Source of the DNA: an uncultured Alphaproteobacteria bacterium
GTDB taxonomy: Bacteria > Pseudomonadota > Alphaproteobacteria > Micavibrionales > Micavibrionaceae
Direction of reading: 5' to 3'
Length of the DNA: 64,000 nucleotides
Assembly (NCBI GenBank): GCA_937934135.1
Contig: CALHAW010000002.1
Location: 96,261-160,260 of the forward strand
Shown here one piece after another: positions 1 to 64,000 of the stretch. The position numbers and the translations under genes were made by a program. Every line of letters begins with the position of its first letter. Positions within the stretch are counted from its first letter, which is position 1. The notes under the pieces are model-generated. The model did not search any database and was not told the origin of the DNA. It was given only the letters and a program-made list of their open reading frames with translations.

Positions 1-810
1 GTTGCCCTGACACGGGCAGAAAATCATCTTTATATTGGTGGATATCTTTCTAAACAAAAACCTTTAGATAGTAGTTGGTATTATCAATGCCAAAGCGGAT
101 TTGAAAAACACCCCGATACAATAAACACGGAAGATGTTTTAACAGTGAGCAATCCGATGATTGGGAAGCCAGATAAAAAGCAAAATGCCGCTTCATCATC
201 AAAAGAGAAAATAAAAACACCCGCTTGGCTGTTTAAGACTATCCCAGAAGAACCTAGCCCGCCAAGGCCGCTTGCGCCATCTCGGCCTTCGGGGGATGAT
301 GTGCCTACGCTTTCTCCCCTTCAATCAAATGATCAGAAACGGTTTATACGCGGGAACGTCACACATAAATTATTACAAATTTTACCTGATTTACCATCAG
401 ATCAATGGAACATTGCCGCACAAAAATATGTTGCCCTGCCTGTCCACGGCCTATCACAAAAAATCCAAGAGAGCATTGTGCGTGAGACATTAGACGTACT
501 GAATCATCCTGAATTTGCTGCAATTTTTGGCGCAGGGTCTATGGCGGAGACGCCCATTACAGGCCTTATTCATGGCAATCAATTAGTGTCGGGGCAAATT
601 GACCGCTTATTAATCACAGAAACAGAAATTCTAATTATTGATTACAAAACCAATCGTCCACCCCCAACCGATGCAAAGGATATTCCCGCAATTTATAAAC
701 GACAAATGCAATCTTATCGGGATATCATAAAAGAAATCTACCCAAACCATATTATTAAAACAGCGCTGATTTGGACAGATGGCCCAAACTTAATGATCAT
801 CACGCCATAA
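1..810 (+). CDS. addA: Double-strand break repair helicase AddA, C-terminal fragment (truncated by window start)
   Basis: Frame 1 is open from base 1 (VALTRAENHLYIGGY..., UvrD-type motif VI). The listed ORF at 145 is only an internal GTG. The C-terminus has a PD-(D/E)XK-like nuclease signature (GQIDRLLITETEILIIDYKTNR). Followed directly by trxA, as in many alphaproteobacteria. Confidence 0.88.
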   Translation, partial: VALTRAENHLYIGGYLSKQKPLDSSWYYQCQSGFEKHPDTINTEDVLTVSNPMIGKPDKKQNAASSSKEKIKTPAWLFKTIPEEPSPPRPLAPSRPSGDDVPTLSPLQSNDQKRFIRGNVTHKLLQILPDLPSDQWNIAAQKYVALPVHGLSQKIQESIVRETLDVLNHPEFAAIFGAGSMAETPITGLIHGNQLVSGQIDRLLITETEILIIDYKTNRPPPTDAKDIPAIYKRQMQSYRDIIKEIYPNHIIKTALIWTDGPNLMIITP

Positions 811-886
811 GGCGTTGAAGCGCCTTATAATTTATGTAACAATTTACTCGTCATTCCCGAAGACAAGCTTAGAAGGAGAAAATAAA

Positions 887-1207
887 ATGAGCAGTGTAAA
901 TATATCTGATGCAGATTTTGAAAATGAGGTTTTAAAAGCAGACGGCCCCGTTATGGTCGATTTCTGGGCCGAATGGTGTGGTCCGTGTAAGGCACTTTCG
1001 CCTATCGTTGATGAAGTTGCCAACGAAGTGGCTGGTAAAATGAAAATCGTTAAAGTCAATATTGATGAAAACCCAAATGCACCCACAAAATATGGTGTAC
1101 GTGGCATTCCAACATTGATGGTTTTTAAAGGTGGTGAGCTGATCGATACAAAGGTTGGCGGCATGTCCAAAACGCAACTCAATGAATGGCTTGCTTCTGT
1201 AGCATAA
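887..1207 (+). CDS. trxA: Thioredoxin
   Basis: WAEWCGPCKALSP active site, 106 aa. ATG at 887 preceded by AGAAGGAGAA; the longer ORF start at 815 is unlikely. Confidence 0.96.
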   Translation: MSSVNISDADFENEVLKADGPVMVDFWAEWCGPCKALSPIVDEVANEVAGKMKIVKVNIDENPNAPTKYGVRGIPTLMVFKGGELIDTKVGGMSKTQLNEWLASVA

Positions 1208-1225
1208 TTTCACTTTAAAAATTCC

Positions 1226-1275
1226 AAAGGTCACCTCAAGTTATTGTATTATAAAATGACAGGTGGCCTTTTTTC
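1226..1275 (+). terminator. Rho-independent terminator after trxA
   Basis: Inverted repeat aaaggtcacct ... aggtggccttt followed by a T-run. Confidence 0.7.
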
Positions 1276-3087
1276 ATGTTTAATGGACAAATAATGTCCA
1301 AACATACCATCATCATGCCGCCACCTGAAAAAGCCCCCCTTCACACAGGTAATATTTTCAGCTGGATGTGGTATTTTCTATCCCCTTACAGATTAGCCAT
1401 CATCGGATTCTTTAGTTTACGAACAGCACGCCATACATGGTTCAGCCTTCTTCCCATTGTAATGGGATTTATTATTGACGCCTTAAGCACAGGAAAGGCT
1501 GCAGAAAACCCAGATTTTTACGTCACTATTATTATTGTTTATATGGTCGGTTTTGGTATCTTTCTTATTAACTACGTTTATGTAAGAGAGGCCGCTGCAG
1601 TTCAAAAAGCGATCAGAGCCATAACGCTCTACAGCATTAATCACCTCAATAAGCTCTCTTTAAGCTGGCACGAAAACCAAGGATCTGGCGGAAAGCTTCA
1701 ACGTGTTATGACGGGGCGTAAAGGTTTTGACGAAATTTTACGGCATGTTAGATGGGATCTTTTTCCTCTCATTGGTGACATGTTCGCCATTATTATATCA
1801 GCAATCATTACAGATATTCCTATATTCTATATTTGGATGTATCTTGGTTTTATTAGCACTTACTTGTTTACTTCATGGTATTTTGCGCGGCCTTACTTAC
1901 GGCTTTATGATAAATTTAATGCAAAATTTGAAAAACTTCTCTCTGGTGTTTATGAATTTGTGAGCGCAATTCGCACTGCCAAAGCATTTCATATTGGTGG
2001 TTATATTAATAAAAAGGCAGAGGCATTAGAAACTTCGGGGCAAGAAGCGGTAATGAATGCCTTTTCAACCAATCTTATGCGTTGGACAATATCCAACCTT
2101 GTTGGTGGTATTTGGATATTTCTATTTATCTGGATTGGCTTTCATCAAGTTCTTGAAGGCAATATGACGGCTGGGATGTATACATCCACTTTCTTTCTTG
2201 CCACGTATATATGGCATAATTGCGAGGTTATTGGCTCAATACTGGAAAAAGCTTATGAGTACGGCAATGGGGTTGATCGATTGGTTCAAACTTTACGCGT
2301 CAAGCCCAAAGATCTTGATTTAACACCTGCGCAGCACATTCCTGAAAATTGGGAGCAAATTACGCTCGATAATGTTTCTTATATTTATGGGGGAGACGCC
2401 AATCAGGGCATTAAAGACATTTCCTTTACCGTCACGCGGGGGCAAAAAATTGCATTTGTAGGCAATAGCGGCGCAGGAAAATCAACGCTTGTGAAATTAT
2501 TAATGAAGCAAATGCTTCAAGATTCTGGTGACTTTAAAATTGGAAACGCACCCATCAGCCATATTCCAACAGGCGATTGGTTGTCACAAATTGGGTTTGT
2601 GCCGCAAGATGTGGAGCTGTTTAATTTAACTATTCGGGAAAATATCTTGATTGATCGGGATGATGTCAGTGATGATTTTTTACAAGAAATTTTAAAGCAA
2701 TCTGCCCTTAATGAATTTGTCGATTCCCTGCCTGATAAATTAGACACCATTATTGGGGAACGCGGCGTGAAGCTTTCTGGTGGGCAACGCCAACGACTGG
2801 GGATTGCCCGCGCACTCATCCGTAATGCATCTATTATGATTTTCGATGAAGCGACCAGCTCGCTCGATTCCATATCAGAATCCCGTATTCAAACCGCGAT
2901 TGAGAATAGCTTTGAAGGACGCACTGTCTTTGTCATCGCGCACCGCCTTTCAACCGTGCGTAATGTTGACCGTATTATCGTACTGGATGAGGGAAAAATT
3001 ATTGAAGAAGGAACTTTTGATGCACTTATTGCCAAAGAAGGGCATTTCGCCACACTTTGGTCGATGCAAACAAATGAAACAATTTAA
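1276..3087 (+). CDS. ABC transporter ATP-binding/permease protein (exporter type); alternative ATG at 1294
   Basis: TM region plus NBD: Walker A GNSGAGKST, signature LSGGQRQRLGIARAL, Walker B IMIFDEATSSLD. Confidence 0.9.
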   Translation: MFNGQIMSKHTIIMPPPEKAPLHTGNIFSWMWYFLSPYRLAIIGFFSLRTARHTWFSLLPIVMGFIIDALSTGKAAENPDFYVTIIIVYMVGFGIFLINYVYVREAAAVQKAIRAITLYSINHLNKLSLSWHENQGSGGKLQRVMTGRKGFDEILRHVRWDLFPLIGDMFAIIISAIITDIPIFYIWMYLGFISTYLFTSWYFARPYLRLYDKFNAKFEKLLSGVYEFVSAIRTAKAFHIGGYINKKAEALETSGQEAVMNAFSTNLMRWTISNLVGGIWIFLFIWIGFHQVLEGNMTAGMYTSTFFLATYIWHNCEVIGSILEKAYEYGNGVDRLVQTLRVKPKDLDLTPAQHIPENWEQITLDNVSYIYGGDANQGIKDISFTVTRGQKIAFVGNSGAGKSTLVKLLMKQMLQDSGDFKIGNAPISHIPTGDWLSQIGFVPQDVELFNLTIRENILIDRDDVSDDFLQEILKQSALNEFVDSLPDKLDTIIGERGVKLSGGQRQRLGIARALIRNASIMIFDEATSSLDSISESRIQTAIENSFEGRTVFVIAHRLSTVRNVDRIIVLDEGKIIEEGTFDALIAKEGHFATLWSMQTNETI

Positions 3088-3101
3088 CCTATTCTTACAA
3101 T

Positions 3102-3773
3102 CTATTCTGCGGCAGATTCTTTCGCGGCTTCTTTTGCAACTTCTTGCGCGGCTTCATTGGCCGCATCCTTAACGGCTTGCTCAGCTGCTTTTTCTGCAGC
3201 AATTTTTTCTTTCGCAACGCGTTCTGCGGCTGTTTTATCATAAGCCAAAATCATAATCATTTGGCGCCCTTCCATTTTAGGAGCAAATTCTACTTTTGAT
3301 AGATCAGCCAGATCATCACGGATACGTTCTAATAATTTCGCCGCCTGGTCTTTATAGGCCATTTCACGGCCACGAAAACGCAGCGTTACTTTAACTTTAT
3401 CCTCATTACCAAGAAATTTACGCGCAGCCTTCATTTTTACACCATAATCATGGTCTTCAATATTGGGGCGAACCTTAATTTCTTTTACATCTACTGTTTT
3501 TTGTTTCTTGCGGGCTTCGGCAGCTTTCTTTTGCTGCTCATATTTATATTTCCCAAAATCAAGAATTTTACAAACTGGAATATCAGCGTTAGGGGAAACT
3601 TCAACAAGGTCTAAACCGGCTTCGTCAGCGTGTTTTACGCCTTCTTCGACGCTCATCACACCAAGCATCTCTCCATCAGAACCAACAACACGAATTTTGC
3701 TGGCGGTAATATCATTGTTAATACGGGGCCCTTTTTTCTTAGGGGGTTGTTGTTGTGATGGTGGTCTAGCGAT
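3102..3773 (-). CDS. infC: Translation initiation factor IF-3, apparent ATC start codon at 3773
   Basis: C-terminal IF-3 sequence. The canonical N-terminus (M)ARPPSQQQPPKKKGPRINNDITASKIRVVGSDGEMLG is in frame upstream of the listed ATG (3668). It begins at ATC, with AAGGAG upstream and an in-frame TAA six codons before. Confidence 0.92.
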   Translation of the reverse strand: MARPPSQQQPPKKKGPRINNDITASKIRVVGSDGEMLGVMSVEEGVKHADEAGLDLVEVSPNADIPVCKILDFGKYKYEQQKKAAEARKKQKTVDVKEIKVRPNIEDHDYGVKMKAARKFLGNEDKVKVTLRFRGREMAYKDQAAKLLERIRDDLADLSKVEFAPKMEGRQMIMILAYDKTAAERVAKEKIAAEKAAEQAVKDAANEAAQEVAKEAAKESAAE

Positions 3774-3884
3774 GGCTCGTTTCTCCTTTTATTGTTTACG
3801 TTTTAATATTCTATAATATCTATATGAATGAAGCATTAATAGGCGCAAATAGGCGCTTTTGCAAGTATTTTGCGTTAATTACGA

Positions 3885-4346
3885 TCATACGTTTAAAGCC
3901 CAAATAAAATAGCTCAAAACACTCGCAAAGCTGGTCCACGCCATAAGTGGCATCATCAACACAGATGAAAGACGTACAACCTTCAAAGATTTAACAATAA
4001 ACACCAGATTCACGAGACTCAGGGCAATAATCCATATCAACCCCAACGTAATATAATGCAGGCCAAAAAAGATTGGTGTCCATGCCCAGTTCATCATCAT
4101 ATAAAGAGCAAAGATCATTTTAAGAGATTTTGAAGCAGGGACGCGCCATAAATTCCATCCCGCAATCGCAATCATGACGTACAGAATGCTCCAAACAATG
4201 GGGAATATATAGTTGGGTGGATTAAATGATGGTTTTTCAAGCGCCTGATACCAGCCTTGCATGCCACCTTGCGTGACTTGACCAATCCCAAAAGAAATCA
4301 CTAAAAACGCGATGATCCAAACAACAAGCTGTACGTATTTATTCAT
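3885..4346 (-). CDS. tspO: TspO/MBR family protein
   Basis: W-rich five-helix protein: GWYQALEKPSFNPPNYIFPIVWSILYVMIAIA, MMNWAWTPIFFGLH. Confidence 0.9.
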   Translation of the reverse strand: MNKYVQLVVWIIAFLVISFGIGQVTQGGMQGWYQALEKPSFNPPNYIFPIVWSILYVMIAIAGWNLWRVPASKSLKMIFALYMMMNWAWTPIFFGLHYITLGLIWIIALSLVNLVFIVKSLKVVRLSSVLMMPLMAWTSFASVLSYFIWALNV

Positions 4347-4348
4347 AC

Positions 4349-6349
4349 TTAATAAGGTGCTTGAGCAAGGTCAGCTAAGGTTGCAACAGCTTCATCAAGA
4401 TTTTGGATGTCCTGTGCCTGTGATCCTAAACGGCGAATAGCTACTTTTTTCTCTTCGGCCTCACGCATACCAACAACAAACAAATTTTGAACCTTTGCCA
4501 ATGAATGTTCGCGTACTTTATAATTAATTTTTTCGTTACGGATATCAAGCTCCGCCCGAATACCCGCTGCCGTTAATTTTGCGTGTACTTCTTTCGCGTA
4601 ATCATTCGCATCACCCGTAATGGTTGCCACCACACATTGTGTCGGCGCAAGCCAAAGGGGAAGCTTACCCGCATAGCTTTCAATCATAATGCCAATAAAG
4701 CGTTCCAACGCACCCAAGGCAGCGCGGTGCAACATAACAGGACGTTGTTTTGACCCATCTTGTTCAATATAGGTCGCATCAAGGCGTTCCGGTAAATTAA
4801 AGTCGAGCTGTAATGTGCCGCAACCCCATTCACGACCAATGGCATCACGAATAATAAAGCCAACTTTTGGCCCGTAAAATGCACCATCCCCTTCACTTAC
4901 TTCATAAGGCATGCCTGTCTGTTTTAAGGCATCTTCTAACGCGGCTTCGGCTTTATCCCAAATTTCATCTGATCCCACACGCAATTCAGGGCGTGTTTCA
5001 AAGACAATTTTATAATCATCAAAGCCTAAATCCTGATACATTGCCTGTACGAGTTTGAAGAATTTGATTGATTCTTCCAATATCTGATCTTCGCGGCAGA
5101 AAATATGTGCATCATCTTGAACAAATTGACGAAGACGCATAATACCGTGTAATGCGCCATGTGCCTCATTTCTGTGACAACATCCAAATTCAGAAAGACG
5201 GATCGGTAAATCACGATAAGATTTAATCCCTTGGTTAAAAATCTGTACGTGCGCAGGACAATTCATTGGCTTCAACGCCAAAAATTCCTTTGGTTCTTCA
5301 TCATAAACCGGACCCTCTTCATTATTATTTGGCACAACATCAGGGACAACAAACATATCTTCACGATATTTTTGCCAATGGCCTGAGGCCTTCCAAAATT
5401 TTGAATGCATTAACTGCGGTGTACGTACTTCAAGATATCCATCATCACTTAAACGGCGACGGACATACCTTTCTAATTGATTATAAACCACATAACCCTG
5501 AGGGTGCCAAAAGACTGATCCTTGGGCTTCTTCTTGCATATGGAAGAGATCCATTTCTCGGCCTAATTTACGATGATCCCGCGCTTCCGCTTCTTCAAGC
5601 TGCGTGAGGTGGGCATCAAGTTCTTTTTGATCACGCCATACCGTTCCATAGATACGGGTCAGCATTGTACGGTTTGAATCACCGCGCCAATAAGCACCCG
5701 CAACCTTCATTAGTTTAAACGCCGTTCCAACATTCTTTGTTGTTGGCATGTGGGGGCCACGGCAAAGGTCAATCCAACCCTCTGTGCCTTCCCCTTGTTT
5801 ATACATTTTAAGATCTTCGCCTTCAGGAAGATCTTGGATGAGTTCAACTTTATATGTCTCACCCTTATTCGTGAAATATTGAATGGCATCCTCACGGCTC
5901 CATACTTCACGGACAAAAGCAGAATTACGCTCAATAATTTTACGCATTTCTTTTTCAATCGCAGGGAAATCATCCGTGCTAAAGGGGGCCTCCCCTTCGG
6001 CGCGGGCAAAATCATAGTAAAAACCATTCTCGATAGAGGGGCCAATAGTGACTTGTGTACCAGGAAAAAGATTCTGTACAGCTTCGGCCATCACATGGGC
6101 GGCGTCATGACGGATAAGTTCTAACGCTTGATCATCAGCACGTTTAACAAGCGCGATAGAGACATTTTGATTAATAGGAAGCGAAAGATCAGAGAGTTCA
6201 CCATCAATTTCAATCGCCACGCAAGCCTTCGCCAGAGATTTTGAGATATCCGTAGCAATTTCTATTCCAGTAATACCGGACGCATATTCGCGCACTGCGC
6301 CATCGGGGAGTGTAATTTGAACCATTTCTATTGTCTGTTGTGCTTCCAT
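4349..6349 (-). CDS. thrS: Threonyl-tRNA synthetase
   Basis: TGS domain, class II core ([45 protein letters not shown]) and anticodon-binding C-terminus. Confidence 0.97.
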
Positions 6350-6382
6350 AAAGACAGTAATAACGCCCTAAAACCGCTCTGT

Positions 6383-7834
6383 CTAGCGTTCGTTAAGAGA
6401 ATTACCGAGGGTTTTGATTAATGGCTTAAGCAGATATTCCATCACAGTTTTCTCACCTGTTAAAATATCAACAGACGCCACCATTCCCGGAATAATTGGC
6501 AAAACCTCACCCTTACGCTTCAGGGAGTTTTCTTCGGTTAACATTTGAACAAGATAAAAGCTGTTACCTTCTTCATCAGTAATTGCATCAGGCGAAATAC
6601 CGACCACTTTGGCCTTAAGTCCGCCATAAATGGCAAAATCATAAGCCGTAATTTTAACAATCCCTTCTTGTTCTGGATAAAGAAACGCAATGTCTTTGGG
6701 GTTAATCCGTGCCTCAATCAAAAGCTGATCATCTTTTGGAACAATTTCAATAAATTCCTGACCAGGTTGCACCACTCCGCCTTCAGTATAAACTTTTAGG
6801 TCTTTAATATATCCATTCACAGGGGACTTAATATCCGCGCGTGTTTTACGGTCCTTCAAACCCGCAAGCCCTTGCTTAATGGCATTCATTTCAACCAGCT
6901 GGGCGGAAAGTTCTGTTTGCGCCCGCGCCTTCGCCGCAGATTTCACTTCACCAATCCGTGCATTTGCCTCACGGATAGCCGAACGCGCACGAGGAATAGC
7001 CGATAGCACACCATTTAATTCAGTCTGGCGTTCTTTAATTTGACGGTCAAGTTGCAGTAATTCCATCCGCGGAGCAGCGCCACGGGCAATAAGCGGTTCA
7101 ACCATCGCTTTTTCTTCACGCACCAAACCTAATTGCCCTCGAATATCACTGGCGCGGACTTGAAGCTCATTTAATTCTTGTGAACGCTGTGATTTTTGCT
7201 GCTCCATAATATTAGTTTGCGAAGCAATTTGCGCTTTATTCGCGCTGTAGGTGTTCATTTCTTCAACCACAGATTGCGGTGCGCCTTGCATAACTTCCTC
7301 GGGAAACTCAGGAACACGGCCCTCTACCTCTGCTTGTAAACGTGTCACCGCCGCAAGCAGACCAAGATAACGGGCTTCATTTGACCCAAGATCAGAAGAA
7401 GCGGCAATATCACTCAAACGGACAAGAATATCGCCCTTTTTGACCTCATCACCTTTTTTGATAAAAAATTCTTCGACAATCCCGCCTTCAAGAGAAGATA
7501 TTTTTTGAATTTCAGTCGCAGGGATAACCGTACCATCGCCGCGCGTGACCTCATCCAATTTGGCAAAGCTGGCCCAGATAAAGAAAATAATCCAAAAACC
7601 CAAAATAGAAAAAAGCAAAATATGTGCAGATAAAGGTAGATCTTCATCTGCATCAAAGAAACGTTCCCCTTGCGCCTGTACGCGTCCAATATGTTCGTTT
7701 AACCATTGTTTACGATCATCCGCCGCGATCTCACCCTCACTCATGCCTTCACGCATTTTCATTTGCATGGCATTGGCTAGATTCTTATCTTGGCCTTTGA
7801 TTTCCTTAAGCGGTTTTTTCTTTTTATTAAACAT
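6383..7834 (-). CDS. HlyD-family type I secretion periplasmic adaptor
   Basis: Single N-terminal TM, lipoyl/coiled-coil segments, GYIKDLKVYTEGGVVQPGQEFIEIVP motif; next to the T1SS ABC protein. Confidence 0.93.
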   Translation of the reverse strand: MFNKKKKPLKEIKGQDKNLANAMQMKMREGMSEGEIAADDRKQWLNEHIGRVQAQGERFFDADEDLPLSAHILLFSILGFWIIFFIWASFAKLDEVTRGDGTVIPATEIQKISSLEGGIVEEFFIKKGDEVKKGDILVRLSDIAASSDLGSNEARYLGLLAAVTRLQAEVEGRVPEFPEEVMQGAPQSVVEEMNTYSANKAQIASQTNIMEQQKSQRSQELNELQVRASDIRGQLGLVREEKAMVEPLIARGAAPRMELLQLDRQIKERQTELNGVLSAIPRARSAIREANARIGEVKSAAKARAQTELSAQLVEMNAIKQGLAGLKDRKTRADIKSPVNGYIKDLKVYTEGGVVQPGQEFIEIVPKDDQLLIEARINPKDIAFLYPEQEGIVKITAYDFAIYGGLKAKVVGISPDAITDEEGNSFYLVQMLTEENSLKRKGEVLPIIPGMVASVDILTGEKTVMEYLLKPLIKTLGNSLNER

Positions 7835-7858
7835 GGCTTTCCTCTTATTCAGGCCTTT

Positions 7859-10249
7859 TTATACGTCTGTTTTTTCTGCGGCAGTACCATATTGGCGGGC
7901 CTGTAATTTACGGATCACTTCATCTTTTGGACCAAAGGCAATCAAGCGGCCCCGATCAAGCAAAATAAGCTTATCAACCAAGGTCAGCATTGATCCTTTA
8001 TGCGTAATCAATATGGTTGTTCGTCCTTCTGTTACATGATGGAGGCGTTTACGTAGACGGTTTTCAGACGCAGGATCCATGGACGCCGTTGGTTCATCAA
8101 GAATAAGAACGGGTGGATCATATAAAAGCGAACGCGCAATCGCCACGGCTTGGCGTTGACCACCAGAGAGCGCTTCACCACGCTCCCCAACCTGTGTATC
8201 AAGGCCAGCCTGTGATTCTTTCAAAAATTCTGTTACACCGGCCAATTCAGCAGCGCGCAGTACAGCGCGGTCAGGCGCCATTTCATGTCCCATTGTAATA
8301 TTCTCACGAACCGAACCAAAGAAAAGCTGTGGTGATTGTTGAACAGCGCCAACATTACGGCGTAAATCACCAGGGTCAATTTGACGGACATCTGTACCAT
8401 CAAGCTGTACGCTTCCGCTTTCTGGTTGATAGAGGTTAATCAGCAAGCGTTCAATCGTGGTTTTACCAGACCCCACCGCGCCAATAACGCCGATATGATC
8501 ACCGGGTTCTAATGTAAAGTTTAAATTGTTTAAAGCTGGTACGGTTTGATTGGGATAATGGAATAGCACATCCCGAAATTCAACCTTACCTTGAATAGAC
8601 GGCATCGAAATAAAATGCTTACCCGCAGGGCGCTCAACATCTTTTTTCATTAACTCATCCAGTTGACGCAAGCCTTCTGCAGATTGATGCATACGGGTTA
8701 AAAGCCCCGCAATTTGTGCCAAAGGTCCCATGGCGCGGCCACTTAAGATCACACAGGCAATCAACGCCCCCATGGATAAGTCGCCCTCTTTAATCAAGAA
8801 CACCCCAACAATTACAACAAAAACACTAACAATTTGTTGTACGAAAGTCGCAAAATTTAAAGCAAAGGAGTTTACTTTCCGTGTACGAATAGACGTACGG
8901 GAAGCTTTATCCGTTAACTCTTCCCAACGGCGTTGTGTATGGCCTTCGGCGGCTTGTACTTTCACCGTTTCAAGGCCAGAAATTGTTTCAAATAACAGCG
9001 CATTTTTAAGCGCGCTTTCCATCATTGATTCTTTAATGGCCGCCTGTAATGGTTTTTGCAGGCTCATCCCCACAATCAAGACAATAGGAATGGCAAAGAG
9101 CGGAACAAAAGCAATCGGCCCTCCAATAATCGCAATAATCGCAATAAAGAAAAAGATGAAAGGCAGATCAATTAATGCGGCCATTGTCGCCGATGTGAAA
9201 AAGTCACGCAGCGATTCAAATTCGCGCATGTGACTGGCCATTACCCCCGCACTGGCAGGGCGTGCCTCCATCGTCATACCGAGCATTTGTTCAAACAAAC
9301 GCGCAGAGACTTTAATATCCGCCCGGCGTCCTGCGTGATCCAAAAACCCTGAACGCAAGTTCTTTAAGATAAAATCAAAGACATAAACAATCAAAACACC
9401 AACCGCAAGCACCCATAAGGTTTCCGTCGCGTTATTGGGAACCACCCGATCATAAACATTCATAACAAAAAGCGAGCTTCCGAGGGCAAATAAGTTAATC
9501 ATCACCGCCGCAGCAACCACTTCGGAATAAATAGAACGATTTTCCCACAAGGCAGACCAAAACCAGCTACGAGCATTATCAATTTCTGCAGGGCCTGCGC
9601 GGTCATCCACACGGGCAATAGGGCGGACATAGAATATATAATTTCCGTAAAGCTTATCCAGCTCCGCCAGAGACATTTCTTGCCGGTCATCTTCCGTTTC
9701 TGGGAATTGAACAACAAATTTGGCGTCTGGATGCACCAGAATATTTTTCTTCTTCGCGCTCTTTTTTAATTTAGGCTGTTTAACTTCCCAAAGGATACAG
9801 GCCTGATTACCTTCCAAAACCATGATACAAGGTAAATTGACAGAGATTGCAAGCGAATCAAGCGGACGCTCTACCATATGAGAATTAAGATTAGCCCGCT
9901 CTGCCGCGCGCTGAAATAATACAGGGGTGATACCATGCTTTGGGATGGGGAGACCTGATGTAAGAGAAGCCACACTGGCGCGGCGGCCGTAATGCCCCGC
10001 TAATAATTGGAGACAATTCACAAGTGGGTCATGAATAGCGACACGGTCTGCCTCTAATGGCCAAACATTTGGGGTTGCTTCATGCGCTTTACCCATAGGC
10101 TGATCACCAGCCATATTTGGTGTACCGCCGCTCATTTCATCTGATACTTCGGCAGATTCATCCGAATAAGGATTATTCGGGTCAACATTATATTGCTTTG
10201 TTGTGTTAGCGGGATTCTTCGGGTCTGACGGGTCTTGTTGATCGGCCAC
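7859..10249 (-). CDS. Type I secretion system permease/ATPase (LapB/HlyB-like, degenerate C39-like N-domain)
   Basis: C39-like N-terminal region (DPLVNCLQLLAGHYGRRASVASL), TM domain, NBD (GAVGSGKTTIERLL, LSGGQRQAVAIARSLL, LILDEPTASMD). Confidence 0.94.
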   Translation of the reverse strand: MADQQDPSDPKNPANTTKQYNVDPNNPYSDESAEVSDEMSGGTPNMAGDQPMGKAHEATPNVWPLEADRVAIHDPLVNCLQLLAGHYGRRASVASLTSGLPIPKHGITPVLFQRAAERANLNSHMVERPLDSLAISVNLPCIMVLEGNQACILWEVKQPKLKKSAKKKNILVHPDAKFVVQFPETEDDRQEMSLAELDKLYGNYIFYVRPIARVDDRAGPAEIDNARSWFWSALWENRSIYSEVVAAAVMINLFALGSSLFVMNVYDRVVPNNATETLWVLAVGVLIVYVFDFILKNLRSGFLDHAGRRADIKVSARLFEQMLGMTMEARPASAGVMASHMREFESLRDFFTSATMAALIDLPFIFFFIAIIAIIGGPIAFVPLFAIPIVLIVGMSLQKPLQAAIKESMMESALKNALLFETISGLETVKVQAAEGHTQRRWEELTDKASRTSIRTRKVNSFALNFATFVQQIVSVFVVIVGVFLIKEGDLSMGALIACVILSGRAMGPLAQIAGLLTRMHQSAEGLRQLDELMKKDVERPAGKHFISMPSIQGKVEFRDVLFHYPNQTVPALNNLNFTLEPGDHIGVIGAVGSGKTTIERLLINLYQPESGSVQLDGTDVRQIDPGDLRRNVGAVQQSPQLFFGSVRENITMGHEMAPDRAVLRAAELAGVTEFLKESQAGLDTQVGERGEALSGGQRQAVAIARSLLYDPPVLILDEPTASMDPASENRLRKRLHHVTEGRTTILITHKGSMLTLVDKLILLDRGRLIAFGPKDEVIRKLQARQYGTAAEKTDV

Positions 10250-10312
10250 AATAATCTTCCTTGTTGGTGGAAAGGGTCTCTAAAAATAGAACCATTATTC
10301 TACCATAAAAAA

Positions 10313-10331
10313 AGCCGGTATAAAACCGGCT
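10313..10331 (-). terminator. Rho-independent terminator between tolC-like gene and T1SS ABC gene
   Basis: On the minus strand: agccggt-tttat-accggct followed by TTTTTTT. Confidence 0.75.
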
Positions 10332-10366
10332 CAATTTTAAAAATAGGGAAATATGTAATTTAAAAA

Positions 10367-11740
10367 TTAACGATCAATCACATAGTCTGGCGCATCAATT
10401 TGGTCACTCTCACGTGGGTATGCCACGTTTAAAGTCGGTAATAGTTGGCCTTTCAGCGCAAGTAAACTATAGATTGAGAACATTTCCAAAAACTCAGAAT
10501 TGATTGTGTTTGAGCGAGAAACGAAAAGCTCGTTTTGCGCATCCAACACATCGAGCAATGTTCTACGATCCAAAGCAAATTGATCTTTATATGCACGCAC
10601 AACCTCAGAGTTCGCACTAGCTTGTGCAGAGAATTGACGGGCCTGTTCACCGGCAGAGATCATTTGCGCCCAAGTTTGGCGGACACTATCTTCAATATTT
10701 CTTGCACTTTCTGCACGTTGCTCTTTAGACACTTGATGACGATGTGCAAACTCACGAATACGAGCAACATCACCACCACCGCGGTAAAGGTTCCAGTCTG
10801 CAACAACAAGAGCAGAAGCACTTCTGTCACGTCCTTCAACACCACCTAAATCATGTCCTTGGCGTACATTTGCTTGGAAATCAATTTGTGGGTACAGCGT
10901 CGAAGCCGTGCCTTTAAATTCAGCATAAGCAACCTGAATATCAGAACCGAAAATATCAAGCGTCGGGCTTTGCGTTAGAGCAGATTTTACTTCTTCTTCA
11001 ACATTGGCTGTTAACGCAGTAACAGGAACGTTCGGAAGAATAAGATCACGTGGCTCACCACCCACTTCACGACGGAAGTTTGATTCGGCAACACGTAATG
11101 CCTGAAGAATAGTTGATTCTTGCGCTCTTGCCGAAGCAACACGCGCCTTGATCTGCTCATGGTCAGCCTGTGTTGAGCGACCCGCGCTTACACCTTCTTG
11201 GATTAAATCCATGATCGCTAAATGCTCAGCAACGTTTTGACGGCTAATATTTAGAAGTTCGCGTTGGCGAATAACTTCTAAGAAAAATTCCACAATAGAA
11301 AGACCAACAAGCTCAGACGTTTCACGAACACGGTGGGCAGACGATTGAATGCGATGTTTTTGGCGCTCATTCTCATATTTTGTTTCATAACCGTCAAACA
11401 AAAGTTGAGTCAAAGTTAAACCCGCTTCGTAACGATAAAGGCTTTCATCATCATCAGAATCAAGGCCGCCTCGTGTACCAACATCATCTGTATATTCAAC
11501 CCCTGTATCAGCGCTGAAATCGATAGAAGGAAGATAAAGCGCTTTCGCTTGCTCCAACTCTTCATCGGTTGCACGGCGTGTTGCTGCAACGACACCATAT
11601 TCTGGATTTGTCATGACACCAGCAGAAACAGCTTCTGATAAAGTCAGTTGAGAAGCTTGTTGTGCCATTACAGATTGACCGCCCATTAAGATAAACGGTG
11701 TTGCTGCTAGCATAAGAATTTTACTTTTAAATTTTGTCAT
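10367..11740 (-). CDS. TolC family outer membrane protein
   Basis: Signal peptide; TolC-like repeats (LTLSEAVSAGVMTNPEYGVV, LTLTQLLFDG, SRTNTIN region). T1SS context. Confidence 0.92.
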   Translation of the reverse strand: MTKFKSKILMLAATPFILMGGQSVMAQQASQLTLSEAVSAGVMTNPEYGVVAATRRATDEELEQAKALYLPSIDFSADTGVEYTDDVGTRGGLDSDDDESLYRYEAGLTLTQLLFDGYETKYENERQKHRIQSSAHRVRETSELVGLSIVEFFLEVIRQRELLNISRQNVAEHLAIMDLIQEGVSAGRSTQADHEQIKARVASARAQESTILQALRVAESNFRREVGGEPRDLILPNVPVTALTANVEEEVKSALTQSPTLDIFGSDIQVAYAEFKGTASTLYPQIDFQANVRQGHDLGGVEGRDRSASALVVADWNLYRGGGDVARIREFAHRHQVSKEQRAESARNIEDSVRQTWAQMISAGEQARQFSAQASANSEVVRAYKDQFALDRRTLLDVLDAQNELFVSRSNTINSEFLEMFSIYSLLALKGQLLPTLNVAYPRESDQIDAPDYVIDR

Positions 11741-11859
11741 TGGATGACCCTTTAAATAATTTATTTTTATTATTATGAAATGTATTTATACACAAATTTC
11801 TAACATTTATCTCTTTTTTTAGTGAAAAGAGCAAGTATTTATTTGGAAATAAAGAAGAA

Positions 11860-11883
11860 TCAGACGCCCAGATGGGCGCCTGA
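11860..11883 (-). terminator. Terminator-like hairpin after the giant adhesin gene
   Basis: Near-perfect inverted repeat cagacgccc-agat-gggcgcctg with a T-rich tail on the minus strand. Confidence 0.65.
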
Positions 11884-11893
11884 TTTAGAATTA

Positions 11894-14800
11894 TTATACA
11901 ATAATATTACCGTTATCGACCAAATCATCAAGTGTTTGACCTGTCACATTTTGTAATCTAGCGACTTCTCGTGCCTCAGCAGGCCCGTCTGCTCCATCCA
12001 CATCCACAGAGATAATAGTATCCCCATCTTCTGTTTCTGAGACAAAGACAAAGTCTTGGATTGCTTCCGTAACATCATTCTCACTGTCAATAAGGAGAGA
12101 AAGATCAACAGCATCGCCTTCTTCAGCGTTAAAGCCAACAATATCGGCCATCGCTTCAGCCGCCTCATTCGCCACAGCTTGGAACAAGAATGTGTCAAGC
12201 ACCCCGTCTGTCGCATAACTTGTATTATCATAGTTAAAGACCGCATCAACAACAGTACCTGTAGATCCATCTGCGAATGTAAATTCACTAATATGTGAGA
12301 TTAAATTTCCTGCAATATAGAAATCTTCTGGTAAAGACGCATTCAGGTTAATGCTAACAATGCCAATTTGAGCAAGAGTAAGCAATTCACCATCATCAGA
12401 AACACCATCTTGGTTAACATCTTGCCAAATTCTCAAATCTTCATAGACGTCATCATTGGCATCAATAACACCATCATTATTACTGTCATAGCTGGACAAG
12501 TTTTGGAAACCATCTTCAAACCCATCTGTGTCACCAAAGAGTTCTGAGCGGTCTGTAATTTGACCGTCATTATTACGATCCAAGGCCAAAAGACCATCAT
12601 CACCAGAAACCCAAGCAGTTTGTTCAGCAACACCATCAACATCAACATCAAACAAAACACCATTTTCTGTATTTGTTAACTCAATACCATCACCATCAAG
12701 GTCAAAGACAAGTGGTGTGCCATCGCCGCCATCACCGCCGCCAAAAAAGGGTGGAGGAGGAGGTGGTGGTGGAGCAGGGTTAGCCGTCACATTAATTGTG
12801 AGCTGCGCCGTATCTCTATCACCATCGTTATCTTCGATCGTATAATTAAATCTGTCGGTACCGCCGGCACGTCCACTACGAACATAAGTATATGATCCAT
12901 TTGCATTCAATGTCAGCGTTCCAAAGTTACCAACAAATGTGCCTGTTGTAACAAGACGACCTGCGCCATCTTGGCCAAACGAATCGTTGCTGAGAACATT
13001 ACCCGTTTCACGTGTTTCTGTTCTAGAAAGCGCGTCTACATCATTCCTCGCATTTGGACCATCATCACGGACATTAATTGTAATAGTACCCGTATCTGAG
13101 TCACCATCACCATCCGTAATTTCAACACCAAAGCGAAGGGCAATGTTATCATTCGCACTATTTGAATTTGGATGATCCAATTCATCAAGCTGTCTGAATG
13201 TGTAGCTGCCATCATCATTAATCTTCAAAGTGAAAATTGAACGACCACCCGCAGTACCAGTATAAGTACCGTTATTTGCGTTATACGTTACACGAACAGC
13301 CTGGCCATTCGATGTTAAAGTTGCATCAGAGGCACTAAAGACATTATTTCCAACAACGCCCTGAACAGAACCATCAGCACCCGCATCCGCCGCAACAGAA
13401 CCTGTCACTGTATCCAGACCACCTGTTTCATCAACAATGCTAGAAGCGTTACCAACAGTTGGCGCATCATCTGCAACATCAATAATAATTGTACCTGTAT
13501 CTGTGTCACCATCTTTATCTGTGATATCGACATAGAATTTAAGCCAGATTACATCATTTGGATCTGTTCCATCAGGATGATCAATCGCATCAAACTGCCT
13601 ATAACTATAAGCACCTGTTGCTGGATTAATCGTCAAAGTAAAGATTGTTTGACCATTTGCCGTACCAACATATCCAGTCGCTGTTTCAGTCACAGCAATC
13701 GGATTACCGCCAGATGATAATGTTACTGGCGATCCATCGCGTTGGAATAACGCTTGGAACAGACCATTTGGTGTAATTTCACCCGCTCCATCTTGACCAA
13801 AGTCATGCGGAACAATGCCGCTGGCCGCGATTACATTGCCAAAGCTTGTTTCATCAATAGCATTTGTAATTGAACCAATTTCTGGCCCATCATCAAGAAC
13901 ACGAATCCTCAATGTTGTGTCCGCTTTATCACCATCTGCATCTGTTGCCGTGATTCCAAAATCAAGATTGATTACGTCATTCGGATTTGTTGTGTCTGGA
14001 TGGTCAAGTTGCGCTAATTGCGTAAACTTGTACTCACCGTTATCCAAAACTTCCAATGTGAAAACAGGGCCGCTAGCAGATTCACCAATATAGGTGTTTC
14101 CTTCAACACGAACCGTCACTGGCTCACCACATGATGTCAGGTTCGGAACTGAACTTGCGAAAACATTATTCGGATCAATCGACCCTGGTGCATCATTACC
14201 AAAGTTTACATTGATTCTACCTGTTACCATGTCAAAGCCATCCGTCTCATCAACCGTTCCAACAGGAGGAGGAGCGATAATAGGTTGATCATCTTGAGGG
14301 ATTGCCTTGAAGCTAATCTCTGCCGTGTCTCTATCACCATCAAAATCTTCAAGAACATATGTGAACTCATCCACGCCATCAGGATCATTGCTGTTGGCTG
14401 TGTAAGAATATGTTCCATCACTATTCAATGTGAATGTACCGAATTGGCCGTCGATTGACGCGCTGCCACCATCGGGAACAGCAACAACCGTATTACCAAA
14501 ACGCACCTCAACGATTGTGTTTGGTGTATCTTCACCAAATTCATCATTTGTTGTTACATCACCAGTAACCGTTTGACCTTCATTAACATTGGTTTGGCCA
14601 TCATCACGTGCAACAGGGGCATCATCATGCACAAGCACCGTAAATGTACCTTCTGCGGTATCACCATCTGCATCCAAAACCTTGATACCAAAATCAAGCG
14701 AGATAACGTCATTCGGATCTGTTGAATCTGCGTGGTCTAAAGGCTCAAACAATCTAAAGTCATATGTGCCTTGTGCATTAATGGTAACAGTAAAGACGGT

Positions 14801-17800
14801 CACGCTACCTGCCATACCTGTGTATGTATTGCCATTAAGCGTTACTACAACTGGCACACCGCCAGAAGTAAGCGCGCCACCCGCAAGCGACCCACTAGGA
14901 GCAAAGCTTGTAACATCTGTTGGCATAACCATACCAGAACCATCAGGACCAAAATTAACATCCAAATCACCCGTCATAACAACAGGACCTGGCGTTAGAT
15001 TTGTTTCATCAACGGCAATATCTTGATCAACAGCTACAGGGTCACCATCAGGCGTCACTGTAATATTAAGTGTTGCTGTATCACTGTCACCGTCTTTATC
15101 CGTCAATGTATATTCGAATGAATCCACACCATCTGGGTTAAAGTCATTTGCCTGATATGAATATGTTCCATCACTGTTGATAGTCAAAACACCATAGTCA
15201 CCTGTGATTGTTTCAGAACCATTTGCAGGAACTGGGAAATCTACTCCGTTGAAACGCACATTTGTTACTGTGTTATCACCAGTATTAATACCATCTTGGC
15301 TTAATTCATCATTGGCAAGAAGGTCACCTGTAATCAGTTGATCTTCTTCTGCACTATTAATATCATCAACGGCAACTGGACCATCATCTGCGATGTTAAT
15401 AACAATCACACCATCATCTGTATCCCCATCAACGCTTTCGACAAGAATACCGAACGTGATTGAAAGAACATCATCTGGGTTTGTTGTATCAGAGTGATCA
15501 AGCGCTTCATTTTGCGTATAAGTGTAATCACCTGTTGCAGGATCAATATCCAATGTAAAGACAACAACACCATTTGCGATACCTTGATATCCAGTTGCTG
15601 TTTGTGTAATTACAACAGGGAAGCCACAATGCGATAATGGCTCAGAAGAAGATGTTTCACCGTTTGGTTTAACATCACCAAGCTCAGCGCCAAAGTTTGT
15701 GTCAATCACATCTTTGAAAACCAAAGGCCCTTGATCTAGATTTGTTTCATCAACATCACCAGAAGAATCGCCAATCGTCGGCACGTCATCTTGAACGCGA
15801 ATACGGATTTTCCCTGTATCTGTGTCCCCATCAAAATCTTCAATTTCAACGCCAAAATCTAAGTTAATGATGTCATTTGGATCTGTTGCATCTGCGTGAT
15901 CCAAAGTACCAAGAAGATCGAATTTATAAGATCCATCATCATTAATCACCATTGTGAAAATCGTTTCAGTACCCGCAACACCGGTATAAGTTCCTGTTGC
16001 CGAATCAAAAGTCACAACAACGGGAACACCACCTGATGTTAATGCGCCATTTGCCTGAGAACCGCTCGACGCAAACGTGCCTGTTGGATTAAATTCACCC
16101 GCACCATCTTCACCAAAGTTAGAAGCAACTGTACCTATAACCGTATCAGTAATATTTGTTTCATCGACCGTACCTTGTGCATCAATAACCTCTGGCCCAT
16201 CATCCGCAACACGCACACGAATAGAGCGCGCAGATTCATCACCATCAAAATCAGTCGCTTTAACGCCGAAATTTAAAGTAATTTCATCATTTGGATCCGT
16301 TCCATCTGGGTGATCTAATGGCTCATTCTGCGTATAGGTATATGTACCATCAGAATTAATTTCTAATGTGAAAATTGTTGTTGCACCCGCAACACCCGTA
16401 TAGGTATTTGTTGCTACATCAAATGTAACATCAACCGCAACGCCGCCAGATGTTAAATTTAAAACTGGGCCGTTCAAGTCTTGGCGCGCATTAAATGCAT
16501 CATTACCACAAATTTCACCCGGACCATCTTCACCGAAATCAACATCCACCTGATCGTTCAGAATAATAGGGCCTGCAGATAAATCAGTTTCATCAACACT
16601 CACTGTATCGCGCACGATAAGCGGTGCATCATCCAACACGTCAACCGTCACAACAGTTGACTGAACATCACCATCATTATCAACAGCTTCAACACCAAAG
16701 CTTAATGTAATTGAATCATTTGGATCTGCCGCATCTGCGTGATCTAAAGGAGCAAATTGTTCAAATTCATAATCACCCGTTACTGGATCAATAGTAAATG
16801 TGAAAACTGTATCTGTACCGGCAGTACCAGTATATGTGTCTGTTGCCACATCAAAAGTAACAATAACAGGAACGCCATTCGATGTCAGAACACCATTATC
16901 AACGGAACCTGTTACATCAAAGTCATTATTCCCACGCAGCACACCTGCGCCATCTTCGCCAAAATCAACAAAGATTGTACCATCTGCCATTCTTGGTAGG
17001 CCATCTGTCTCATCAACAGCTTCTGCACCACCTTCAATAACAGGCGCATCATCAAGCACATTAATTGTTACAAATCCTTCCGCAGAGTCACCATCAAAAT
17101 CAACGAGTTTCACGCCAAAATTCAGCGCGATCTGGTCGTTCGGATCTGTTGAATCCGCATGATCAAGAGGAGCAAAAATTGTGAAGTCATATTCACCCGT
17201 TGCAGAATCAATCACAACAGTGAACACAGTTAAAGCACCAGCAGAACCAGTATAGGTATTTATTGCCGCGTCAAACGTAACAACAACCGCAACACCATTC
17301 GATGTAAGCGCGCCACCGGCAACAGAACCTGTTGCGTTAAAGCTATCTGTTCCACAATATTCACCATCAACATCTTGACCTGGTGTCGCAAAAAAGCGAC
17401 CAGACACAGTTGCTGAACCAGCAATGAAATTTGTTTCGTCAACCTGTTGTGCAACCTGTGACAAAGCAACCGGCGCATCATCACGAACAATAATACGAAC
17501 AATGCCAGCTGTTTCATCACCATCTGCATCTTTTGTAACGAAATTGAAATCAAGATTAATTTGGTCATTATCATTGTTTGGATCTGCGTGATCTAAAGGA
17601 CCAAATTGTTCAAATGTGTAGCTACCATCATTTTCATCAAGCACAAAAGTAAAGATAGTTGTGCCATTTGCAGTCGCTGTATATGTGTTTGTTGCCTGAT
17701 CAAAATCAACGACAACAGGAACACCACCAGAGAAAAGTGTCGCAGCATTACCCGCTTCACTTCCACTAATAACCAAGTTACCAGTTGAACAAATTAAACC

Positions 17801-18826
17801 TGGGCCATCCGCGCCAAAATCGACAACAACCTGACCAGAAACGGCAAGATTACCTGCGACCAGATTTGTTTCATCCAATACTTCAAATGGATTAGTAAGT
17901 GCGGGAACATCATCTTGCACCACAGTATTATCCTGAGGAAGGATTGGGTTAATAGGATTAACACTAGGCGCAGTAAATTGAAGCGCCGTCGGGCCAATAG
18001 GGCCTGTATCATCGGGGGAATTAAACGGTGTTGGGCTAAAGCTACTTGCAAAACCAAAACCTGTGTTACCGCCTAAACCACCATCACCAGCTTCTGGCGC
18101 TAATTGGTTCAACGCTGTTGCGATGTCTGACCCATCGCCGCCAGCAGCAGGTTGGATGTTTGCAACTTGCGCCGCAATATCATCTACTTCGGCCGCTTCC
18201 GCAACTTCAAGAACTTCTTCTGTTGGATCGATTGTTTCTGTAAAGCCAGTCAAAAGGCTTTCGCTATCAACCGCTGTTCCATCAGCAACAGTAAGCTCAG
18301 CAGGAAGATCGCCTGCCATCACTTGTGAAAAATCATTAATAACCACTTGTGAACCGTCATTAAAAGTCAACACCATGTTGCCATTAATTACTTCCACATT
18401 TGCCGCATTCGAAGGATCAAAATCACAAATATATTTTTGACCGCCTTGAAGCGCAATTTCTTGTGTTGTGTTGGCCGCAGGCTGACCAATGCGGATTGCA
18501 TCGCCATTTATTGCCGCGCCAGCAGCAGTATCAATATTGTTTAAAGCAGAAGGAGATAGAGCAGCTGTCGTGAGGAGAGATTGATCAACCAACGTACCAT
18601 CTTCAAGGAAAAGTAAATTCCCGTTTTCAATAAGTGTTTCAAAGTTTGTAATGTTTAATGTTCCGCCATCTGCGAAAGAAATCACTAGCGACCCCGCATC
18701 ATTAAGTTGCAGCGCATCGATGTCATCTGCTGTAAAATTTAAACGTGCTGAAATGTCATCCGGTATTTGGTGACTGACAACTGTCCCTGCTTCGGGCTGT
18801 GATAGAATTACATTGTTACAAACCAT
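11894..18826 (-). CDS. Giant type I-secreted repetitive adhesin (T1SS-143-like repeats, Ig/cadherin-like units, RTX-type C-terminal secretion region), 2310 aa
   Basis: About ten repeats of the form VDETN...DFGEDGAGE...LTSGGVPVVVTFD...TYTG.AG...FT..I...GTY.F....LDH.D.TDPND.I.L.FGV...D.DGD, with three VCBS/cadherin-like units and a poly-Pro linker. C-terminus: FDLDGDGIELT...DRNNDGQITDRSELFGD and a D-rich secretion-type tail. Adjacent to TolC/ABC/HlyD genes. Confidence 0.95.
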   Translation of the reverse strand: MVCNNVILSQPEAGTVVSHQIPDDISARLNFTADDIDALQLNDAGSLVISFADGGTLNITNFETLIENGNLLFLEDGTLVDQSLLTTAALSPSALNNIDTAAGAAINGDAIRIGQPAANTTQEIALQGGQKYICDFDPSNAANVEVINGNMVLTFNDGSQVVINDFSQVMAGDLPAELTVADGTAVDSESLLTGFTETIDPTEEVLEVAEAAEVDDIAAQVANIQPAAGGDGSDIATALNQLAPEAGDGGLGGNTGFGFASSFSPTPFNSPDDTGPIGPTALQFTAPSVNPINPILPQDNTVVQDDVPALTNPFEVLDETNLVAGNLAVSGQVVVDFGADGPGLICSTGNLVISGSEAGNAATLFSGGVPVVVDFDQATNTYTATANGTTIFTFVLDENDGSYTFEQFGPLDHADPNNDNDQINLDFNFVTKDADGDETAGIVRIIVRDDAPVALSQVAQQVDETNFIAGSATVSGRFFATPGQDVDGEYCGTDSFNATGSVAGGALTSNGVAVVVTFDAAINTYTGSAGALTVFTVVIDSATGEYDFTIFAPLDHADSTDPNDQIALNFGVKLVDFDGDSAEGFVTINVLDDAPVIEGGAEAVDETDGLPRMADGTIFVDFGEDGAGVLRGNNDFDVTGSVDNGVLTSNGVPVIVTFDVATDTYTGTAGTDTVFTFTIDPVTGDYEFEQFAPLDHADAADPNDSITLSFGVEAVDNDGDVQSTVVTVDVLDDAPLIVRDTVSVDETDLSAGPIILNDQVDVDFGEDGPGEICGNDAFNARQDLNGPVLNLTSGGVAVDVTFDVATNTYTGVAGATTIFTLEINSDGTYTYTQNEPLDHPDGTDPNDEITLNFGVKATDFDGDESARSIRVRVADDGPEVIDAQGTVDETNITDTVIGTVASNFGEDGAGEFNPTGTFASSGSQANGALTSGGVPVVVTFDSATGTYTGVAGTETIFTMVINDDGSYKFDLLGTLDHADATDPNDIINLDFGVEIEDFDGDTDTGKIRIRVQDDVPTIGDSSGDVDETNLDQGPLVFKDVIDTNFGAELGDVKPNGETSSSEPLSHCGFPVVITQTATGYQGIANGVVVFTLDIDPATGDYTYTQNEALDHSDTTNPDDVLSITFGILVESVDGDTDDGVIVINIADDGPVAVDDINSAEEDQLITGDLLANDELSQDGINTGDNTVTNVRFNGVDFPVPANGSETITGDYGVLTINSDGTYSYQANDFNPDGVDSFEYTLTDKDGDSDTATLNITVTPDGDPVAVDQDIAVDETNLTPGPVVMTGDLDVNFGPDGSGMVMPTDVTSFAPSGSLAGGALTSGGVPVVVTLNGNTYTGMAGSVTVFTVTINAQGTYDFRLFEPLDHADSTDPNDVISLDFGIKVLDADGDTAEGTFTVLVHDDAPVARDDGQTNVNEGQTVTGDVTTNDEFGEDTPNTIVEVRFGNTVVAVPDGGSASIDGQFGTFTLNSDGTYSYTANSNDPDGVDEFTYVLEDFDGDRDTAEISFKAIPQDDQPIIAPPPVGTVDETDGFDMVTGRINVNFGNDAPGSIDPNNVFASSVPNLTSCGEPVTVRVEGNTYIGESASGPVFTLEVLDNGEYKFTQLAQLDHPDTTNPNDVINLDFGITATDADGDKADTTLRIRVLDDGPEIGSITNAIDETSFGNVIAASGIVPHDFGQDGAGEITPNGLFQALFQRDGSPVTLSSGGNPIAVTETATGYVGTANGQTIFTLTINPATGAYSYRQFDAIDHPDGTDPNDVIWLKFYVDITDKDGDTDTGTIIIDVADDAPTVGNASSIVDETGGLDTVTGSVAADAGADGSVQGVVGNNVFSASDATLTSNGQAVRVTYNANNGTYTGTAGGRSIFTLKINDDGSYTFRQLDELDHPNSNSANDNIALRFGVEITDGDGDSDTGTITINVRDDGPNARNDVDALSRTETRETGNVLSNDSFGQDGAGRLVTTGTFVGNFGTLTLNANGSYTYVRSGRAGGTDRFNYTIEDNDGDRDTAQLTINVTANPAPPPPPPPPFFGGGDGGDGTPLVFDLDGDGIELTNTENGVLFDVDVDGVAEQTAWVSGDDGLLALDRNNDGQITDRSELFGDTDGFEDGFQNLSSYDSNNDGVIDANDDVYEDLRIWQDVNQDGVSDDGELLTLAQIGIVSINLNASLPEDFYIAGNLISHISEFTFADGSTGTVVDAVFNYDNTSYATDGVLDTFLFQAVANEAAEAMADIVGFNAEEGDAVDLSLLIDSENDVTEAIQDFVFVSETEDGDTIISVDVDGADGPAEAREVARLQNVTGQTLDDLVDNGNIIV
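12785..17890 (-). repeat. Intragenic tandem repeat array encoding about ten T1SS-143-like and three Ig/cadherin-like units
   Basis: Ten (V/I/L)DET motifs and three (AEEDQLITGDLLANDE / VNEGQTVTGDVTTNDEFGED / RTETRETGNVLSNDSFGQD) units read from the translation. Confidence 0.9.
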
Positions 18827-18926
18827 TGGATATCTCCTCTTTCCAATTAATATTACAAAAAATAAGTACGCCCTTTTCGTGAATGTCCTATAATCTACAG
18901 ATATTCACAAATAATGCTATGGGAAA

Positions 18927-18941
18927 TTAACGTTTCCTTAA
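18927..18941. promoter_or_regulatory. Candidate CtrA-like box TTAA-N7-TTAA upstream of the adhesin gene
   Basis: Exact TTAACGTTTCCTTAA about 100 bp upstream of the adhesin start. Confidence 0.4.
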
Positions 18942-19102
18942 AGATTTGTCAATGATTATGTTAAACTTTCTTGACGTTTCTGACTTACCATATTGAACTT
19001 ACTCGATTATTTTATGAGATTCAGACAAACAAAATCAAATAAAACGCTCAAATCTATATGGAATATGGCCTGAAATTAGTTTAAATATACTTAACGCAAT
19101 AG

Positions 19103-19148
19103 AAAAAACGGGCTTTCTGCTCTCTATATTAAGCAAAAAACCCGTTTT
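19103..19148 (-). terminator. Candidate terminator downstream of serA
   Basis: Inverted repeat aaaacggg ... cccgtttt with U-rich 3' flank on the minus strand; large loop. Confidence 0.5.
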
Positions 19149-19186
19149 ATTTGCGATAATACTGTGATTTGAAGGCTTTAGCGGTC

Positions 19187-20776
19187 TTAAAAATTCATCT
19201 TCTTTGCCATTGTGATCTGTTCAAGGCTGGAAATTTCGTCCAATAAATCCTCTGTAAGCGGGGCATCAAGTGACAAAAGGCAGATCGCCGAATCGCCTTT
19301 AGGCGTCCTTCCAAGGTGGAAATTAGCAATATTCTGCCCGGCATTCCCCAAAATACTACCCACCTGACCGATCATGCCCGGCTTATCATTATTGCGGATG
19401 AACAGCATATTCTCACTTAAACCTGCTTCGATACGCACGCCTTCAATATCGACTATGCGTGGTTCTTTCCCTGTAAATAACGTGCCTGAAACAGAACGGC
19501 TGCGCGCTTCTGTTTCTACATTCACCACAATAACACTCCGCCAATCTTTGGATGATCCGCTTTTTGTTTCAGAAAACTTAATACCACGACTTTCCGCAAG
19601 ACTCATCACATTGACCATATTCACGGTTTCAAGCTGTGTTTTTAAAAGCGCTGCCATCAACATTTGTGTGATCGGTTTTGTGTTCACATCTGTGACCGTA
19701 CCAACATATTCAATATTGACGGCCTTAATCGCATGCTCAGTAATCTGCCCCGCAAAACTACCAAGCTGCTCTGCCAGTTTCATATACGGCTTTAAGCGCG
19801 GGGCATCATCCGCAGAGATAGAAGGCATGTTCAGCGCATTGGTAACCGCGCCATTGGTTAAGTAATCCGCCATTTGTTCTGCGACTTGAATGGCAACATT
19901 AACTTGTGCCTCGGTTGTTGCTGCCCCTAAATGCGGGGTACAAACAACATTTGGATGACCAAATAAAATATTTTCTTTTGCTGGTTCTTCCTCAAACACA
20001 TCAAGCGCCGCACCTGCAACCTTACCGCTATCCAAAGCTTCTTTTAAATCGGCTTCAATAATAATGCCGCCCCGCGCACAATTAATCAGGCGCACACCAT
20101 TTTTCATTTTGGCGATTGAATCCTTATTAATAAGCCCCGCCGTTTTTTCATTCTTCGGCACATGGATCGTAATAAAATCCGCACGGGCAAATAACTCTTC
20201 CAATTCAACTTTTTCAACGCCCAATTCCATTGCACGTTCTTCTGTCAGGAAAGGATCAAAGGCCACTACATTCATTTTAAGACCAACGGCCCGGTCAGCA
20301 ACAATACCGCCAATATTACCACATCCAATTACACCCAAGGTTTTAGAAAAAAGCTCCGCCCCCATAAATTTTTTCTTTTCCCATTTTCCTGCATGGGTGG
20401 ATTCATTGGCCTGTGGAATTTGGCGCGCCATAGAAAACATCATCGCAATGGCATGCTCTGCGGTGGTGATAGAATTTCCAAACGGCGTATTCATCACAAT
20501 CACACCACTATCTGTCGCTGCCTTCACATCAATATTATCAACCCCAATACCCGCACGACCAATTACTTTAAGATTGGTAGCCGCGGCCAGAATTTCGGGA
20601 GTGACCGTTGTGCTGGATCGCATGGCAAGCCCATCATATTTTGGGATTTCGGCAATCAACTCTTCTGGTGTTAGTCCAGATTTCTCCGTAACGTCACAGC
20701 CTTTTTTGGTAAAAATTTCAGTCGCAAGGGGGTGCATTTTGTCCGCAATAAGGACTTTGGGTTTTGTATTAGACAT
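19187..20776 (-). CDS. serA: D-3-phosphoglycerate dehydrogenase (long form with C-terminal ACT domain)
   Basis: NAD-binding GVIGCGNIGGIVADRA, NCARGGIIIEADL, EEEPAKENILFGHPNVVCTPHLGAAT, ACT-like C-terminus. Confidence 0.96.
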   Translation of the reverse strand: MSNTKPKVLIADKMHPLATEIFTKKGCDVTEKSGLTPEELIAEIPKYDGLAMRSSTTVTPEILAAATNLKVIGRAGIGVDNIDVKAATDSGVIVMNTPFGNSITTAEHAIAMMFSMARQIPQANESTHAGKWEKKKFMGAELFSKTLGVIGCGNIGGIVADRAVGLKMNVVAFDPFLTEERAMELGVEKVELEELFARADFITIHVPKNEKTAGLINKDSIAKMKNGVRLINCARGGIIIEADLKEALDSGKVAGAALDVFEEEPAKENILFGHPNVVCTPHLGAATTEAQVNVAIQVAEQMADYLTNGAVTNALNMPSISADDAPRLKPYMKLAEQLGSFAGQITEHAIKAVNIEYVGTVTDVNTKPITQMLMAALLKTQLETVNMVNVMSLAESRGIKFSETKSGSSKDWRSVIVVNVETEARSRSVSGTLFTGKEPRIVDIEGVRIEAGLSENMLFIRNNDKPGMIGQVGSILGNAGQNIANFHLGRTPKGDSAICLLSLDAPLTEDLLDEISSLEQITMAKKMNF

Positions 20777-20882
20777 CGATAACTCCTATTTTTGTCTTGT
20801 TGTAGGAAAACAGGCCTCCTTGATACCATGACCCAATAATAAAACAAGGGACAAAACACGAGTGGAATGTCATAGTTTAAGA

Positions 20883-21542
20883 ATGGATCACGATAATTTT
20901 ATAACGCTGCCTTATAAACTAGAACGAAGCGCGCCGCCCTTTGAAGAAAATGACATTAAGTCACCTGAAAACCTGTTTCGTCACATCCTTAAAAAATATA
21001 CCAAGCACGATGATCACATGTTCGATCCGTTCGCAGGATTAGGGACATCCTTATTTGTCGCGGAAGAATTAAACCGCATCCCCTTTGGGATTGAAGCAGA
21101 ACAGCAAAAATATCAATGGGTGGCAGGGCAATTAGAAAACTGGACGCATCTGGTCAATGATGACGCGGCAAATCTTGCAAAATATGACTTTCCCAAAATG
21201 GATTTAATCCTAACCTCGCCGCCTTATATGTTGCGCAATCATAAATGGAATCCGGTATTTGGGGGTGATCCCAAATATGCAGGGTATGATAAATACCTTA
21301 AACGCATGGGCGTTATCTTTGGGAAAGCCGCACCCATTATGAAAAAAAATGCGCCACTTATTATACAGGTGGATAATTTAACACACGGGAAGATCTTCAC
21401 CCCGCTGGCACGTGATATCGCCAACGCGATTAATAAGAACTTTATTCAAACTGGTGAAACCATCGTGCAATGGAAAATCATAAAGGGTGAGGCAAAACCA
21501 AAAGAAGCACACACCCAATTTTTAATTTTCAAGAAACGCTGA
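20883..21542 (+). CDS. Orphan DNA (adenine/cytosine-N4) methyltransferase-like protein; GTG at 20862 is an alternative start
   Basis: Motif I-like DPFAGLGTSLF precedes catalytic motif LTSPPYM; 219-226 aa with no obvious target-recognition domain. Confidence 0.8.
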   Translation: MDHDNFITLPYKLERSAPPFEENDIKSPENLFRHILKKYTKHDDHMFDPFAGLGTSLFVAEELNRIPFGIEAEQQKYQWVAGQLENWTHLVNDDAANLAKYDFPKMDLILTSPPYMLRNHKWNPVFGGDPKYAGYDKYLKRMGVIFGKAAPIMKKNAPLIIQVDNLTHGKIFTPLARDIANAINKNFIQTGETIVQWKIIKGEAKPKEAHTQFLIFKKR

Positions 21543-21574
21543 CAAAATTGTAAAAAACTGATTTAATACTGACC

Positions 21575-22204
21575 ATGACACTCGATAGCATTTTAATCCT
21601 TCTCATCGCCGTTGCCTCTATTTCCTTTAAACCAGGGCCTGGTATGGCGGCAATCATCGCCCGCGCCATTGAAAATGGTTTCCTATCTGCCTTTTTGGTG
21701 AGCATGGGCGCCATCACGATTGAACTTGTTTACTTCACCCTCGCTTATTTCAGTTTTTCCTTCATCGAAGAATTTCTGCCTGCCCTCGTCATTATTTTAA
21801 AAATTATCGGAAGCGCCTATATTTTCTATTTGGCCTATGGCGCGTTCAAAAAATCAAAAGAAATTCTGTTGATAAATGATGCCATTCCAAAAGTTTCCTA
21901 TATAAAAGACTATCTAACGGGAGTCACTGTAACACTTGCGAACCCACTCGTAATTTTATTCTATACCGCGCTTATTCCGACGGTTTTGGATTTATCTTCT
22001 ATTAATATAGAAGGATTGACGATTGCTCTTCTTATTATCTTTGCCGTTCATTTTGTGATTTTAACCGCACAGAGTTTATTGGCTAGCCAAGTTCGTGCGA
22101 TGCTTCAAGACAAGATGACAATCCAAAAATTTAATATGATCTCCGCTATCCTGCTTTGCGGCGTTGGGGGTTATATTGTCATTAGCCTAATCCAAGCGCT
22201 TTAG
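21575..22204 (+). CDS. LysE/RhtB family translocator
   Basis: About six TM helices; [31 protein letters not shown]-terminal signature. Confidence 0.88.
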
Positions 22205-23358
22205 GCTTCCGCCGCTTTCGCAGCCGCATACGCCCAATCAAGCCATGGCATTAATCTTGCCACATCATCAGGCTCAACCGTTGCGCCGCCCCAAATACGG
22301 ATACCCGCAGGCGCGGCGCGATACGAAGCCACATCATACCCCGCCTTTTCGGCTTCCAACATTTTTGTCATACCCTTAACAAACGCCAAACGGTCCTCTT
22401 CTGATTTTTCGTTAAACCACGGGTCTGTTATTTTAAGACAGATCGAGGTATGGCTTTCTGTCCCTTCGGCTTCGGCCAAAAATTCAATCCAGTCTGTTTT
22501 GGTAACCCAGTCAGCCACGGCCTGATAACTATCAGCACTGCGGGCAATAGTGGTTTTAAGGCCACCAATAGATTCAACCCATTTAAGGGCATCAAGACAA
22601 TCTTCTGCCGCCATCATAGAAGGGGTGTTTAATGTTGCGCCCTGATATGCACCTTCAATAATTTTATCCCCTTTGGTCAGGCGGAAAATTTTGGGAAGAG
22701 GGCGATCTGGTCTGAAATTTTGTAAGCGTTTTGCCGCACGCGGCGACAACACCAACATACCATGCGCCCCTTCGGATCCTAAAACTTTCTGCCAGCTCCA
22801 CGTCACCACATCCAGTTTTTCCCATGGTAGATCATAGGCAAACACCGCAGATGTCGCATCACATATCGTCAACCCTTCACGATCATCCTTAATCCAATCT
22901 GCATTGGGGACACGCACGCCTGATGTTGTGCCATTCCATGTAAAGACCACATCACGGTCTGTATCAACTTTACTTAAATCCGGTAGTTTGCCGTAGTCGG
23001 CTTTATGGATGTTTACATCATCTAGCTTTAATTGCTCTGTTACATCCTTGATCCAATCAATACCAAAACTTTCCCAGCCCAGCATCTCAACCCCGCGCGC
23101 ACCCAATAAATTCCACATTGCAATTTCAACAGCGCCTGTATCAGAAGCAGGAACGATCGCACAACGATATCCCTCTGGAATACCCAGTAACGCCACATGG
23201 CGGTCAATCACTTCTTTTAGCTTAGCCTTACCGCCCGCCGCACGGTGGGAACGCCCGTACCAACCATCCTTAATCGCATCCGCGTTCCATCCCGGGCGCT
23301 TCGCACAAGGACCAGAAGAAAATTTAGGATTATTAGGCTTTATTGATGGTTTTTGCAT
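22201..23358 (-). CDS. serC: Phosphoserine aminotransferase (alphaproteobacterial type)
   Basis: [51 protein letters not shown] (PLP lysine). Confidence 0.95.
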
Positions 23359-23445
23359 GCGGGTTTCCTTTAATTTCTTGGGATTTAAATGACACAGTTA
23401 AAATAACGCGGTTTGCGCACCACGCAAGATAAAAAATTCTTGATA
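23359..23445 (-). ncRNA. Candidate structured 5' leader of serC (possible member of the alphaproteobacterial serC RNA motif)
   Basis: On the minus strand: GCGUGG-UGCGCAAA-CCGCGU hairpin (23406-23425), preceded by caaga/tcttg pairing and followed by a purine-rich AAGAAATTAAAGGAAACCCGC just before the serC ATG. Confidence 0.45.
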
Positions 23446-23496
23446 AAACCATTATAAAACCCTTCGCAACATCCCATCGATGCGCTAAAAAGACGC

Positions 23497-24243
23497 ATGA
23501 CAAAATTATCTGTAAATTTGAACAAAGTCGCATTACTGCGCAATCAACGTGATGTAGGGTACCCTGACCTGATAGAGCATGCCCGATTGATCCTTGATGC
23601 GGGCGCGCACGGTATTACCGTTCATCCCCGCCCAGATGAACGTCATGTGCGCCAAAGCGATATTCCAGCGCTCAGTCATTTTATCGGAAGTTGTGGCAAT
23701 AACAGTATCGAATTAAATATTGAAGGCTATCCTTCCGCAGAATTTCTGGATTTAGTCACAAAACATCATTGCCACCAAGTCACATTAGTACCCGATGACC
23801 CAAACCAAAGCACATCAGATCATGGATGGGATGTTGTTAATAAAAGTGGATTCTTAAAGCCCATTGTTAAGCGCCTTCAGGACGCAGGGCGGCGCGTCTC
23901 TTTATTTCTTGACCCTGATCCCATGTTGATTGAGCATGTTGTGAAAACAGGAGCGGAGCAGATAGAGCTTTACACAGGCCCTTACGCTGAAAATAACATT
24001 TCATTAGATCAATATACAACCACCGCCACACGTGCGCATGAAGAAAACATTGACGTCAATGCAGGACATGATCTCAGCCTCGATAACCTCGCCAAATTCT
24101 TGGTCGCTGTACCAAATTGCGCGGAAGTATCAATCGGCCACGCCATCACCGCGGACGCTCTGAAAATGGGATGGCACAGCGCCGTCACGGCCTATCTCAC
24201 CGCCATTAACTATGCAGACAAAAAGAAAAAAGATACGGCATGA
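23497..24243 (+). CDS. pdxJ: Pyridoxine 5'-phosphate synthase
   Basis: LSVNLNKVALLRNQR, GAHGITVHPRPDERHV, ELNIEGYP, QVTLVPDDPNQ, VNAGHDLSLDNL, SIGHAITADAL. Confidence 0.97.
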   Translation: MTKLSVNLNKVALLRNQRDVGYPDLIEHARLILDAGAHGITVHPRPDERHVRQSDIPALSHFIGSCGNNSIELNIEGYPSAEFLDLVTKHHCHQVTLVPDDPNQSTSDHGWDVVNKSGFLKPIVKRLQDAGRRVSLFLDPDPMLIEHVVKTGAEQIELYTGPYAENNISLDQYTTTATRAHEENIDVNAGHDLSLDNLAKFLVAVPNCAEVSIGHAITADALKMGWHSAVTAYLTAINYADKKKKDTA

Positions 24244-25100
24244 CTCATATTTTAACACTTGTTGCATCAGACACCCCCTTAACGGAAAAACATTTTGATC
24301 TGCTTGGTAGTTTGAAAACCACGCCTGATTGGTTGGAGCGCAGTAAAGCGGTAGATTTTAAAATTGATACAACCTTATCGATTGAAGAAATAAAAGCGCT
24401 CCGTCGGGCGTTTGACGGGGATAAGATTGATGTGTTTTGTACGGCGGAAGAGGGGCGTAAAAAAGTATTATTCCTTGCCGATATGGATTCAACCATTGTC
24501 ACCAGTGAAACATTGGATGAAATGGCGGAGGAAGCAGGGCTTAAAGACAAAGTATCAAAGATCACAGAACGTGCCATGCGCGGTGAGGTCGATTTTCATG
24601 GCGCGATAAAAGAGCGCGTTGGTTTACTGAATGGTCTCTCCATTGAGGCATTGAGCCGCACCTTAAACCAAACTGAAATTTCAAAGGGCGCGCGTACGCT
24701 TTTAAAAGCACTTAAAAATGAGGGCGTGTTTTGTGCTTTGGTATCGGGTGGATTTACATTTTTTACGGGCGCGATTGGCGAGAAACTTAATTTTGATGCA
24801 CATCATGGAAACGTACTAAATATTGAAAATGGTAAATTAACAGGCGGCGTACAAGATCCGATTTTGGATAAAAATGCGAAGCTCAACTTCCTGAAATTAT
24901 ATTGCGAAGAACTAAGTTTGGATTTATCTGAAACCATTGCCATTGGTGACGGCGCAAATGATCTTCCCATGCTCGAAGCCGCAGGTCTTGGGATAGGCTA
25001 TCACCCCAAACCATTATTAGAAGACAAACTCATAAACTGTATCCGCCACACAGACTTAACGTCAGTGCTTTATATGCAAGGTTATTCAAGCGTACTCTAA
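24240..25100 (+). CDS. serB: Phosphoserine phosphatase (HAD)
   Basis: FLADMDSTIVTSETLDEMA, ALVSGGFTFFT, AIGDGANDLPMLEAAGLGIGYHPKP. ATGA overlap with pdxJ. Confidence 0.96.
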   Translation: MTHILTLVASDTPLTEKHFDLLGSLKTTPDWLERSKAVDFKIDTTLSIEEIKALRRAFDGDKIDVFCTAEEGRKKVLFLADMDSTIVTSETLDEMAEEAGLKDKVSKITERAMRGEVDFHGAIKERVGLLNGLSIEALSRTLNQTEISKGARTLLKALKNEGVFCALVSGGFTFFTGAIGEKLNFDAHHGNVLNIENGKLTGGVQDPILDKNAKLNFLKLYCEELSLDLSETIAIGDGANDLPMLEAAGLGIGYHPKPLLEDKLINCIRHTDLTSVLYMQGYSSVL

Positions 25101-25157
25101 AATCGCCCTTTAAAATCTTTGTGCAATTATGTGATTTTGGCGTACAATTAAAATATC

Positions 25158-26240
25158 ATGACCAATTCAAAAAATATTAAAGATAGCAAACCAAAAGATG
25201 TTCTTGAAACACCCGAGGCCGTGAAAAAGGGAGAGGCCGCCCCACTGGTTGCTTCGACAGGGGGCGCGAAGAAATATAATTTTACTATCCCGCAGGATGA
25301 TTTTGATGATCTTTTACGCCGTTATTGCCGCAATTATACCTCCATGGCCAAAGAAGGGCGATTTGATAAAATTGTAGGGCGGGACGAAGAAATTGATCAG
25401 GTCATGTTAATCTTACTTCAACGCAACAGAAAAAATGCCTGTATGTTGGCTCCTGCAGGGGTTGGTAAAACCGCATTGGTCGCAGGATTGGCACAGGCCG
25501 TAGTGGCGGAACGCGTTCCGCCCTACCTTCGTAATGCCCAAGTGATTGAGCTGGATATGTCTGCCATGGCTGCAGGGACGAACAGCCCCGGTGAATTTCA
25601 AGCGCGCTTTATCCCAATCTGCAAGGGCATGGCGGAACGATATCACCATCCTGAATATCCGCGTTACATCATGTTTATTGATGAAATTCATACCATCATG
25701 CCAACCGTCACGGGGTCTGCCTATGCAGGACTATCCGAAGTGATGAAGCCTTATATGACTGTCGGGGATCTCCATATTTTGGGCGCGACAACATTGGACG
25801 AATTTCGTATGTATGTCGCGGTTGACCCTGCGCTGGATCGTCGCTTTCAAAAGGTTCACTTGCGGATGCCATCGGCCGATGAAACATTACAAATTCTTCA
25901 AGGGGTACGCCCCAGCTATGCCCGCCATCACCAATTAGAAATCCCAGATGATTGTTTAGAATTGGTTGTAAAATTGACGGAAGAACATATGCGTAAAAGA
26001 TCACAACCCGATAAATCAATTATCACCATGGACGCCGCCTGTGCATGGCATAATATGTTCCGTGGTGAAGACCGCACGCTTTCAAAAGATGCCATTTTTA
26101 TGATGGTCGCTAAAGAAACGGGGCTTCACCCGGGCGCGCTCTCCGAAGGGGCGGTTAATCGTGGTGAAGTCTTTGATCCAACCAAAAAAATGGTAAATAT
26201 TGGGTCAAAAAATTTCCAAGATATGGGAAAAGAAGACTAA
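25158..26240 (+). CDS. Single-domain ClpA/ClpB D1-like AAA+ ATPase (no Clp-N, no D2)
   Basis: GRDEEIDQVMLILLQRNRKNACMLAPAGVGKTALVAGLAQ (Walker A), IMFIDEIHTI (Walker B), LGATTLDEFR (sensor 1), DPALDRRFQKV (Arg finger). The ORF ends after one lid domain. Confidence 0.85.
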   Translation: MTNSKNIKDSKPKDVLETPEAVKKGEAAPLVASTGGAKKYNFTIPQDDFDDLLRRYCRNYTSMAKEGRFDKIVGRDEEIDQVMLILLQRNRKNACMLAPAGVGKTALVAGLAQAVVAERVPPYLRNAQVIELDMSAMAAGTNSPGEFQARFIPICKGMAERYHHPEYPRYIMFIDEIHTIMPTVTGSAYAGLSEVMKPYMTVGDLHILGATTLDEFRMYVAVDPALDRRFQKVHLRMPSADETLQILQGVRPSYARHHQLEIPDDCLELVVKLTEEHMRKRSQPDKSIITMDAACAWHNMFRGEDRTLSKDAIFMMVAKETGLHPGALSEGAVNRGEVFDPTKKMVNIGSKNFQDMGKED

Positions 26241-26908
26241 ATTTTAAGAATTTGGGCGCAGTCAATCGCGGTTTCAAATTGTGCATGAACATGGTCTTCC
26301 AAATTATCTTGCACTTCATCGTAACAAATATGGGCGGTTTGCATGCCAATATCATGCGCAATTTTTAAATTCCGCGCCAAATCATCCACCATGATAATAT
26401 TTTTTGGCGGCACATTAAGCCTTTCAACCGCCAAGTTAAACCCTTTGGCACTGATTGATTTTGCCTCAAAATCGGCATCCTCCACCGCGATAATTTTATC
26501 GTCGGGAAATAAATCCTTCAGGCCAGCATGGGTTAACGCACGATATGCCCAGCCACGTGATGCATTGGTTAAAATGACTTGTGGTTTATCAAGCGCCAAT
26601 AAATGATCCCGTATCCCCGCAATCATATCAATATGAACCACATCAATCATGTCATGATAAGCGCCATGAACATCACGATAAGACATGCCATAATCTTTCA
26701 CGTAATAATGAATAGAATAACCATAAAGAGATTCAGATTTCTCGGCGAGGGCAAAGGCCTCTTCCTCACTCATATCTAACCCTATTTGTACCGCAAGCTT
26801 GGCCGCAGCTTCATTACAATGATGGCGAAAGGCAGAGGTAAAACGGTAAAGTGTGTTATCTAAATCCCAGATAATACCCTCTACTTGGCCGGGGTGAATG
26901 CTCCCCAA
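26237..26908 (-). CDS. HAD hydrolase, pyrimidine 5'-nucleotidase-like; TTG start
   Basis: IIWDLDNTLYRFTSAF, ILTNASRGWAYRAL, MVDDLARNLKIAHDIGM. TTG directly follows the TAA of the upstream gene. Confidence 0.85.
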   Translation of the reverse strand: MGSIHPGQVEGIIWDLDNTLYRFTSAFRHHCNEAAAKLAVQIGLDMSEEEAFALAEKSESLYGYSIHYYVKDYGMSYRDVHGAYHDMIDVVHIDMIAGIRDHLLALDKPQVILTNASRGWAYRALTHAGLKDLFPDDKIIAVEDADFEAKSISAKGFNLAVERLNVPPKNIIMVDDLARNLKIAHDIGMQTAHICYDEVQDNLEDHVHAQFETAIDCAQILKI

Positions 26909-27652
26909 TTAATCCTCTAAATAAAAGCGGATGGTCGATACCACGCGGACTTTTTTATTGCGTTGCTGTGCTTGGGAAACGACATAGGTTTGGTCACGCG
27001 GTAAGATTTGAAAAATTCCCTGAGATGCGTGCTTGATATCACCTACTTCTGAACCTGAATTATCAGCAAATTGTCGTGCGGCTTCACGCGCATTGCGGGT
27101 TGCTTCGGCAATCATATCTGGCTTAATCTCATTTAACTTCGTAAATAAATAAGTCGGCGCGGTATTGGATGAAAATACCACTCCTTGCTTTATCAACGTG
27201 CCAATATTTTTTGCCGCTTTATCAACGGCATCAGTATTTTGGGTACGGACAAGATAGGATTGTGTGACGATATAACGATTATTCGTCCCGCCATTTTGGC
27301 GATAACTTTGCGCCAATAAATCCTGCACCTGCACTTGTTGAAGCTCAATTTCATTATCCGTCAATCCGTGTTTTTTTAAAAAAGATTGAATGGTTTGACC
27401 ATGTGCTTCCATCTTTTCCTGAAGCGTGTTTAAGTCGTTTCCTGTTTCTGTATATGCCATTGGCCAAATCGCTAAATCAGCTTCAACATTGCGTTCCGCA
27501 AGGCCCTTCATGGTCACTGTACGATCAAAGCTTTTGAAATTTTCAAGGCCATCGCGTACGGCCATGCCCGTATAAGCCAAGGAAAGCGATAAAATAAGAA
27601 CAGCAACCAGCGCCCCAATGCATTGCATTTTTGAACATTTATTTTCTGACAT
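26909..27652 (-). CDS. SIMPL (DUF541) domain-containing periplasmic protein
   Basis: VTMKGLAERNVEADLAIWPM and overall SIMPL layout with an N-terminal TM/signal anchor. Confidence 0.85.
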   Translation of the reverse strand: MSENKCSKMQCIGALVAVLILSLSLAYTGMAVRDGLENFKSFDRTVTMKGLAERNVEADLAIWPMAYTETGNDLNTLQEKMEAHGQTIQSFLKKHGLTDNEIELQQVQVQDLLAQSYRQNGGTNNRYIVTQSYLVRTQNTDAVDKAAKNIGTLIKQGVVFSSNTAPTYLFTKLNEIKPDMIAEATRNAREAARQFADNSGSEVGDIKHASQGIFQILPRDQTYVVSQAQQRNKKVRVVSTIRFYLED

Positions 27653-27678
27653 CAGCGTTCTCCTTTTACTGTATGAAA

Positions 27679-28683
27679 TTATTTTACCGCTTTAAAAATT
27701 TTAAATCCATCTTGTTCTTGTATCTTTTCAATATGGCTAAAATATGCGCCAATTATTTTCTCATACGGTAAATGTGAATTGGCAACCATATAAAGCGTAC
27801 CATGAGATTTGAGGCTTTTTGCGGCATTATCAATAAATTTTTCACCAAGGTGATTATCAACTTTCTTCCCTTCATGAAAAGGCGGGTTCATAATGATCCA
27901 ATCTAATCCCTTTAAAGTAAATTTTGTTAAATCTTGCCAGTGATATTCAACATCAAACTGATTCAAATTCTCTTTGGCGCATTCCAACGCGTGATAATCT
28001 GCATCAATGGCGTATAATTGTTCAATATCAAGGTTTCTCTGCAAAACCTGCCGCGCCAGATATCCATACCCACAACCAAAATCCGCGCCACTGCCTTTTA
28101 ACGGATCTGTTAGGCTTTCAATTAATAAATAAGATCCTAAATCGATTTTATTCCAACCAAAAATACCGGGTTGAGTCGTATAAACCGCATCCCCCACACG
28201 CATTTCTTGGCGTGATCCATCTTCGATCGCGTTATAAATTTCGGCGGGATTTAATTCTTCCCTTACCGCGACCACAATGCGGCATTTGGATTTTGAAAGA
28301 CTCTGTACGTTTACACCAAAAGCTTTCATAGTTTTTTCCAGCGTTTTACCGCCGGCGTCATTCGCCGCAACACAAATTAAACACCCGCCTTTCTTTAATG
28401 CGCTTAAGCTCTTGGCAATTAAGGCCTTCGCAGATATTTTCTGCTTTGGAATTTCAAGGAAAATGACATCATAATGCTCTGGCGTGAGCGGTGCAACGCC
28501 GCGTCCTTTCGCATTCCTGCTCCATTTATCGGCTTGCGGTTTAAAACTGTTAAATAATTTTAAATCCTGAATATCGTCAAAGGCGGAATCATATTCACAT
28601 TCAATCGCCGCGCAAATGGCGTCTGGAAGAATGGGTGCCAGGATTTCTTTTTCAAAAGGATAAAATAAAAGGGTGTTTTTCAT
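27679..28683 (-). CDS. Class I SAM-dependent methyltransferase, RsmC/RlmG-like (rRNA m2G)
   Basis: Duplicated MTase fold, GADFGCGYGYLA, catalytic WIIMNPPFHEGKKVD. Confidence 0.85.
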   Translation of the reverse strand: MKNTLLFYPFEKEILAPILPDAICAAIECEYDSAFDDIQDLKLFNSFKPQADKWSRNAKGRGVAPLTPEHYDVIFLEIPKQKISAKALIAKSLSALKKGGCLICVAANDAGGKTLEKTMKAFGVNVQSLSKSKCRIVVAVREELNPAEIYNAIEDGSRQEMRVGDAVYTTQPGIFGWNKIDLGSYLLIESLTDPLKGSGADFGCGYGYLARQVLQRNLDIEQLYAIDADYHALECAKENLNQFDVEYHWQDLTKFTLKGLDWIIMNPPFHEGKKVDNHLGEKFIDNAAKSLKSHGTLYMVANSHLPYEKIIGAYFSHIEKIQEQDGFKIFKAVK

Positions 28684-28761
28684 AGTGAAACAACTATAAA
28701 CTATGTCCTGTCAGTTCGACATTCCTTTTCTTAATCTAACATCAAATAAAAAGTTTTTGCC

Positions 28762-30375
28762 ATGCTTCGCCTTGTACGCCGTTTTCATCTAACCACTAAT
28801 CCACGCGCCGATATTCTCTCTGGCTTGACTGTTGCGCTCGCCCTTGTGCCTGAAGCCATCGCCTTTGCATTTGTGGCAAAGCTTGACCCATTGGTGGGCT
28901 TATATGCAGCTTTTATCGTTGGCCTTATTACGTCTGTTTTTGGTGGGCGAAGCGGTATGATTTCTGGCGCAACCGGCGCAATGGCAGTCGTAATGGTTGG
29001 CATTGTAACGGTTTACGGGCCTGAATATCTTTTTGCCGCCGTTTTATTGGCGGGGCTTATCCAGATTTTATGTGGCATTTCACATATGGGGAAATTTATT
29101 CGCCTTGTGCCTTATCCTGTCATGTTAGGGTTCGTCAATGGCCTTGCGATTGTTATTTTCCTTGCGCAGTTGGGACAATTTAAAAAACAAATAGAGCCAA
29201 GCGCCCATACCGTTGAGGATGCAGGGCATCATAGCGCGATTGACGTGATTTTTAATGGAAATTGGTTACAAGGGACAAGCATGCAGCTTATGCTGGGTTT
29301 AACACTCCTAACCATGGCGCTTATTTGGCTCTTTCCCAAAATTCCAAAAATTGGCAAGGCTATTCCCGCAACATTGGTCTCTATTATGGTCGTCAGTGGG
29401 TTGGTGATTGGACTTGATCTAGATACAAAAACAGTAGGCGATATGGCCAGCATTGCAGGGGGCCTACCAACCTTCCATATCCCAATGGTGCCATTCACCC
29501 TTGAAACATTTATGATTATCCTTCCTGTTGCGGTCACGCTCGCGGCGATTGGCCTGATTGAGAGTTTACTGACGCTTACGCTGATTGATGAAATGACAGA
29601 GACGCGCGGACGAACATCCCAAGAATGTATCGGGCAGGGACTTGCCAATACAACCTGCGGGATCTTTGGTGCGATGGGTGGTTGCGCAATGATTGGGCAA
29701 TCTATGATTAATATTAAATCTGGCGGACGCGGAAGATTATCTGGTATTACCGCCGCGCTGGCTTTACTCGCCTTTATTCTTTTTGCCTCAACATGGATTG
29801 AAATGATCCCCCTCGCCGCACTAACGGGCCTTATGTTTATGGTGGTGATTGCGACCTTTGCCTGGGCATCTGTGCGTATTCTTAATAAAATCCCAAAAGA
29901 AGATGCATTTGTTATCCTCCTCGTCACCAGTGTGACTGTGGCCTATGATCTTGCGATTGCGGTGATTGTTGGGGTGATTGTCTCTGCGTTGGTATATGCA
30001 TGGAAATCTGCCAATAAAATGTGGGTTACGGTTTGGCACAATCAAGCCGATGGTAATAAAGTTTACAAAATACACGGCCCGCTTTTCTTTGGTTCTATCC
30101 AAAATTTCAAGGATGAAATTGATCCAAAAAATGATGAAGAAAATGATGTTGTTATTGATTTCAGTCATGCCCGCGTCTGGGATCATTCCGCGCTCGAAGC
30201 GATTGATGCAATGGCCATGAAATATCAAGAGGCAGGTAAAACCCTTCATCTTGTCCACCTAAGCCCTGATTGCGCACTTCTTCTAAAGAACGCCAAAGAC
30301 ATGGTAGAAGTAAACATGATCGAAGACCCGCATTACGGTGTTCTGGTTGATTATGCGAGTGAGATAAAACAATAA
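28762..30375 (+). CDS. SulP family inorganic anion transporter with STAS domain
   Basis: DILSGLTVALALVPEAIAFAF, multiple TMs, C-terminal STAS (VVIDFSHARVWDHSALEAID). Confidence 0.93.
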   Translation: MLRLVRRFHLTTNPRADILSGLTVALALVPEAIAFAFVAKLDPLVGLYAAFIVGLITSVFGGRSGMISGATGAMAVVMVGIVTVYGPEYLFAAVLLAGLIQILCGISHMGKFIRLVPYPVMLGFVNGLAIVIFLAQLGQFKKQIEPSAHTVEDAGHHSAIDVIFNGNWLQGTSMQLMLGLTLLTMALIWLFPKIPKIGKAIPATLVSIMVVSGLVIGLDLDTKTVGDMASIAGGLPTFHIPMVPFTLETFMIILPVAVTLAAIGLIESLLTLTLIDEMTETRGRTSQECIGQGLANTTCGIFGAMGGCAMIGQSMINIKSGGRGRLSGITAALALLAFILFASTWIEMIPLAALTGLMFMVVIATFAWASVRILNKIPKEDAFVILLVTSVTVAYDLAIAVIVGVIVSALVYAWKSANKMWVTVWHNQADGNKVYKIHGPLFFGSIQNFKDEIDPKNDEENDVVIDFSHARVWDHSALEAIDAMAMKYQEAGKTLHLVHLSPDCALLLKNAKDMVEVNMIEDPHYGVLVDYASEIKQ

Positions 30376-30376
30376 G

Positions 30377-30721
30377 TTACTTAAAGATAGTTTCGTAAAT
30401 CTCTTCTGAGAACCCTAAATGGATTTGTGTTTTATGCACCAATAAAGGGCGTTTAATAATGGACGGGTTTTCCATACCTACTTTAATTGCACCTATATCA
30501 TTCATATTATTTTTAATATCATCTGGTAATTGCCGCCATATCGTACCGCGACGGTTAAGAACCGTTTCCCAACCATGTGCCTGAAGGGCGGCCGTTAAAA
30601 CATCTTCTTCCGCCCCGTCTTTTTTATAATCATGAAAGACATAGTCAACGCCTTGCGTATCCAACCACTTAAATGCCTTCTTCATCGTGTCACAATTTTT
30701 AATACCATAGATTTTTGTCAT
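30377..30721 (-). CDS. ArsC/Spx-family protein (YffB-like)
   Basis: MTKIYGIKNCDTMKKAFKWLD, NPSIIKRPLLV. Confidence 0.88.
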   Translation of the reverse strand: MTKIYGIKNCDTMKKAFKWLDTQGVDYVFHDYKKDGAEEDVLTAALQAHGWETVLNRRGTIWRQLPDDIKNNMNDIGAIKVGMENPSIIKRPLLVHKTQIHLGFSEEIYETIFK

Positions 30722-30723
30722 GA

Positions 30724-31218
30724 TTAATTTACCAATAATTTTTCTAACATGTCGCGGCTTTGTTCTTCGCCATAATATTGTTTTATAAATAAATAACTTT
30801 GTTCAATTAGATCAAGCCTTTTGGGCCAGTCTTCTCCAAACCCAACGCGCAATGTCTCAGGCAGGTCTAATTTCATCACGCCTTCTTCCTTGCGAAAAGC
30901 TAAGATACTCATGCTTTGTGGTTTATTTTTTTGTGCAGCCCAAACATAACTATAGGGGGTCTGTATTTTCTTTTTAACATCATGAATATTAGAAGGGATT
31001 AAATGCGTTAAATCATGCTTATAAAGCCGGTCAAACACCATGTGCGATTGTGCCGTTAAATATTTTTTTGCCGCTTCCGGGGCTTTTTTCTGAGCTTGCT
31101 CAATAAATCTCTCAACCACCCCAATCTCTGTAGAGGCCGCGTAAATAGGGCTAATCAATAATAAATTACTCATTAAAATAGTAGTTAAAATAAGAAATAT
31201 TGTTTTTATCATCGGCAT
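30724..31218 (-). CDS. Hypothetical secreted protein
   Basis: N-terminal signal peptide (LLLISPIYAAS); no recognised domain. Confidence 0.65.
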   Translation of the reverse strand: MPMIKTIFLILTTILMSNLLLISPIYAASTEIGVVERFIEQAQKKAPEAAKKYLTAQSHMVFDRLYKHDLTHLIPSNIHDVKKKIQTPYSYVWAAQKNKPQSMSILAFRKEEGVMKLDLPETLRVGFGEDWPKRLDLIEQSYLFIKQYYGEEQSRDMLEKLLVN

Positions 31219-31238
31219 TTTAGAATCGTCTTAAATAA

Positions 31239-31328
31239 TGGCGGACAGAGCGGGATTCGAACCCGCGTAGGGGATGAACCCTAACACGCTTTCCAAGCGT
31301 GCGCCTTAAGCCACTCGGCCACCTGTCC
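31239..31328 (-). tRNA. tRNA-Ser (anticodon GGA), CCA encoded
   Basis: Minus strand GGACAGGTGGCCGAGTGGCTTAAGGCGCACGCTTGGAAAGCGTGTTAGGGTTCATCCCCTACGCGGGTTCGAATCCCGCTCTGTCCGCCA: acceptor stem, long variable arm, GGTTCGAATCC T-arm, discriminator G, CCA. Confidence 0.95.
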
Positions 31329-31506
31329 GCACTATATAAAGAACGAGGGCGCAGTTGCGTCCTTGGTCTATTCAACGAAGCGGACAATACCCAACCCACA
31401 AGTGAAACGCAAGCCTTACGCCCAGATATTATCTCTACAATTTCTTGGCACAAGGCTTATAAAACTGATATTCTGGTAAGGAATTAAACCAATTAAGGGG
31501 GTTTTC

Positions 31507-31947
31507 ATGTCTGGTGGTGGAAAGATTTTTCTATTTATCCTGCTCTTACCATTTTTGGCGGTGCTGGGTCATGATGTCTATTACAATTATTTCTCAGATG
31601 ATGACAAAATCAAGAAAGTCGAACGTCTACAGATTGACACCGAAGCCTTCGAGATAAGTGATTTAGGTTGGATTTGGAATAATTACAGCCCAAACACCAT
31701 GGAAATGAGCCGTGACAATATTGACCCCGCCATTTGGAAAGAAAAAATTGACCCTACTTTACAATATCCCGCAATAATGATCGCCATTATCCCATTTGGG
31801 ATTGGGTTAATCTTTTGTTTGATCGCACGAGTTTTAGGGGTGTGGCCTTTTGCCGATAAAATGAGCAGTTTTTCCAGAAAAGGAAAAGATGGCGATGCGG
31901 TCTATAACCACGCAAAATCCAAAGCGATTAAATATTCCCGTAAATAG
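31507..31947 (+). CDS. Hypothetical two-TM membrane protein
   Basis: AAGGGGGTTTTC upstream of ATG; N- and C-proximal hydrophobic segments. Confidence 0.6.
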   Translation: MSGGGKIFLFILLLPFLAVLGHDVYYNYFSDDDKIKKVERLQIDTEAFEISDLGWIWNNYSPNTMEMSRDNIDPAIWKEKIDPTLQYPAIMIAIIPFGIGLIFCLIARVLGVWPFADKMSSFSRKGKDGDAVYNHAKSKAIKYSRK

Positions 31948-31951
31948 GGCG

Positions 31952-32725
31952 CTATTCACCCAATAAATCAAAAAGCGTACGGCTTAAAACAACCAGCTCT
32001 TCTGGCTTTGACAGCCGATGATCGGCTTCCTCAATATAAATTGTCTGTACGTCTTTACTGATAAGGGCATCTTTAATTTTCTCCGCCACTTGCCATGGTA
32101 CATCCGCATCTCTCTTACCCTGTATCAGGCGGATAGGCATATCGAGCATGATATCACCCGTTAACAAGCAATGGTCACGGCCTTCTTCGATAAGCTTACG
32201 CGTGATGATATAAGGCTCACCACTATAATCATTAGGGAGCGCAACGAAGCCTTGCTCCATCATTTCAGTTTTTTGGATGTCCGTCATGGCGTCTTCCATC
32301 CATGTGGTAAAATCAGGCGCCGCGGCAAGACCAATAATAGCCTGTACGTGTTTTGGTTTTTGTAGCGCTGTTAAGCGTAATCCCGCCAATAAAGACAACC
32401 ATCCCCCCATGGAGGACCCAACAAGCACGATTTGATCAGATTCTGCTGTGCAATGATCAATAATGCCTAATGTGTCTTGCAACCATTCCCCAATACAAGA
32501 TTCTTCAAACTTTCCTTCTGATTGACCATGTCCACGATAATCAAAGCGGACATAGGTCAGCCCCGCGGCAACACATTGTTCTTCCAAATACATCGCCTTC
32601 GTTCCGCCCATATCAGAGCAAAAACCGCCTAGAAAAAGAACCGTCGGCTTATGACTGTCCCCTACGGTCTTATGATAAGCGAGAGCAGGAAGTGCGTTTC
32701 TTTTTAAATATTCGGGCATGTCCAT
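31952..32725 (-). CDS. Alpha/beta hydrolase
   Basis: VRFDYRGHGQSEG, VLVGSSMGGWLSLL nucleophile elbow, EEADHRLS His. Confidence 0.88.
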   Translation of the reverse strand: MDMPEYLKRNALPALAYHKTVGDSHKPTVLFLGGFCSDMGGTKAMYLEEQCVAAGLTYVRFDYRGHGQSEGKFEESCIGEWLQDTLGIIDHCTAESDQIVLVGSSMGGWLSLLAGLRLTALQKPKHVQAIIGLAAAPDFTTWMEDAMTDIQKTEMMEQGFVALPNDYSGEPYIITRKLIEEGRDHCLLTGDIMLDMPIRLIQGKRDADVPWQVAEKIKDALISKDVQTIYIEEADHRLSKPEELVVLSRTLFDLLGE

Positions 32726-32804
32726 TTCTTTTCTTCTGTTCGTTTTTCTTATCTTTTATACTGATATATGCTAATTCTTTATAATCAATTTTCAAAGAAC
32801 TCTT

Positions 32805-34007
32805 ATGACACACTCCGCTTCACCCCCTGCACAAGCTGTTATCGCCCAAATCATACCTGAGCTTGGCCCCGGTGGCGCAGAACAAGGATGCATTGATATT
32901 GCAGGTGAAATTGTCCGCAGCGGATCAAAGGCGATTGTCATTTCCAATGGAGGGCCACGCATTCATGAATTAGCGCGCCTTGGGGCGATTCATATTGACT
33001 TACCCGTACACAGCAAAAACCCCATAACAATGTGGCGTAATATCGCACGCCTTAAAAAAGTTATTAAAGAACATAATATTGATATCATCCATGTCCGCAG
33101 CCGTGCGCCCGCGTGGTCGGCCATGTTAGCCTGTAGGGATAGTGAGGCGCGATATATGACAACCTGCCACGCTCCCTATAATTTTCACAATAAAACCAAA
33201 CAATTTTATAATTCTGCCATGACAAAGGGGGAGCGCGTGATTGCAATCTCTAATTACGTTGGTGATTATATTATGCGCAATTATAAAATTGATCCGCGCA
33301 ATATCCGGCTTATTCATCGCGGCATCCCACTTGAGAAATTCCACCCCACCCTTGTAAAACCAGGGCATCTAATACAAATGTCAGATCACTGGCGCCTACC
33401 TGATGGGTGTTTGGTCGTCATGATGCCCGGTCGTCTGACACGATGGAAAGGGCATGATGTCTTGATTGAGGCAATGGGTAAAATAAAGCGTGATGATGTC
33501 GTGTGTGTGTTAATTGGGTCTGATCAAGGGCGTGTAGAATACCGCAAAGAATTAGAAGAAAAGATCGAAATGCTTAATCTGGGTGGAAAAATCCGTATTA
33601 TTAATCATTGTGACGACATGCCTGCGGCCTATATGCTTTCAACCGTTGTGGTTTCTGCCTCGACTGATCCTGAAGGGTTTGGGCGTATCCCCGTTGAAGC
33701 GCAAGCCATGGGACGTCCCGTTGTCGCCACCGACCATGGCGGCGCACAAGAAACAATTTTACGCGGCCAAACAGGGTGGCTAGTACCGCCCAAGGATGCC
33801 GATGCTTTGGCACATGCAATAGAAGAAGCACTTAATCTTACAAACATACAGCGATCTAACCTTGCGACACGCGCGATGATGCACGTGGCGGAGAATTTCA
33901 GTAAAGAAAAAATGGCAGATGCAACATTGAATGTTTATGCCGAATTACTTCAAGAAAAATATAATATTCAATCTTACCGTGATGGCGCCGCGCAAGCGGC
34001 GGAATAA
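32805..34007 (+). CDS. Glycosyltransferase family 4 (GT-B)
   Basis: ELGPGGAEQGCIDIA, MMPGRLTRWKGHDVLIEA, ASTDPEGFGRIPVEAQAMGRPVVATDHGGAQE. Confidence 0.9.
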   Translation: MTHSASPPAQAVIAQIIPELGPGGAEQGCIDIAGEIVRSGSKAIVISNGGPRIHELARLGAIHIDLPVHSKNPITMWRNIARLKKVIKEHNIDIIHVRSRAPAWSAMLACRDSEARYMTTCHAPYNFHNKTKQFYNSAMTKGERVIAISNYVGDYIMRNYKIDPRNIRLIHRGIPLEKFHPTLVKPGHLIQMSDHWRLPDGCLVVMMPGRLTRWKGHDVLIEAMGKIKRDDVVCVLIGSDQGRVEYRKELEEKIEMLNLGGKIRIINHCDDMPAAYMLSTVVVSASTDPEGFGRIPVEAQAMGRPVVATDHGGAQETILRGQTGWLVPPKDADALAHAIEEALNLTNIQRSNLATRAMMHVAENFSKEKMADATLNVYAELLQEKYNIQSYRDGAAQAAE

Positions 34008-34077
34008 TTTTGGATTGTTACCGCTTCCTTTCACAACAAGGTTGGCGTAGCCGTAAAAGCCTTTTATAGTAATCCCC

Positions 34078-34725
34078 ATGGATAGCTCCAATTTAAAACG
34101 CCGCGGCCTTATGTTTGTTCTTTCTTCACCGTCTGGGGCAGGAAAAACCACCATTACCCGCGCATTGTTAAAACAAAATGAAAATCTAACTATCTCTGTA
34201 TCTGCCACCACCCGCCAACGCCGCGCAGGCGAAGTGCAGGGGCAGGATTATCATTTCATGGATATTCCTGAATTTAACAAAACAATCGATAATGACGATA
34301 TGTTGGAACATGCCAAAGTGTTCGGCAATTATTACGGCACGCCGCGCGGCCCTGTTGAAGAAGCCCTTAAAAATGGCCACGATGTTATTTTTGATATTGA
34401 TTGGCAAGGCACACAACAATTAGCCGAGATGGCACGCGATGATCTGGTCACATTATTTATTTTACCTCCTTCCGCGCGCGAATTAGAAAACCGCCTGCGG
34501 ACCCGTTCTCAAAGCACATTGGAAACGGATACACAAATTCGGGATCGCATGAGCAAGGCCAATGATGAAATGAGCCATTACTCTGAATATGACTATGTTT
34601 TGATTAATGAGAATATCGAAAAAACAATCGACCAAGCTCAAATGATTTTAGATGCGGAACGTCTAAAACGTAGGCGCCTTGTTGGCCTTTCTGATTTTGT
34701 ACGTGGCGTTAAAGACGGGCTTTAA
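34078..34725 (+). CDS. gmk: Guanylate kinase
   Basis: LSSPSGAGKTTITRALL, SVSATTRQRRAGEVQGQDYHF, DVIFDIDWQGTQQL. Confidence 0.97.
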   Translation: MDSSNLKRRGLMFVLSSPSGAGKTTITRALLKQNENLTISVSATTRQRRAGEVQGQDYHFMDIPEFNKTIDNDDMLEHAKVFGNYYGTPRGPVEEALKNGHDVIFDIDWQGTQQLAEMARDDLVTLFILPPSARELENRLRTRSQSTLETDTQIRDRMSKANDEMSHYSEYDYVLINENIEKTIDQAQMILDAERLKRRRLVGLSDFVRGVKDGL

Positions 34726-35567
34726 TTTTTTACGATTCTTTCATTCCTAAAAAGACAAGCCAACTTTATAAAATCTGATCCTACGATATTTTCTGCGCGC
34801 ATTGTTTCATCCAACCCTACCTCATCAAAATATTCTTGATAATTTTTTAAAGAACTGCGGATCATTTTACGGCGTTGACCGAAGGCCGCGGCCGTTACTT
34901 TTTCTACATTGTCAAAATAAGGTTGCTCCCCTAATCTTTGAACAGGCACTAATCTCACGATAGAAGATGTAACCTTTGGCGCAGGTGTAAACGCGTTTCG
35001 CGGCACATCAAAGACTTTTTTTGTATCACAAAGCCAGTTGGCCAAAACGCTTAAGCGGCCATAAGGCTTATCATTCACACTGGCAGCAATACGTTGTGCT
35101 ACTTCTTTTTGGAACATTAAAATCATTTGATCGGCAAAGCTAATATCCGCACTTATCTCCTCCAGCCAACTGATTAAAAGCGGCGTGGCTATATTGTAAG
35201 GCAAGTTCGCAATAATAATGCGCGGCGTATCACTGATTGTTTTCAGATCAACATTCAGGGCGTCTCCTTCAATAATGTCTAATTTCCCTTGCGCGGCTTC
35301 TTGCAAGTCAGACAAGGCCTTGACTGCACGTGGATCAAATTCAATAGCCGTTAGCTTTTTGGGATTAGCCTTTAAAATGCTACGCGTTAAGCCACCAGGA
35401 CCAGGGCCAATTTCAATCACATGATGATTGGATAAATCACCCGCTTGGCGAACAATTTTATCCGTTAAATTAAGATCAAGCAGGAAATTTTGACCAAACT
35501 TTTTTTCCGCACGCAGATCATTTTGATTAATCACGTCACGAAGCGGGGGAAGAGAGGATAAATCCAT
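34722..35567 (-). CDS. rsmA: 16S rRNA dimethyladenosine transferase
   Basis: KKFGQNFLLDLNLTDKIV, VIEIGPGPGGLTRSIL, IIANLPYNIATPLL. Confidence 0.97.
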   Translation of the reverse strand: MDLSSLPPLRDVINQNDLRAEKKFGQNFLLDLNLTDKIVRQAGDLSNHHVIEIGPGPGGLTRSILKANPKKLTAIEFDPRAVKALSDLQEAAQGKLDIIEGDALNVDLKTISDTPRIIIANLPYNIATPLLISWLEEISADISFADQMILMFQKEVAQRIAASVNDKPYGRLSVLANWLCDTKKVFDVPRNAFTPAPKVTSSIVRLVPVQRLGEQPYFDNVEKVTAAAFGQRRKMIRSSLKNYQEYFDEVGLDETMRAENIVGSDFIKLACLFRNERIVKN

Positions 35568-35573
35568 TAAATT

Positions 35574-36506
35574 TTAAAGACGTCTATCAATGATCGCCGC
35601 AGCGCGTAAATCTGCAAGGTAGCGTTCTTGTAATTTCGTCAAACGTTGCAGGCCGATCGAATTAAGCATTTCATTTTCACTGGGTAGTGTCTTTCCATCA
35701 ATGCTACGTTTTTGGCGTACTGATATAATATAAAATCCATCCGCTTGTCGAATAGGGGAACTCACTTGGCCTTCGGCTAAATTACGCAATACTAAGTCCA
35801 TTTCTTTAGATAACCTGCCTTCTTTGATCCAGCCCATTGCGCCGCCTTGAGGTGCAGTCGGGGCTTTGGAAACACGCCCTGCCACTTCGGTAAATTGCGC
35901 GCCATTAAATTTGATATCCTGGACAATGGCTTGCGCTTCTTTTCTCACGTTCAATTCATCACTTTCAGAAAGAACGGGCAGGAAGATTTCAAAGGCTTCA
36001 TATTCAATTTGACCTATATCACCCTCCATTTGCTCAAATTTTGCATCAATATCTGTTTCTGTCACATCAATTTGCGGCCGAATAACACGCTGCACCACTT
36101 TAACCCACGCTAATTGGGATTTTACCTGATGAAGCAATGTTGATTTCGGAATGCCTTGCTGGATTAAAACACCAGAAAATTGTTCTGGTGTTAATTTATT
36201 TTGCGCGGCTAAATTGGCGAACCCTTGATTGACTTCTTCTGAAGTAACTTCAATATTTTGTTTACGAGCTTCTTGAATTTTAATCTGCTCAATAATCAGT
36301 TCTTCCAAAGCACGTCCTGCAAATTTTTGAAGATTTTCTTGTGTCGGACGAAGACCCGAAGACGCCATCATCAAACGGGAACGATCATTTAAATCTGCCT
36401 GTGAGATTGCATCTTCATTAACAGTCGCCGAGATCCCAAAGCTTTGCCCCTGCGCCGCCAGAGGAAGAATTAAAAATACACTTAGAAAAATTGAAATAAA
36501 TTTCAT
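35574..36506 (-). CDS. surA: SurA-like periplasmic peptidyl-prolyl isomerase
   Basis: Signal peptide, SurA N-domain and parvulin domain (APQGGAMGWIKEGRLSKEMDLVLRNLAEGQVSSPIRQADGFYII). Upstream of rsmA. Confidence 0.9.
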   Translation of the reverse strand: MKFISIFLSVFLILPLAAQGQSFGISATVNEDAISQADLNDRSRLMMASSGLRPTQENLQKFAGRALEELIIEQIKIQEARKQNIEVTSEEVNQGFANLAAQNKLTPEQFSGVLIQQGIPKSTLLHQVKSQLAWVKVVQRVIRPQIDVTETDIDAKFEQMEGDIGQIEYEAFEIFLPVLSESDELNVRKEAQAIVQDIKFNGAQFTEVAGRVSKAPTAPQGGAMGWIKEGRLSKEMDLVLRNLAEGQVSSPIRQADGFYIISVRQKRSIDGKTLPSENEMLNSIGLQRLTKLQERYLADLRAAAIIDRRL

Positions 36507-37474
36507 TAGGCTGCCTTCTTATCTGTCGCTTTTTTATGCGCAAAGCGTCCGCCGCGTTTATAACATTTTAAATATTGCGGTAAAATACTATCCATTGCCG
36601 TAGGTATAACGCCTAGATCCGTCAATTTTAAGGCATCTTCGTTCACAATATTGTCAAATTTAAGCGAACATACCTGATCTAAGGTCAGTAGCGGTTTTGG
36701 AAGGAATCCCATAACACATCCCTGCATCTTTGCCACACCCCACGGTACAGTAATCAACGCGCGCTTACGGTTTATTTGATGCAATAATATTTCATAAATT
36801 TCTTTAAAGCTCACAACTTGCGGGCCGCCTAGTTCATATATCTTACCTGCATATTGATTTGCATGGTCTATCGCAATATTGGTTACCGCATCCGCAATAT
36901 CCCCCACAAATACAGGTTGAAATTTCGTTTTGCCGCCACCAATAAGGGGCAGTGCAGGTAAAACAGACGCTAATTTTGCGAACATATTGAAAAATCCATC
37001 TTCAGGGCCAAACACCACACTGGGGCGTAAAATAGTTACATTAGGAAAAACAGCCTTAATTTGGCTTTCACCTTCCAATTTACTTTTTGCATATTTGGAT
37101 TGCGCCTTACCAATACCAAGGGCAGAAATATGAATGAATTTTTCAATTTGTTGATTGGTACAAGCCATTGCAATTTTTGCTGGTGTTTCAATATGTGCTT
37201 TTTTAAATTTGCTTTTTCCTTTTTGGAATAAAATCCCGATCAGGTTAATAACCGTATCGCACCCTTCAACCGCCGCCGCAACGGAAGCATCATTATTATA
37301 ATCACACATAACAGGAACAATTTGCCCCACATCACCATAAAGCTTTAAATCATAGGCGCTTTCGGGGATACGCGTCGCAATCTTAATCCGTGCGCCGGTA
37401 TTGGCTAATTCCCGTGTAATGGATTGCCCCAAAAAGCCTGTCCCACCAAAAATGCAAATTGTCTGTTTTTTCAT
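36506..37474 (-). CDS. NAD(P)-binding complex I NDUFA9-like family protein
   Basis: ICIFGGTGFLGQSITRELANTGARIKIATR, HISALGIGKAQSKYAKSKLEGE, TILRPSVVFGPEDGFFN. Confidence 0.88.
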   Translation of the reverse strand: MKKQTICIFGGTGFLGQSITRELANTGARIKIATRIPESAYDLKLYGDVGQIVPVMCDYNNDASVAAAVEGCDTVINLIGILFQKGKSKFKKAHIETPAKIAMACTNQQIEKFIHISALGIGKAQSKYAKSKLEGESQIKAVFPNVTILRPSVVFGPEDGFFNMFAKLASVLPALPLIGGGKTKFQPVFVGDIADAVTNIAIDHANQYAGKIYELGGPQVVSFKEIYEILLHQINRKRALITVPWGVAKMQGCVMGFLPKPLLTLDQVCSLKFDNIVNEDALKLTDLGVIPTAMDSILPQYLKCYKRGGRFAHKKATDKKAA

Positions 37475-37483
37475 GCCCGTATT

Positions 37484-39724
37484 TTATGCTTTTACCACGA
37501 ATGAGTCCATGACCCGTTTTTGTCCTGCATTATCAAACTCAATATCCAGCTTTTGCCCTTCTGCATGCGTAACCGTGCCGCCACCAAATTTTTCATGAAA
37601 AACACGCTCTCCACTTACAAAGCCAGCCATAGAAGTGCCGCGTTTTGGTGTGGATTGGCGCGTTTTACCGCCAAAACCGCTAGAATCCCAATGATTTGAC
37701 CGCCCGCTATTGCTTCCATGATTATTTTGATCTGGACTATATATTCCCATTTCGGTCTGTACATTAATATGATCTTCAGGTAATTCATCAACAAAACGGG
37801 ACGGCAGACCATTGACCCAACTACCATACATACGGCGATTTGCGACATAGGAAATATACGCTTTTTGGCGGGCGCGGGTAATTCCTACATAAGCAAGCCG
37901 CCGTTCTTCTTCCAATCCTTTCACTCCATTTTCATCCATGGAGCGCTGAGAGGGAAATAAGCCATCTTCCCACCCCGGTAAAAAAGCAACATCAAATTCC
38001 AACCCTTTCGCACCATGTAATGTCATCAAAGTAATAAAATCTCCGTCTTTATTGCTCTGATTTTCAAGCACTAATGCAATATGTTCCAAAAATTGCTGGA
38101 GCGATTCAAATTCATCCATTGCGGATACAAATTCTTTTAAATTCTCAAGCCGGCCTGGCGCTTCAGGAGATTTATCCATCTTCCACATATCGTTATAACC
38201 AGATTCATCCAAAATCTGCGCGGCCAATTCCCCATGATGTAAATCCGATTCCGCCAAAGATTTCCAGCGTTCAAAATCATCAACCAATTTCATCAAGGTA
38301 GATTTTACTTTTGGACGCAATTCATCCGTTTGCGTTAAATCAAGAATTGATTGATATAAACTAATCCCTTTGCTACGCGCGTGGGTATAAAGAATTTGAA
38401 TTGTCGCGTTACCTAATCCGCGTTTTGGGGTGTTAATAATGCGCTCTAATGCTAAATCATCATTGCTCTGCGCGACAACCCGTAAATAGGCCAGCGCATC
38501 ACGTACTTCCATCCGTTCATAAAAACGTGGGCCGCCAATCACGCGGTAAGGTAATCCCAACTGAATAAAGCGTTCTTCAAATTCACGCATTTGAAAACCG
38601 GTTCGTACCAAAACTGCCATTTGATTAAGTTTAAAGCCCTTATTTTGTAACGCTTCAACCTCTTCACCAACCCATCGTGCCTCCGCACCACCATCCCATA
38701 GGCCACGCAAATTTACTTTTTCACCCTCACCAATATTGGTATAAAGCTCCTTACCGAGACGGTTATTATTTTTTGAAATAACACCATTGGCGGCGGATAA
38801 AATATGCATAGTAGAGCGATAGTTTTCTTCCAGCTTAATAATTTTTGCGTCATCAAAATCTTTTTCAAAGCGTAAAATATTATCCACTTCTGCGCCGCGC
38901 CATCCATAAATAGATTGATCATCATCCCCGACACAGCAAATATTATTGGAGCCTTTGGCGAGCAATCGAAGCCATAAATATTGCGCCACATTCGTGTCTT
39001 GGTATTCATCTACCAAAATATATTTAAAACGGCGATGATAATCGACCAGAATGTCTGCGTGCTTTGGGTCTTTTAAAATAGTGATAATATGAAGAAGCAA
39101 ATCCCCAAAATCACAAGTATTCAGCGCCTTCATACGGTTTTGATAATCCCGGTAAAGGGGAAGCATCTTACCATTTGCTAAATCACCTACTTCATCCGCA
39201 CCTAAATCTTCAGGGCGCTTTGCCTTATCTTTCCAAGAACTAATTTCACCCGCCAACATTTTAGGAGGATATTTTTTAGGGTCAATATTATGCGTTTCCA
39301 TGAGCTGCTTCACGAGGCGCACTTGGTCATCACTATCAAGGATCGTAAAATTTGAACTTAACCCCACCAGCTCTGCATGATGACGGAGCATCCGCGCCGC
39401 CAGCGCATGAAATGTCCCAAGCCACCACCCTTCAACAGGTGCGCCACCCAATGTTTCACTAACGCGTACTTTCATTTCCTGCGCAGCCTTATTGGTAAAG
39501 GTCACTGCCAATATTTGCCCTGGAAAAGCTTTTCCTTGGTGGATAAGCGCCGCAAGGCGTGTGGTTAATACACGGGTTTTACCTGTGCCTGCCCCTGCCA
39601 AAACCAATAACGGGCCTTCAGTGGTCTGTACTGCCTCTAATTGCGCAGGATTAAGGCCATCAAAAATTGAAGCTTGCTGCGCGCGCTCTTCTTCGCGCGG
39701 GTCATAATCAACTATAAAATCCAT
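37484..39724 (-). CDS. uvrD: UvrD/PcrA-type ATP-dependent DNA helicase
   Basis: GLNPAQLEAVQTTEGPLLVLAGAGTGKTRVLTTR, VDEYQDTN, GDDDQSIYGWRGA, TLHGAKGLEFDVAFLPG. Confidence 0.95.
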   Translation of the reverse strand: MDFIVDYDPREEERAQQASIFDGLNPAQLEAVQTTEGPLLVLAGAGTGKTRVLTTRLAALIHQGKAFPGQILAVTFTNKAAQEMKVRVSETLGGAPVEGWWLGTFHALAARMLRHHAELVGLSSNFTILDSDDQVRLVKQLMETHNIDPKKYPPKMLAGEISSWKDKAKRPEDLGADEVGDLANGKMLPLYRDYQNRMKALNTCDFGDLLLHIITILKDPKHADILVDYHRRFKYILVDEYQDTNVAQYLWLRLLAKGSNNICCVGDDDQSIYGWRGAEVDNILRFEKDFDDAKIIKLEENYRSTMHILSAANGVISKNNNRLGKELYTNIGEGEKVNLRGLWDGGAEARWVGEEVEALQNKGFKLNQMAVLVRTGFQMREFEERFIQLGLPYRVIGGPRFYERMEVRDALAYLRVVAQSNDDLALERIINTPKRGLGNATIQILYTHARSKGISLYQSILDLTQTDELRPKVKSTLMKLVDDFERWKSLAESDLHHGELAAQILDESGYNDMWKMDKSPEAPGRLENLKEFVSAMDEFESLQQFLEHIALVLENQSNKDGDFITLMTLHGAKGLEFDVAFLPGWEDGLFPSQRSMDENGVKGLEEERRLAYVGITRARQKAYISYVANRRMYGSWVNGLPSRFVDELPEDHINVQTEMGIYSPDQNNHGSNSGRSNHWDSSGFGGKTRQSTPKRGTSMAGFVSGERVFHEKFGGGTVTHAEGQKLDIEFDNAGQKRVMDSFVVKA

Positions 39725-39806
39725 GGAAAAAGATTATCAGGCTTAAACACTGAAAGAAACAGGCTATACGCGGTTATTACAAAATTATGAAGGAGAGAAA
39801 ATTAGA

Positions 39807-40874
39807 TTAAGAACCCATATCTTCTTCATGCGGTGTTTTTGCAATAGAAACGCAGTTACGCCCCTTTTCTTTCGATTGATAAAGCGCTTTATCTGCACGA
39901 TGAACACAATCATCGGCGCTTTCTTTAGTATAGAATTGCGCCACACCGATTGAAACCGTGATTTGACCCAAATTTTCACCGTTTGAACGGTTAATTACTT
40001 CTTTTTTCTCAACCGCTTTACGTAGATTTTCTGCAACAAATCGCGCCGCTTCAATATTTGTACCTGGCAGAATAATTACAAACTCTTCACCACCATAACG
40101 CGCAGCCATGTCTTGGCCCTTTACCTCATTTACCAATGTCATTGCCACCAGGCGCAATACTTGATCACCTGTTTGGTGACCATAAGTATCATTAAACGCC
40201 TTAAAGTGATCAATATCGATCATGATGAGAGAGAAAGTCAGCCCGTCTTTTTGTGCTTCACGGGATAATCTATTAATTTGTTCATCAAATGCCTTACGGT
40301 TCGCCAGACCCGTTAGACCATCGGTGATTGCCTCCCTACGGATGCGCTCCATATCCCGTTTTAATTCATTCATAACTGAATAAGATTGATCAAGGCGCGT
40401 CTCTAACTCTTCATTATACGCCACCATACGGTTTGTTTCTTGGGTAATAATGTTAAGCAATGCCTGTACATCATCTGGGTTTTGCGCGGTATTAATACGG
40501 TCTGTTGTTTCTTTCAAAACGCCGGTAAATTGCCCCGTTGTGCTTTTTACATTTTGGAGCAAGCCAGAAACATCCTGCAAAGTGGTGTTAATTTGGTCTC
40601 CCGCCTTTTGAAAAGTTTCACGGTCATGTCCATAATTTAAATATTTCTCATATAGATCCTGACAATCTTGCTCCGTCAATTTATCCTGCGACAATAAAAG
40701 ATCATTAATATCATCGCGTAGTTTTGGATTTACATTGGCGTAATACACATACCAAACTTCAAAATTTTGGGGAACAGGTGGAATTTCATCACGGCGCAGG
40801 CGATCCAACGCCTTAGAAGCAAAATTATCCGCCACATCTAATTCATGTTTATAAAAATCAACGGCATTTACCAT
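39807..40874 (-). CDS. GGDEF domain diguanylate cyclase
   Basis: DGLTGLANRKAFDEQINR, DIDHFKAFNDTYGHQTGDQVLR, AARYGGEEFVIILPGT. Confidence 0.93.
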   Translation of the reverse strand: MVNAVDFYKHELDVADNFASKALDRLRRDEIPPVPQNFEVWYVYYANVNPKLRDDINDLLLSQDKLTEQDCQDLYEKYLNYGHDRETFQKAGDQINTTLQDVSGLLQNVKSTTGQFTGVLKETTDRINTAQNPDDVQALLNIITQETNRMVAYNEELETRLDQSYSVMNELKRDMERIRREAITDGLTGLANRKAFDEQINRLSREAQKDGLTFSLIMIDIDHFKAFNDTYGHQTGDQVLRLVAMTLVNEVKGQDMAARYGGEEFVIILPGTNIEAARFVAENLRKAVEKKEVINRSNGENLGQITVSIGVAQFYTKESADDCVHRADKALYQSKEKGRNCVSIAKTPHEEDMGS

Positions 40875-40902
40875 GATAATAATTCCTTATTCATTCTACT
40901 TT

Positions 40903-41502
40903 TTATATCCATTTTGTTGTCGGATCAAATTTTTCACGCGGCGCCTTTTTCAAAAGATCTGGCACTTCTTCGATTGTTTCAACAACATTAAACAACGCCA
41001 AATCTGTATCCCGCATAAAACCTTCGGCGGCAATATGGTGAATGGCCTCTATTAATTCTGTCCAATATCCATTTAAATTCACAATCACAATCGGCTTATC
41101 ATGTAGCCCTAATTGCTTCCACGTCAAAAGCTCAAATAACTCATCAAGCGTTCCCAAACCCCCTGCAAGAATAACAAAGGCCTGTGACCTATCAACCATC
41201 ATCTGTTTACGCACATGCATAGTGTCAACAACGATAAGCTCTGAAAGGTCAGTATGCTGCACTTCACGGGCTTGGATATGTTCAGGGATAATACCGATAA
41301 CATTACCGCCTTTTTCAAGCGCGCCATCCGCCACAAGCCCCATAAGACCCACGCGGCCACCGCCATAAACAACACCCCATCCTTGCTCGGCAATTAAATT
41401 TCCTATTTTTGTTGCTGCCGTTTTAAAGCGTTCATCTACATTCCCAGAAGAGCCACAATACACGCATACATTTTTAATCTCGGCATTTTTAATTTCAGTC
41501 AT
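40903..41502 (-). CDS. LOG/TIGR00730 family Rossmann-fold protein
   Basis: VCVYCGSSG, VYGGGRVGLMGLVADGAL, LAGGLGTLDELFELLTWKQLG. Confidence 0.93.
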   Translation of the reverse strand: MTEIKNAEIKNVCVYCGSSGNVDERFKTAATKIGNLIAEQGWGVVYGGGRVGLMGLVADGALEKGGNVIGIIPEHIQAREVQHTDLSELIVVDTMHVRKQMMVDRSQAFVILAGGLGTLDELFELLTWKQLGLHDKPIVIVNLNGYWTELIEAIHHIAAEGFMRDTDLALFNVVETIEEVPDLLKKAPREKFDPTTKWI

Positions 41503-41527
41503 TTATTCTTAAATCTTTCTTTTATAT

Positions 41528-42367
41528 TTATTTCTTGTTTGGCGTGTCGGTATCTTCTTCAGTTTCTGGCTCAATTAAGATAAAGGCTTTGCCATCCCAC
41601 TGAATAAGCTTTAGCGCACACGCACCATGTTTAACAGATAAACTGGAAAGACATGTTCCGTCATCGCTTTTTTTATGGGCTGCGTTTAATGTGATTGACG
41701 CACTACAAAGGCTCTCGGGCGCTTCCTCTTTATTTATATCAAAGCGAAAAATCTTTGCTTTTGGGCGACCGATCGCAGAATTTTCTGCAACGGCAACAAC
41801 AATATCTTGTGTTAATAAACCGTCTTGTTCTTTCGCAATAATGCCCGTCATAATTTGTTCTGATTCATCATCACAATTTAAATCCCGCGCAAACCGCTTA
41901 CCGTAATTCCAATAAACTGCCGGATTATCTTTTGCCAACACATTCATCCAGCGCGGGAATGATCCATACTCACGTACTATTCCCATGGCTTCTTCATCCA
42001 TAACCACCACACCCAAAATATCGGCGCGGTCATCTGTTAAACGTGCAAGACAGGAAAGCTCATTAATGCGTTTAAGTGATTTTGTATCTGTTTGTTCAAT
42101 TTCCCATGCGCATTCTGCGTCACGATATTGAAGCCATGTTTGTTGCAATTCTTTTAATTGCTGCTTCTTATCACTCTCTTCGAAATGACGGTCTAACGCT
42201 TCGTACACTTTATTAAGGCGTTTTTGCGCAGCATCAACATGCTTCTTCAGGCAATTTTGCGTTGCCGCGGTGCTGTCCGCCATGTTGCAATAAATATTAT
42301 GCCCTTGCGCCATCGTTACCGATGAGGCAATTAAAAATGACAATAAAAGAAAAGATAAAATGCGCAT
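41528..42367 (-). CDS. Lysozyme inhibitor LprI/DUF1311-domain protein
   Basis: Signal peptide; QNCLKKHVDAAQKRLNKVYEALD, QQTWLQYRDAECAWE. Confidence 0.8.
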   Translation of the reverse strand: MRILSFLLLSFLIASSVTMAQGHNIYCNMADSTAATQNCLKKHVDAAQKRLNKVYEALDRHFEESDKKQQLKELQQTWLQYRDAECAWEIEQTDTKSLKRINELSCLARLTDDRADILGVVVMDEEAMGIVREYGSFPRWMNVLAKDNPAVYWNYGKRFARDLNCDDESEQIMTGIIAKEQDGLLTQDIVVAVAENSAIGRPKAKIFRFDINKEEAPESLCSASITLNAAHKKSDDGTCLSSLSVKHGACALKLIQWDGKAFILIEPETEEDTDTPNKK

Positions 42368-42479
42368 AACTAGCTTTATTTATAACGCTTTATTAGCAAA
42401 GAAGAAAGGAAAGAAAGTAAGGGCGCTATGCTTTGTACAATGGTGTTATTGGAAGCCAGCAGATCGTTTAACGCCCTGC

Positions 42480-43211
42480 TTATGCTGTATCGCTGCTGCC
42501 CCAAATATTATTATCGGCTTTGGCACGTTCTAGATCAGAATCCGTCATTTTAAATTTAGGGCCATTTTTTAAAGAAGCCACAAGGGCAGGGGCGCCGCCA
42601 CCCATCTGGTTTGCTTGATAAATTTGATTATGTTTCTGAGCTTCTGCCTGTAATGCGTTACCATAGGTATGCGCCATTTTCTTCGCATAAATCATCGCTT
42701 TTTCTTGTTTTAAATTTGGTACATTGGCCTTCGCACTTTTCACACCTTTCGAAGAAGAAGTGATGGAATCACGCGCCACCGCCACACCAAAGGCTAATTT
42801 CCCTGATTTAGTATCCGCACCCGTTTGAATACTGGCTGCTTTAGTGCCTTTTTGATATCCGCTTTTCTTACCATCAAAGCCACTTTTGACAGATTTAAAA
42901 ATCCCACCACGGTCTCCCATAATCCCAAGCGCCATACCCGCCAATTCAACAGAAGGCATACCTAATTTTGCTTCAATCATGCCGCCATAAACCTTGGCAT
43001 GGTTACCACCATCACTGCCACTTTGTAAGGAAATACCTGCATTTTGAACTCTAGGGATAACACCGCTGTTCGATTGGGGGTTATTTTCAAACCCAGCAAT
43101 TTTATTTTCAATCGCTTTGGCTTCCGTCACTTGTCGGCCAGCAAGCTCTCTTGTTTGAATAATTTCAGCTAAATTATTATCGTCTGCGTTGATACCGTGA
43201 TTAAGCGCCAC
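42480..43211 (-). CDS. Hypothetical protein
   Basis: Long ORF with no recognised domain; consistent strand with neighbours. Confidence 0.6.
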   Translation of the reverse strand: MALNHGINADDNNLAEIIQTRELAGRQVTEAKAIENKIAGFENNPQSNSGVIPRVQNAGISLQSGSDGGNHAKVYGGMIEAKLGMPSVELAGMALGIMGDRGGIFKSVKSGFDGKKSGYQKGTKAASIQTGADTKSGKLAFGVAVARDSITSSSKGVKSAKANVPNLKQEKAMIYAKKMAHTYGNALQAEAQKHNQIYQANQMGGGAPALVASLKNGPKFKMTDSDLERAKADNNIWGSSDTA

Positions 43212-43339
43212 TATCTTTAAACCCTTTTTAATTTAGTCTCTTATTCTAGGGCAAAACCATTAAAATAAGGCTAACTTCATTTAATCTTACGGGAAGCCCC
43301 GCTATAAACGCAAAAAATATAGTTAAACCATTGATATTA

Positions 43340-44872
43340 TTAATTTAAAGAGATTTTTCGGTAACTTAAGGATTCCGCAACATGGTTTTCTAAAATCTCT
43401 TCACAGTCACCATCTAAATCGGCGATGGTACGACAAACGCGGATCAAGCGGTAATAAGTCCGCGCAGAGAATTTCATACGCTCCGCTGCTTTATTTAAAA
43501 GCGCCTTAGCGGGATCAGAGAGCATCATAACCGTTTCCAACTCATCCCCACTGGCATGGGCATTCACGGAAATGGGTTGATCCATATGTTTATAGCGGGC
43601 GGCTTGAATATCACGGGCGCGGGAAATACGCGCCGCAACATTAGCGGAGCTTTCCGCTTTTTCTTTGTTCAAATCCGCAACAGACACAGCAGGAACATCA
43701 ACCTGAATATCAATTCTATCCAATAATGGCCCTGATAATTTTGCCTGATAATCCAAACCACAGCGCGGCGCTTTGGTGCATTCAGAATCAGGATTTCCTA
43801 AATATCCGCATCGGCATGGATTCATCGCCGCAATTAATTGGAAGCGCGCAGGGTAAGTCACATGGTTATTGGCGCGGGCAACCAATGTTTCCCCTGTCTC
43901 TAACGGTTGGCGTAAAGATTCCAATGTCGCACGTGAAAATTCAGGAAGCTCATCCAGAAACAATATTCCCTGATGTGCCAAAGATATCTCCCCCGGTTTT
44001 ACTTTATGTCCACCACCAATTAATGCCGGCAAGGACGCAGAATGATGCGGATCACGGTAAGGCCGCGTCTTCATGAGACCGCCTTCACCCAATGTCCCAG
44101 ACAAAGAATGAATCATTGAAACCTCTAATGCTTCACGCGGCGTGAGGGGCGGTAAAATAGACGGCAAGCAACTGGCCAACATAGATTTACCTGATCCCGG
44201 TGGTCCTACCATCAACATATTATGACCGCCCGCCGCCGCAATTTCCAACGCCCGTTTCGCCGTTTCTTGGCCTTTCACATCTGCCAAATCGGCACGGCGC
44301 ATTACAACATCGTCAATGATCTTGCCTTCGGGACGCCCCAACATTTGCGTACCTTTAATATGATTGATCAACTGTAATAAATTTTTGGGCGCAATAATGG
44401 GAAGGTCTTCGCCTGCCCATGCAGCTTCACCGCCGCACGCATCAGGACAAATTAAACTATAATCATGCTTTGCCGCATGGATAGCAGCGGGAAGAACCCC
44501 CGCCACGGCGCGTATTCCTGCATCTAATGCCAGCTCACCCAGCACGACATATTGCGTCATTTCATCTTTAGGAAGCACATCCATCGCCGCCAATAAACCC
44601 AACGCAATGGGAAGATCATAATGGCTGCCCTCTTTATTCACGTCCGCAGGCGCTAAATTCACTGTTAAGCGTTTCGGCGGCAGGGCAATGCCCAAGGCAT
44701 GAAGGGCGGCGCGCACACGTTCCTTACTTTCAGCCACGGCCTTATCAGGCAGGCCCACAATATTAAAGGCAGGCAAACCGCTAGAGATTTGCACCTGAAC
44801 ATCCACAGGGCGCACATCAACCCCTTGAAAAGCAATGGTATTTATTGTCGCAACCATAAGGTTGTATGGCAC
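43340..44872 (-). CDS. comM: YifB/ComM family Mg-chelatase-like AAA ATPase
   Basis: GVDVRPVDVQVQISSGLPAFNIVGLPDKAVAESKERVRAAL, MVGPPGSGKSMLASCLPSILPP, RFQLIAAMNPCRCGY. Confidence 0.95.
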   Translation of the reverse strand: MPYNLMVATINTIAFQGVDVRPVDVQVQISSGLPAFNIVGLPDKAVAESKERVRAALHALGIALPPKRLTVNLAPADVNKEGSHYDLPIALGLLAAMDVLPKDEMTQYVVLGELALDAGIRAVAGVLPAAIHAAKHDYSLICPDACGGEAAWAGEDLPIIAPKNLLQLINHIKGTQMLGRPEGKIIDDVVMRRADLADVKGQETAKRALEIAAAGGHNMLMVGPPGSGKSMLASCLPSILPPLTPREALEVSMIHSLSGTLGEGGLMKTRPYRDPHHSASLPALIGGGHKVKPGEISLAHQGILFLDELPEFSRATLESLRQPLETGETLVARANNHVTYPARFQLIAAMNPCRCGYLGNPDSECTKAPRCGLDYQAKLSGPLLDRIDIQVDVPAVSVADLNKEKAESSANVAARISRARDIQAARYKHMDQPISVNAHASGDELETVMMLSDPAKALLNKAAERMKFSARTYYRLIRVCRTIADLDGDCEEILENHVAESLSYRKISLN

Positions 44873-45031
44873 ATATCAGATAAAAAATGAAGAATTAAGG
44901 TTTTCTTTACTCTTCCTTAATCGCTTCTTCACTTTTTGACGCCATACTCATGAATGAACCACCAAAAAAGAGAAATGGCTGGTTCATATAGGGATTTAAA
45001 ATAGGGACTCTAAAAATAGGGAATAGGCACA

Positions 45032-45688
45032 ATGTTTGAGCAATTAAACGAAAAACACATCAATACTATGGAACAACAGCTTATCGTGCCACTGGCCGTA
45101 AGTGATATTTTGGAACACAACCTCGCGGTTGAACCAGATATGCAATATAGCCTACATATGGCATTGAGCGAGATTGATCCAGACTCCGCCCTTTTGGCGA
45201 TTGCCCTTTGTGCGCGCGATCTCGCAGATAAATTTTACTTAGAAGTACCGATTGCTGCTGCTCTTAAAAAAGAAGCGCAATATATAATTGATACTTATGG
45301 ACCAAATTGGATTCATCATCATAAAAATGAACCGATACAAGCCGAAGGCTATGCCCGTCTGTTAAATGATGTACCAGAAGATCTGGAAGCATTGGCAGAT
45401 ATCATGGATGCGCTTTGTGGTGATATTGCAGAAGAAGGCCTATCTAATAATTATAACGCGGCGGTTGCTATCGCACAGCTTTTATCTATTCAGGCACGCG
45501 CCCACATGGAAATTGCAGATTATCTTCTTCTAGAAATCCAAAACGAACATAAAGTGGAATCAGGCGATGGCGCATTGGTTGATACAGAAAATAAAGTCAG
45601 CGCCATGATGGACATCACACCTTCAACAGCCGATAACCAAGCAATCGACAATAATATAATTTTATTTCCCATCGACCGCGTAAATTAA
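45032..45688 (+). CDS. Hypothetical protein
   Basis: 218-aa acidic, alpha-helical ORF; no recognised family. Confidence 0.6.
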   Translation: MFEQLNEKHINTMEQQLIVPLAVSDILEHNLAVEPDMQYSLHMALSEIDPDSALLAIALCARDLADKFYLEVPIAAALKKEAQYIIDTYGPNWIHHHKNEPIQAEGYARLLNDVPEDLEALADIMDALCGDIAEEGLSNNYNAAVAIAQLLSIQARAHMEIADYLLLEIQNEHKVESGDGALVDTENKVSAMMDITPSTADNQAIDNNIILFPIDRVN

Positions 45689-45713
45689 AACGCTTTAAAG
45701 CCTTCGACTTTAT

Positions 45714-46079
45714 CTAAGGAATCATCGCGCCAATCGGCGCGCCGCCTACAATATGCAGGTGATAATGTGGCACTTCTTGGCCGCCATGCCCTCCCGCGTT
45801 CGAAATCGCACGAAAACCCGCCGTCAAATCATGATCTTTAACAATCTGTGCCACGGCGCGGTGAAAAGCCGTGATTTCATCACCACTGGCATTGGCACTA
45901 AAATCTGCTAAATCTACATAAGCACCTTTTGGAATCACTAAAATATGGATAGGCGCTTGGGGCGCTATATCATAAAAGGCCAGCACATGTTCATCTTCAA
46001 AGATTTTACCACAGGGAATCTCCCCGCGAATAATTTTTGCAAAAATATTGTCATTGTCGTATTTTTTAATTTCAGTCAT
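45714..46079 (-). CDS. HIT family protein (HinT-like)
   Basis: DDNIFAKIIRGEIPCGKIFEDEHVLAFYDIAPQAPIHILVIPK, GGQEVPHYHLHIVGG. Confidence 0.95.
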   Translation of the reverse strand: MTEIKKYDNDNIFAKIIRGEIPCGKIFEDEHVLAFYDIAPQAPIHILVIPKGAYVDLADFSANASGDEITAFHRAVAQIVKDHDLTAGFRAISNAGGHGGQEVPHYHLHIVGGAPIGAMIP

Positions 46080-46981
46080 GCAATCTTCCTTTTTTCTTTT
46101 TCATTAGGTGCCATTACAAAATAAAGACTTGTAATGACAATGACGATACCCCAGAAAATTTGTTCTCCTGTCATGACCTCTCCTAAAAAGAAAATGCCAA
46201 TAATAGAAAATAAAACAGGTTTTGTTGTATTAAGCGCTTCGACTATACTAAGTGGTATTGTTCTCAAACCGTAAAAAAGAAGAACACCCGCTCCTACACT
46301 TCCAAAAAAACATGTCACAATCATTAAAAATAATTGGGTATTGCTCGGCATATTCAACATGTCTGAAGGGATCATATTAAAGCTATAAAGAAGAACAAAA
46401 GCGGATATGAAGGCAACCATCATAATAAAATAACGCCAAAGCACCATATTCTCTACCTTCAATCCAGAAAGCGCTAATTTCTTTTTCCCGATACTTTCGG
46501 CTGAAAAGGCGATGCACGATAATAACGCCAAGGCAATTCCCAACTGATTATTCTCTAAACTGCTATATGAATAAAAACAAAGCGCAATGAAGGCTAAGCC
46601 AAATGCAATGATTTTATTAACCGGATAGCGATCATCCATAAAAAAATAAGCATATACCGCCACAAATAAGCGTATAAACACCATAATAAAAGATACAGAT
46701 GATAACCCGATAAGAAAAATACTAACAAACCAGAGCGCGTTGCCTATTAATGCGCCACCAATATAAGACAAAAAAGGAAATTTACATGATAAGGCTAAAT
46801 GCCAATCAATCTTTTCAACTTTTTTATTAAAATTTATAAATTTCCCATAGCAAAAAATCGTTAAAGTTGAAATAAAGTAAGATATTGGCAGATAAATATA
46901 AGGCCCAATATCTTTTATAAGATAGGCAATGAGCGAATTTTCAATGACATGTGCAAAATAGGCAAGAACAACAAATAACAT
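46076..46981 (-). CDS. EamA/DMT-superfamily transporter
   Basis: Ten hydrophobic segments; ALNTTKPVLFSIIGIFFLGEVMTGEQIFWGIVIVI. ATGA overlap with the HIT gene. Confidence 0.82.
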   Translation of the reverse strand: MLFVVLAYFAHVIENSLIAYLIKDIGPYIYLPISYFISTLTIFCYGKFINFNKKVEKIDWHLALSCKFPFLSYIGGALIGNALWFVSIFLIGLSSVSFIMVFIRLFVAVYAYFFMDDRYPVNKIIAFGLAFIALCFYSYSSLENNQLGIALALLSCIAFSAESIGKKKLALSGLKVENMVLWRYFIMMVAFISAFVLLYSFNMIPSDMLNMPSNTQLFLMIVTCFFGSVGAGVLLFYGLRTIPLSIVEALNTTKPVLFSIIGIFFLGEVMTGEQIFWGIVIVITSLYFVMAPNEKEKRKIA

Positions 46982-47054
46982 GATGTAAATATAGCATTTT
47001 TTAAATTCACTCGCTAAAGTCTTTTGAAAATAAAAATATCGATAAGGCCATAAA

Positions 47055-47774
47055 ATGATTATCTACCCCGCAATTGACTTAAAAGACGGTAAATGCGTGC
47101 GCCTTTATAAGGGCGATATGAATGATGAAACTATCTATAATGAAAATCCTGGCGCGCAAGCAATGGAATTTGCCCGCGACGGATTTTCTTGGTTGCATAT
47201 CGTGGACCTGAATGGCGCTGTTGAAGGCAAGCCCGTCAATAAAGACGCCGTTCAAAATATTTTAGAGACTGTTGATTTACCTGTTCAATTAGGCGGCGGT
47301 ATTCGTACGCTCCAACAAATAGAAACATGGTTAAATGCGGGAATAAGCCGCGTTATCCTTGGCACGATTGCAGTAAAAAACCCTGACCTCATGCGTGAAG
47401 CCTGCGCACTTTTTCCGGGACAAATTATTTTGGGGCTGGATGCGTATGGCGATGATGTGGCAACCGAAGGATGGGTTGAAAAATCTGGTCGTCCAATGCT
47501 TGATCTTGTCCGTGAATATGAAGAATGCGGCCTTGAGGCCATTATTTATACTGATATTAATAAAGATGGGACGGGCGAAGGCTTAAATATGGTGAACACC
47601 ATCAAATTGGCACAGGCCATTACTATTCCCGTTATTGCATCAGGTGGCGTTGGTTCACTCAAAGACGTAGAAGCCGTACGTGACGCCCAAAAACAAGGGG
47701 TGAGCGGTATGATTATCGGTAAGGCGCTTTATGATGGACGCATTGACCCAGCGGAGGCCTTAAAAATTGCTTAA
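47055..47774 (+). CDS. hisA: 1-(5-phosphoribosyl)-5-[(5-phosphoribosylamino)methylideneamino]imidazole-4-carboxamide isomerase
   Basis: [59 protein letters not shown]. Confidence 0.97.
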
Positions 47775-48531
47775 AGCTCGCATAATTCCCTGCCTTGATG
47801 TCAATGAAGGGCGCGTTGTAAAGGGCGTGAACTTCCTTGACCTTATTGATGCCGGCGACCCTGTAGAACAAGCAAAAATCTATAATGACCAAGGGGCAGA
47901 TGAGTTGTGCTTTTTAGACATCACCGCAACATCGGATAATCGCAATACAATTTTAGATGTCGTGCGTAAAACCGCCGACAGCATTTTTATGCCGCTTACC
48001 GTTGGTGGCGGCGTACGTGAATTACAAGATATCCGTAACCTCCTTGAGGCAGGAACAGACAAAGTCGCCATTAACTCTGCGGCGATTCACAATCCTGAAT
48101 TTGTCCGTGAGGCATCCAATAAATGCGGCAATCAATGTATTGTCGTAGCGATTGATGCAAAAAAAACCGCAACCAATAAATGGGAAATTTTTACCCATGG
48201 CGGGCGAAAACCCACTGGAATAAATGCAGTAAAATGGGCGCAACAAATGACTGAATATGGCGCGGGGGAAATCCTTCTAACCTCTATGGATCAAGACGGC
48301 ACAAAATCTGGCTTTGATTTAGATCTAACAATGGCCATCACTTCATCCATTTCCATTCCCGTTATCGCATCGGGCGGCGTCGGGACGGTACAACATATGA
48401 TTGATGGCATTCAAATTGGGGGGGCGTCCGCTGTATTGGCTGCTTCCATTTTTCATTTTGGTGAATTTACTATTGCCGAAGTCAAAAACGAAATGGCACA
48501 AAATAACATCCCCATAAGACAGGTGGTATAA
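47767..48531 (+). CDS. hisF: Imidazole glycerol phosphate synthase subunit HisF, TTG start
   Basis: (M)[48 protein letters not shown]. Starts at TTG 47767, overlapping the hisA 3' end. Confidence 0.97.
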
Positions 48532-48845
48532 TGAAAAAACATATTACAGAAGAATTATTCGATATTATAAAAACCCGCAAAAACGCAAATCCTGATAGCT
48601 CTTATGTTGCTTCTTTGTTTGATAAAGGCACCGCAAAAATAGCCCAAAAGGTTGGGGAAGAAGCCGTTGAAACGGTCATCGAAGCCCTGCAAGGAAGTAA
48701 AGAAACACTAACATCCGAAAGCGCAGATTTACTTTTTCATCTTATGGTTTTATGGGCAGATCAAGGGGTCAAACCTGATGACATCTACAAGGAATTACAA
48801 TCCCGCCTCGGCACCAGCGGCCATGACGAAAAGGCTAGCCGTTAG
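48531..48845 (+). CDS. hisE: Phosphoribosyl-ATP pyrophosphatase
   Basis: PDSSYVASLFDKGTAKIAQKVGEEAVETVIEA. Confidence 0.95.
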   Translation: MKKHITEELFDIIKTRKNANPDSSYVASLFDKGTAKIAQKVGEEAVETVIEALQGSKETLTSESADLLFHLMVLWADQGVKPDDIYKELQSRLGTSGHDEKASR

Positions 48846-48933
48846 ACGTATACTGAATTAAAAAAACAACAAACGCTCATAAATAACCATACTGGTTAAA
48901 ATCGGGAACTTTTGAAATAAATGATTTAAAAAA

Positions 48934-49128
48934 TTAAGGGCCGTTTTGTCCAGACTTAGGTCCGCCAAGTTTTCGATGCAGTCTTCTTTTATGGGCAACA
49001 AATAAACTCTCACCTACACCTAAATTTATAGGATCGTGTGAATTTCGAGTTACTTTATTTTGCGCACGCTCAGGGCTTTTATATGCAGCAGATAGCACGC
49101 TTTTTTCAACATCAAGTTTATCGGACAT
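48934..49128 (-). CDS. Small hypothetical protein (64 aa)
   Basis: Isolated intergenic ORF; basic C-terminus; no clear RBS. Confidence 0.35.
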   Translation of the reverse strand: MSDKLDVEKSVLSAAYKSPERAQNKVTRNSHDPINLGVGESLFVAHKRRLHRKLGGPKSGQNGP

Positions 49129-49271
49129 ATTGTTAACTTTTTTTTAATTTATAATATTGTAGACCAAGCTAAATAATATGTCAATTAAAATTAACTACCG
49201 CCCTATCTCGCCTAGCTTTTCTTCAGTTACATGAGTGACGTCTAACACATGAGAAAATAAAAGTGGAAAAA

Positions 49272-49835
49272 TTACTCAAAATAAGACTGACTAATGACCT
49301 TATAATAATGAAGAGACTCAATAGTCTCCCCTTTCACACGGACAGAATAAGGATGCTTGCCAAATTGTTGGTACCCCATCGCTTCATAGAGTGAAATAGC
49401 GCTTTCCATACCTTCACGCACATCCAAATTAATAACTGCATAGCCATCGCGGCTTATCTTACGTTCTACTTCTTCAAGCAATTTTTTGGCTAAACCATAT
49501 CCCCGCGCCCATGGCGCAATGAAATTGGTCGTCAGAACAACAATATGCCCCTGCGCTTCGTTATTTTTAAGGGGCAATATTACCTGTGTTGTGCCACATA
49601 TAACACCATCCATACGCGCTACAAACAATTCACGCATCGGCGCTGTTACAACACCGCGCCAATAACTTTCTAAAATCTCACGCGACGGCAAATCAACCCA
49701 ACCAAATCCACCTCCTGCTTCGATAGCCGCATCCGTGGCGTCGCATAAATCATTTAGATCATTCGGTGAAAGTTGCTCTTCAACAAATTCAACACTTAAA
49801 ATCGCTTCTGTCTTTTTTTGTGGTGTTTCTGTCAT
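49272..49835 (-). CDS. GNAT family N-acetyltransferase
   Basis: APWARGYGLAKKLLEEVERKISRDGYAVINLDVREGMESAISLYEAMGYQQFG. Confidence 0.88.
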   Translation of the reverse strand: MTETPQKKTEAILSVEFVEEQLSPNDLNDLCDATDAAIEAGGGFGWVDLPSREILESYWRGVVTAPMRELFVARMDGVICGTTQVILPLKNNEAQGHIVVLTTNFIAPWARGYGLAKKLLEEVERKISRDGYAVINLDVREGMESAISLYEAMGYQQFGKHPYSVRVKGETIESLHYYKVISQSYFE

Positions 49836-49858
49836 AAGTTCTTCCTCTTCATAAATCT

Positions 49859-50524
49859 TTACGCAAATTGCTTAGGCGTCCAACGTAAAAAATCATATAA
49901 AAATTGTAAGCCTGCTTCCTGACTTTTTTCAGGATGACATTGAATACCTACTATATTATCACGCGCAATAATAGAAGGGATCGATATATCCCCATATTGC
50001 GCATACCCTAGCACGATATTCTCCTCTTTTGATTCAACCATAAAAGAATGAACAAAATAGAAATGTGGGGAAGATTCTTGGTTTTTAGTCATAAAATGTG
50101 ATGTATCACACGTCACCACATTCCATCCCATATGCGGGATTTTTAAGGCTTTATCGCTTAGCGCAAGAGGGATAACGCGCCCCTTCAACCAGCTTAACCC
50201 ATCATATACACCATGCTCTAATCCCTGCTCCATCAAAAGCTGCATCCCAACGCAAATGCCCAGGAAGGGCTTTTTATTTATTAAAACTTGATGTTCTAGC
50301 GCTTCAATCATGCCAGACACGCCTTTCAGACCTGCCATACAATCAGCAAACGCGCCCTGCCCTGGCAATACAATATGGCTCGCCCCTTCAAGCGCCGCGC
50401 TATTCGAAGTAATAAAGACCTCAAAATCCAAATTATGCTCCGCAATGATTTTTTCAAATGCCTTTTCAACGGAGCGTAAATTGCCCGACCCATAATCAAT
50501 AATTGTGATTTGCTTCTTTTCCAT
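49859..50524 (-). CDS. hisH: Imidazole glycerol phosphate synthase subunit HisH
   Basis: ITIIDYGSGNLRSVEKAF, LPGQGAFADCM, FLGICVGMQLLM, GIQCHPEKSQ. ATG at 50524 preferred over 50542. Confidence 0.96.
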   Translation of the reverse strand: MEKKQITIIDYGSGNLRSVEKAFEKIIAEHNLDFEVFITSNSAALEGASHIVLPGQGAFADCMAGLKGVSGMIEALEHQVLINKKPFLGICVGMQLLMEQGLEHGVYDGLSWLKGRVIPLALSDKALKIPHMGWNVVTCDTSHFMTKNQESSPHFYFVHSFMVESKEENIVLGYAQYGDISIPSIIARDNIVGIQCHPEKSQEAGLQFLYDFLRWTPKQFA

Positions 50525-50560
50525 GGTGACAGACTTACCCAAAAGCGCTATTCAGATCAA

Positions 50561-51868
50561 ATGAATATCGGATTTTATCGTTGGAATAAAACAGAGGATG
50601 CGACCAAAGCACGTATTTTGCGCCGCTCTGAATCTAATATTGGATCCGTTATGGACGCTGTGCGCCCAATTATAGAGCGTGTAAAAAATGAGGGCGATGA
50701 CGCCTTAATCGATTATGCCAAAAAATTTGATGGGGCAACCTTAAAGACCCTTAAAGTCACTGAAGAAGAATTTGAAGAGGCGCGGCGTACCCTTTCCCCT
50801 GATGTCAAAGCCGCAATAGATCACTGCGCGGGCAATGTGCGTATCTTCCACAAAGAACAAATGAACCGTGTAGAAGCAGAACGCCAATGGATGGTTGAGG
50901 TTGAGCCAGGTGTCTTTGCAGGTGAAAAAATCACCCCAATCTCTTCCGTTGGCCTATACATTCCGGGTGGTAAAAATTTATTTCCTTCCGTGATGTATAT
51001 GCTGTGCATTCCTGCAATGCTGGCGCAAGTGCCAACCATTGCAATCACCACCCCCTGCAATAGTAACGGTAAAGTTGGCGATGCGTTGCTATATGCCGCA
51101 GAAATTTGCGGTGTAAAAAATATCTATAAAATTGGCGGCGCGCAGGCGATTGCCGCCCTTGCTTACGGAACACAAACCGTCCCCGCCGTGAAAAAAGTCC
51201 TTGGCCCTGGTTCTCCCTATGTTGCCGCGGCAAAACAAATATTAGGGGGAATCATTGACCCCGGCATGCCTGCTGGCCCTTCTGAATCTATTATCTTATG
51301 TGATGAAAGTGCCAATGCGCATAATACCGTTTTGGATATATTAAACGAAGCAGAACACGGACCAGATTCCGCTGCGCTTCTTGTGACATCAAGCGAAAAT
51401 CTTGCCAATGAAGTATATGCCTTATTGCCTGATGCCATTAACGCCCTGCCTGAACCGCAACGCGATTGGGTTATAACAAACATGGCAACCTATAGCGGCA
51501 TTGTGCTAACTGATACAATGGAGGAGGCCATCAATTTTTGTAATCAATACGCCGTAGAGCATTTATTATTAAAAGTTAAAAACTCCGATAACATCATCGC
51601 CAAACTTGATAATGCGGGTGAAATTATCATCGGCGAAACCAGCACTATTTCCATCGCAAATTTTGGGATCGGTGGTAATAATGTCTTACCTACAGGCGGC
51701 CGCGCCGCAACCTATAGCTGTACGTCTGTTTGGGATTTCTTAAAACGTGTTTCTTTAGTGAAAACAACCAAAGAAGGTTTTGAAGGGTTACAAGATTCTG
51801 TCACCACATTAAGTGATTATGAAGGCTTTCCCGCACACGGCGATTCAATCCGCAAACGCACGCTATAA
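50561..51868 (+). CDS. hisD: Histidinol dehydrogenase
   Basis: VGLYIPGGKNLFPSVMYM, KIGGAQAIAALAYGTQTVP, GPSESIILCDESAN, AEHGPDSAALLVT. Start refined to ATG 50561. Confidence 0.96.
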   Translation: MNIGFYRWNKTEDATKARILRRSESNIGSVMDAVRPIIERVKNEGDDALIDYAKKFDGATLKTLKVTEEEFEEARRTLSPDVKAAIDHCAGNVRIFHKEQMNRVEAERQWMVEVEPGVFAGEKITPISSVGLYIPGGKNLFPSVMYMLCIPAMLAQVPTIAITTPCNSNGKVGDALLYAAEICGVKNIYKIGGAQAIAALAYGTQTVPAVKKVLGPGSPYVAAAKQILGGIIDPGMPAGPSESIILCDESANAHNTVLDILNEAEHGPDSAALLVTSSENLANEVYALLPDAINALPEPQRDWVITNMATYSGIVLTDTMEEAINFCNQYAVEHLLLKVKNSDNIIAKLDNAGEIIIGETSTISIANFGIGGNNVLPTGGRAATYSCTSVWDFLKRVSLVKTTKEGFEGLQDSVTTLSDYEGFPAHGDSIRKRTL

Positions 51869-51896
51869 AAACGCGCTAGACTAAAACACATAAAAA

Positions 51897-51918
51897 AACC
51901 GCCCATAAAAAGGCGGTT
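51897..51918. terminator. Bidirectional rho-independent terminator
   Basis: aaccgcc-cataaaaa-ggcggtt with A/T tracts, between convergent hisD and the yegP-like gene. Confidence 0.75.
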
Positions 51919-51947
51919 CTCATAAATTTATTATAAACAAGCATGCT

Positions 51948-52139
51948 TTACGCTGCAGCTGTTTGATCATCAATTTCTGCTGCTGGGGCATTATTTTTTA
52001 CTGAGTTAATGCCGTTTTCTGCCGCATCTTTTGAATTATACATCTCAGATTGGGCGATGATTTGGCCGTTTTTGGCCGTCAGTACAAAGTAAAATTTATC
52101 GTTTTTCGCTTTTTTAAGCTGAAAAGAAGGGTGTGCCAT
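51948..52139 (-). CDS. YegP/DUF1508 family protein
   Basis: FQLKKAKNDKFYFVLTAKNGQIIAQSEMYNSKDAAENGINSVKNNAPAAEIDD. Confidence 0.88.
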   Translation of the reverse strand: MAHPSFQLKKAKNDKFYFVLTAKNGQIIAQSEMYNSKDAAENGINSVKNNAPAAEIDDQTAAA

Positions 52140-52340
52140 GCGCTTTCTCCATTTTTTTGCAATTTAATTATGGTAAGTGTTATTCTATTATAGTAAGATA
52201 GCACTCACCTGACGCAATAATTTTTGTCAGAATGAGAATACAGAGTCAATGGTGATCAAAATTTTATAAAAAAGCACCTCATTGCCTTTTATAACAACCC
52301 ACTGTTTAATAATGATTGGGTTTTAACGAAAGGAAGAACG

Positions 52341-52469
52341 ATGAAACATAGATTTTTGCTTTTAGGTACTTTGGTTATAATGGCAGGGCTAACGGGATGT
52401 TCGAATACATTTAATGGAATCGGGCAAGATTTAAAAAATACAGGCGGCTGGATAGAAGAAACTTTCTAA
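52341..52469 (+). CDS. Entericidin A/B-like small lipoprotein, 42 aa (absent from ORF track)
   Basis: MKHRFLLLGTLVIMAGLTGCSNTFNGIGQDLKNTGGWIEETF: signal peptide, lipobox LTGC, entericidin-like NTFNGIGQDLKNTGGWIE. RBS AAAGGAAG. Confidence 0.85.
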   Translation: MKHRFLLLGTLVIMAGLTGCSNTFNGIGQDLKNTGGWIEETF

Positions 52470-52511
52470 ACGCTTTAAAAGATTAAAAAACACAAAACAA
52501 GGAAAAGAATT

Positions 52512-52859
52512 ATGATTCGTTTTATATTTGGGTGCGCGTTTATCTTATCATTATCTTTTTTGGCAATACCTGTTTATTACGGTATTTCTAGTCAAAAGAA
52601 TGTTGTGACAACCACAGCAGATGCCACAAACAATGATAGCTTAAGCTTTGAAGAAATTTACGCGCTTGCTTCTGATGTTGCCACGCCCAGCGCCGAAGCC
52701 CTAAACGATATCGCCACCGCAGCAGGGACAGGATCTGGTGATACATTTTCTTCAGGATTTCAAAACGCAGACAACCCCGCCTTGGCAGATACACCCGTGG
52801 CAATTTCTTCTATAACAGAACCCGAAACAGCAATTATTGGGCAAGAAAATACCAATTAA
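52512..52859 (+). CDS. Hypothetical small exported/anchored protein
   Basis: AAGGAAAAGAATT upstream; N-terminal hydrophobic segment; Ala/Ser/Thr-rich C-terminus. Confidence 0.6.
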   Translation: MIRFIFGCAFILSLSFLAIPVYYGISSQKNVVTTTADATNNDSLSFEEIYALASDVATPSAEALNDIATAAGTGSGDTFSSGFQNADNPALADTPVAISSITEPETAIIGQENTN

Positions 52860-52909
52860 TTATTTTTAGCTTAAAATATATCTTAAAACGTAATATATAT
52901 GCTGGATGA

Positions 52910-54133
52910 TTAATTTAATGCGGCATTACTTTGGCGTCCTTGAGAAATAGTAAAAGCAATCGGTAGCCAAAAAACAATCCATTCATAACTCAAATTAAGA
53001 AATATCGAGCGCATCTCAAAGATTGAAAAGACTACCCCAAAAGAAATTAATAATATAATGCTCGTATACTGTCTATTTACAGCAAAAGTATAATTTTTAT
53101 AAAATATGTCTAGCGCCATTAAAATAAACAATAACAGCCCTATCACCCCAAGTTGATATGTTAATCCAAGAAATAAATTATGCGGAGATATCCAGCTTGC
53201 TTCACCAGAGGTAAAAGTAAATATTGATTGGTATCCATGCCCTAAAACAACATTATCTTTAATAGAAAAAATAGCGTGTTGCCATATTTCCGTACGAAAG
53301 TTACTCCCCCTAGAAAGAAAATCTGAAAAATCACCTTGATGCCAAACGACAAACATAAAAATTAGTGTGCTGCTCACGATTATACTCAATAACAGTTTGT
53401 ATTTCTTTTCCATTAAAAGGAATATGGTCGCAGTGACCGCCACACTTAATAAAGAATTACGACTTTGTGTGCCTAGGATAACCAGCATAAAAATACCAAT
53501 CACAAGAAAAGGAAGTAGCTTCTTCAATAATCTAGGCGCAATCATTTCTTTTATGTTTTTATACTGCGATAAAAATAAGATCAGCACCACGCCATAAACA
53601 AATCCTGCAATATTTGCATTTGATAGTCGCCCCGGCCCTTCATACCTAGGGTAAGAAAGAAATGACCCGTTCCCTATAAGGTAGAATTTAATAACAGCTA
53701 CAATTCCAAATAAGAGGCCTGTGCCAACAAACACTTGGAAAAGCAAATTCCATTTCTCTTTTGTATCCAAAGTTAGCACACAAGTTAACAAAAATAGTAA
53801 AGGCAAAGTAATAAGCCTAATAGTTTCTCCTATTTGAAAAACATCGGGAACGGAATGAAATAATGAAAGAAAAAACGCATAACAAAGGAATAAAGCAAAT
53901 AGTTTATAATCTTTAATTATTGTTTTTATGACAGAAAAGACACTATCTCGAAACGTAAAAAAGGTAACCCCATATACAAGATACGAAAAAATACGATGCT
54001 CCGATTTTTCTAAGAAGAAAAAGCTGCACAGCAACATTGTTAGAAGCAAAAAAGGTAAGTTTTTTATAATTTGTTGTTTTATAGGAAATGAATACATTAC
54101 GCGCTTCTTCTGCTCATATCTTCTTGGTGCCAA
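52910..54133 (-). CDS. O-antigen ligase/polymerase family membrane protein
   Basis: About ten TMs; GTQSRNSLLSVAVTATIFLLM and periplasmic loop with HNLFLGLTYQLGVIGLLLF (Wzy_C-like). Confidence 0.85.
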   Translation of the reverse strand: MAPRRYEQKKRVMYSFPIKQQIIKNLPFLLLTMLLCSFFFLEKSEHRIFSYLVYGVTFFTFRDSVFSVIKTIIKDYKLFALFLCYAFFLSLFHSVPDVFQIGETIRLITLPLLFLLTCVLTLDTKEKWNLLFQVFVGTGLLFGIVAVIKFYLIGNGSFLSYPRYEGPGRLSNANIAGFVYGVVLILFLSQYKNIKEMIAPRLLKKLLPFLVIGIFMLVILGTQSRNSLLSVAVTATIFLLMEKKYKLLLSIIVSSTLIFMFVVWHQGDFSDFLSRGSNFRTEIWQHAIFSIKDNVVLGHGYQSIFTFTSGEASWISPHNLFLGLTYQLGVIGLLLFILMALDIFYKNYTFAVNRQYTSIILLISFGVVFSIFEMRSIFLNLSYEWIVFWLPIAFTISQGRQSNAALN

Positions 54134-55143
54134 ATCGGTGAGCTTGAACTTTTATTATTAAATGTCATATCGAGTATGAATTTGCAAACACGTTCATTAT
54201 TAAACAGGTCATGAACCCGTTCACACCCTATTTTTGCTATATTTTTTCTCTCATCAGTCGCATTGTTATAATAAATGATTTTCTCTAATAAATCTTCAGG
54301 ACTTGAAAATGAAACAAAGCTATCATCCCCTAAAATTGTTTCAAATTCGGGGCCTTCAGCAATAAACGCCATTACCCCTGATGCCATATAATGGCTCATT
54401 CTGTCAGAGGCATATAAAAAGTATTCTTGGGTTTTATTCGTACAAATCCCCATCTTACTCCTCCCTAAAATTTTTAAATATTGATCACCATAAATAGTGT
54501 TCATATTAATGCCTAACCCCCCATAATGCGCGTTTATTGCACCTGGTAGGGAATCCTTTAAATAACGAGCTAATAATTCACGATGATCATGCTGATGATT
54601 TAACGCCCTACCTAAAAATAACACATCAATATCTGCATCTTGATTATCAAAGGCCCGCTCAATATCAATTATTGGGTCAACAGGATTCGGAAAAAAATAA
54701 GCGCGCGCACGGTCTTCATTAAATTGTACAAGCCCCTCTCCAGCAGTTGTAATAAATATAGTGTCCGCACTCGTTGTTCTTTGAAAAATATCGTTTGTAT
54801 TCTGCTTAACACTAAGCGGATCCACATTAATATACGCAATTTTAATAGAGGGCAACAAATCCCTTATTTGTTCTAAGGTTACATTGGAAACATTTTTACA
54901 ATGCCCTAAAACCAGCATGTCTGGCTGGAATAAATCACAAGCTCGTATTAATCGCTTATTCATTTTCTTTAAACCAGAATATTGAGAACGAATAGGACTC
55001 ATATATCTTGCATGGTCCCTATCATTAAAAGAGCAGACATTATGCCCTAACCGAATGAAGCCATTTATTAATCTTTTCTCAGTTAAATAATATTTATCAA
55101 TATTGTTCAAACCTTGGACATTTCCAATATATAAAATTTTCAT
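54097..55143 (-). CDS. CgeB-like glycosyltransferase (GT-B, Glyco_trans_1_2)
   Basis: DRMSHYMASGVMAFIAEGPEFETILGDDSFVSFSSPEDLLEKIIYY C-terminal signature. Confidence 0.8.
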   Translation of the reverse strand: MKILYIGNVQGLNNIDKYYLTEKRLINGFIRLGHNVCSFNDRDHARYMSPIRSQYSGLKKMNKRLIRACDLFQPDMLVLGHCKNVSNVTLEQIRDLLPSIKIAYINVDPLSVKQNTNDIFQRTTSADTIFITTAGEGLVQFNEDRARAYFFPNPVDPIIDIERAFDNQDADIDVLFLGRALNHQHDHRELLARYLKDSLPGAINAHYGGLGINMNTIYGDQYLKILGRSKMGICTNKTQEYFLYASDRMSHYMASGVMAFIAEGPEFETILGDDSFVSFSSPEDLLEKIIYYNNATDERKNIAKIGCERVHDLFNNERVCKFILDMTFNNKSSSSPIWHQEDMSRRSA

Positions 55144-55176
55144 TTTTCGTATTTCTAACTTATTTTATAATTTAAA

Positions 55177-56337
55177 TTAAAGCGTCTTAGGTAACAAAAA
55201 CCAATAGCGGCCTTTGGACTTCATCAGACCTGCCGTTGCTTCTGCTTTATCACCAAATCCCCAAAAATAATCCCCCCGTACTGGGCCACGGATTGCACCG
55301 CCTGTATCTTGGGTTACCATCAGGCGATTAATCGGCGCTTGCCCTGCTTGCGGATGTTCTGCTGATAACCACACAGGCATGCCATAAGCAATAAGGGAAC
55401 GATCAATCGCCAGCGAGCGATCCGCCGTTAAGGCAACATTTTGCCCCCCAACGGGGCCGTCACCCTTTACTTCACGGAAAAAAACATAGGATTTATTGGT
55501 TGTCATTAAATCTTGCGCACGCGATGGGTTATCCCGCATCCATTTTTTAATGCTCTGTAATGACACATCACTTTTTGATAAAGACCCATTTTTAACCAGT
55601 TCTCGGCCAACGGCATAATAAGGGTGACCATTTTGCCCCGCATACCCAACCCGCATAATCGACCCATCATCCAAAGACACAATACCTGATCCCTGAATTT
55701 GAAGGAAGAACGCATCAACCGCACTATCCACCCATACTAATGCTTTATCCTGCGCAGCAGGCAATTTACCATTGATAATTTCTTCATGCGTTTCATAAGG
55801 CTTTAATTGTCCACCCTGAACACGGCCTGCAATACGCTGGCCTTTCAGCTCTTCCCTAAACTGACCTAGATTCACCATCACCAAATCATCGGGACGGGCG
55901 CGCAGCGGAGTTTGGTAAACACCTTTACGTGTGCGTGACCCATTAAGACCTGCTTCAAAATACCCTGTAAACAACCCTTCGGGATTTTGTCCTGCGCGCG
56001 CCGCGTAAGGAATAAAATTTTGTTCGAAAAAGAATTTAATTTGCGCGGCACTATTTTGATTTATCTTGGCGAATTTACGACAAGCAATTTGCCATTCTTG
56101 CGCTTTTCCAAAAATAGGGTTAGACCCCAAATTACTTTGGGTGGATTTGTTTAAAACTTTTTCACAACTTCTTTTATAAGCCTGCGCAAACCCAACAAAA
56201 TTTTCTTGATCCCAATTCGGTAAATCAGAAAAACGGGTGGGTGTAATATTTAAACTTCCCGTTTGATTTTGTGTTATTGACGGCACGGTCGTGCAGGCCG
56301 TAATAAAAACAAGAAAAAGAAGAGAGCAAAACTTCAT
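55177..56337 (-). CDS. mltA: Membrane-bound lytic murein transglycosylase A
   Basis: GLFTGYFEAGLNGSRTRKGVYQTPLRARPDDLV, AFFLQIQGSGIVSLDDG, QDTGGAIRGPVRGDYFWGFGDKAEATAG. Confidence 0.95.
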   Translation of the reverse strand: MKFCSLLFLVFITACTTVPSITQNQTGSLNITPTRFSDLPNWDQENFVGFAQAYKRSCEKVLNKSTQSNLGSNPIFGKAQEWQIACRKFAKINQNSAAQIKFFFEQNFIPYAARAGQNPEGLFTGYFEAGLNGSRTRKGVYQTPLRARPDDLVMVNLGQFREELKGQRIAGRVQGGQLKPYETHEEIINGKLPAAQDKALVWVDSAVDAFFLQIQGSGIVSLDDGSIMRVGYAGQNGHPYYAVGRELVKNGSLSKSDVSLQSIKKWMRDNPSRAQDLMTTNKSYVFFREVKGDGPVGGQNVALTADRSLAIDRSLIAYGMPVWLSAEHPQAGQAPINRLMVTQDTGGAIRGPVRGDYFWGFGDKAEATAGLMKSKGRYWFLLPKTL

Positions 56338-56338
56338 T

Positions 56339-57136
56339 TTAATCTTTTTTACCTTCTGTCTTTTTCACTTTTTTAGATGCAGATTTTTTTGTAGGCTTTG
56401 TTGCACCCGCTTCTGGCAGGGGTGTTTTATGATCTTCTTGCGCATCATCACGGGTTTCGCATAAATACCATTCTGGTGCGTCGCTCGACATATCTTTACC
56501 AAACACCCAAACATCAACCATCTGGGTATTACGGCCCTCTTCGCCAGAAATAATATCGCCTTCCTTATCACGAATGATACAGGTTTCGCGCGCGGTAAAG
56601 CGAACCGTAATATAAATCCAATTTTCTTTTTCAACCGCCTCAATCACATCAACTTTTTCAATCGACTTTACTTCGGTTTCAACCGTTTCGCCTTTTTCAT
56701 TACGGGCATCAATGGCGGATTCAAACGCCATGTAAACGGGCGCGGTAAGAAGATTGCTTAATATATCTTTATCACCATTGGCAAAAGCTTCAATAATCAT
56801 TGGAAACGCAAATTCAACACCGCCCGCAAAATGATTAAAATCAAACGTCTCATATTTTTTAGAAAATCCTTCAAGGGTGTTTTCAATCGTTTTACTATCT
56901 ATACGAAAATGAACCGGTAAATCAAAACCATGGCCAACATTCTGCTGGAGCGCTGTCACATTCGTCTTCTCTTCTTTTTTCAATTTATCCGTTAACGACA
57001 CAAATGGATCTTTTTGATCTTCCGAAGCAGAGCGACCGCCTGTCTGTTCATCATCGTCATGCGTGCCTAAAATAGATTTAAGCCAGAAGACAAGACCAGC
57101 AGCAATAAGAGCGTAGAGAATAATATCAGGTGGCAT
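56339..57136 (-). CDS. Tim44-like domain protein
   Basis: FAFPMIIEAFANGDKDILSNLLTAPVYMAFESAI; alphaproteobacterial neighbour of mltA. Confidence 0.9.
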   Translation of the reverse strand: MPPDIILYALIAAGLVFWLKSILGTHDDDEQTGGRSASEDQKDPFVSLTDKLKKEEKTNVTALQQNVGHGFDLPVHFRIDSKTIENTLEGFSKKYETFDFNHFAGGVEFAFPMIIEAFANGDKDILSNLLTAPVYMAFESAIDARNEKGETVETEVKSIEKVDVIEAVEKENWIYITVRFTARETCIIRDKEGDIISGEEGRNTQMVDVWVFGKDMSSDAPEWYLCETRDDAQEDHKTPLPEAGATKPTKKSASKKVKKTEGKKD

Positions 57137-57225
57137 TTTAAAATCCTTAATATGAACAAGATTGATGATTAAATATGTGCTTAATATAAAGGAAACTTAT
57201 AGAAGAAAATAGCGAAAGAAGAAAG

Positions 57226-57711
57226 ATGCCGTTTATTATCATTTTTTTCATTATCCCCCTTATTGAAATCGCCCTGTTTATGGGTATCGGTGATGAAATC
57301 GGATTACTCGCAACGCTTGGCCTGTGTTTAGTCACTGCAATCATTGGCGGCGGACTTGTGCGTCATCAGGGATTACAGACCTTATTTAAAGCACAAAACA
57401 ACTTACAAGGCGGAATGCTCCCTTTGACAGAGATTTTTGATGGGTTTTTTATCGTTATTGCGGGGGCTTTGTTGTTAACGCCTGGTTTTTTTACTGATTT
57501 AGTCGGATTTTCACTTCTCGTCCCCCAATTACGGCATGTTTTACGTCATTTTCTGTCAAAATCATCTCTTTTCGCTCAAAAAACCACCCCAAGGCATTCG
57601 ACACATTATAAAGAGGAAACAATTATTGAGGCAGAGTATGAAACAGTTGATCGAAACGCATCTCGTGTCGGGAGTGATGAAAAATGGGATAACTCCCCCA
57701 ACAAAGATTAA
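57226..57711 (+). CDS. fxsA: FxsA family protein
   Basis: PFIIIFFIIPLIEIALFMGIGDEIGLLATLGLCLVTAIIGGGLVRHQGLQTL, ALLLTPGFFTDLVGFSLLVP. Confidence 0.92.
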   Translation: MPFIIIFFIIPLIEIALFMGIGDEIGLLATLGLCLVTAIIGGGLVRHQGLQTLFKAQNNLQGGMLPLTEIFDGFFIVIAGALLLTPGFFTDLVGFSLLVPQLRHVLRHFLSKSSLFAQKTTPRHSTHYKEETIIEAEYETVDRNASRVGSDEKWDNSPNKD

Positions 57712-57749
57712 ACCATTGAATCACGATACGTTTTTAGCGAAAAAGAACC

Positions 57750-58238
57750 ATGACTGATGAAAATAACACACCCGCAACCGTAGCCGTCCCCAATTCTCCT
57801 GTGATTATTCACAAACAATATTTAAAGGATATGTCCTTTGAGAACCCGAACGCGCCCGAAATATTAACCATGGGCAATAAAGCGCCCGAAATGGATATGA
57901 ATATTGGCATGGACGTCAATCGTTTGGAACATGATGAGCATGAAAATTATTACGAAGTCTCTCTAACCCTCAATGCCAGCGCGGTACGCGAAGGCAAGGC
58001 AATGTTTGTCGCAGAAATTATCTATGCAGCAACCTTATCCATCGAAGGATTGGATGAAGGCAAACATCATCCCATTTTATTAATTGAAATACCGCAATTA
58101 CTATTCCCTTTTGCACGCCAAGTCTTGGCAGGCGTTACCCAAGCGGGAGGCTTTAACGCCCTTCATCTACGCCCCGTTGATTTCAGAAGCATGTATTTAC
58201 AGCGCTTTGCCAAAGAAAATCAGCCAGAAAAAGTGTAA
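57750..58238 (+). CDS. secB: Protein-export chaperone SecB
   Basis: VIIHKQYLKDMSFENPNAP, YEVSLTLNASAV, PQLLFPFARQVLAGVTQAGGFNALHLRPVDF. Confidence 0.96.
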   Translation: MTDENNTPATVAVPNSPVIIHKQYLKDMSFENPNAPEILTMGNKAPEMDMNIGMDVNRLEHDEHENYYEVSLTLNASAVREGKAMFVAEIIYAATLSIEGLDEGKHHPILLIEIPQLLFPFARQVLAGVTQAGGFNALHLRPVDFRSMYLQRFAKENQPEKV

Positions 58239-58386
58239 ATTAAGGGTAAAACCCCTTAAAAATCTAAAAATGACGCTTTTTCATTCGAAATTGTGCAAAT
58301 CATGATATCTTAAAACTGTATTTTACTTATAAGTAAGCGGCGTTGGCTCGTTCTGAGCTATATTTATTTACCATAATCATGAAATT

Positions 58387-58402
58387 CTAACCTCTTATTA
58401 AC
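58387..58402. promoter_or_regulatory. Candidate CtrA-like site CTAA-N7-TTAAC upstream of the fibre operon
   Basis: CTAACCTCTTATTAAC; one mismatch to TTAA-N7-TTAAC; about 50 bp upstream of the 58453 ATG. Confidence 0.3.
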
Positions 58403-58452
58403 CTTTTTCCGGGCATAATAAAAGGTGAACATATAGATTTCAGGGGGCAATC

Positions 58453-61383
58453 ATGGGCTTTTTCACACGGATCAGTCGTAAAGATAACAACAAAAATTCT
58501 TATTCTTTCAAAGAATCTGGAAACGTCTTCTTGATGCTTTTCGGTGCGGTTGGGATGGTGGGTGTCATTGGTGCCTCTACCATGACTGTCATGAAGGGTC
58601 CCGTGCGCACCATGTCACAGGTCACAAAACAAACCCTGACCGAAAATGAAATGATCGCAGCAGGAAAGCTTGCTATTATCCGTGCAACACAAAATGGTGG
58701 AGACTGTGATTCAGATGCTGAAATTGAACCTGTCCAAATGTCCGGTACTGCCGTTCCTGGCTCTTCTGGTTTAGAAGATCTTCCCGCCTCTATTGGTGCT
58801 TCGAAAGAAGATAGTTGGGGTATGCCTTACGCCTATTGTGCATGGAATCATGGGGCAGATGTAAATGGCTGTGGTGCGTCTAACAATAACCGCCTCGAAG
58901 GTACGGATACAGGCGATCAATACGTAATTGCCATTATTTCCGCGGGTCCAGATGGCGTGTTTAATACAACATGTAATGATTATGTCGATGCAGATGCCAC
59001 ACCGGGTCCAGATGTGCCTCTTGTTCAAAAAGATGGTGGATCAGATGATATGTTCTTAGGGTATAGATATAATGAAGCCGCCGTCGCTTCAGGTGGCTTA
59101 TGGAATGAAGAAAGCTCGAATGAAGCAAGCATCGCGCGGGATGTAACCATTAAAGATTCTGGTGGTGCGGATACATTTGCCTTTAATGCCACATCGGGTG
59201 AACTAACATTGGCGGGCGGTATTCCGGTTCTTAAAACAGATACCTTGCAATCCATGAATGCCATACCGGCAAATACGGATATTATTGTAAACAGTCCTCT
59301 TAATTCTAATCAAAACATCACAACATCCGCGGATATAAGCGGTGTGGATTTAATCGCAAGTGGCACATTGGATGTCACAGGCACGTCAACATTAGGCGTT
59401 TTAAATGCAGGCACAACAGGCGTGTCATCGTTAACGGCAAGCGGTGCTGTCACAGGTGGTAGCCTTTCTACTGGTGGCACATTGGGCGTAACAGGCACGT
59501 CAACATTGGGCGTTTTAAATGCAGGCGTAACAGGTGTCTCTTCTTTAAGCGCGAGCGGTCTTATTAGCACAACTGGTAACGCGACCTTTGGAGATGACAT
59601 TAGTGATACACTAAATGTAAATGCAACCTCTACAATTAACGGTAGACTTATCTTAAATAACACATCAAACGGTTTAGCATTTCAGGTAAATAATCCGCAA
59701 AACTTTGCAACAGCCGCTAATATTAGCAGTACTGGATCAAGCTCAAATGGAATTCAGGTATCAGCAAGTGGTGGTTACGGAATTTTAGGTATCTCAAGTA
59801 ATGGTTCAGGGCTCGCTAAATGGGGGACGGCTGGACGTTCTTTGCATGCGAACGGATATGGTTTATTAGGTCAAAATACAGCAGGCGGTTATGCCATTCG
59901 TTCAGAAGGTCGAATGGACATGAATAGCAATAAAATTGAAAACCTTGCAACGCCAACCGCAGACACAGACGCTGCAACAAAGAAATATGTTGATGATCAA
60001 ATCTCTGGCGGCGGCGGCGGCGGTGCAACGGATACACGTATCGGCGATTTAGGTACAGGAACAGCCGGTATGAATTGGTGTACATCAAATGGTTCAATCA
60101 TTACCTGTACTGCCGCCACCCCATCAGAAACAGACCCTCAAGTTGGCACCTTAACGGCAAACCAATGGTGTACTGCAAACACGGCAGGCGATGGCCTTGA
60201 TTGCACCTCCAGCGCCCCAAGCGGCCTACCTTCTTGTTCTGCAGGTGAAATAGCACAATTTAACGGAAGTAATTGGGCTTGCGCAAGTGAAGCAGACATT
60301 GTGAACGGCGAGTGTACCGCTGGCGTACAAACATGGACCGCACAAACCGCCGCAGAAGCAAATAATTGGACATCTGTGGCATATGGGAATGGTCTATTTG
60401 TTGCTGTTGCTGGAAACGGCACAAACCGTGTCATGATATCACCAGACGGTGTTAATTGGACCGCACAAACCGTACCAGAAGCAAACACCTGGATAGATGT
60501 AACATATGGCAATGGTTTATTTGTTGCTGTTGCTACAAACGGCACGAACCGTGTTATGACATCACCAGACGGTGTTAATTGGACCCCACAAACCGCCGAA
60601 ATAAAACGCTGGAATTCCATAACACATGGCAATGGTTTATTTGTTGCTGTTGTTAACGCAATCGGTACAGACCGTGTCATGATATCATCAGACGGTGTTA
60701 ATTGGACCCCACAAACCGTACCAGAAGCGAATTACTGGCAAGCTGTAACATATGGCAATGGTTTATTTGTTGCTGTTGCTGCAAACGGCACGAACCGTGT
60801 TATGACATCACCAGATGGCGTTAATTGGACCGCACGCTCCATACCTATCGTGAGCGGTTGGAGCGGAATAGAAGGTAACATAGTATATGGTAACGGAACG
60901 TTTGTAGCTGGCGCTGGTGGCAGTCAAATTGTTAAATCATCAGATGGAATTACTTGGACCGCAGTAACTATGTCTGGAAACGACTGGGGTGGACTAGCTT
61001 ACGGCAATGAGAAATTTGTGGCCATATCTGGTTCTAGTCCACATGTCGCAACTGCTGATGCCGGGTCTTGTACATCAAACGAAACTGACCCAACCATCGG
61101 CACCTTAACGGCAAACCAATGGTGTACCGCAAATGCGGCCGGTGACGGCCTTGATTGTACATCCGTCACACCAAACGATAACCTTGGTGATCATACGGCC
61201 ACACAAAATATCGACGCGGCCAGCAACAATGTGACAAATATCAATATGTTAGAATTTGATTCGGTGACGGGTGATGCCCCGGTTGGTGGCAGTGGCGGAG
61301 CGGCCGATAACCTTGGTGATCATATCGCAACGCAAGGGGTCGTGTTCCATAAAGTCACAGGGGCAGCAGCACCAACAAAATAA
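58453..61383 (+). CDS. Large membrane-anchored surface protein: pseudopilin-like head, tail-fibre-like modules, 41-aa propeller-like repeats (976 aa)
   Basis: N-terminal ESGNVFLMLFGAVGMVGVIGASTM helix. Pseudopilin-like DSWGMPYAYCAW...YVIAIISAGPDGVFNTTC. Fibre-like KIENLATPTADTDAATKKYVDDQI. Repeats YGNGLFVAVA.NGTNRVM.SPDGVNWT.QT. Confidence 0.85.
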   Translation: MGFFTRISRKDNNKNSYSFKESGNVFLMLFGAVGMVGVIGASTMTVMKGPVRTMSQVTKQTLTENEMIAAGKLAIIRATQNGGDCDSDAEIEPVQMSGTAVPGSSGLEDLPASIGASKEDSWGMPYAYCAWNHGADVNGCGASNNNRLEGTDTGDQYVIAIISAGPDGVFNTTCNDYVDADATPGPDVPLVQKDGGSDDMFLGYRYNEAAVASGGLWNEESSNEASIARDVTIKDSGGADTFAFNATSGELTLAGGIPVLKTDTLQSMNAIPANTDIIVNSPLNSNQNITTSADISGVDLIASGTLDVTGTSTLGVLNAGTTGVSSLTASGAVTGGSLSTGGTLGVTGTSTLGVLNAGVTGVSSLSASGLISTTGNATFGDDISDTLNVNATSTINGRLILNNTSNGLAFQVNNPQNFATAANISSTGSSSNGIQVSASGGYGILGISSNGSGLAKWGTAGRSLHANGYGLLGQNTAGGYAIRSEGRMDMNSNKIENLATPTADTDAATKKYVDDQISGGGGGGATDTRIGDLGTGTAGMNWCTSNGSIITCTAATPSETDPQVGTLTANQWCTANTAGDGLDCTSSAPSGLPSCSAGEIAQFNGSNWACASEADIVNGECTAGVQTWTAQTAAEANNWTSVAYGNGLFVAVAGNGTNRVMISPDGVNWTAQTVPEANTWIDVTYGNGLFVAVATNGTNRVMTSPDGVNWTPQTAEIKRWNSITHGNGLFVAVVNAIGTDRVMISSDGVNWTPQTVPEANYWQAVTYGNGLFVAVAANGTNRVMTSPDGVNWTARSIPIVSGWSGIEGNIVYGNGTFVAGAGGSQIVKSSDGITWTAVTMSGNDWGGLAYGNEKFVAISGSSPHVATADAGSCTSNETDPTIGTLTANQWCTANAAGDGLDCTSVTPNDNLGDHTATQNIDAASNNVTNINMLEFDSVTGDAPVGGSGGAADNLGDHIATQGVVFHKVTGAAAPTK
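59362..59560 (+). repeat. Intragenic 114-nt (38-aa) tandem repeat
   Basis: ggcacattg...acaggcacgtcaacatt(a/g)ggcgttttaaatgcaggc at 59362 and again at 59476. Confidence 0.85.
60127..60210 (+). repeat. Left copy of an 84-bp direct repeat flanking the propeller-like block
   Basis: gaaacagaccctcaagttggcaccttaacggcaaaccaatggtgtactgcaaacacggcaggcgatggccttgattgcacctcc. Confidence 0.9.
60330..61065 (+). repeat. 41-aa/123-nt tandem repeats (about six units, four highly similar)
   Basis: The motif ga(c/t)gg(t/c)gttaattggacc recurs at 60445, 60568, 60691 and 60814 (exact 123-nt period), then a diverged unit near 60943. Confidence 0.92.
61081..61164 (+). repeat. Right copy of the 84-bp direct repeat
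   Basis: gaaactgacccaaccatcggcaccttaacggcaaaccaatggtgtaccgcaaatgcggccggtgacggccttgattgtacatcc; 954 bp from the left copy. Confidence 0.9.
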
Positions 61384-61398
61384 GAGCATAAAATAAGG

Positions 61399-62298
61399 AT
61401 GATGAAAATGAAAAAGATTAGTCAAAAAATAAGCATGCTGGTGATGGCATTTGGCCTTATCGGCTTCTCATCTGCGGCACATGCCGCATGCTCCAACCCT
61501 GCGGGTGTAGAGGGCGAACAAATTTATAATGATGACAATAACGTCATGCAATTTTGTGACGGCACAGACTGGACCGCCATGAAAGGCGGCAGTGGTGCAG
61601 ATAACCTCGGTAATCATATAATGGGGCAAACATTGGTCACGGGAAATAATTGGATTAATGGTGATGCAACGGTTAATGAAGGGCTTCAAATCGACACTAA
61701 TGGTGAAATCGTTATTGACCGCGCAGGTACATCATACGATGTATGGATTCAAGGAGGACTTCAAACCGATACGGGAGAGGCCAGGAACCTTGCCATTTTA
61801 GGAGTCGAATCATCCGATACACTTTATGTGAACTATGGAAGTGAATACGCAGCAGGCACACGGATTGGTGGTCCCGTTTTGATCACAGGTGGTGGCTTAT
61901 CAATGAATGCTAATAAAATCACAGGCCTTGGCACACCCACAGCCAGCACAGACGCTGCGACAAAAGCATATGTTGATGCAAATGCAGGTGGTATCGCTAG
62001 CGCAGATTATGATAGCGGTTGGGTTGCGTTAAGTGGAGGAAATCAACAGGTTACTTTAACACATAATCAAGGGACTCGATACTTCAAAAACTCGATGATA
62101 TGGGGATCCTGTGGATCGACAAGCGTACCCATTCTTGTTAACGGTGTGACAAGTAGTGGTTCAGGTCAGTATGGCTATTTACAAACATTCGACTCCAATA
62201 ATGCCGTCAAAGTGCGAACGTTCCCTAATGGTGGAATTTACAGCAATTCTTGTAGCCCGACTATATCAACCCATTTCCGCTTAATGCTGTGGAAGTAA
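61399..62298 (+). CDS. Exported fibre-like surface protein with CxNPAGVEG...CDG module
   Basis: Signal peptide ending AAHA; ACSNPAGVEGEQIYNDDNNVMQFCDGTDWTAM; KITGLGTPTASTDAATKAYVDAN tail-fibre-like segment. Confidence 0.8.
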   Translation: MMKMKKISQKISMLVMAFGLIGFSSAAHAACSNPAGVEGEQIYNDDNNVMQFCDGTDWTAMKGGSGADNLGNHIMGQTLVTGNNWINGDATVNEGLQIDTNGEIVIDRAGTSYDVWIQGGLQTDTGEARNLAILGVESSDTLYVNYGSEYAAGTRIGGPVLITGGGLSMNANKITGLGTPTASTDAATKAYVDANAGGIASADYDSGWVALSGGNQQVTLTHNQGTRYFKNSMIWGSCGSTSVPILVNGVTSSGSGQYGYLQTFDSNNAVKVRTFPNGGIYSNSCSPTISTHFRLMLWK

Positions 62299-62356
62299 CA
62301 TTACACTAATTAATTAAGTAATTTTTGAAAAGAAAAAGGCACGAAAGATAAAGATT

Positions 62357-63601
62357 ATGAAACATATTAAAAACTTTGCTTTTACATTATTAATCACCCT
62401 TTGCGCTCTACTCGGCACGCAACAGGCCGCGCAAGCCGCATGTACAAATCCGGCGGGTGTTGAAGGCAACCAGGTTTATAATTCAACCCATAAAGTAATG
62501 CAGTTTTGTGACGGCACAAGCTGGCGCGCAATGATAGGCGGCGGAAGTGGCGGTGATACACTTTCTGGGCTTTCTTGTACAGACGGACAAATCGCAAAAT
62601 GGAACAACACCGCCACCGCATGGGAATGCGGCGCAGACGCATCCGGCAGCGGTGGTGATGACCTCGGTAATCATACAGCCACAACAAATTTGGATATGGG
62701 GACAAATAAATTATTAAATATTGGCGGTGGCGATGCCTCACTTGTAAACGGCTCTGGCTATGCCGTTTTTGGTGCGGAAACTGGTGTAAACATCGTAATA
62801 GATAATAATGAAATTATGGCGCGCAACAATGGCGCGACAACCTCTTTATATTTACAAAATGATGGCGGAAATTTACAATTAGGATACGCTAACCCTGGTG
62901 CAAGTAATTTAGATGTCAACGGGGGGAAAATTATAGACCTTGCAGACCCAACCGCGGCAACGGACGCCGCAACAAAAGCATATGTTGATGCAAATGCAGG
63001 AAGTGATGATCTTGGTGCTGGTGGCACAACGACTGGATCTCTTTTTTCAACGAATGCGTCACGCACTATTGGCCGTGATACAAACGACTTTATTCGTTTT
63101 GATGATAACGCACAGGCTTTTTGGCAAATTAATGGCGTATGGGAATACCAATTTTACCCAACAAATTTTTCAGCCTACACAAATAATTCCAATGATCTAG
63201 GCACATCCGCCAAACGATGGAGAAATGGATGGTTCGCCGGAGCAGTAACTGCTGGTTCCTTTGCTGGAAATGGGGCGGCAATAACCGCGATCGCTGGTGA
63301 CAATATCACTGACAACACTATTGATGGATCAGAAATCCAAAATGAATCTATTACAAGTGCGGATATTGATAATGGAACTATTGCTACCGCAGACTTGGCA
63401 AATGGCTCTGTCACTAACGCAAAAATTGTAAGCATGTCAGACACAAAACTGACAGGGATCCCAACCTGTAATGCCAGCAACCAAGCTTTACAATGGAATG
63501 GATCATCCTTTACATGCCGTACATTATCCTTCTCAGCGGCGCATTCGCATCCATATGCCAGCTCTGGCCACACACATGGCGGTGGCGGTGGTGGCAGATG
63601 A
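62357..63601 (+). CDS. Exported fibre-like surface protein, paralogous modules, His/Gly-rich C-terminus
   Basis: Signal peptide; ACTNPAGVEGNQVYNSTHKVMQFCDGTSWRAM; KIIDLADPTAATDAATKAYVDAN; ITDNTIDGSEIQNESITSADIDNGTIATADLANGSVTNAKI repeats; HSHPYASSGHTHGGGGGGR end. Confidence 0.82.
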   Translation: MKHIKNFAFTLLITLCALLGTQQAAQAACTNPAGVEGNQVYNSTHKVMQFCDGTSWRAMIGGGSGGDTLSGLSCTDGQIAKWNNTATAWECGADASGSGGDDLGNHTATTNLDMGTNKLLNIGGGDASLVNGSGYAVFGAETGVNIVIDNNEIMARNNGATTSLYLQNDGGNLQLGYANPGASNLDVNGGKIIDLADPTAATDAATKAYVDANAGSDDLGAGGTTTGSLFSTNASRTIGRDTNDFIRFDDNAQAFWQINGVWEYQFYPTNFSAYTNNSNDLGTSAKRWRNGWFAGAVTAGSFAGNGAAITAIAGDNITDNTIDGSEIQNESITSADIDNGTIATADLANGSVTNAKIVSMSDTKLTGIPTCNASNQALQWNGSSFTCRTLSFSAAHSHPYASSGHTHGGGGGGR

Positions 63602-63870
63602 AGCACGTGAAAATCTGCCATGGGCTGATAAAAACATCGCACATCACCAAAGACCGAAAAAAACTATTTAACACTTTATCCCAATTTGAAAGCGCATTTA
63701 ACGTATCTTTTTCAACCGTACAAGAAACAATATTAAAAAATATTTATAGTGTCCGAATGAAAGAAATAGTTAACAGCCCCATTGTAAAAGAAAACCATAG
63801 GGCTTTTGTTTTATGGGCGCTTTACCTCGCACATCACCACAAAAACTATAAAGAGATTGAAAACATGTAA
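63598..63870 (+). CDS. Small hypothetical protein (90 aa) translationally coupled to the preceding fibre gene
   Basis: ATGA overlap with the stop of the 62357 gene; MKHVKICHGLIKTSHITKDRKKLFNTLSQFESAFNVSF.... The ORF-track start at 63493 lies inside the previous gene. Confidence 0.6.
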   Translation: MKHVKICHGLIKTSHITKDRKKLFNTLSQFESAFNVSFSTVQETILKNIYSVRMKEIVNSPIVKENHRAFVLWALYLAHHHKNYKEIENM

Positions 63871-64000
63871 AAACTTACGCATTGATATAACCCAACATCA
63901 TATTTTATCTATTCTGCATTTCCTTAAGTATTTACAATAAACTAATATAATCAATTTAAAATATCGTTTTTGTATATTTTATTTTTTCTTCCCACAAAAC

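Follow-up and report, generated by a model that had tools for sequence, protein, structure and literature searches.

In the stretch of DNA analysed here, we propose that a large protein of an uncultured Micavibrio relative (protein 1) acts as a minor pilin or tip adhesin of giant, modular build. It would depend on a type IV-like machine whose genes lie on another contig of the same genome (C11), and its two secreted neighbours would probably be tip partners. We assign this reading a probability of roughly 0.6. It builds on computed results, namely the head family, its invariant Gly, the long first helix, the propeller fold, the machine, the co-occurrence and an operon in Rhodoferax, from which we infer all steps after translation, i.e. 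cleavage, export route, tip position, partner binding, the ligand and the binding to prey.

Organisation of the locus

The window, meaning the whole analysed stretch of 64,000 nucleotides, is part of a genome of 1.72 Mb, and its contig (C2) ends at window position 64000, which limits the view in the 3' direction. Four ORFs, all on the + strand, are located at window positions 58453-63870. Their coordinates and translations agree with the co-oriented arrangement described in the initial annotation, including the ATGA at 63598-63601 by which the start of ORF 4 overlaps the stop of ORF 3. The N-terminal hydrophobic helix and the repeats that it had reported for protein 1 are likewise found (a charged N-terminus, one hydrophobic helix and direct repeats spaced 123 nt and 114 nt), and translations and direct repeats bear out the signal-peptide-like starts of proteins 2 and 3 as well as the CxNPAGVEG...QFCDGTxW and ATKAYVDAN segments that they share. 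The features are as follows:

57226..58238, + strand: FxsA and SecB genes, the upstream synteny anchor of the head gene in the genus
58453..61383, + strand: protein 1, 976 aa, with pilin-like head, fibre repeats and beta-propeller; proposed minor pilin/tip adhesin
58519..58524, + strand: proposed prepilin peptidase site G23/N24 of protein 1, putative cleavage at a conserved Gly/Asn
58522..58692, + strand: predicted alpha-1 helix of the head, 57 residues from N24, without Glu at mature position 5 (AlphaFold and residue counts)
58693..59112, + strand: globular head with the motif D-x-WGxxYxYCxW ... ISAGPDxxFxTxC ... DD, kept across the order (alignment; weak EpsG/GspG PDB profile hits)
59354..60008, + strand: repetitive fibre region with TGTSTLGVLNAG repeats and an ATKKYVDD segment (repeat families D3 and D6)
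60307..61071, + strand: beta-propeller, six-bladed by approximate count, residues 619-873, proposed binding domain (123-nt repeats, model, Foldseek)
61399..62298, + strand: protein 2, 299 aa, with Sec signal-like start (61399-61485), CxNPAG/CDGTxW module and ATKAYVDAN segment; proposed secreted tip partner
62357..63601, + strand: protein 3, 414 aa, with Sec signal-like start (62357-62437), CxNPAG/CDGTxW module, fibre segments and His/Gly-rich end; proposed secreted tip partner
63598..63870, + strand: ORF 4, 90 aa, an orphan whose membership of the system is not supported

Judged from homology searches, the locus is more than a chance arrangement, as the head and the CxNPAG module both recur in relatives with E-values down to 1e-97 and 1e-29, respectively. 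The order FxsA-SecB-head was found at L060, L062, L063, L064, L068, L069 and further loci of the genus. Gene-order conservation, which the initial annotation had named as a check, is also seen downstream, with the head gene being followed by CxNPAG proteins in many genomes.

The head of protein 1

The N-terminal head of protein 1 represents an undescribed family. No description of it was found in the literature, and in the passages considered of the genome paper on Micavibrio ARL-13 (PMC3189940), the account of type IV pili and prepilin-like proteins is a general one in which pilin-fibre fusions go unmentioned. A Gly residue directly precedes the hydrophobic stretch in all 45 of the 45 aligned heads, the next residue is Asn in 42/45, and the motifs DxWGxxYxYCxW, ISAGPDxxFxTxC and DD are common to them. 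In the AlphaFold model of the head (pLDDT 85.6), a 57-residue helix begins exactly at N24 and is followed by a beta domain, and this predicted succession is the layout of a type IV pilin. The head further displays the elements of a class III signal, i.e. Gly at position -1 and then a hydrophobic alpha-1 helix, at which it would be cleaved.

Matches to characterised pilins are weak in sequence and not significant in structure. In a PDB profile search with the head, the top three entries were GspG pseudopilins (EpsG/GspG) with weak E-values of 0.077-0.49, whereas Pfam and NCBIfam searches returned neither a pilin model (N_methyl, T2SSG and others) nor any other family for it. Foldseek found no significant neighbour of the head in the PDB (Clostridioides PilA1 at rank 9, TM 0.47 by target length) and nothing significant among viral models, and in a profile comparison with the C11 pilins the alignment covered only the 29 N-terminal residues, i.e. 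the helix. The head has the DPWGxxYxY motif in common with GspG/EpsG, which also provide its best, if weak, PDB profile matches, but it is fused to a fibre and lacks Glu5. Plain membership of GspG was ruled out, since the T2SSG search gives no match. Of the profile and structure searches suggested in the initial annotation, Foldseek yielded significant matches for the propeller but not for the head. We read the head as a pilin because of its layout, the invariant Gly and its genomic company, and not because of a fold match.

A type IV-like machine that co-occurs with the head

Contig C11 of the same genome encodes a Peptidase_A24, a Secretin, a T2SSE ATPase, a T2SSF platform protein and two short pilin-like proteins with G/N or G/S starts. 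Other type II/IV secretion ATPases of the genome belong to a PilB/PilT/PilU set (C34) and a Tad set (C30), and one ATPase-like gene is located on C17. The C11-type pilins have the same start as the heads, with Gly in 14/14 and Asn in 12/14 sequences, and Glu5 is absent from all aligned members. As an aside, short pilin-like proteins of one family (ERGNVLFLILIAVALFAALSYAV), whose aligned members all lack Glu5, are encoded many times and at dispersed sites in a single genome, for example at G000:C11:11043-11798 and seven other places in genome G000 and with 41 matches in genome G040.

The C11-type secretin was detected in 35/37 head-bearing compared to 5/21 head-less genomes of the order (Fisher 3e-8) and, if only genomes that are at least 90% complete are considered, in 29/29 with and 4/15 without head (1.8e-7). 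The two head-bearing genomes without it are 87% and 62% complete. At least two copies of C11-type pilins occur in 37/37 genomes with head and in 6/21 without. As a phylogenetic control, which was a shuffle within families and not a full tree-based test, the head-secretin association was reached in 0/20,000 shuffles, and the pattern holds within families. For ten scattered alphaproteobacteria that carry a head gene, no clear C11-type secretin was found (one weak secretin match only), while a prepilin peptidase is present in 9/10, Stella being the one without a Peptidase_A24 match. Consequently, either another machine serves the head proteins of these alphaproteobacteria, or the protein works differently there.

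Among 72,556 plasmids searched, NC_007901 of Rhodoferax ferrireducens alone has a homologue of the C11 secretin, and it alone has a homologue of the head. The latter ends an operon with secretin, ATPase, platform and pilin genes that is collinear with C11, and it starts with a Sec-like signal instead of G/N. In this region of the plasmid (L168:14998-26377), a gene downstream of the head homologue is annotated as tail fibre assembly protein and a tyrosine recombinase gene follows further on; it is possible that the genes after the head homologue form a shufflon-like arrangement.

From these data, two other fates of protein 1 can be imagined. It could be a modular minor pilin that is assembled not by C11 but by the type IVa pilus (PilB/T/U, C34) or the Tad pilus (C30), both of which are encoded in the same genome, and the alphaproteobacterial head carriers outside the order, which have no clear C11-type secretin and yet in 9/10 cases a prepilin peptidase, would be in line with this. 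We nevertheless regard such an assembly as rather unlikely, given that the head tracks the C11 secretin (11/15 head-less complete genomes are also without the secretin), that the start of the head is like that of the C11 pilins (G/N, no Glu5) and unlike the Glu-bearing Tad-type starts of C30, and that the Rhodoferax operon ties the head to the C11 type. Alternatively, the hydrophobic N-terminus could be an uncut signal anchor and protein 1 a periplasm-spanning or inner-membrane-tethered fibre instead of a pilus subunit. The missing match to a pilin signature, the absence of Glu5 and the hydrophobic segment with basic tail at the end of 12/55 complete relatives would fit this explanation, but it leaves both the invariant Gly exactly before the helix and the co-occurrence with secretin and pilins without a reason, and we deem it improbable.

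Several findings also count against the minor pilin reading that we prefer, namely the lack of a pilin model or T2SSG match and of a Foldseek neighbour, the helix-only alignment with the C11 pilins, the location of the machine on another contig and the fact that the C11 pilins themselves are unusual in lacking Glu5. It is because of the head carriers without secretin, the absent peptidase match in Stella, the Sec-like start in Rhodoferax and the Glu5-less C11 pilins that our confidence in it does not exceed the value given above. The proposal of a candidate undescribed surface appendage is retained as far as the undescribed head family and the chromosomal fibre system are concerned, but instead of a self-standing appendage we most likely deal with a minor pilin of the C11 machine.

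Fibre body, propeller and partner proteins

A repeat search of the window revealed a 123-nt repeat array within protein 1, direct repeats at 114-nt spacing and a 74-nt repeat, corresponding to ATKAYVDAN, that is common to proteins 1, 2 and 3. The region of residues 619-873 was modelled with a pLDDT of 78, and Foldseek matched it to YCF48 and other propellers (E about 6e-9); the number of about six blades is an approximate one read from six repeats. The same residues are 52% identical to the matching region of a Nitratireductor head protein, and this sequence identity suggests that tips may be exchanged between distant hosts. As in modular pilins, functional modules are found grafted onto the head, with a beta-propeller in protein 1 and S74 and YadA_head in relatives, some of whose head proteins end in an S74 chaperone while some carry YadA-head repeats. 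The S74 domain is absent from protein 1. The head protein of Brucella gallinifaecis (L150) is the single relative with the PilV module Shufflon_N (PF04917, E 6.5e-12), which the Pfam search did not find in protein 1.

In 12/55 complete head proteins (L066, L067, L077, L083, L088, L100, L102, L114, L134, L136, L138 and L146) the C-terminus consists of a hydrophobic segment with a basic tail, in some of them after the S74 domain. A hydrophobic tail in the latter position perhaps marks a membrane-tethered chaperone that is released by self-cleavage.

The CxNPAGVEG...QFCDGTxW module that proteins 2 and 3 share shows up as a direct repeat of 124 nt with 74% identity. At more than 10 loci, including one titled Hyphomicrobium, the head gene is followed by CxNPAG proteins, and some of those in relatives bear LamG, RCC1 or Lcl_C domains. 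Like the cargo proteins TcpF and CofJ, proteins 2 and 3 appear to be Sec-exported, with the Sec-type starts being read by eye, and are encoded beside the putative minor pilin in an order that recurs. They are probably secreted tip partners of protein 1.

For ORF 4, which had been listed as a component of the cluster, the homologue search gave no credible match (best E 0.016), and we do not uphold it as a conserved component. It may lie outside the system or may not even be a gene. A weak, near-full-length PHROG match of ORF 4 (63598-63870) concerns an inhibitor of host Lon protease (E 0.048).

Distribution of the head family and its relation to mobile elements

The head is present in 37/58 genomes of the order and in 9/389 genomes drawn across the class, 5 of these 9 belonging to the taxonomic family of the present organism, and the head-bearing ORFs are very variable in length, reaching up to 5,730 aa. 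No head match was obtained in 50,697 phage records, and 2.9 million viral contigs contained one, which is situated beside a serine recombinase.

Tail-fibre-type modules could point to a prophage remnant or a tail-fibre cassette, the more so as the fibre segments match PHROG tail and head-decoration families (E 1e-4 to 7e-6) and S74 chaperones occur in relatives. However, these PHROG matches do not reach beyond the short ATKAYVD segment or a repeat (in protein 2, the head-decoration and tail-fibre matches are restricted to the surroundings of ATKAYVD), the head is missing from all of the 50,697 phage records, no viral structure matches it significantly, the only viral contig carries the recombinase neighbour, and relatives have housekeeping genes instead of phage genes on both sides of the locus. 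We consider a phage origin of the locus very improbable and have rejected the prophage remnant on the basis of the flanks, the phage records and the structure search, which agrees with the initial annotation.

Outside the order, head genes were observed next to a divergent serine recombinase (PF00239) at L081, L082, L090, L094, L150 and L155, with ArdC-like genes also present at some of these loci. Going by gene content, such loci might represent a mobile element or a phase-variation device.

One could therefore ask whether the family stems from mobile elements and acts PilV-like in mating-pair formation, with the Micavibrio-type copies keeping a role in DNA transfer. The position of the Rhodoferax copy on a conjugative plasmid, upstream of a tyrosine recombinase gene, the Shufflon_N of the Brucella gallinifaecis copy and the divergent serine recombinases and ArdC-like genes adjoining several copies are all compatible with a conjugation adhesin. 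Still, we see only a slim chance for it, since the gene occupies one conserved chromosomal site after FxsA-SecB in the genus, no recombinase was matched at these loci, and the window contains no shufflon-like inverted-repeat set by which C-terminal segments would be inverted as in PilV.

Proposed assembly and comparison with known systems

According to the minor pilin reading, the head of protein 1 would insert into the inner membrane, be cut by the prepilin peptidase at G23/N24 and join the pilus built by the C11 machine (peptidase, secretin, ATPase, platform and two pilin-like proteins). The absence of Glu5 and the bulky graft would place protein 1 at the pilus tip and make it the first to pass through the secretin, so that fibre and beta-propeller would be displayed outside at the pilus end. 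Sec would bring proteins 2 and 3 into the periplasm, from where they would leave the cell bound to the tip, as does TcpF on TcpB, and the tip would attach to prey, host or surface glycans. A tip complex capped by a subunit without Glu5 has been described (PMC10191384), and by analogy with this cap rule, with PilV, with modular pilins and with TcpB-TcpF, protein 1 would start or cap the pilus.

Thin (type IVb) pili of the IncI type have PilV as a minor pilin, the variants of which serve as adhesins in the selection of recipient cells (PMC9045228). PilV combines an N-terminal pilin part with a variable adhesive C-terminal part, as proposed for protein 1; moreover, the Rhodoferax homologue ends a secretin/ATPase/pilin operon and one family member has Shufflon_N. 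Protein 1 differs in a head without a Pfam pilin match, in ORFs of up to 5,730 aa within its family, in the fixed chromosomal site in the genus and in the absence of an inverting segment from the window, where it also lies outside any type IVb pilus operon, the machine being encoded on the separate contig C11. Modular type IV pilins such as PilB of Streptococcus sanguinis show the layout proposed here, a pilin module with a grafted binding module, among the latter lectin-like and S74 modules. The survey of these proteins required the N-terminal motif IPR012902 and listed a most extreme multi-domain case of 860 residues (PMC8179133), whereas the head family has no pilin model match and reaches 5,730 aa.

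In the TcpB-TcpF and CofB-CofJ pairs of type IVb pili, a minor pilin is combined with a Sec-exported protein of the same operon, which is carried out on the pilus tip (PMC9565799). The likeness to proteins 1, 2 and 3 is one of gene layout; no sequence relation was found. The MAT fibres of Bdellovibrio (PMC10769870) resemble the present system in their phage-like shafts, S74 chaperones, diverse tips and predatory lineage, but start with a signal peptide and a beta-rich domain of ~130 aa, while protein 1 has a pilin-like head and no S74. Finally, the Kil/Tad pili of Myxococcus (PMC12075869) bear minor-pilin tips that can be exchanged, vary in their domains and have a part in predation; they belong to a Tad-type machine, and the comparison is by description and not by sequence.

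With a machine, a head family found in most genomes of the order and variable binding ends (propellers on fibres, LamG or RCC1 domains on partners), the protein 1 system offers a concrete and genetically testable candidate for the means by which prey is recognised and held by epibiotic predators such as Micavibrio, and the tip fibre could mediate attachment to other cells or surfaces. A predatory role of the host organism itself could be surmised from its relatives. The idea of modular pilins would further be extended to proteins several times longer than 860 residues (PMC8179133) that are invisible to current pilin signatures. One could even speculate that the Micavibrio relatives possess a type 4 filament subclass of their own, in which no recognised C11-type pilin has Glu5, the giant fibre tip folds with the aid of a phage-type S74 chaperone, itself membrane-tethered in some species and cut off at maturation, and exchangeable tips set which cells are gripped; we regard this broader idea as tentative and, taken as a whole, doubtful.

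Elsewhere in the window, at 6383-18826 and as judged by eye, type I secretion-like genes (HlyD-like, ABC transporter and TolC-like) are located beside a gene for a repetitive protein of 2,310 aa that resembles large-repeat adhesins.
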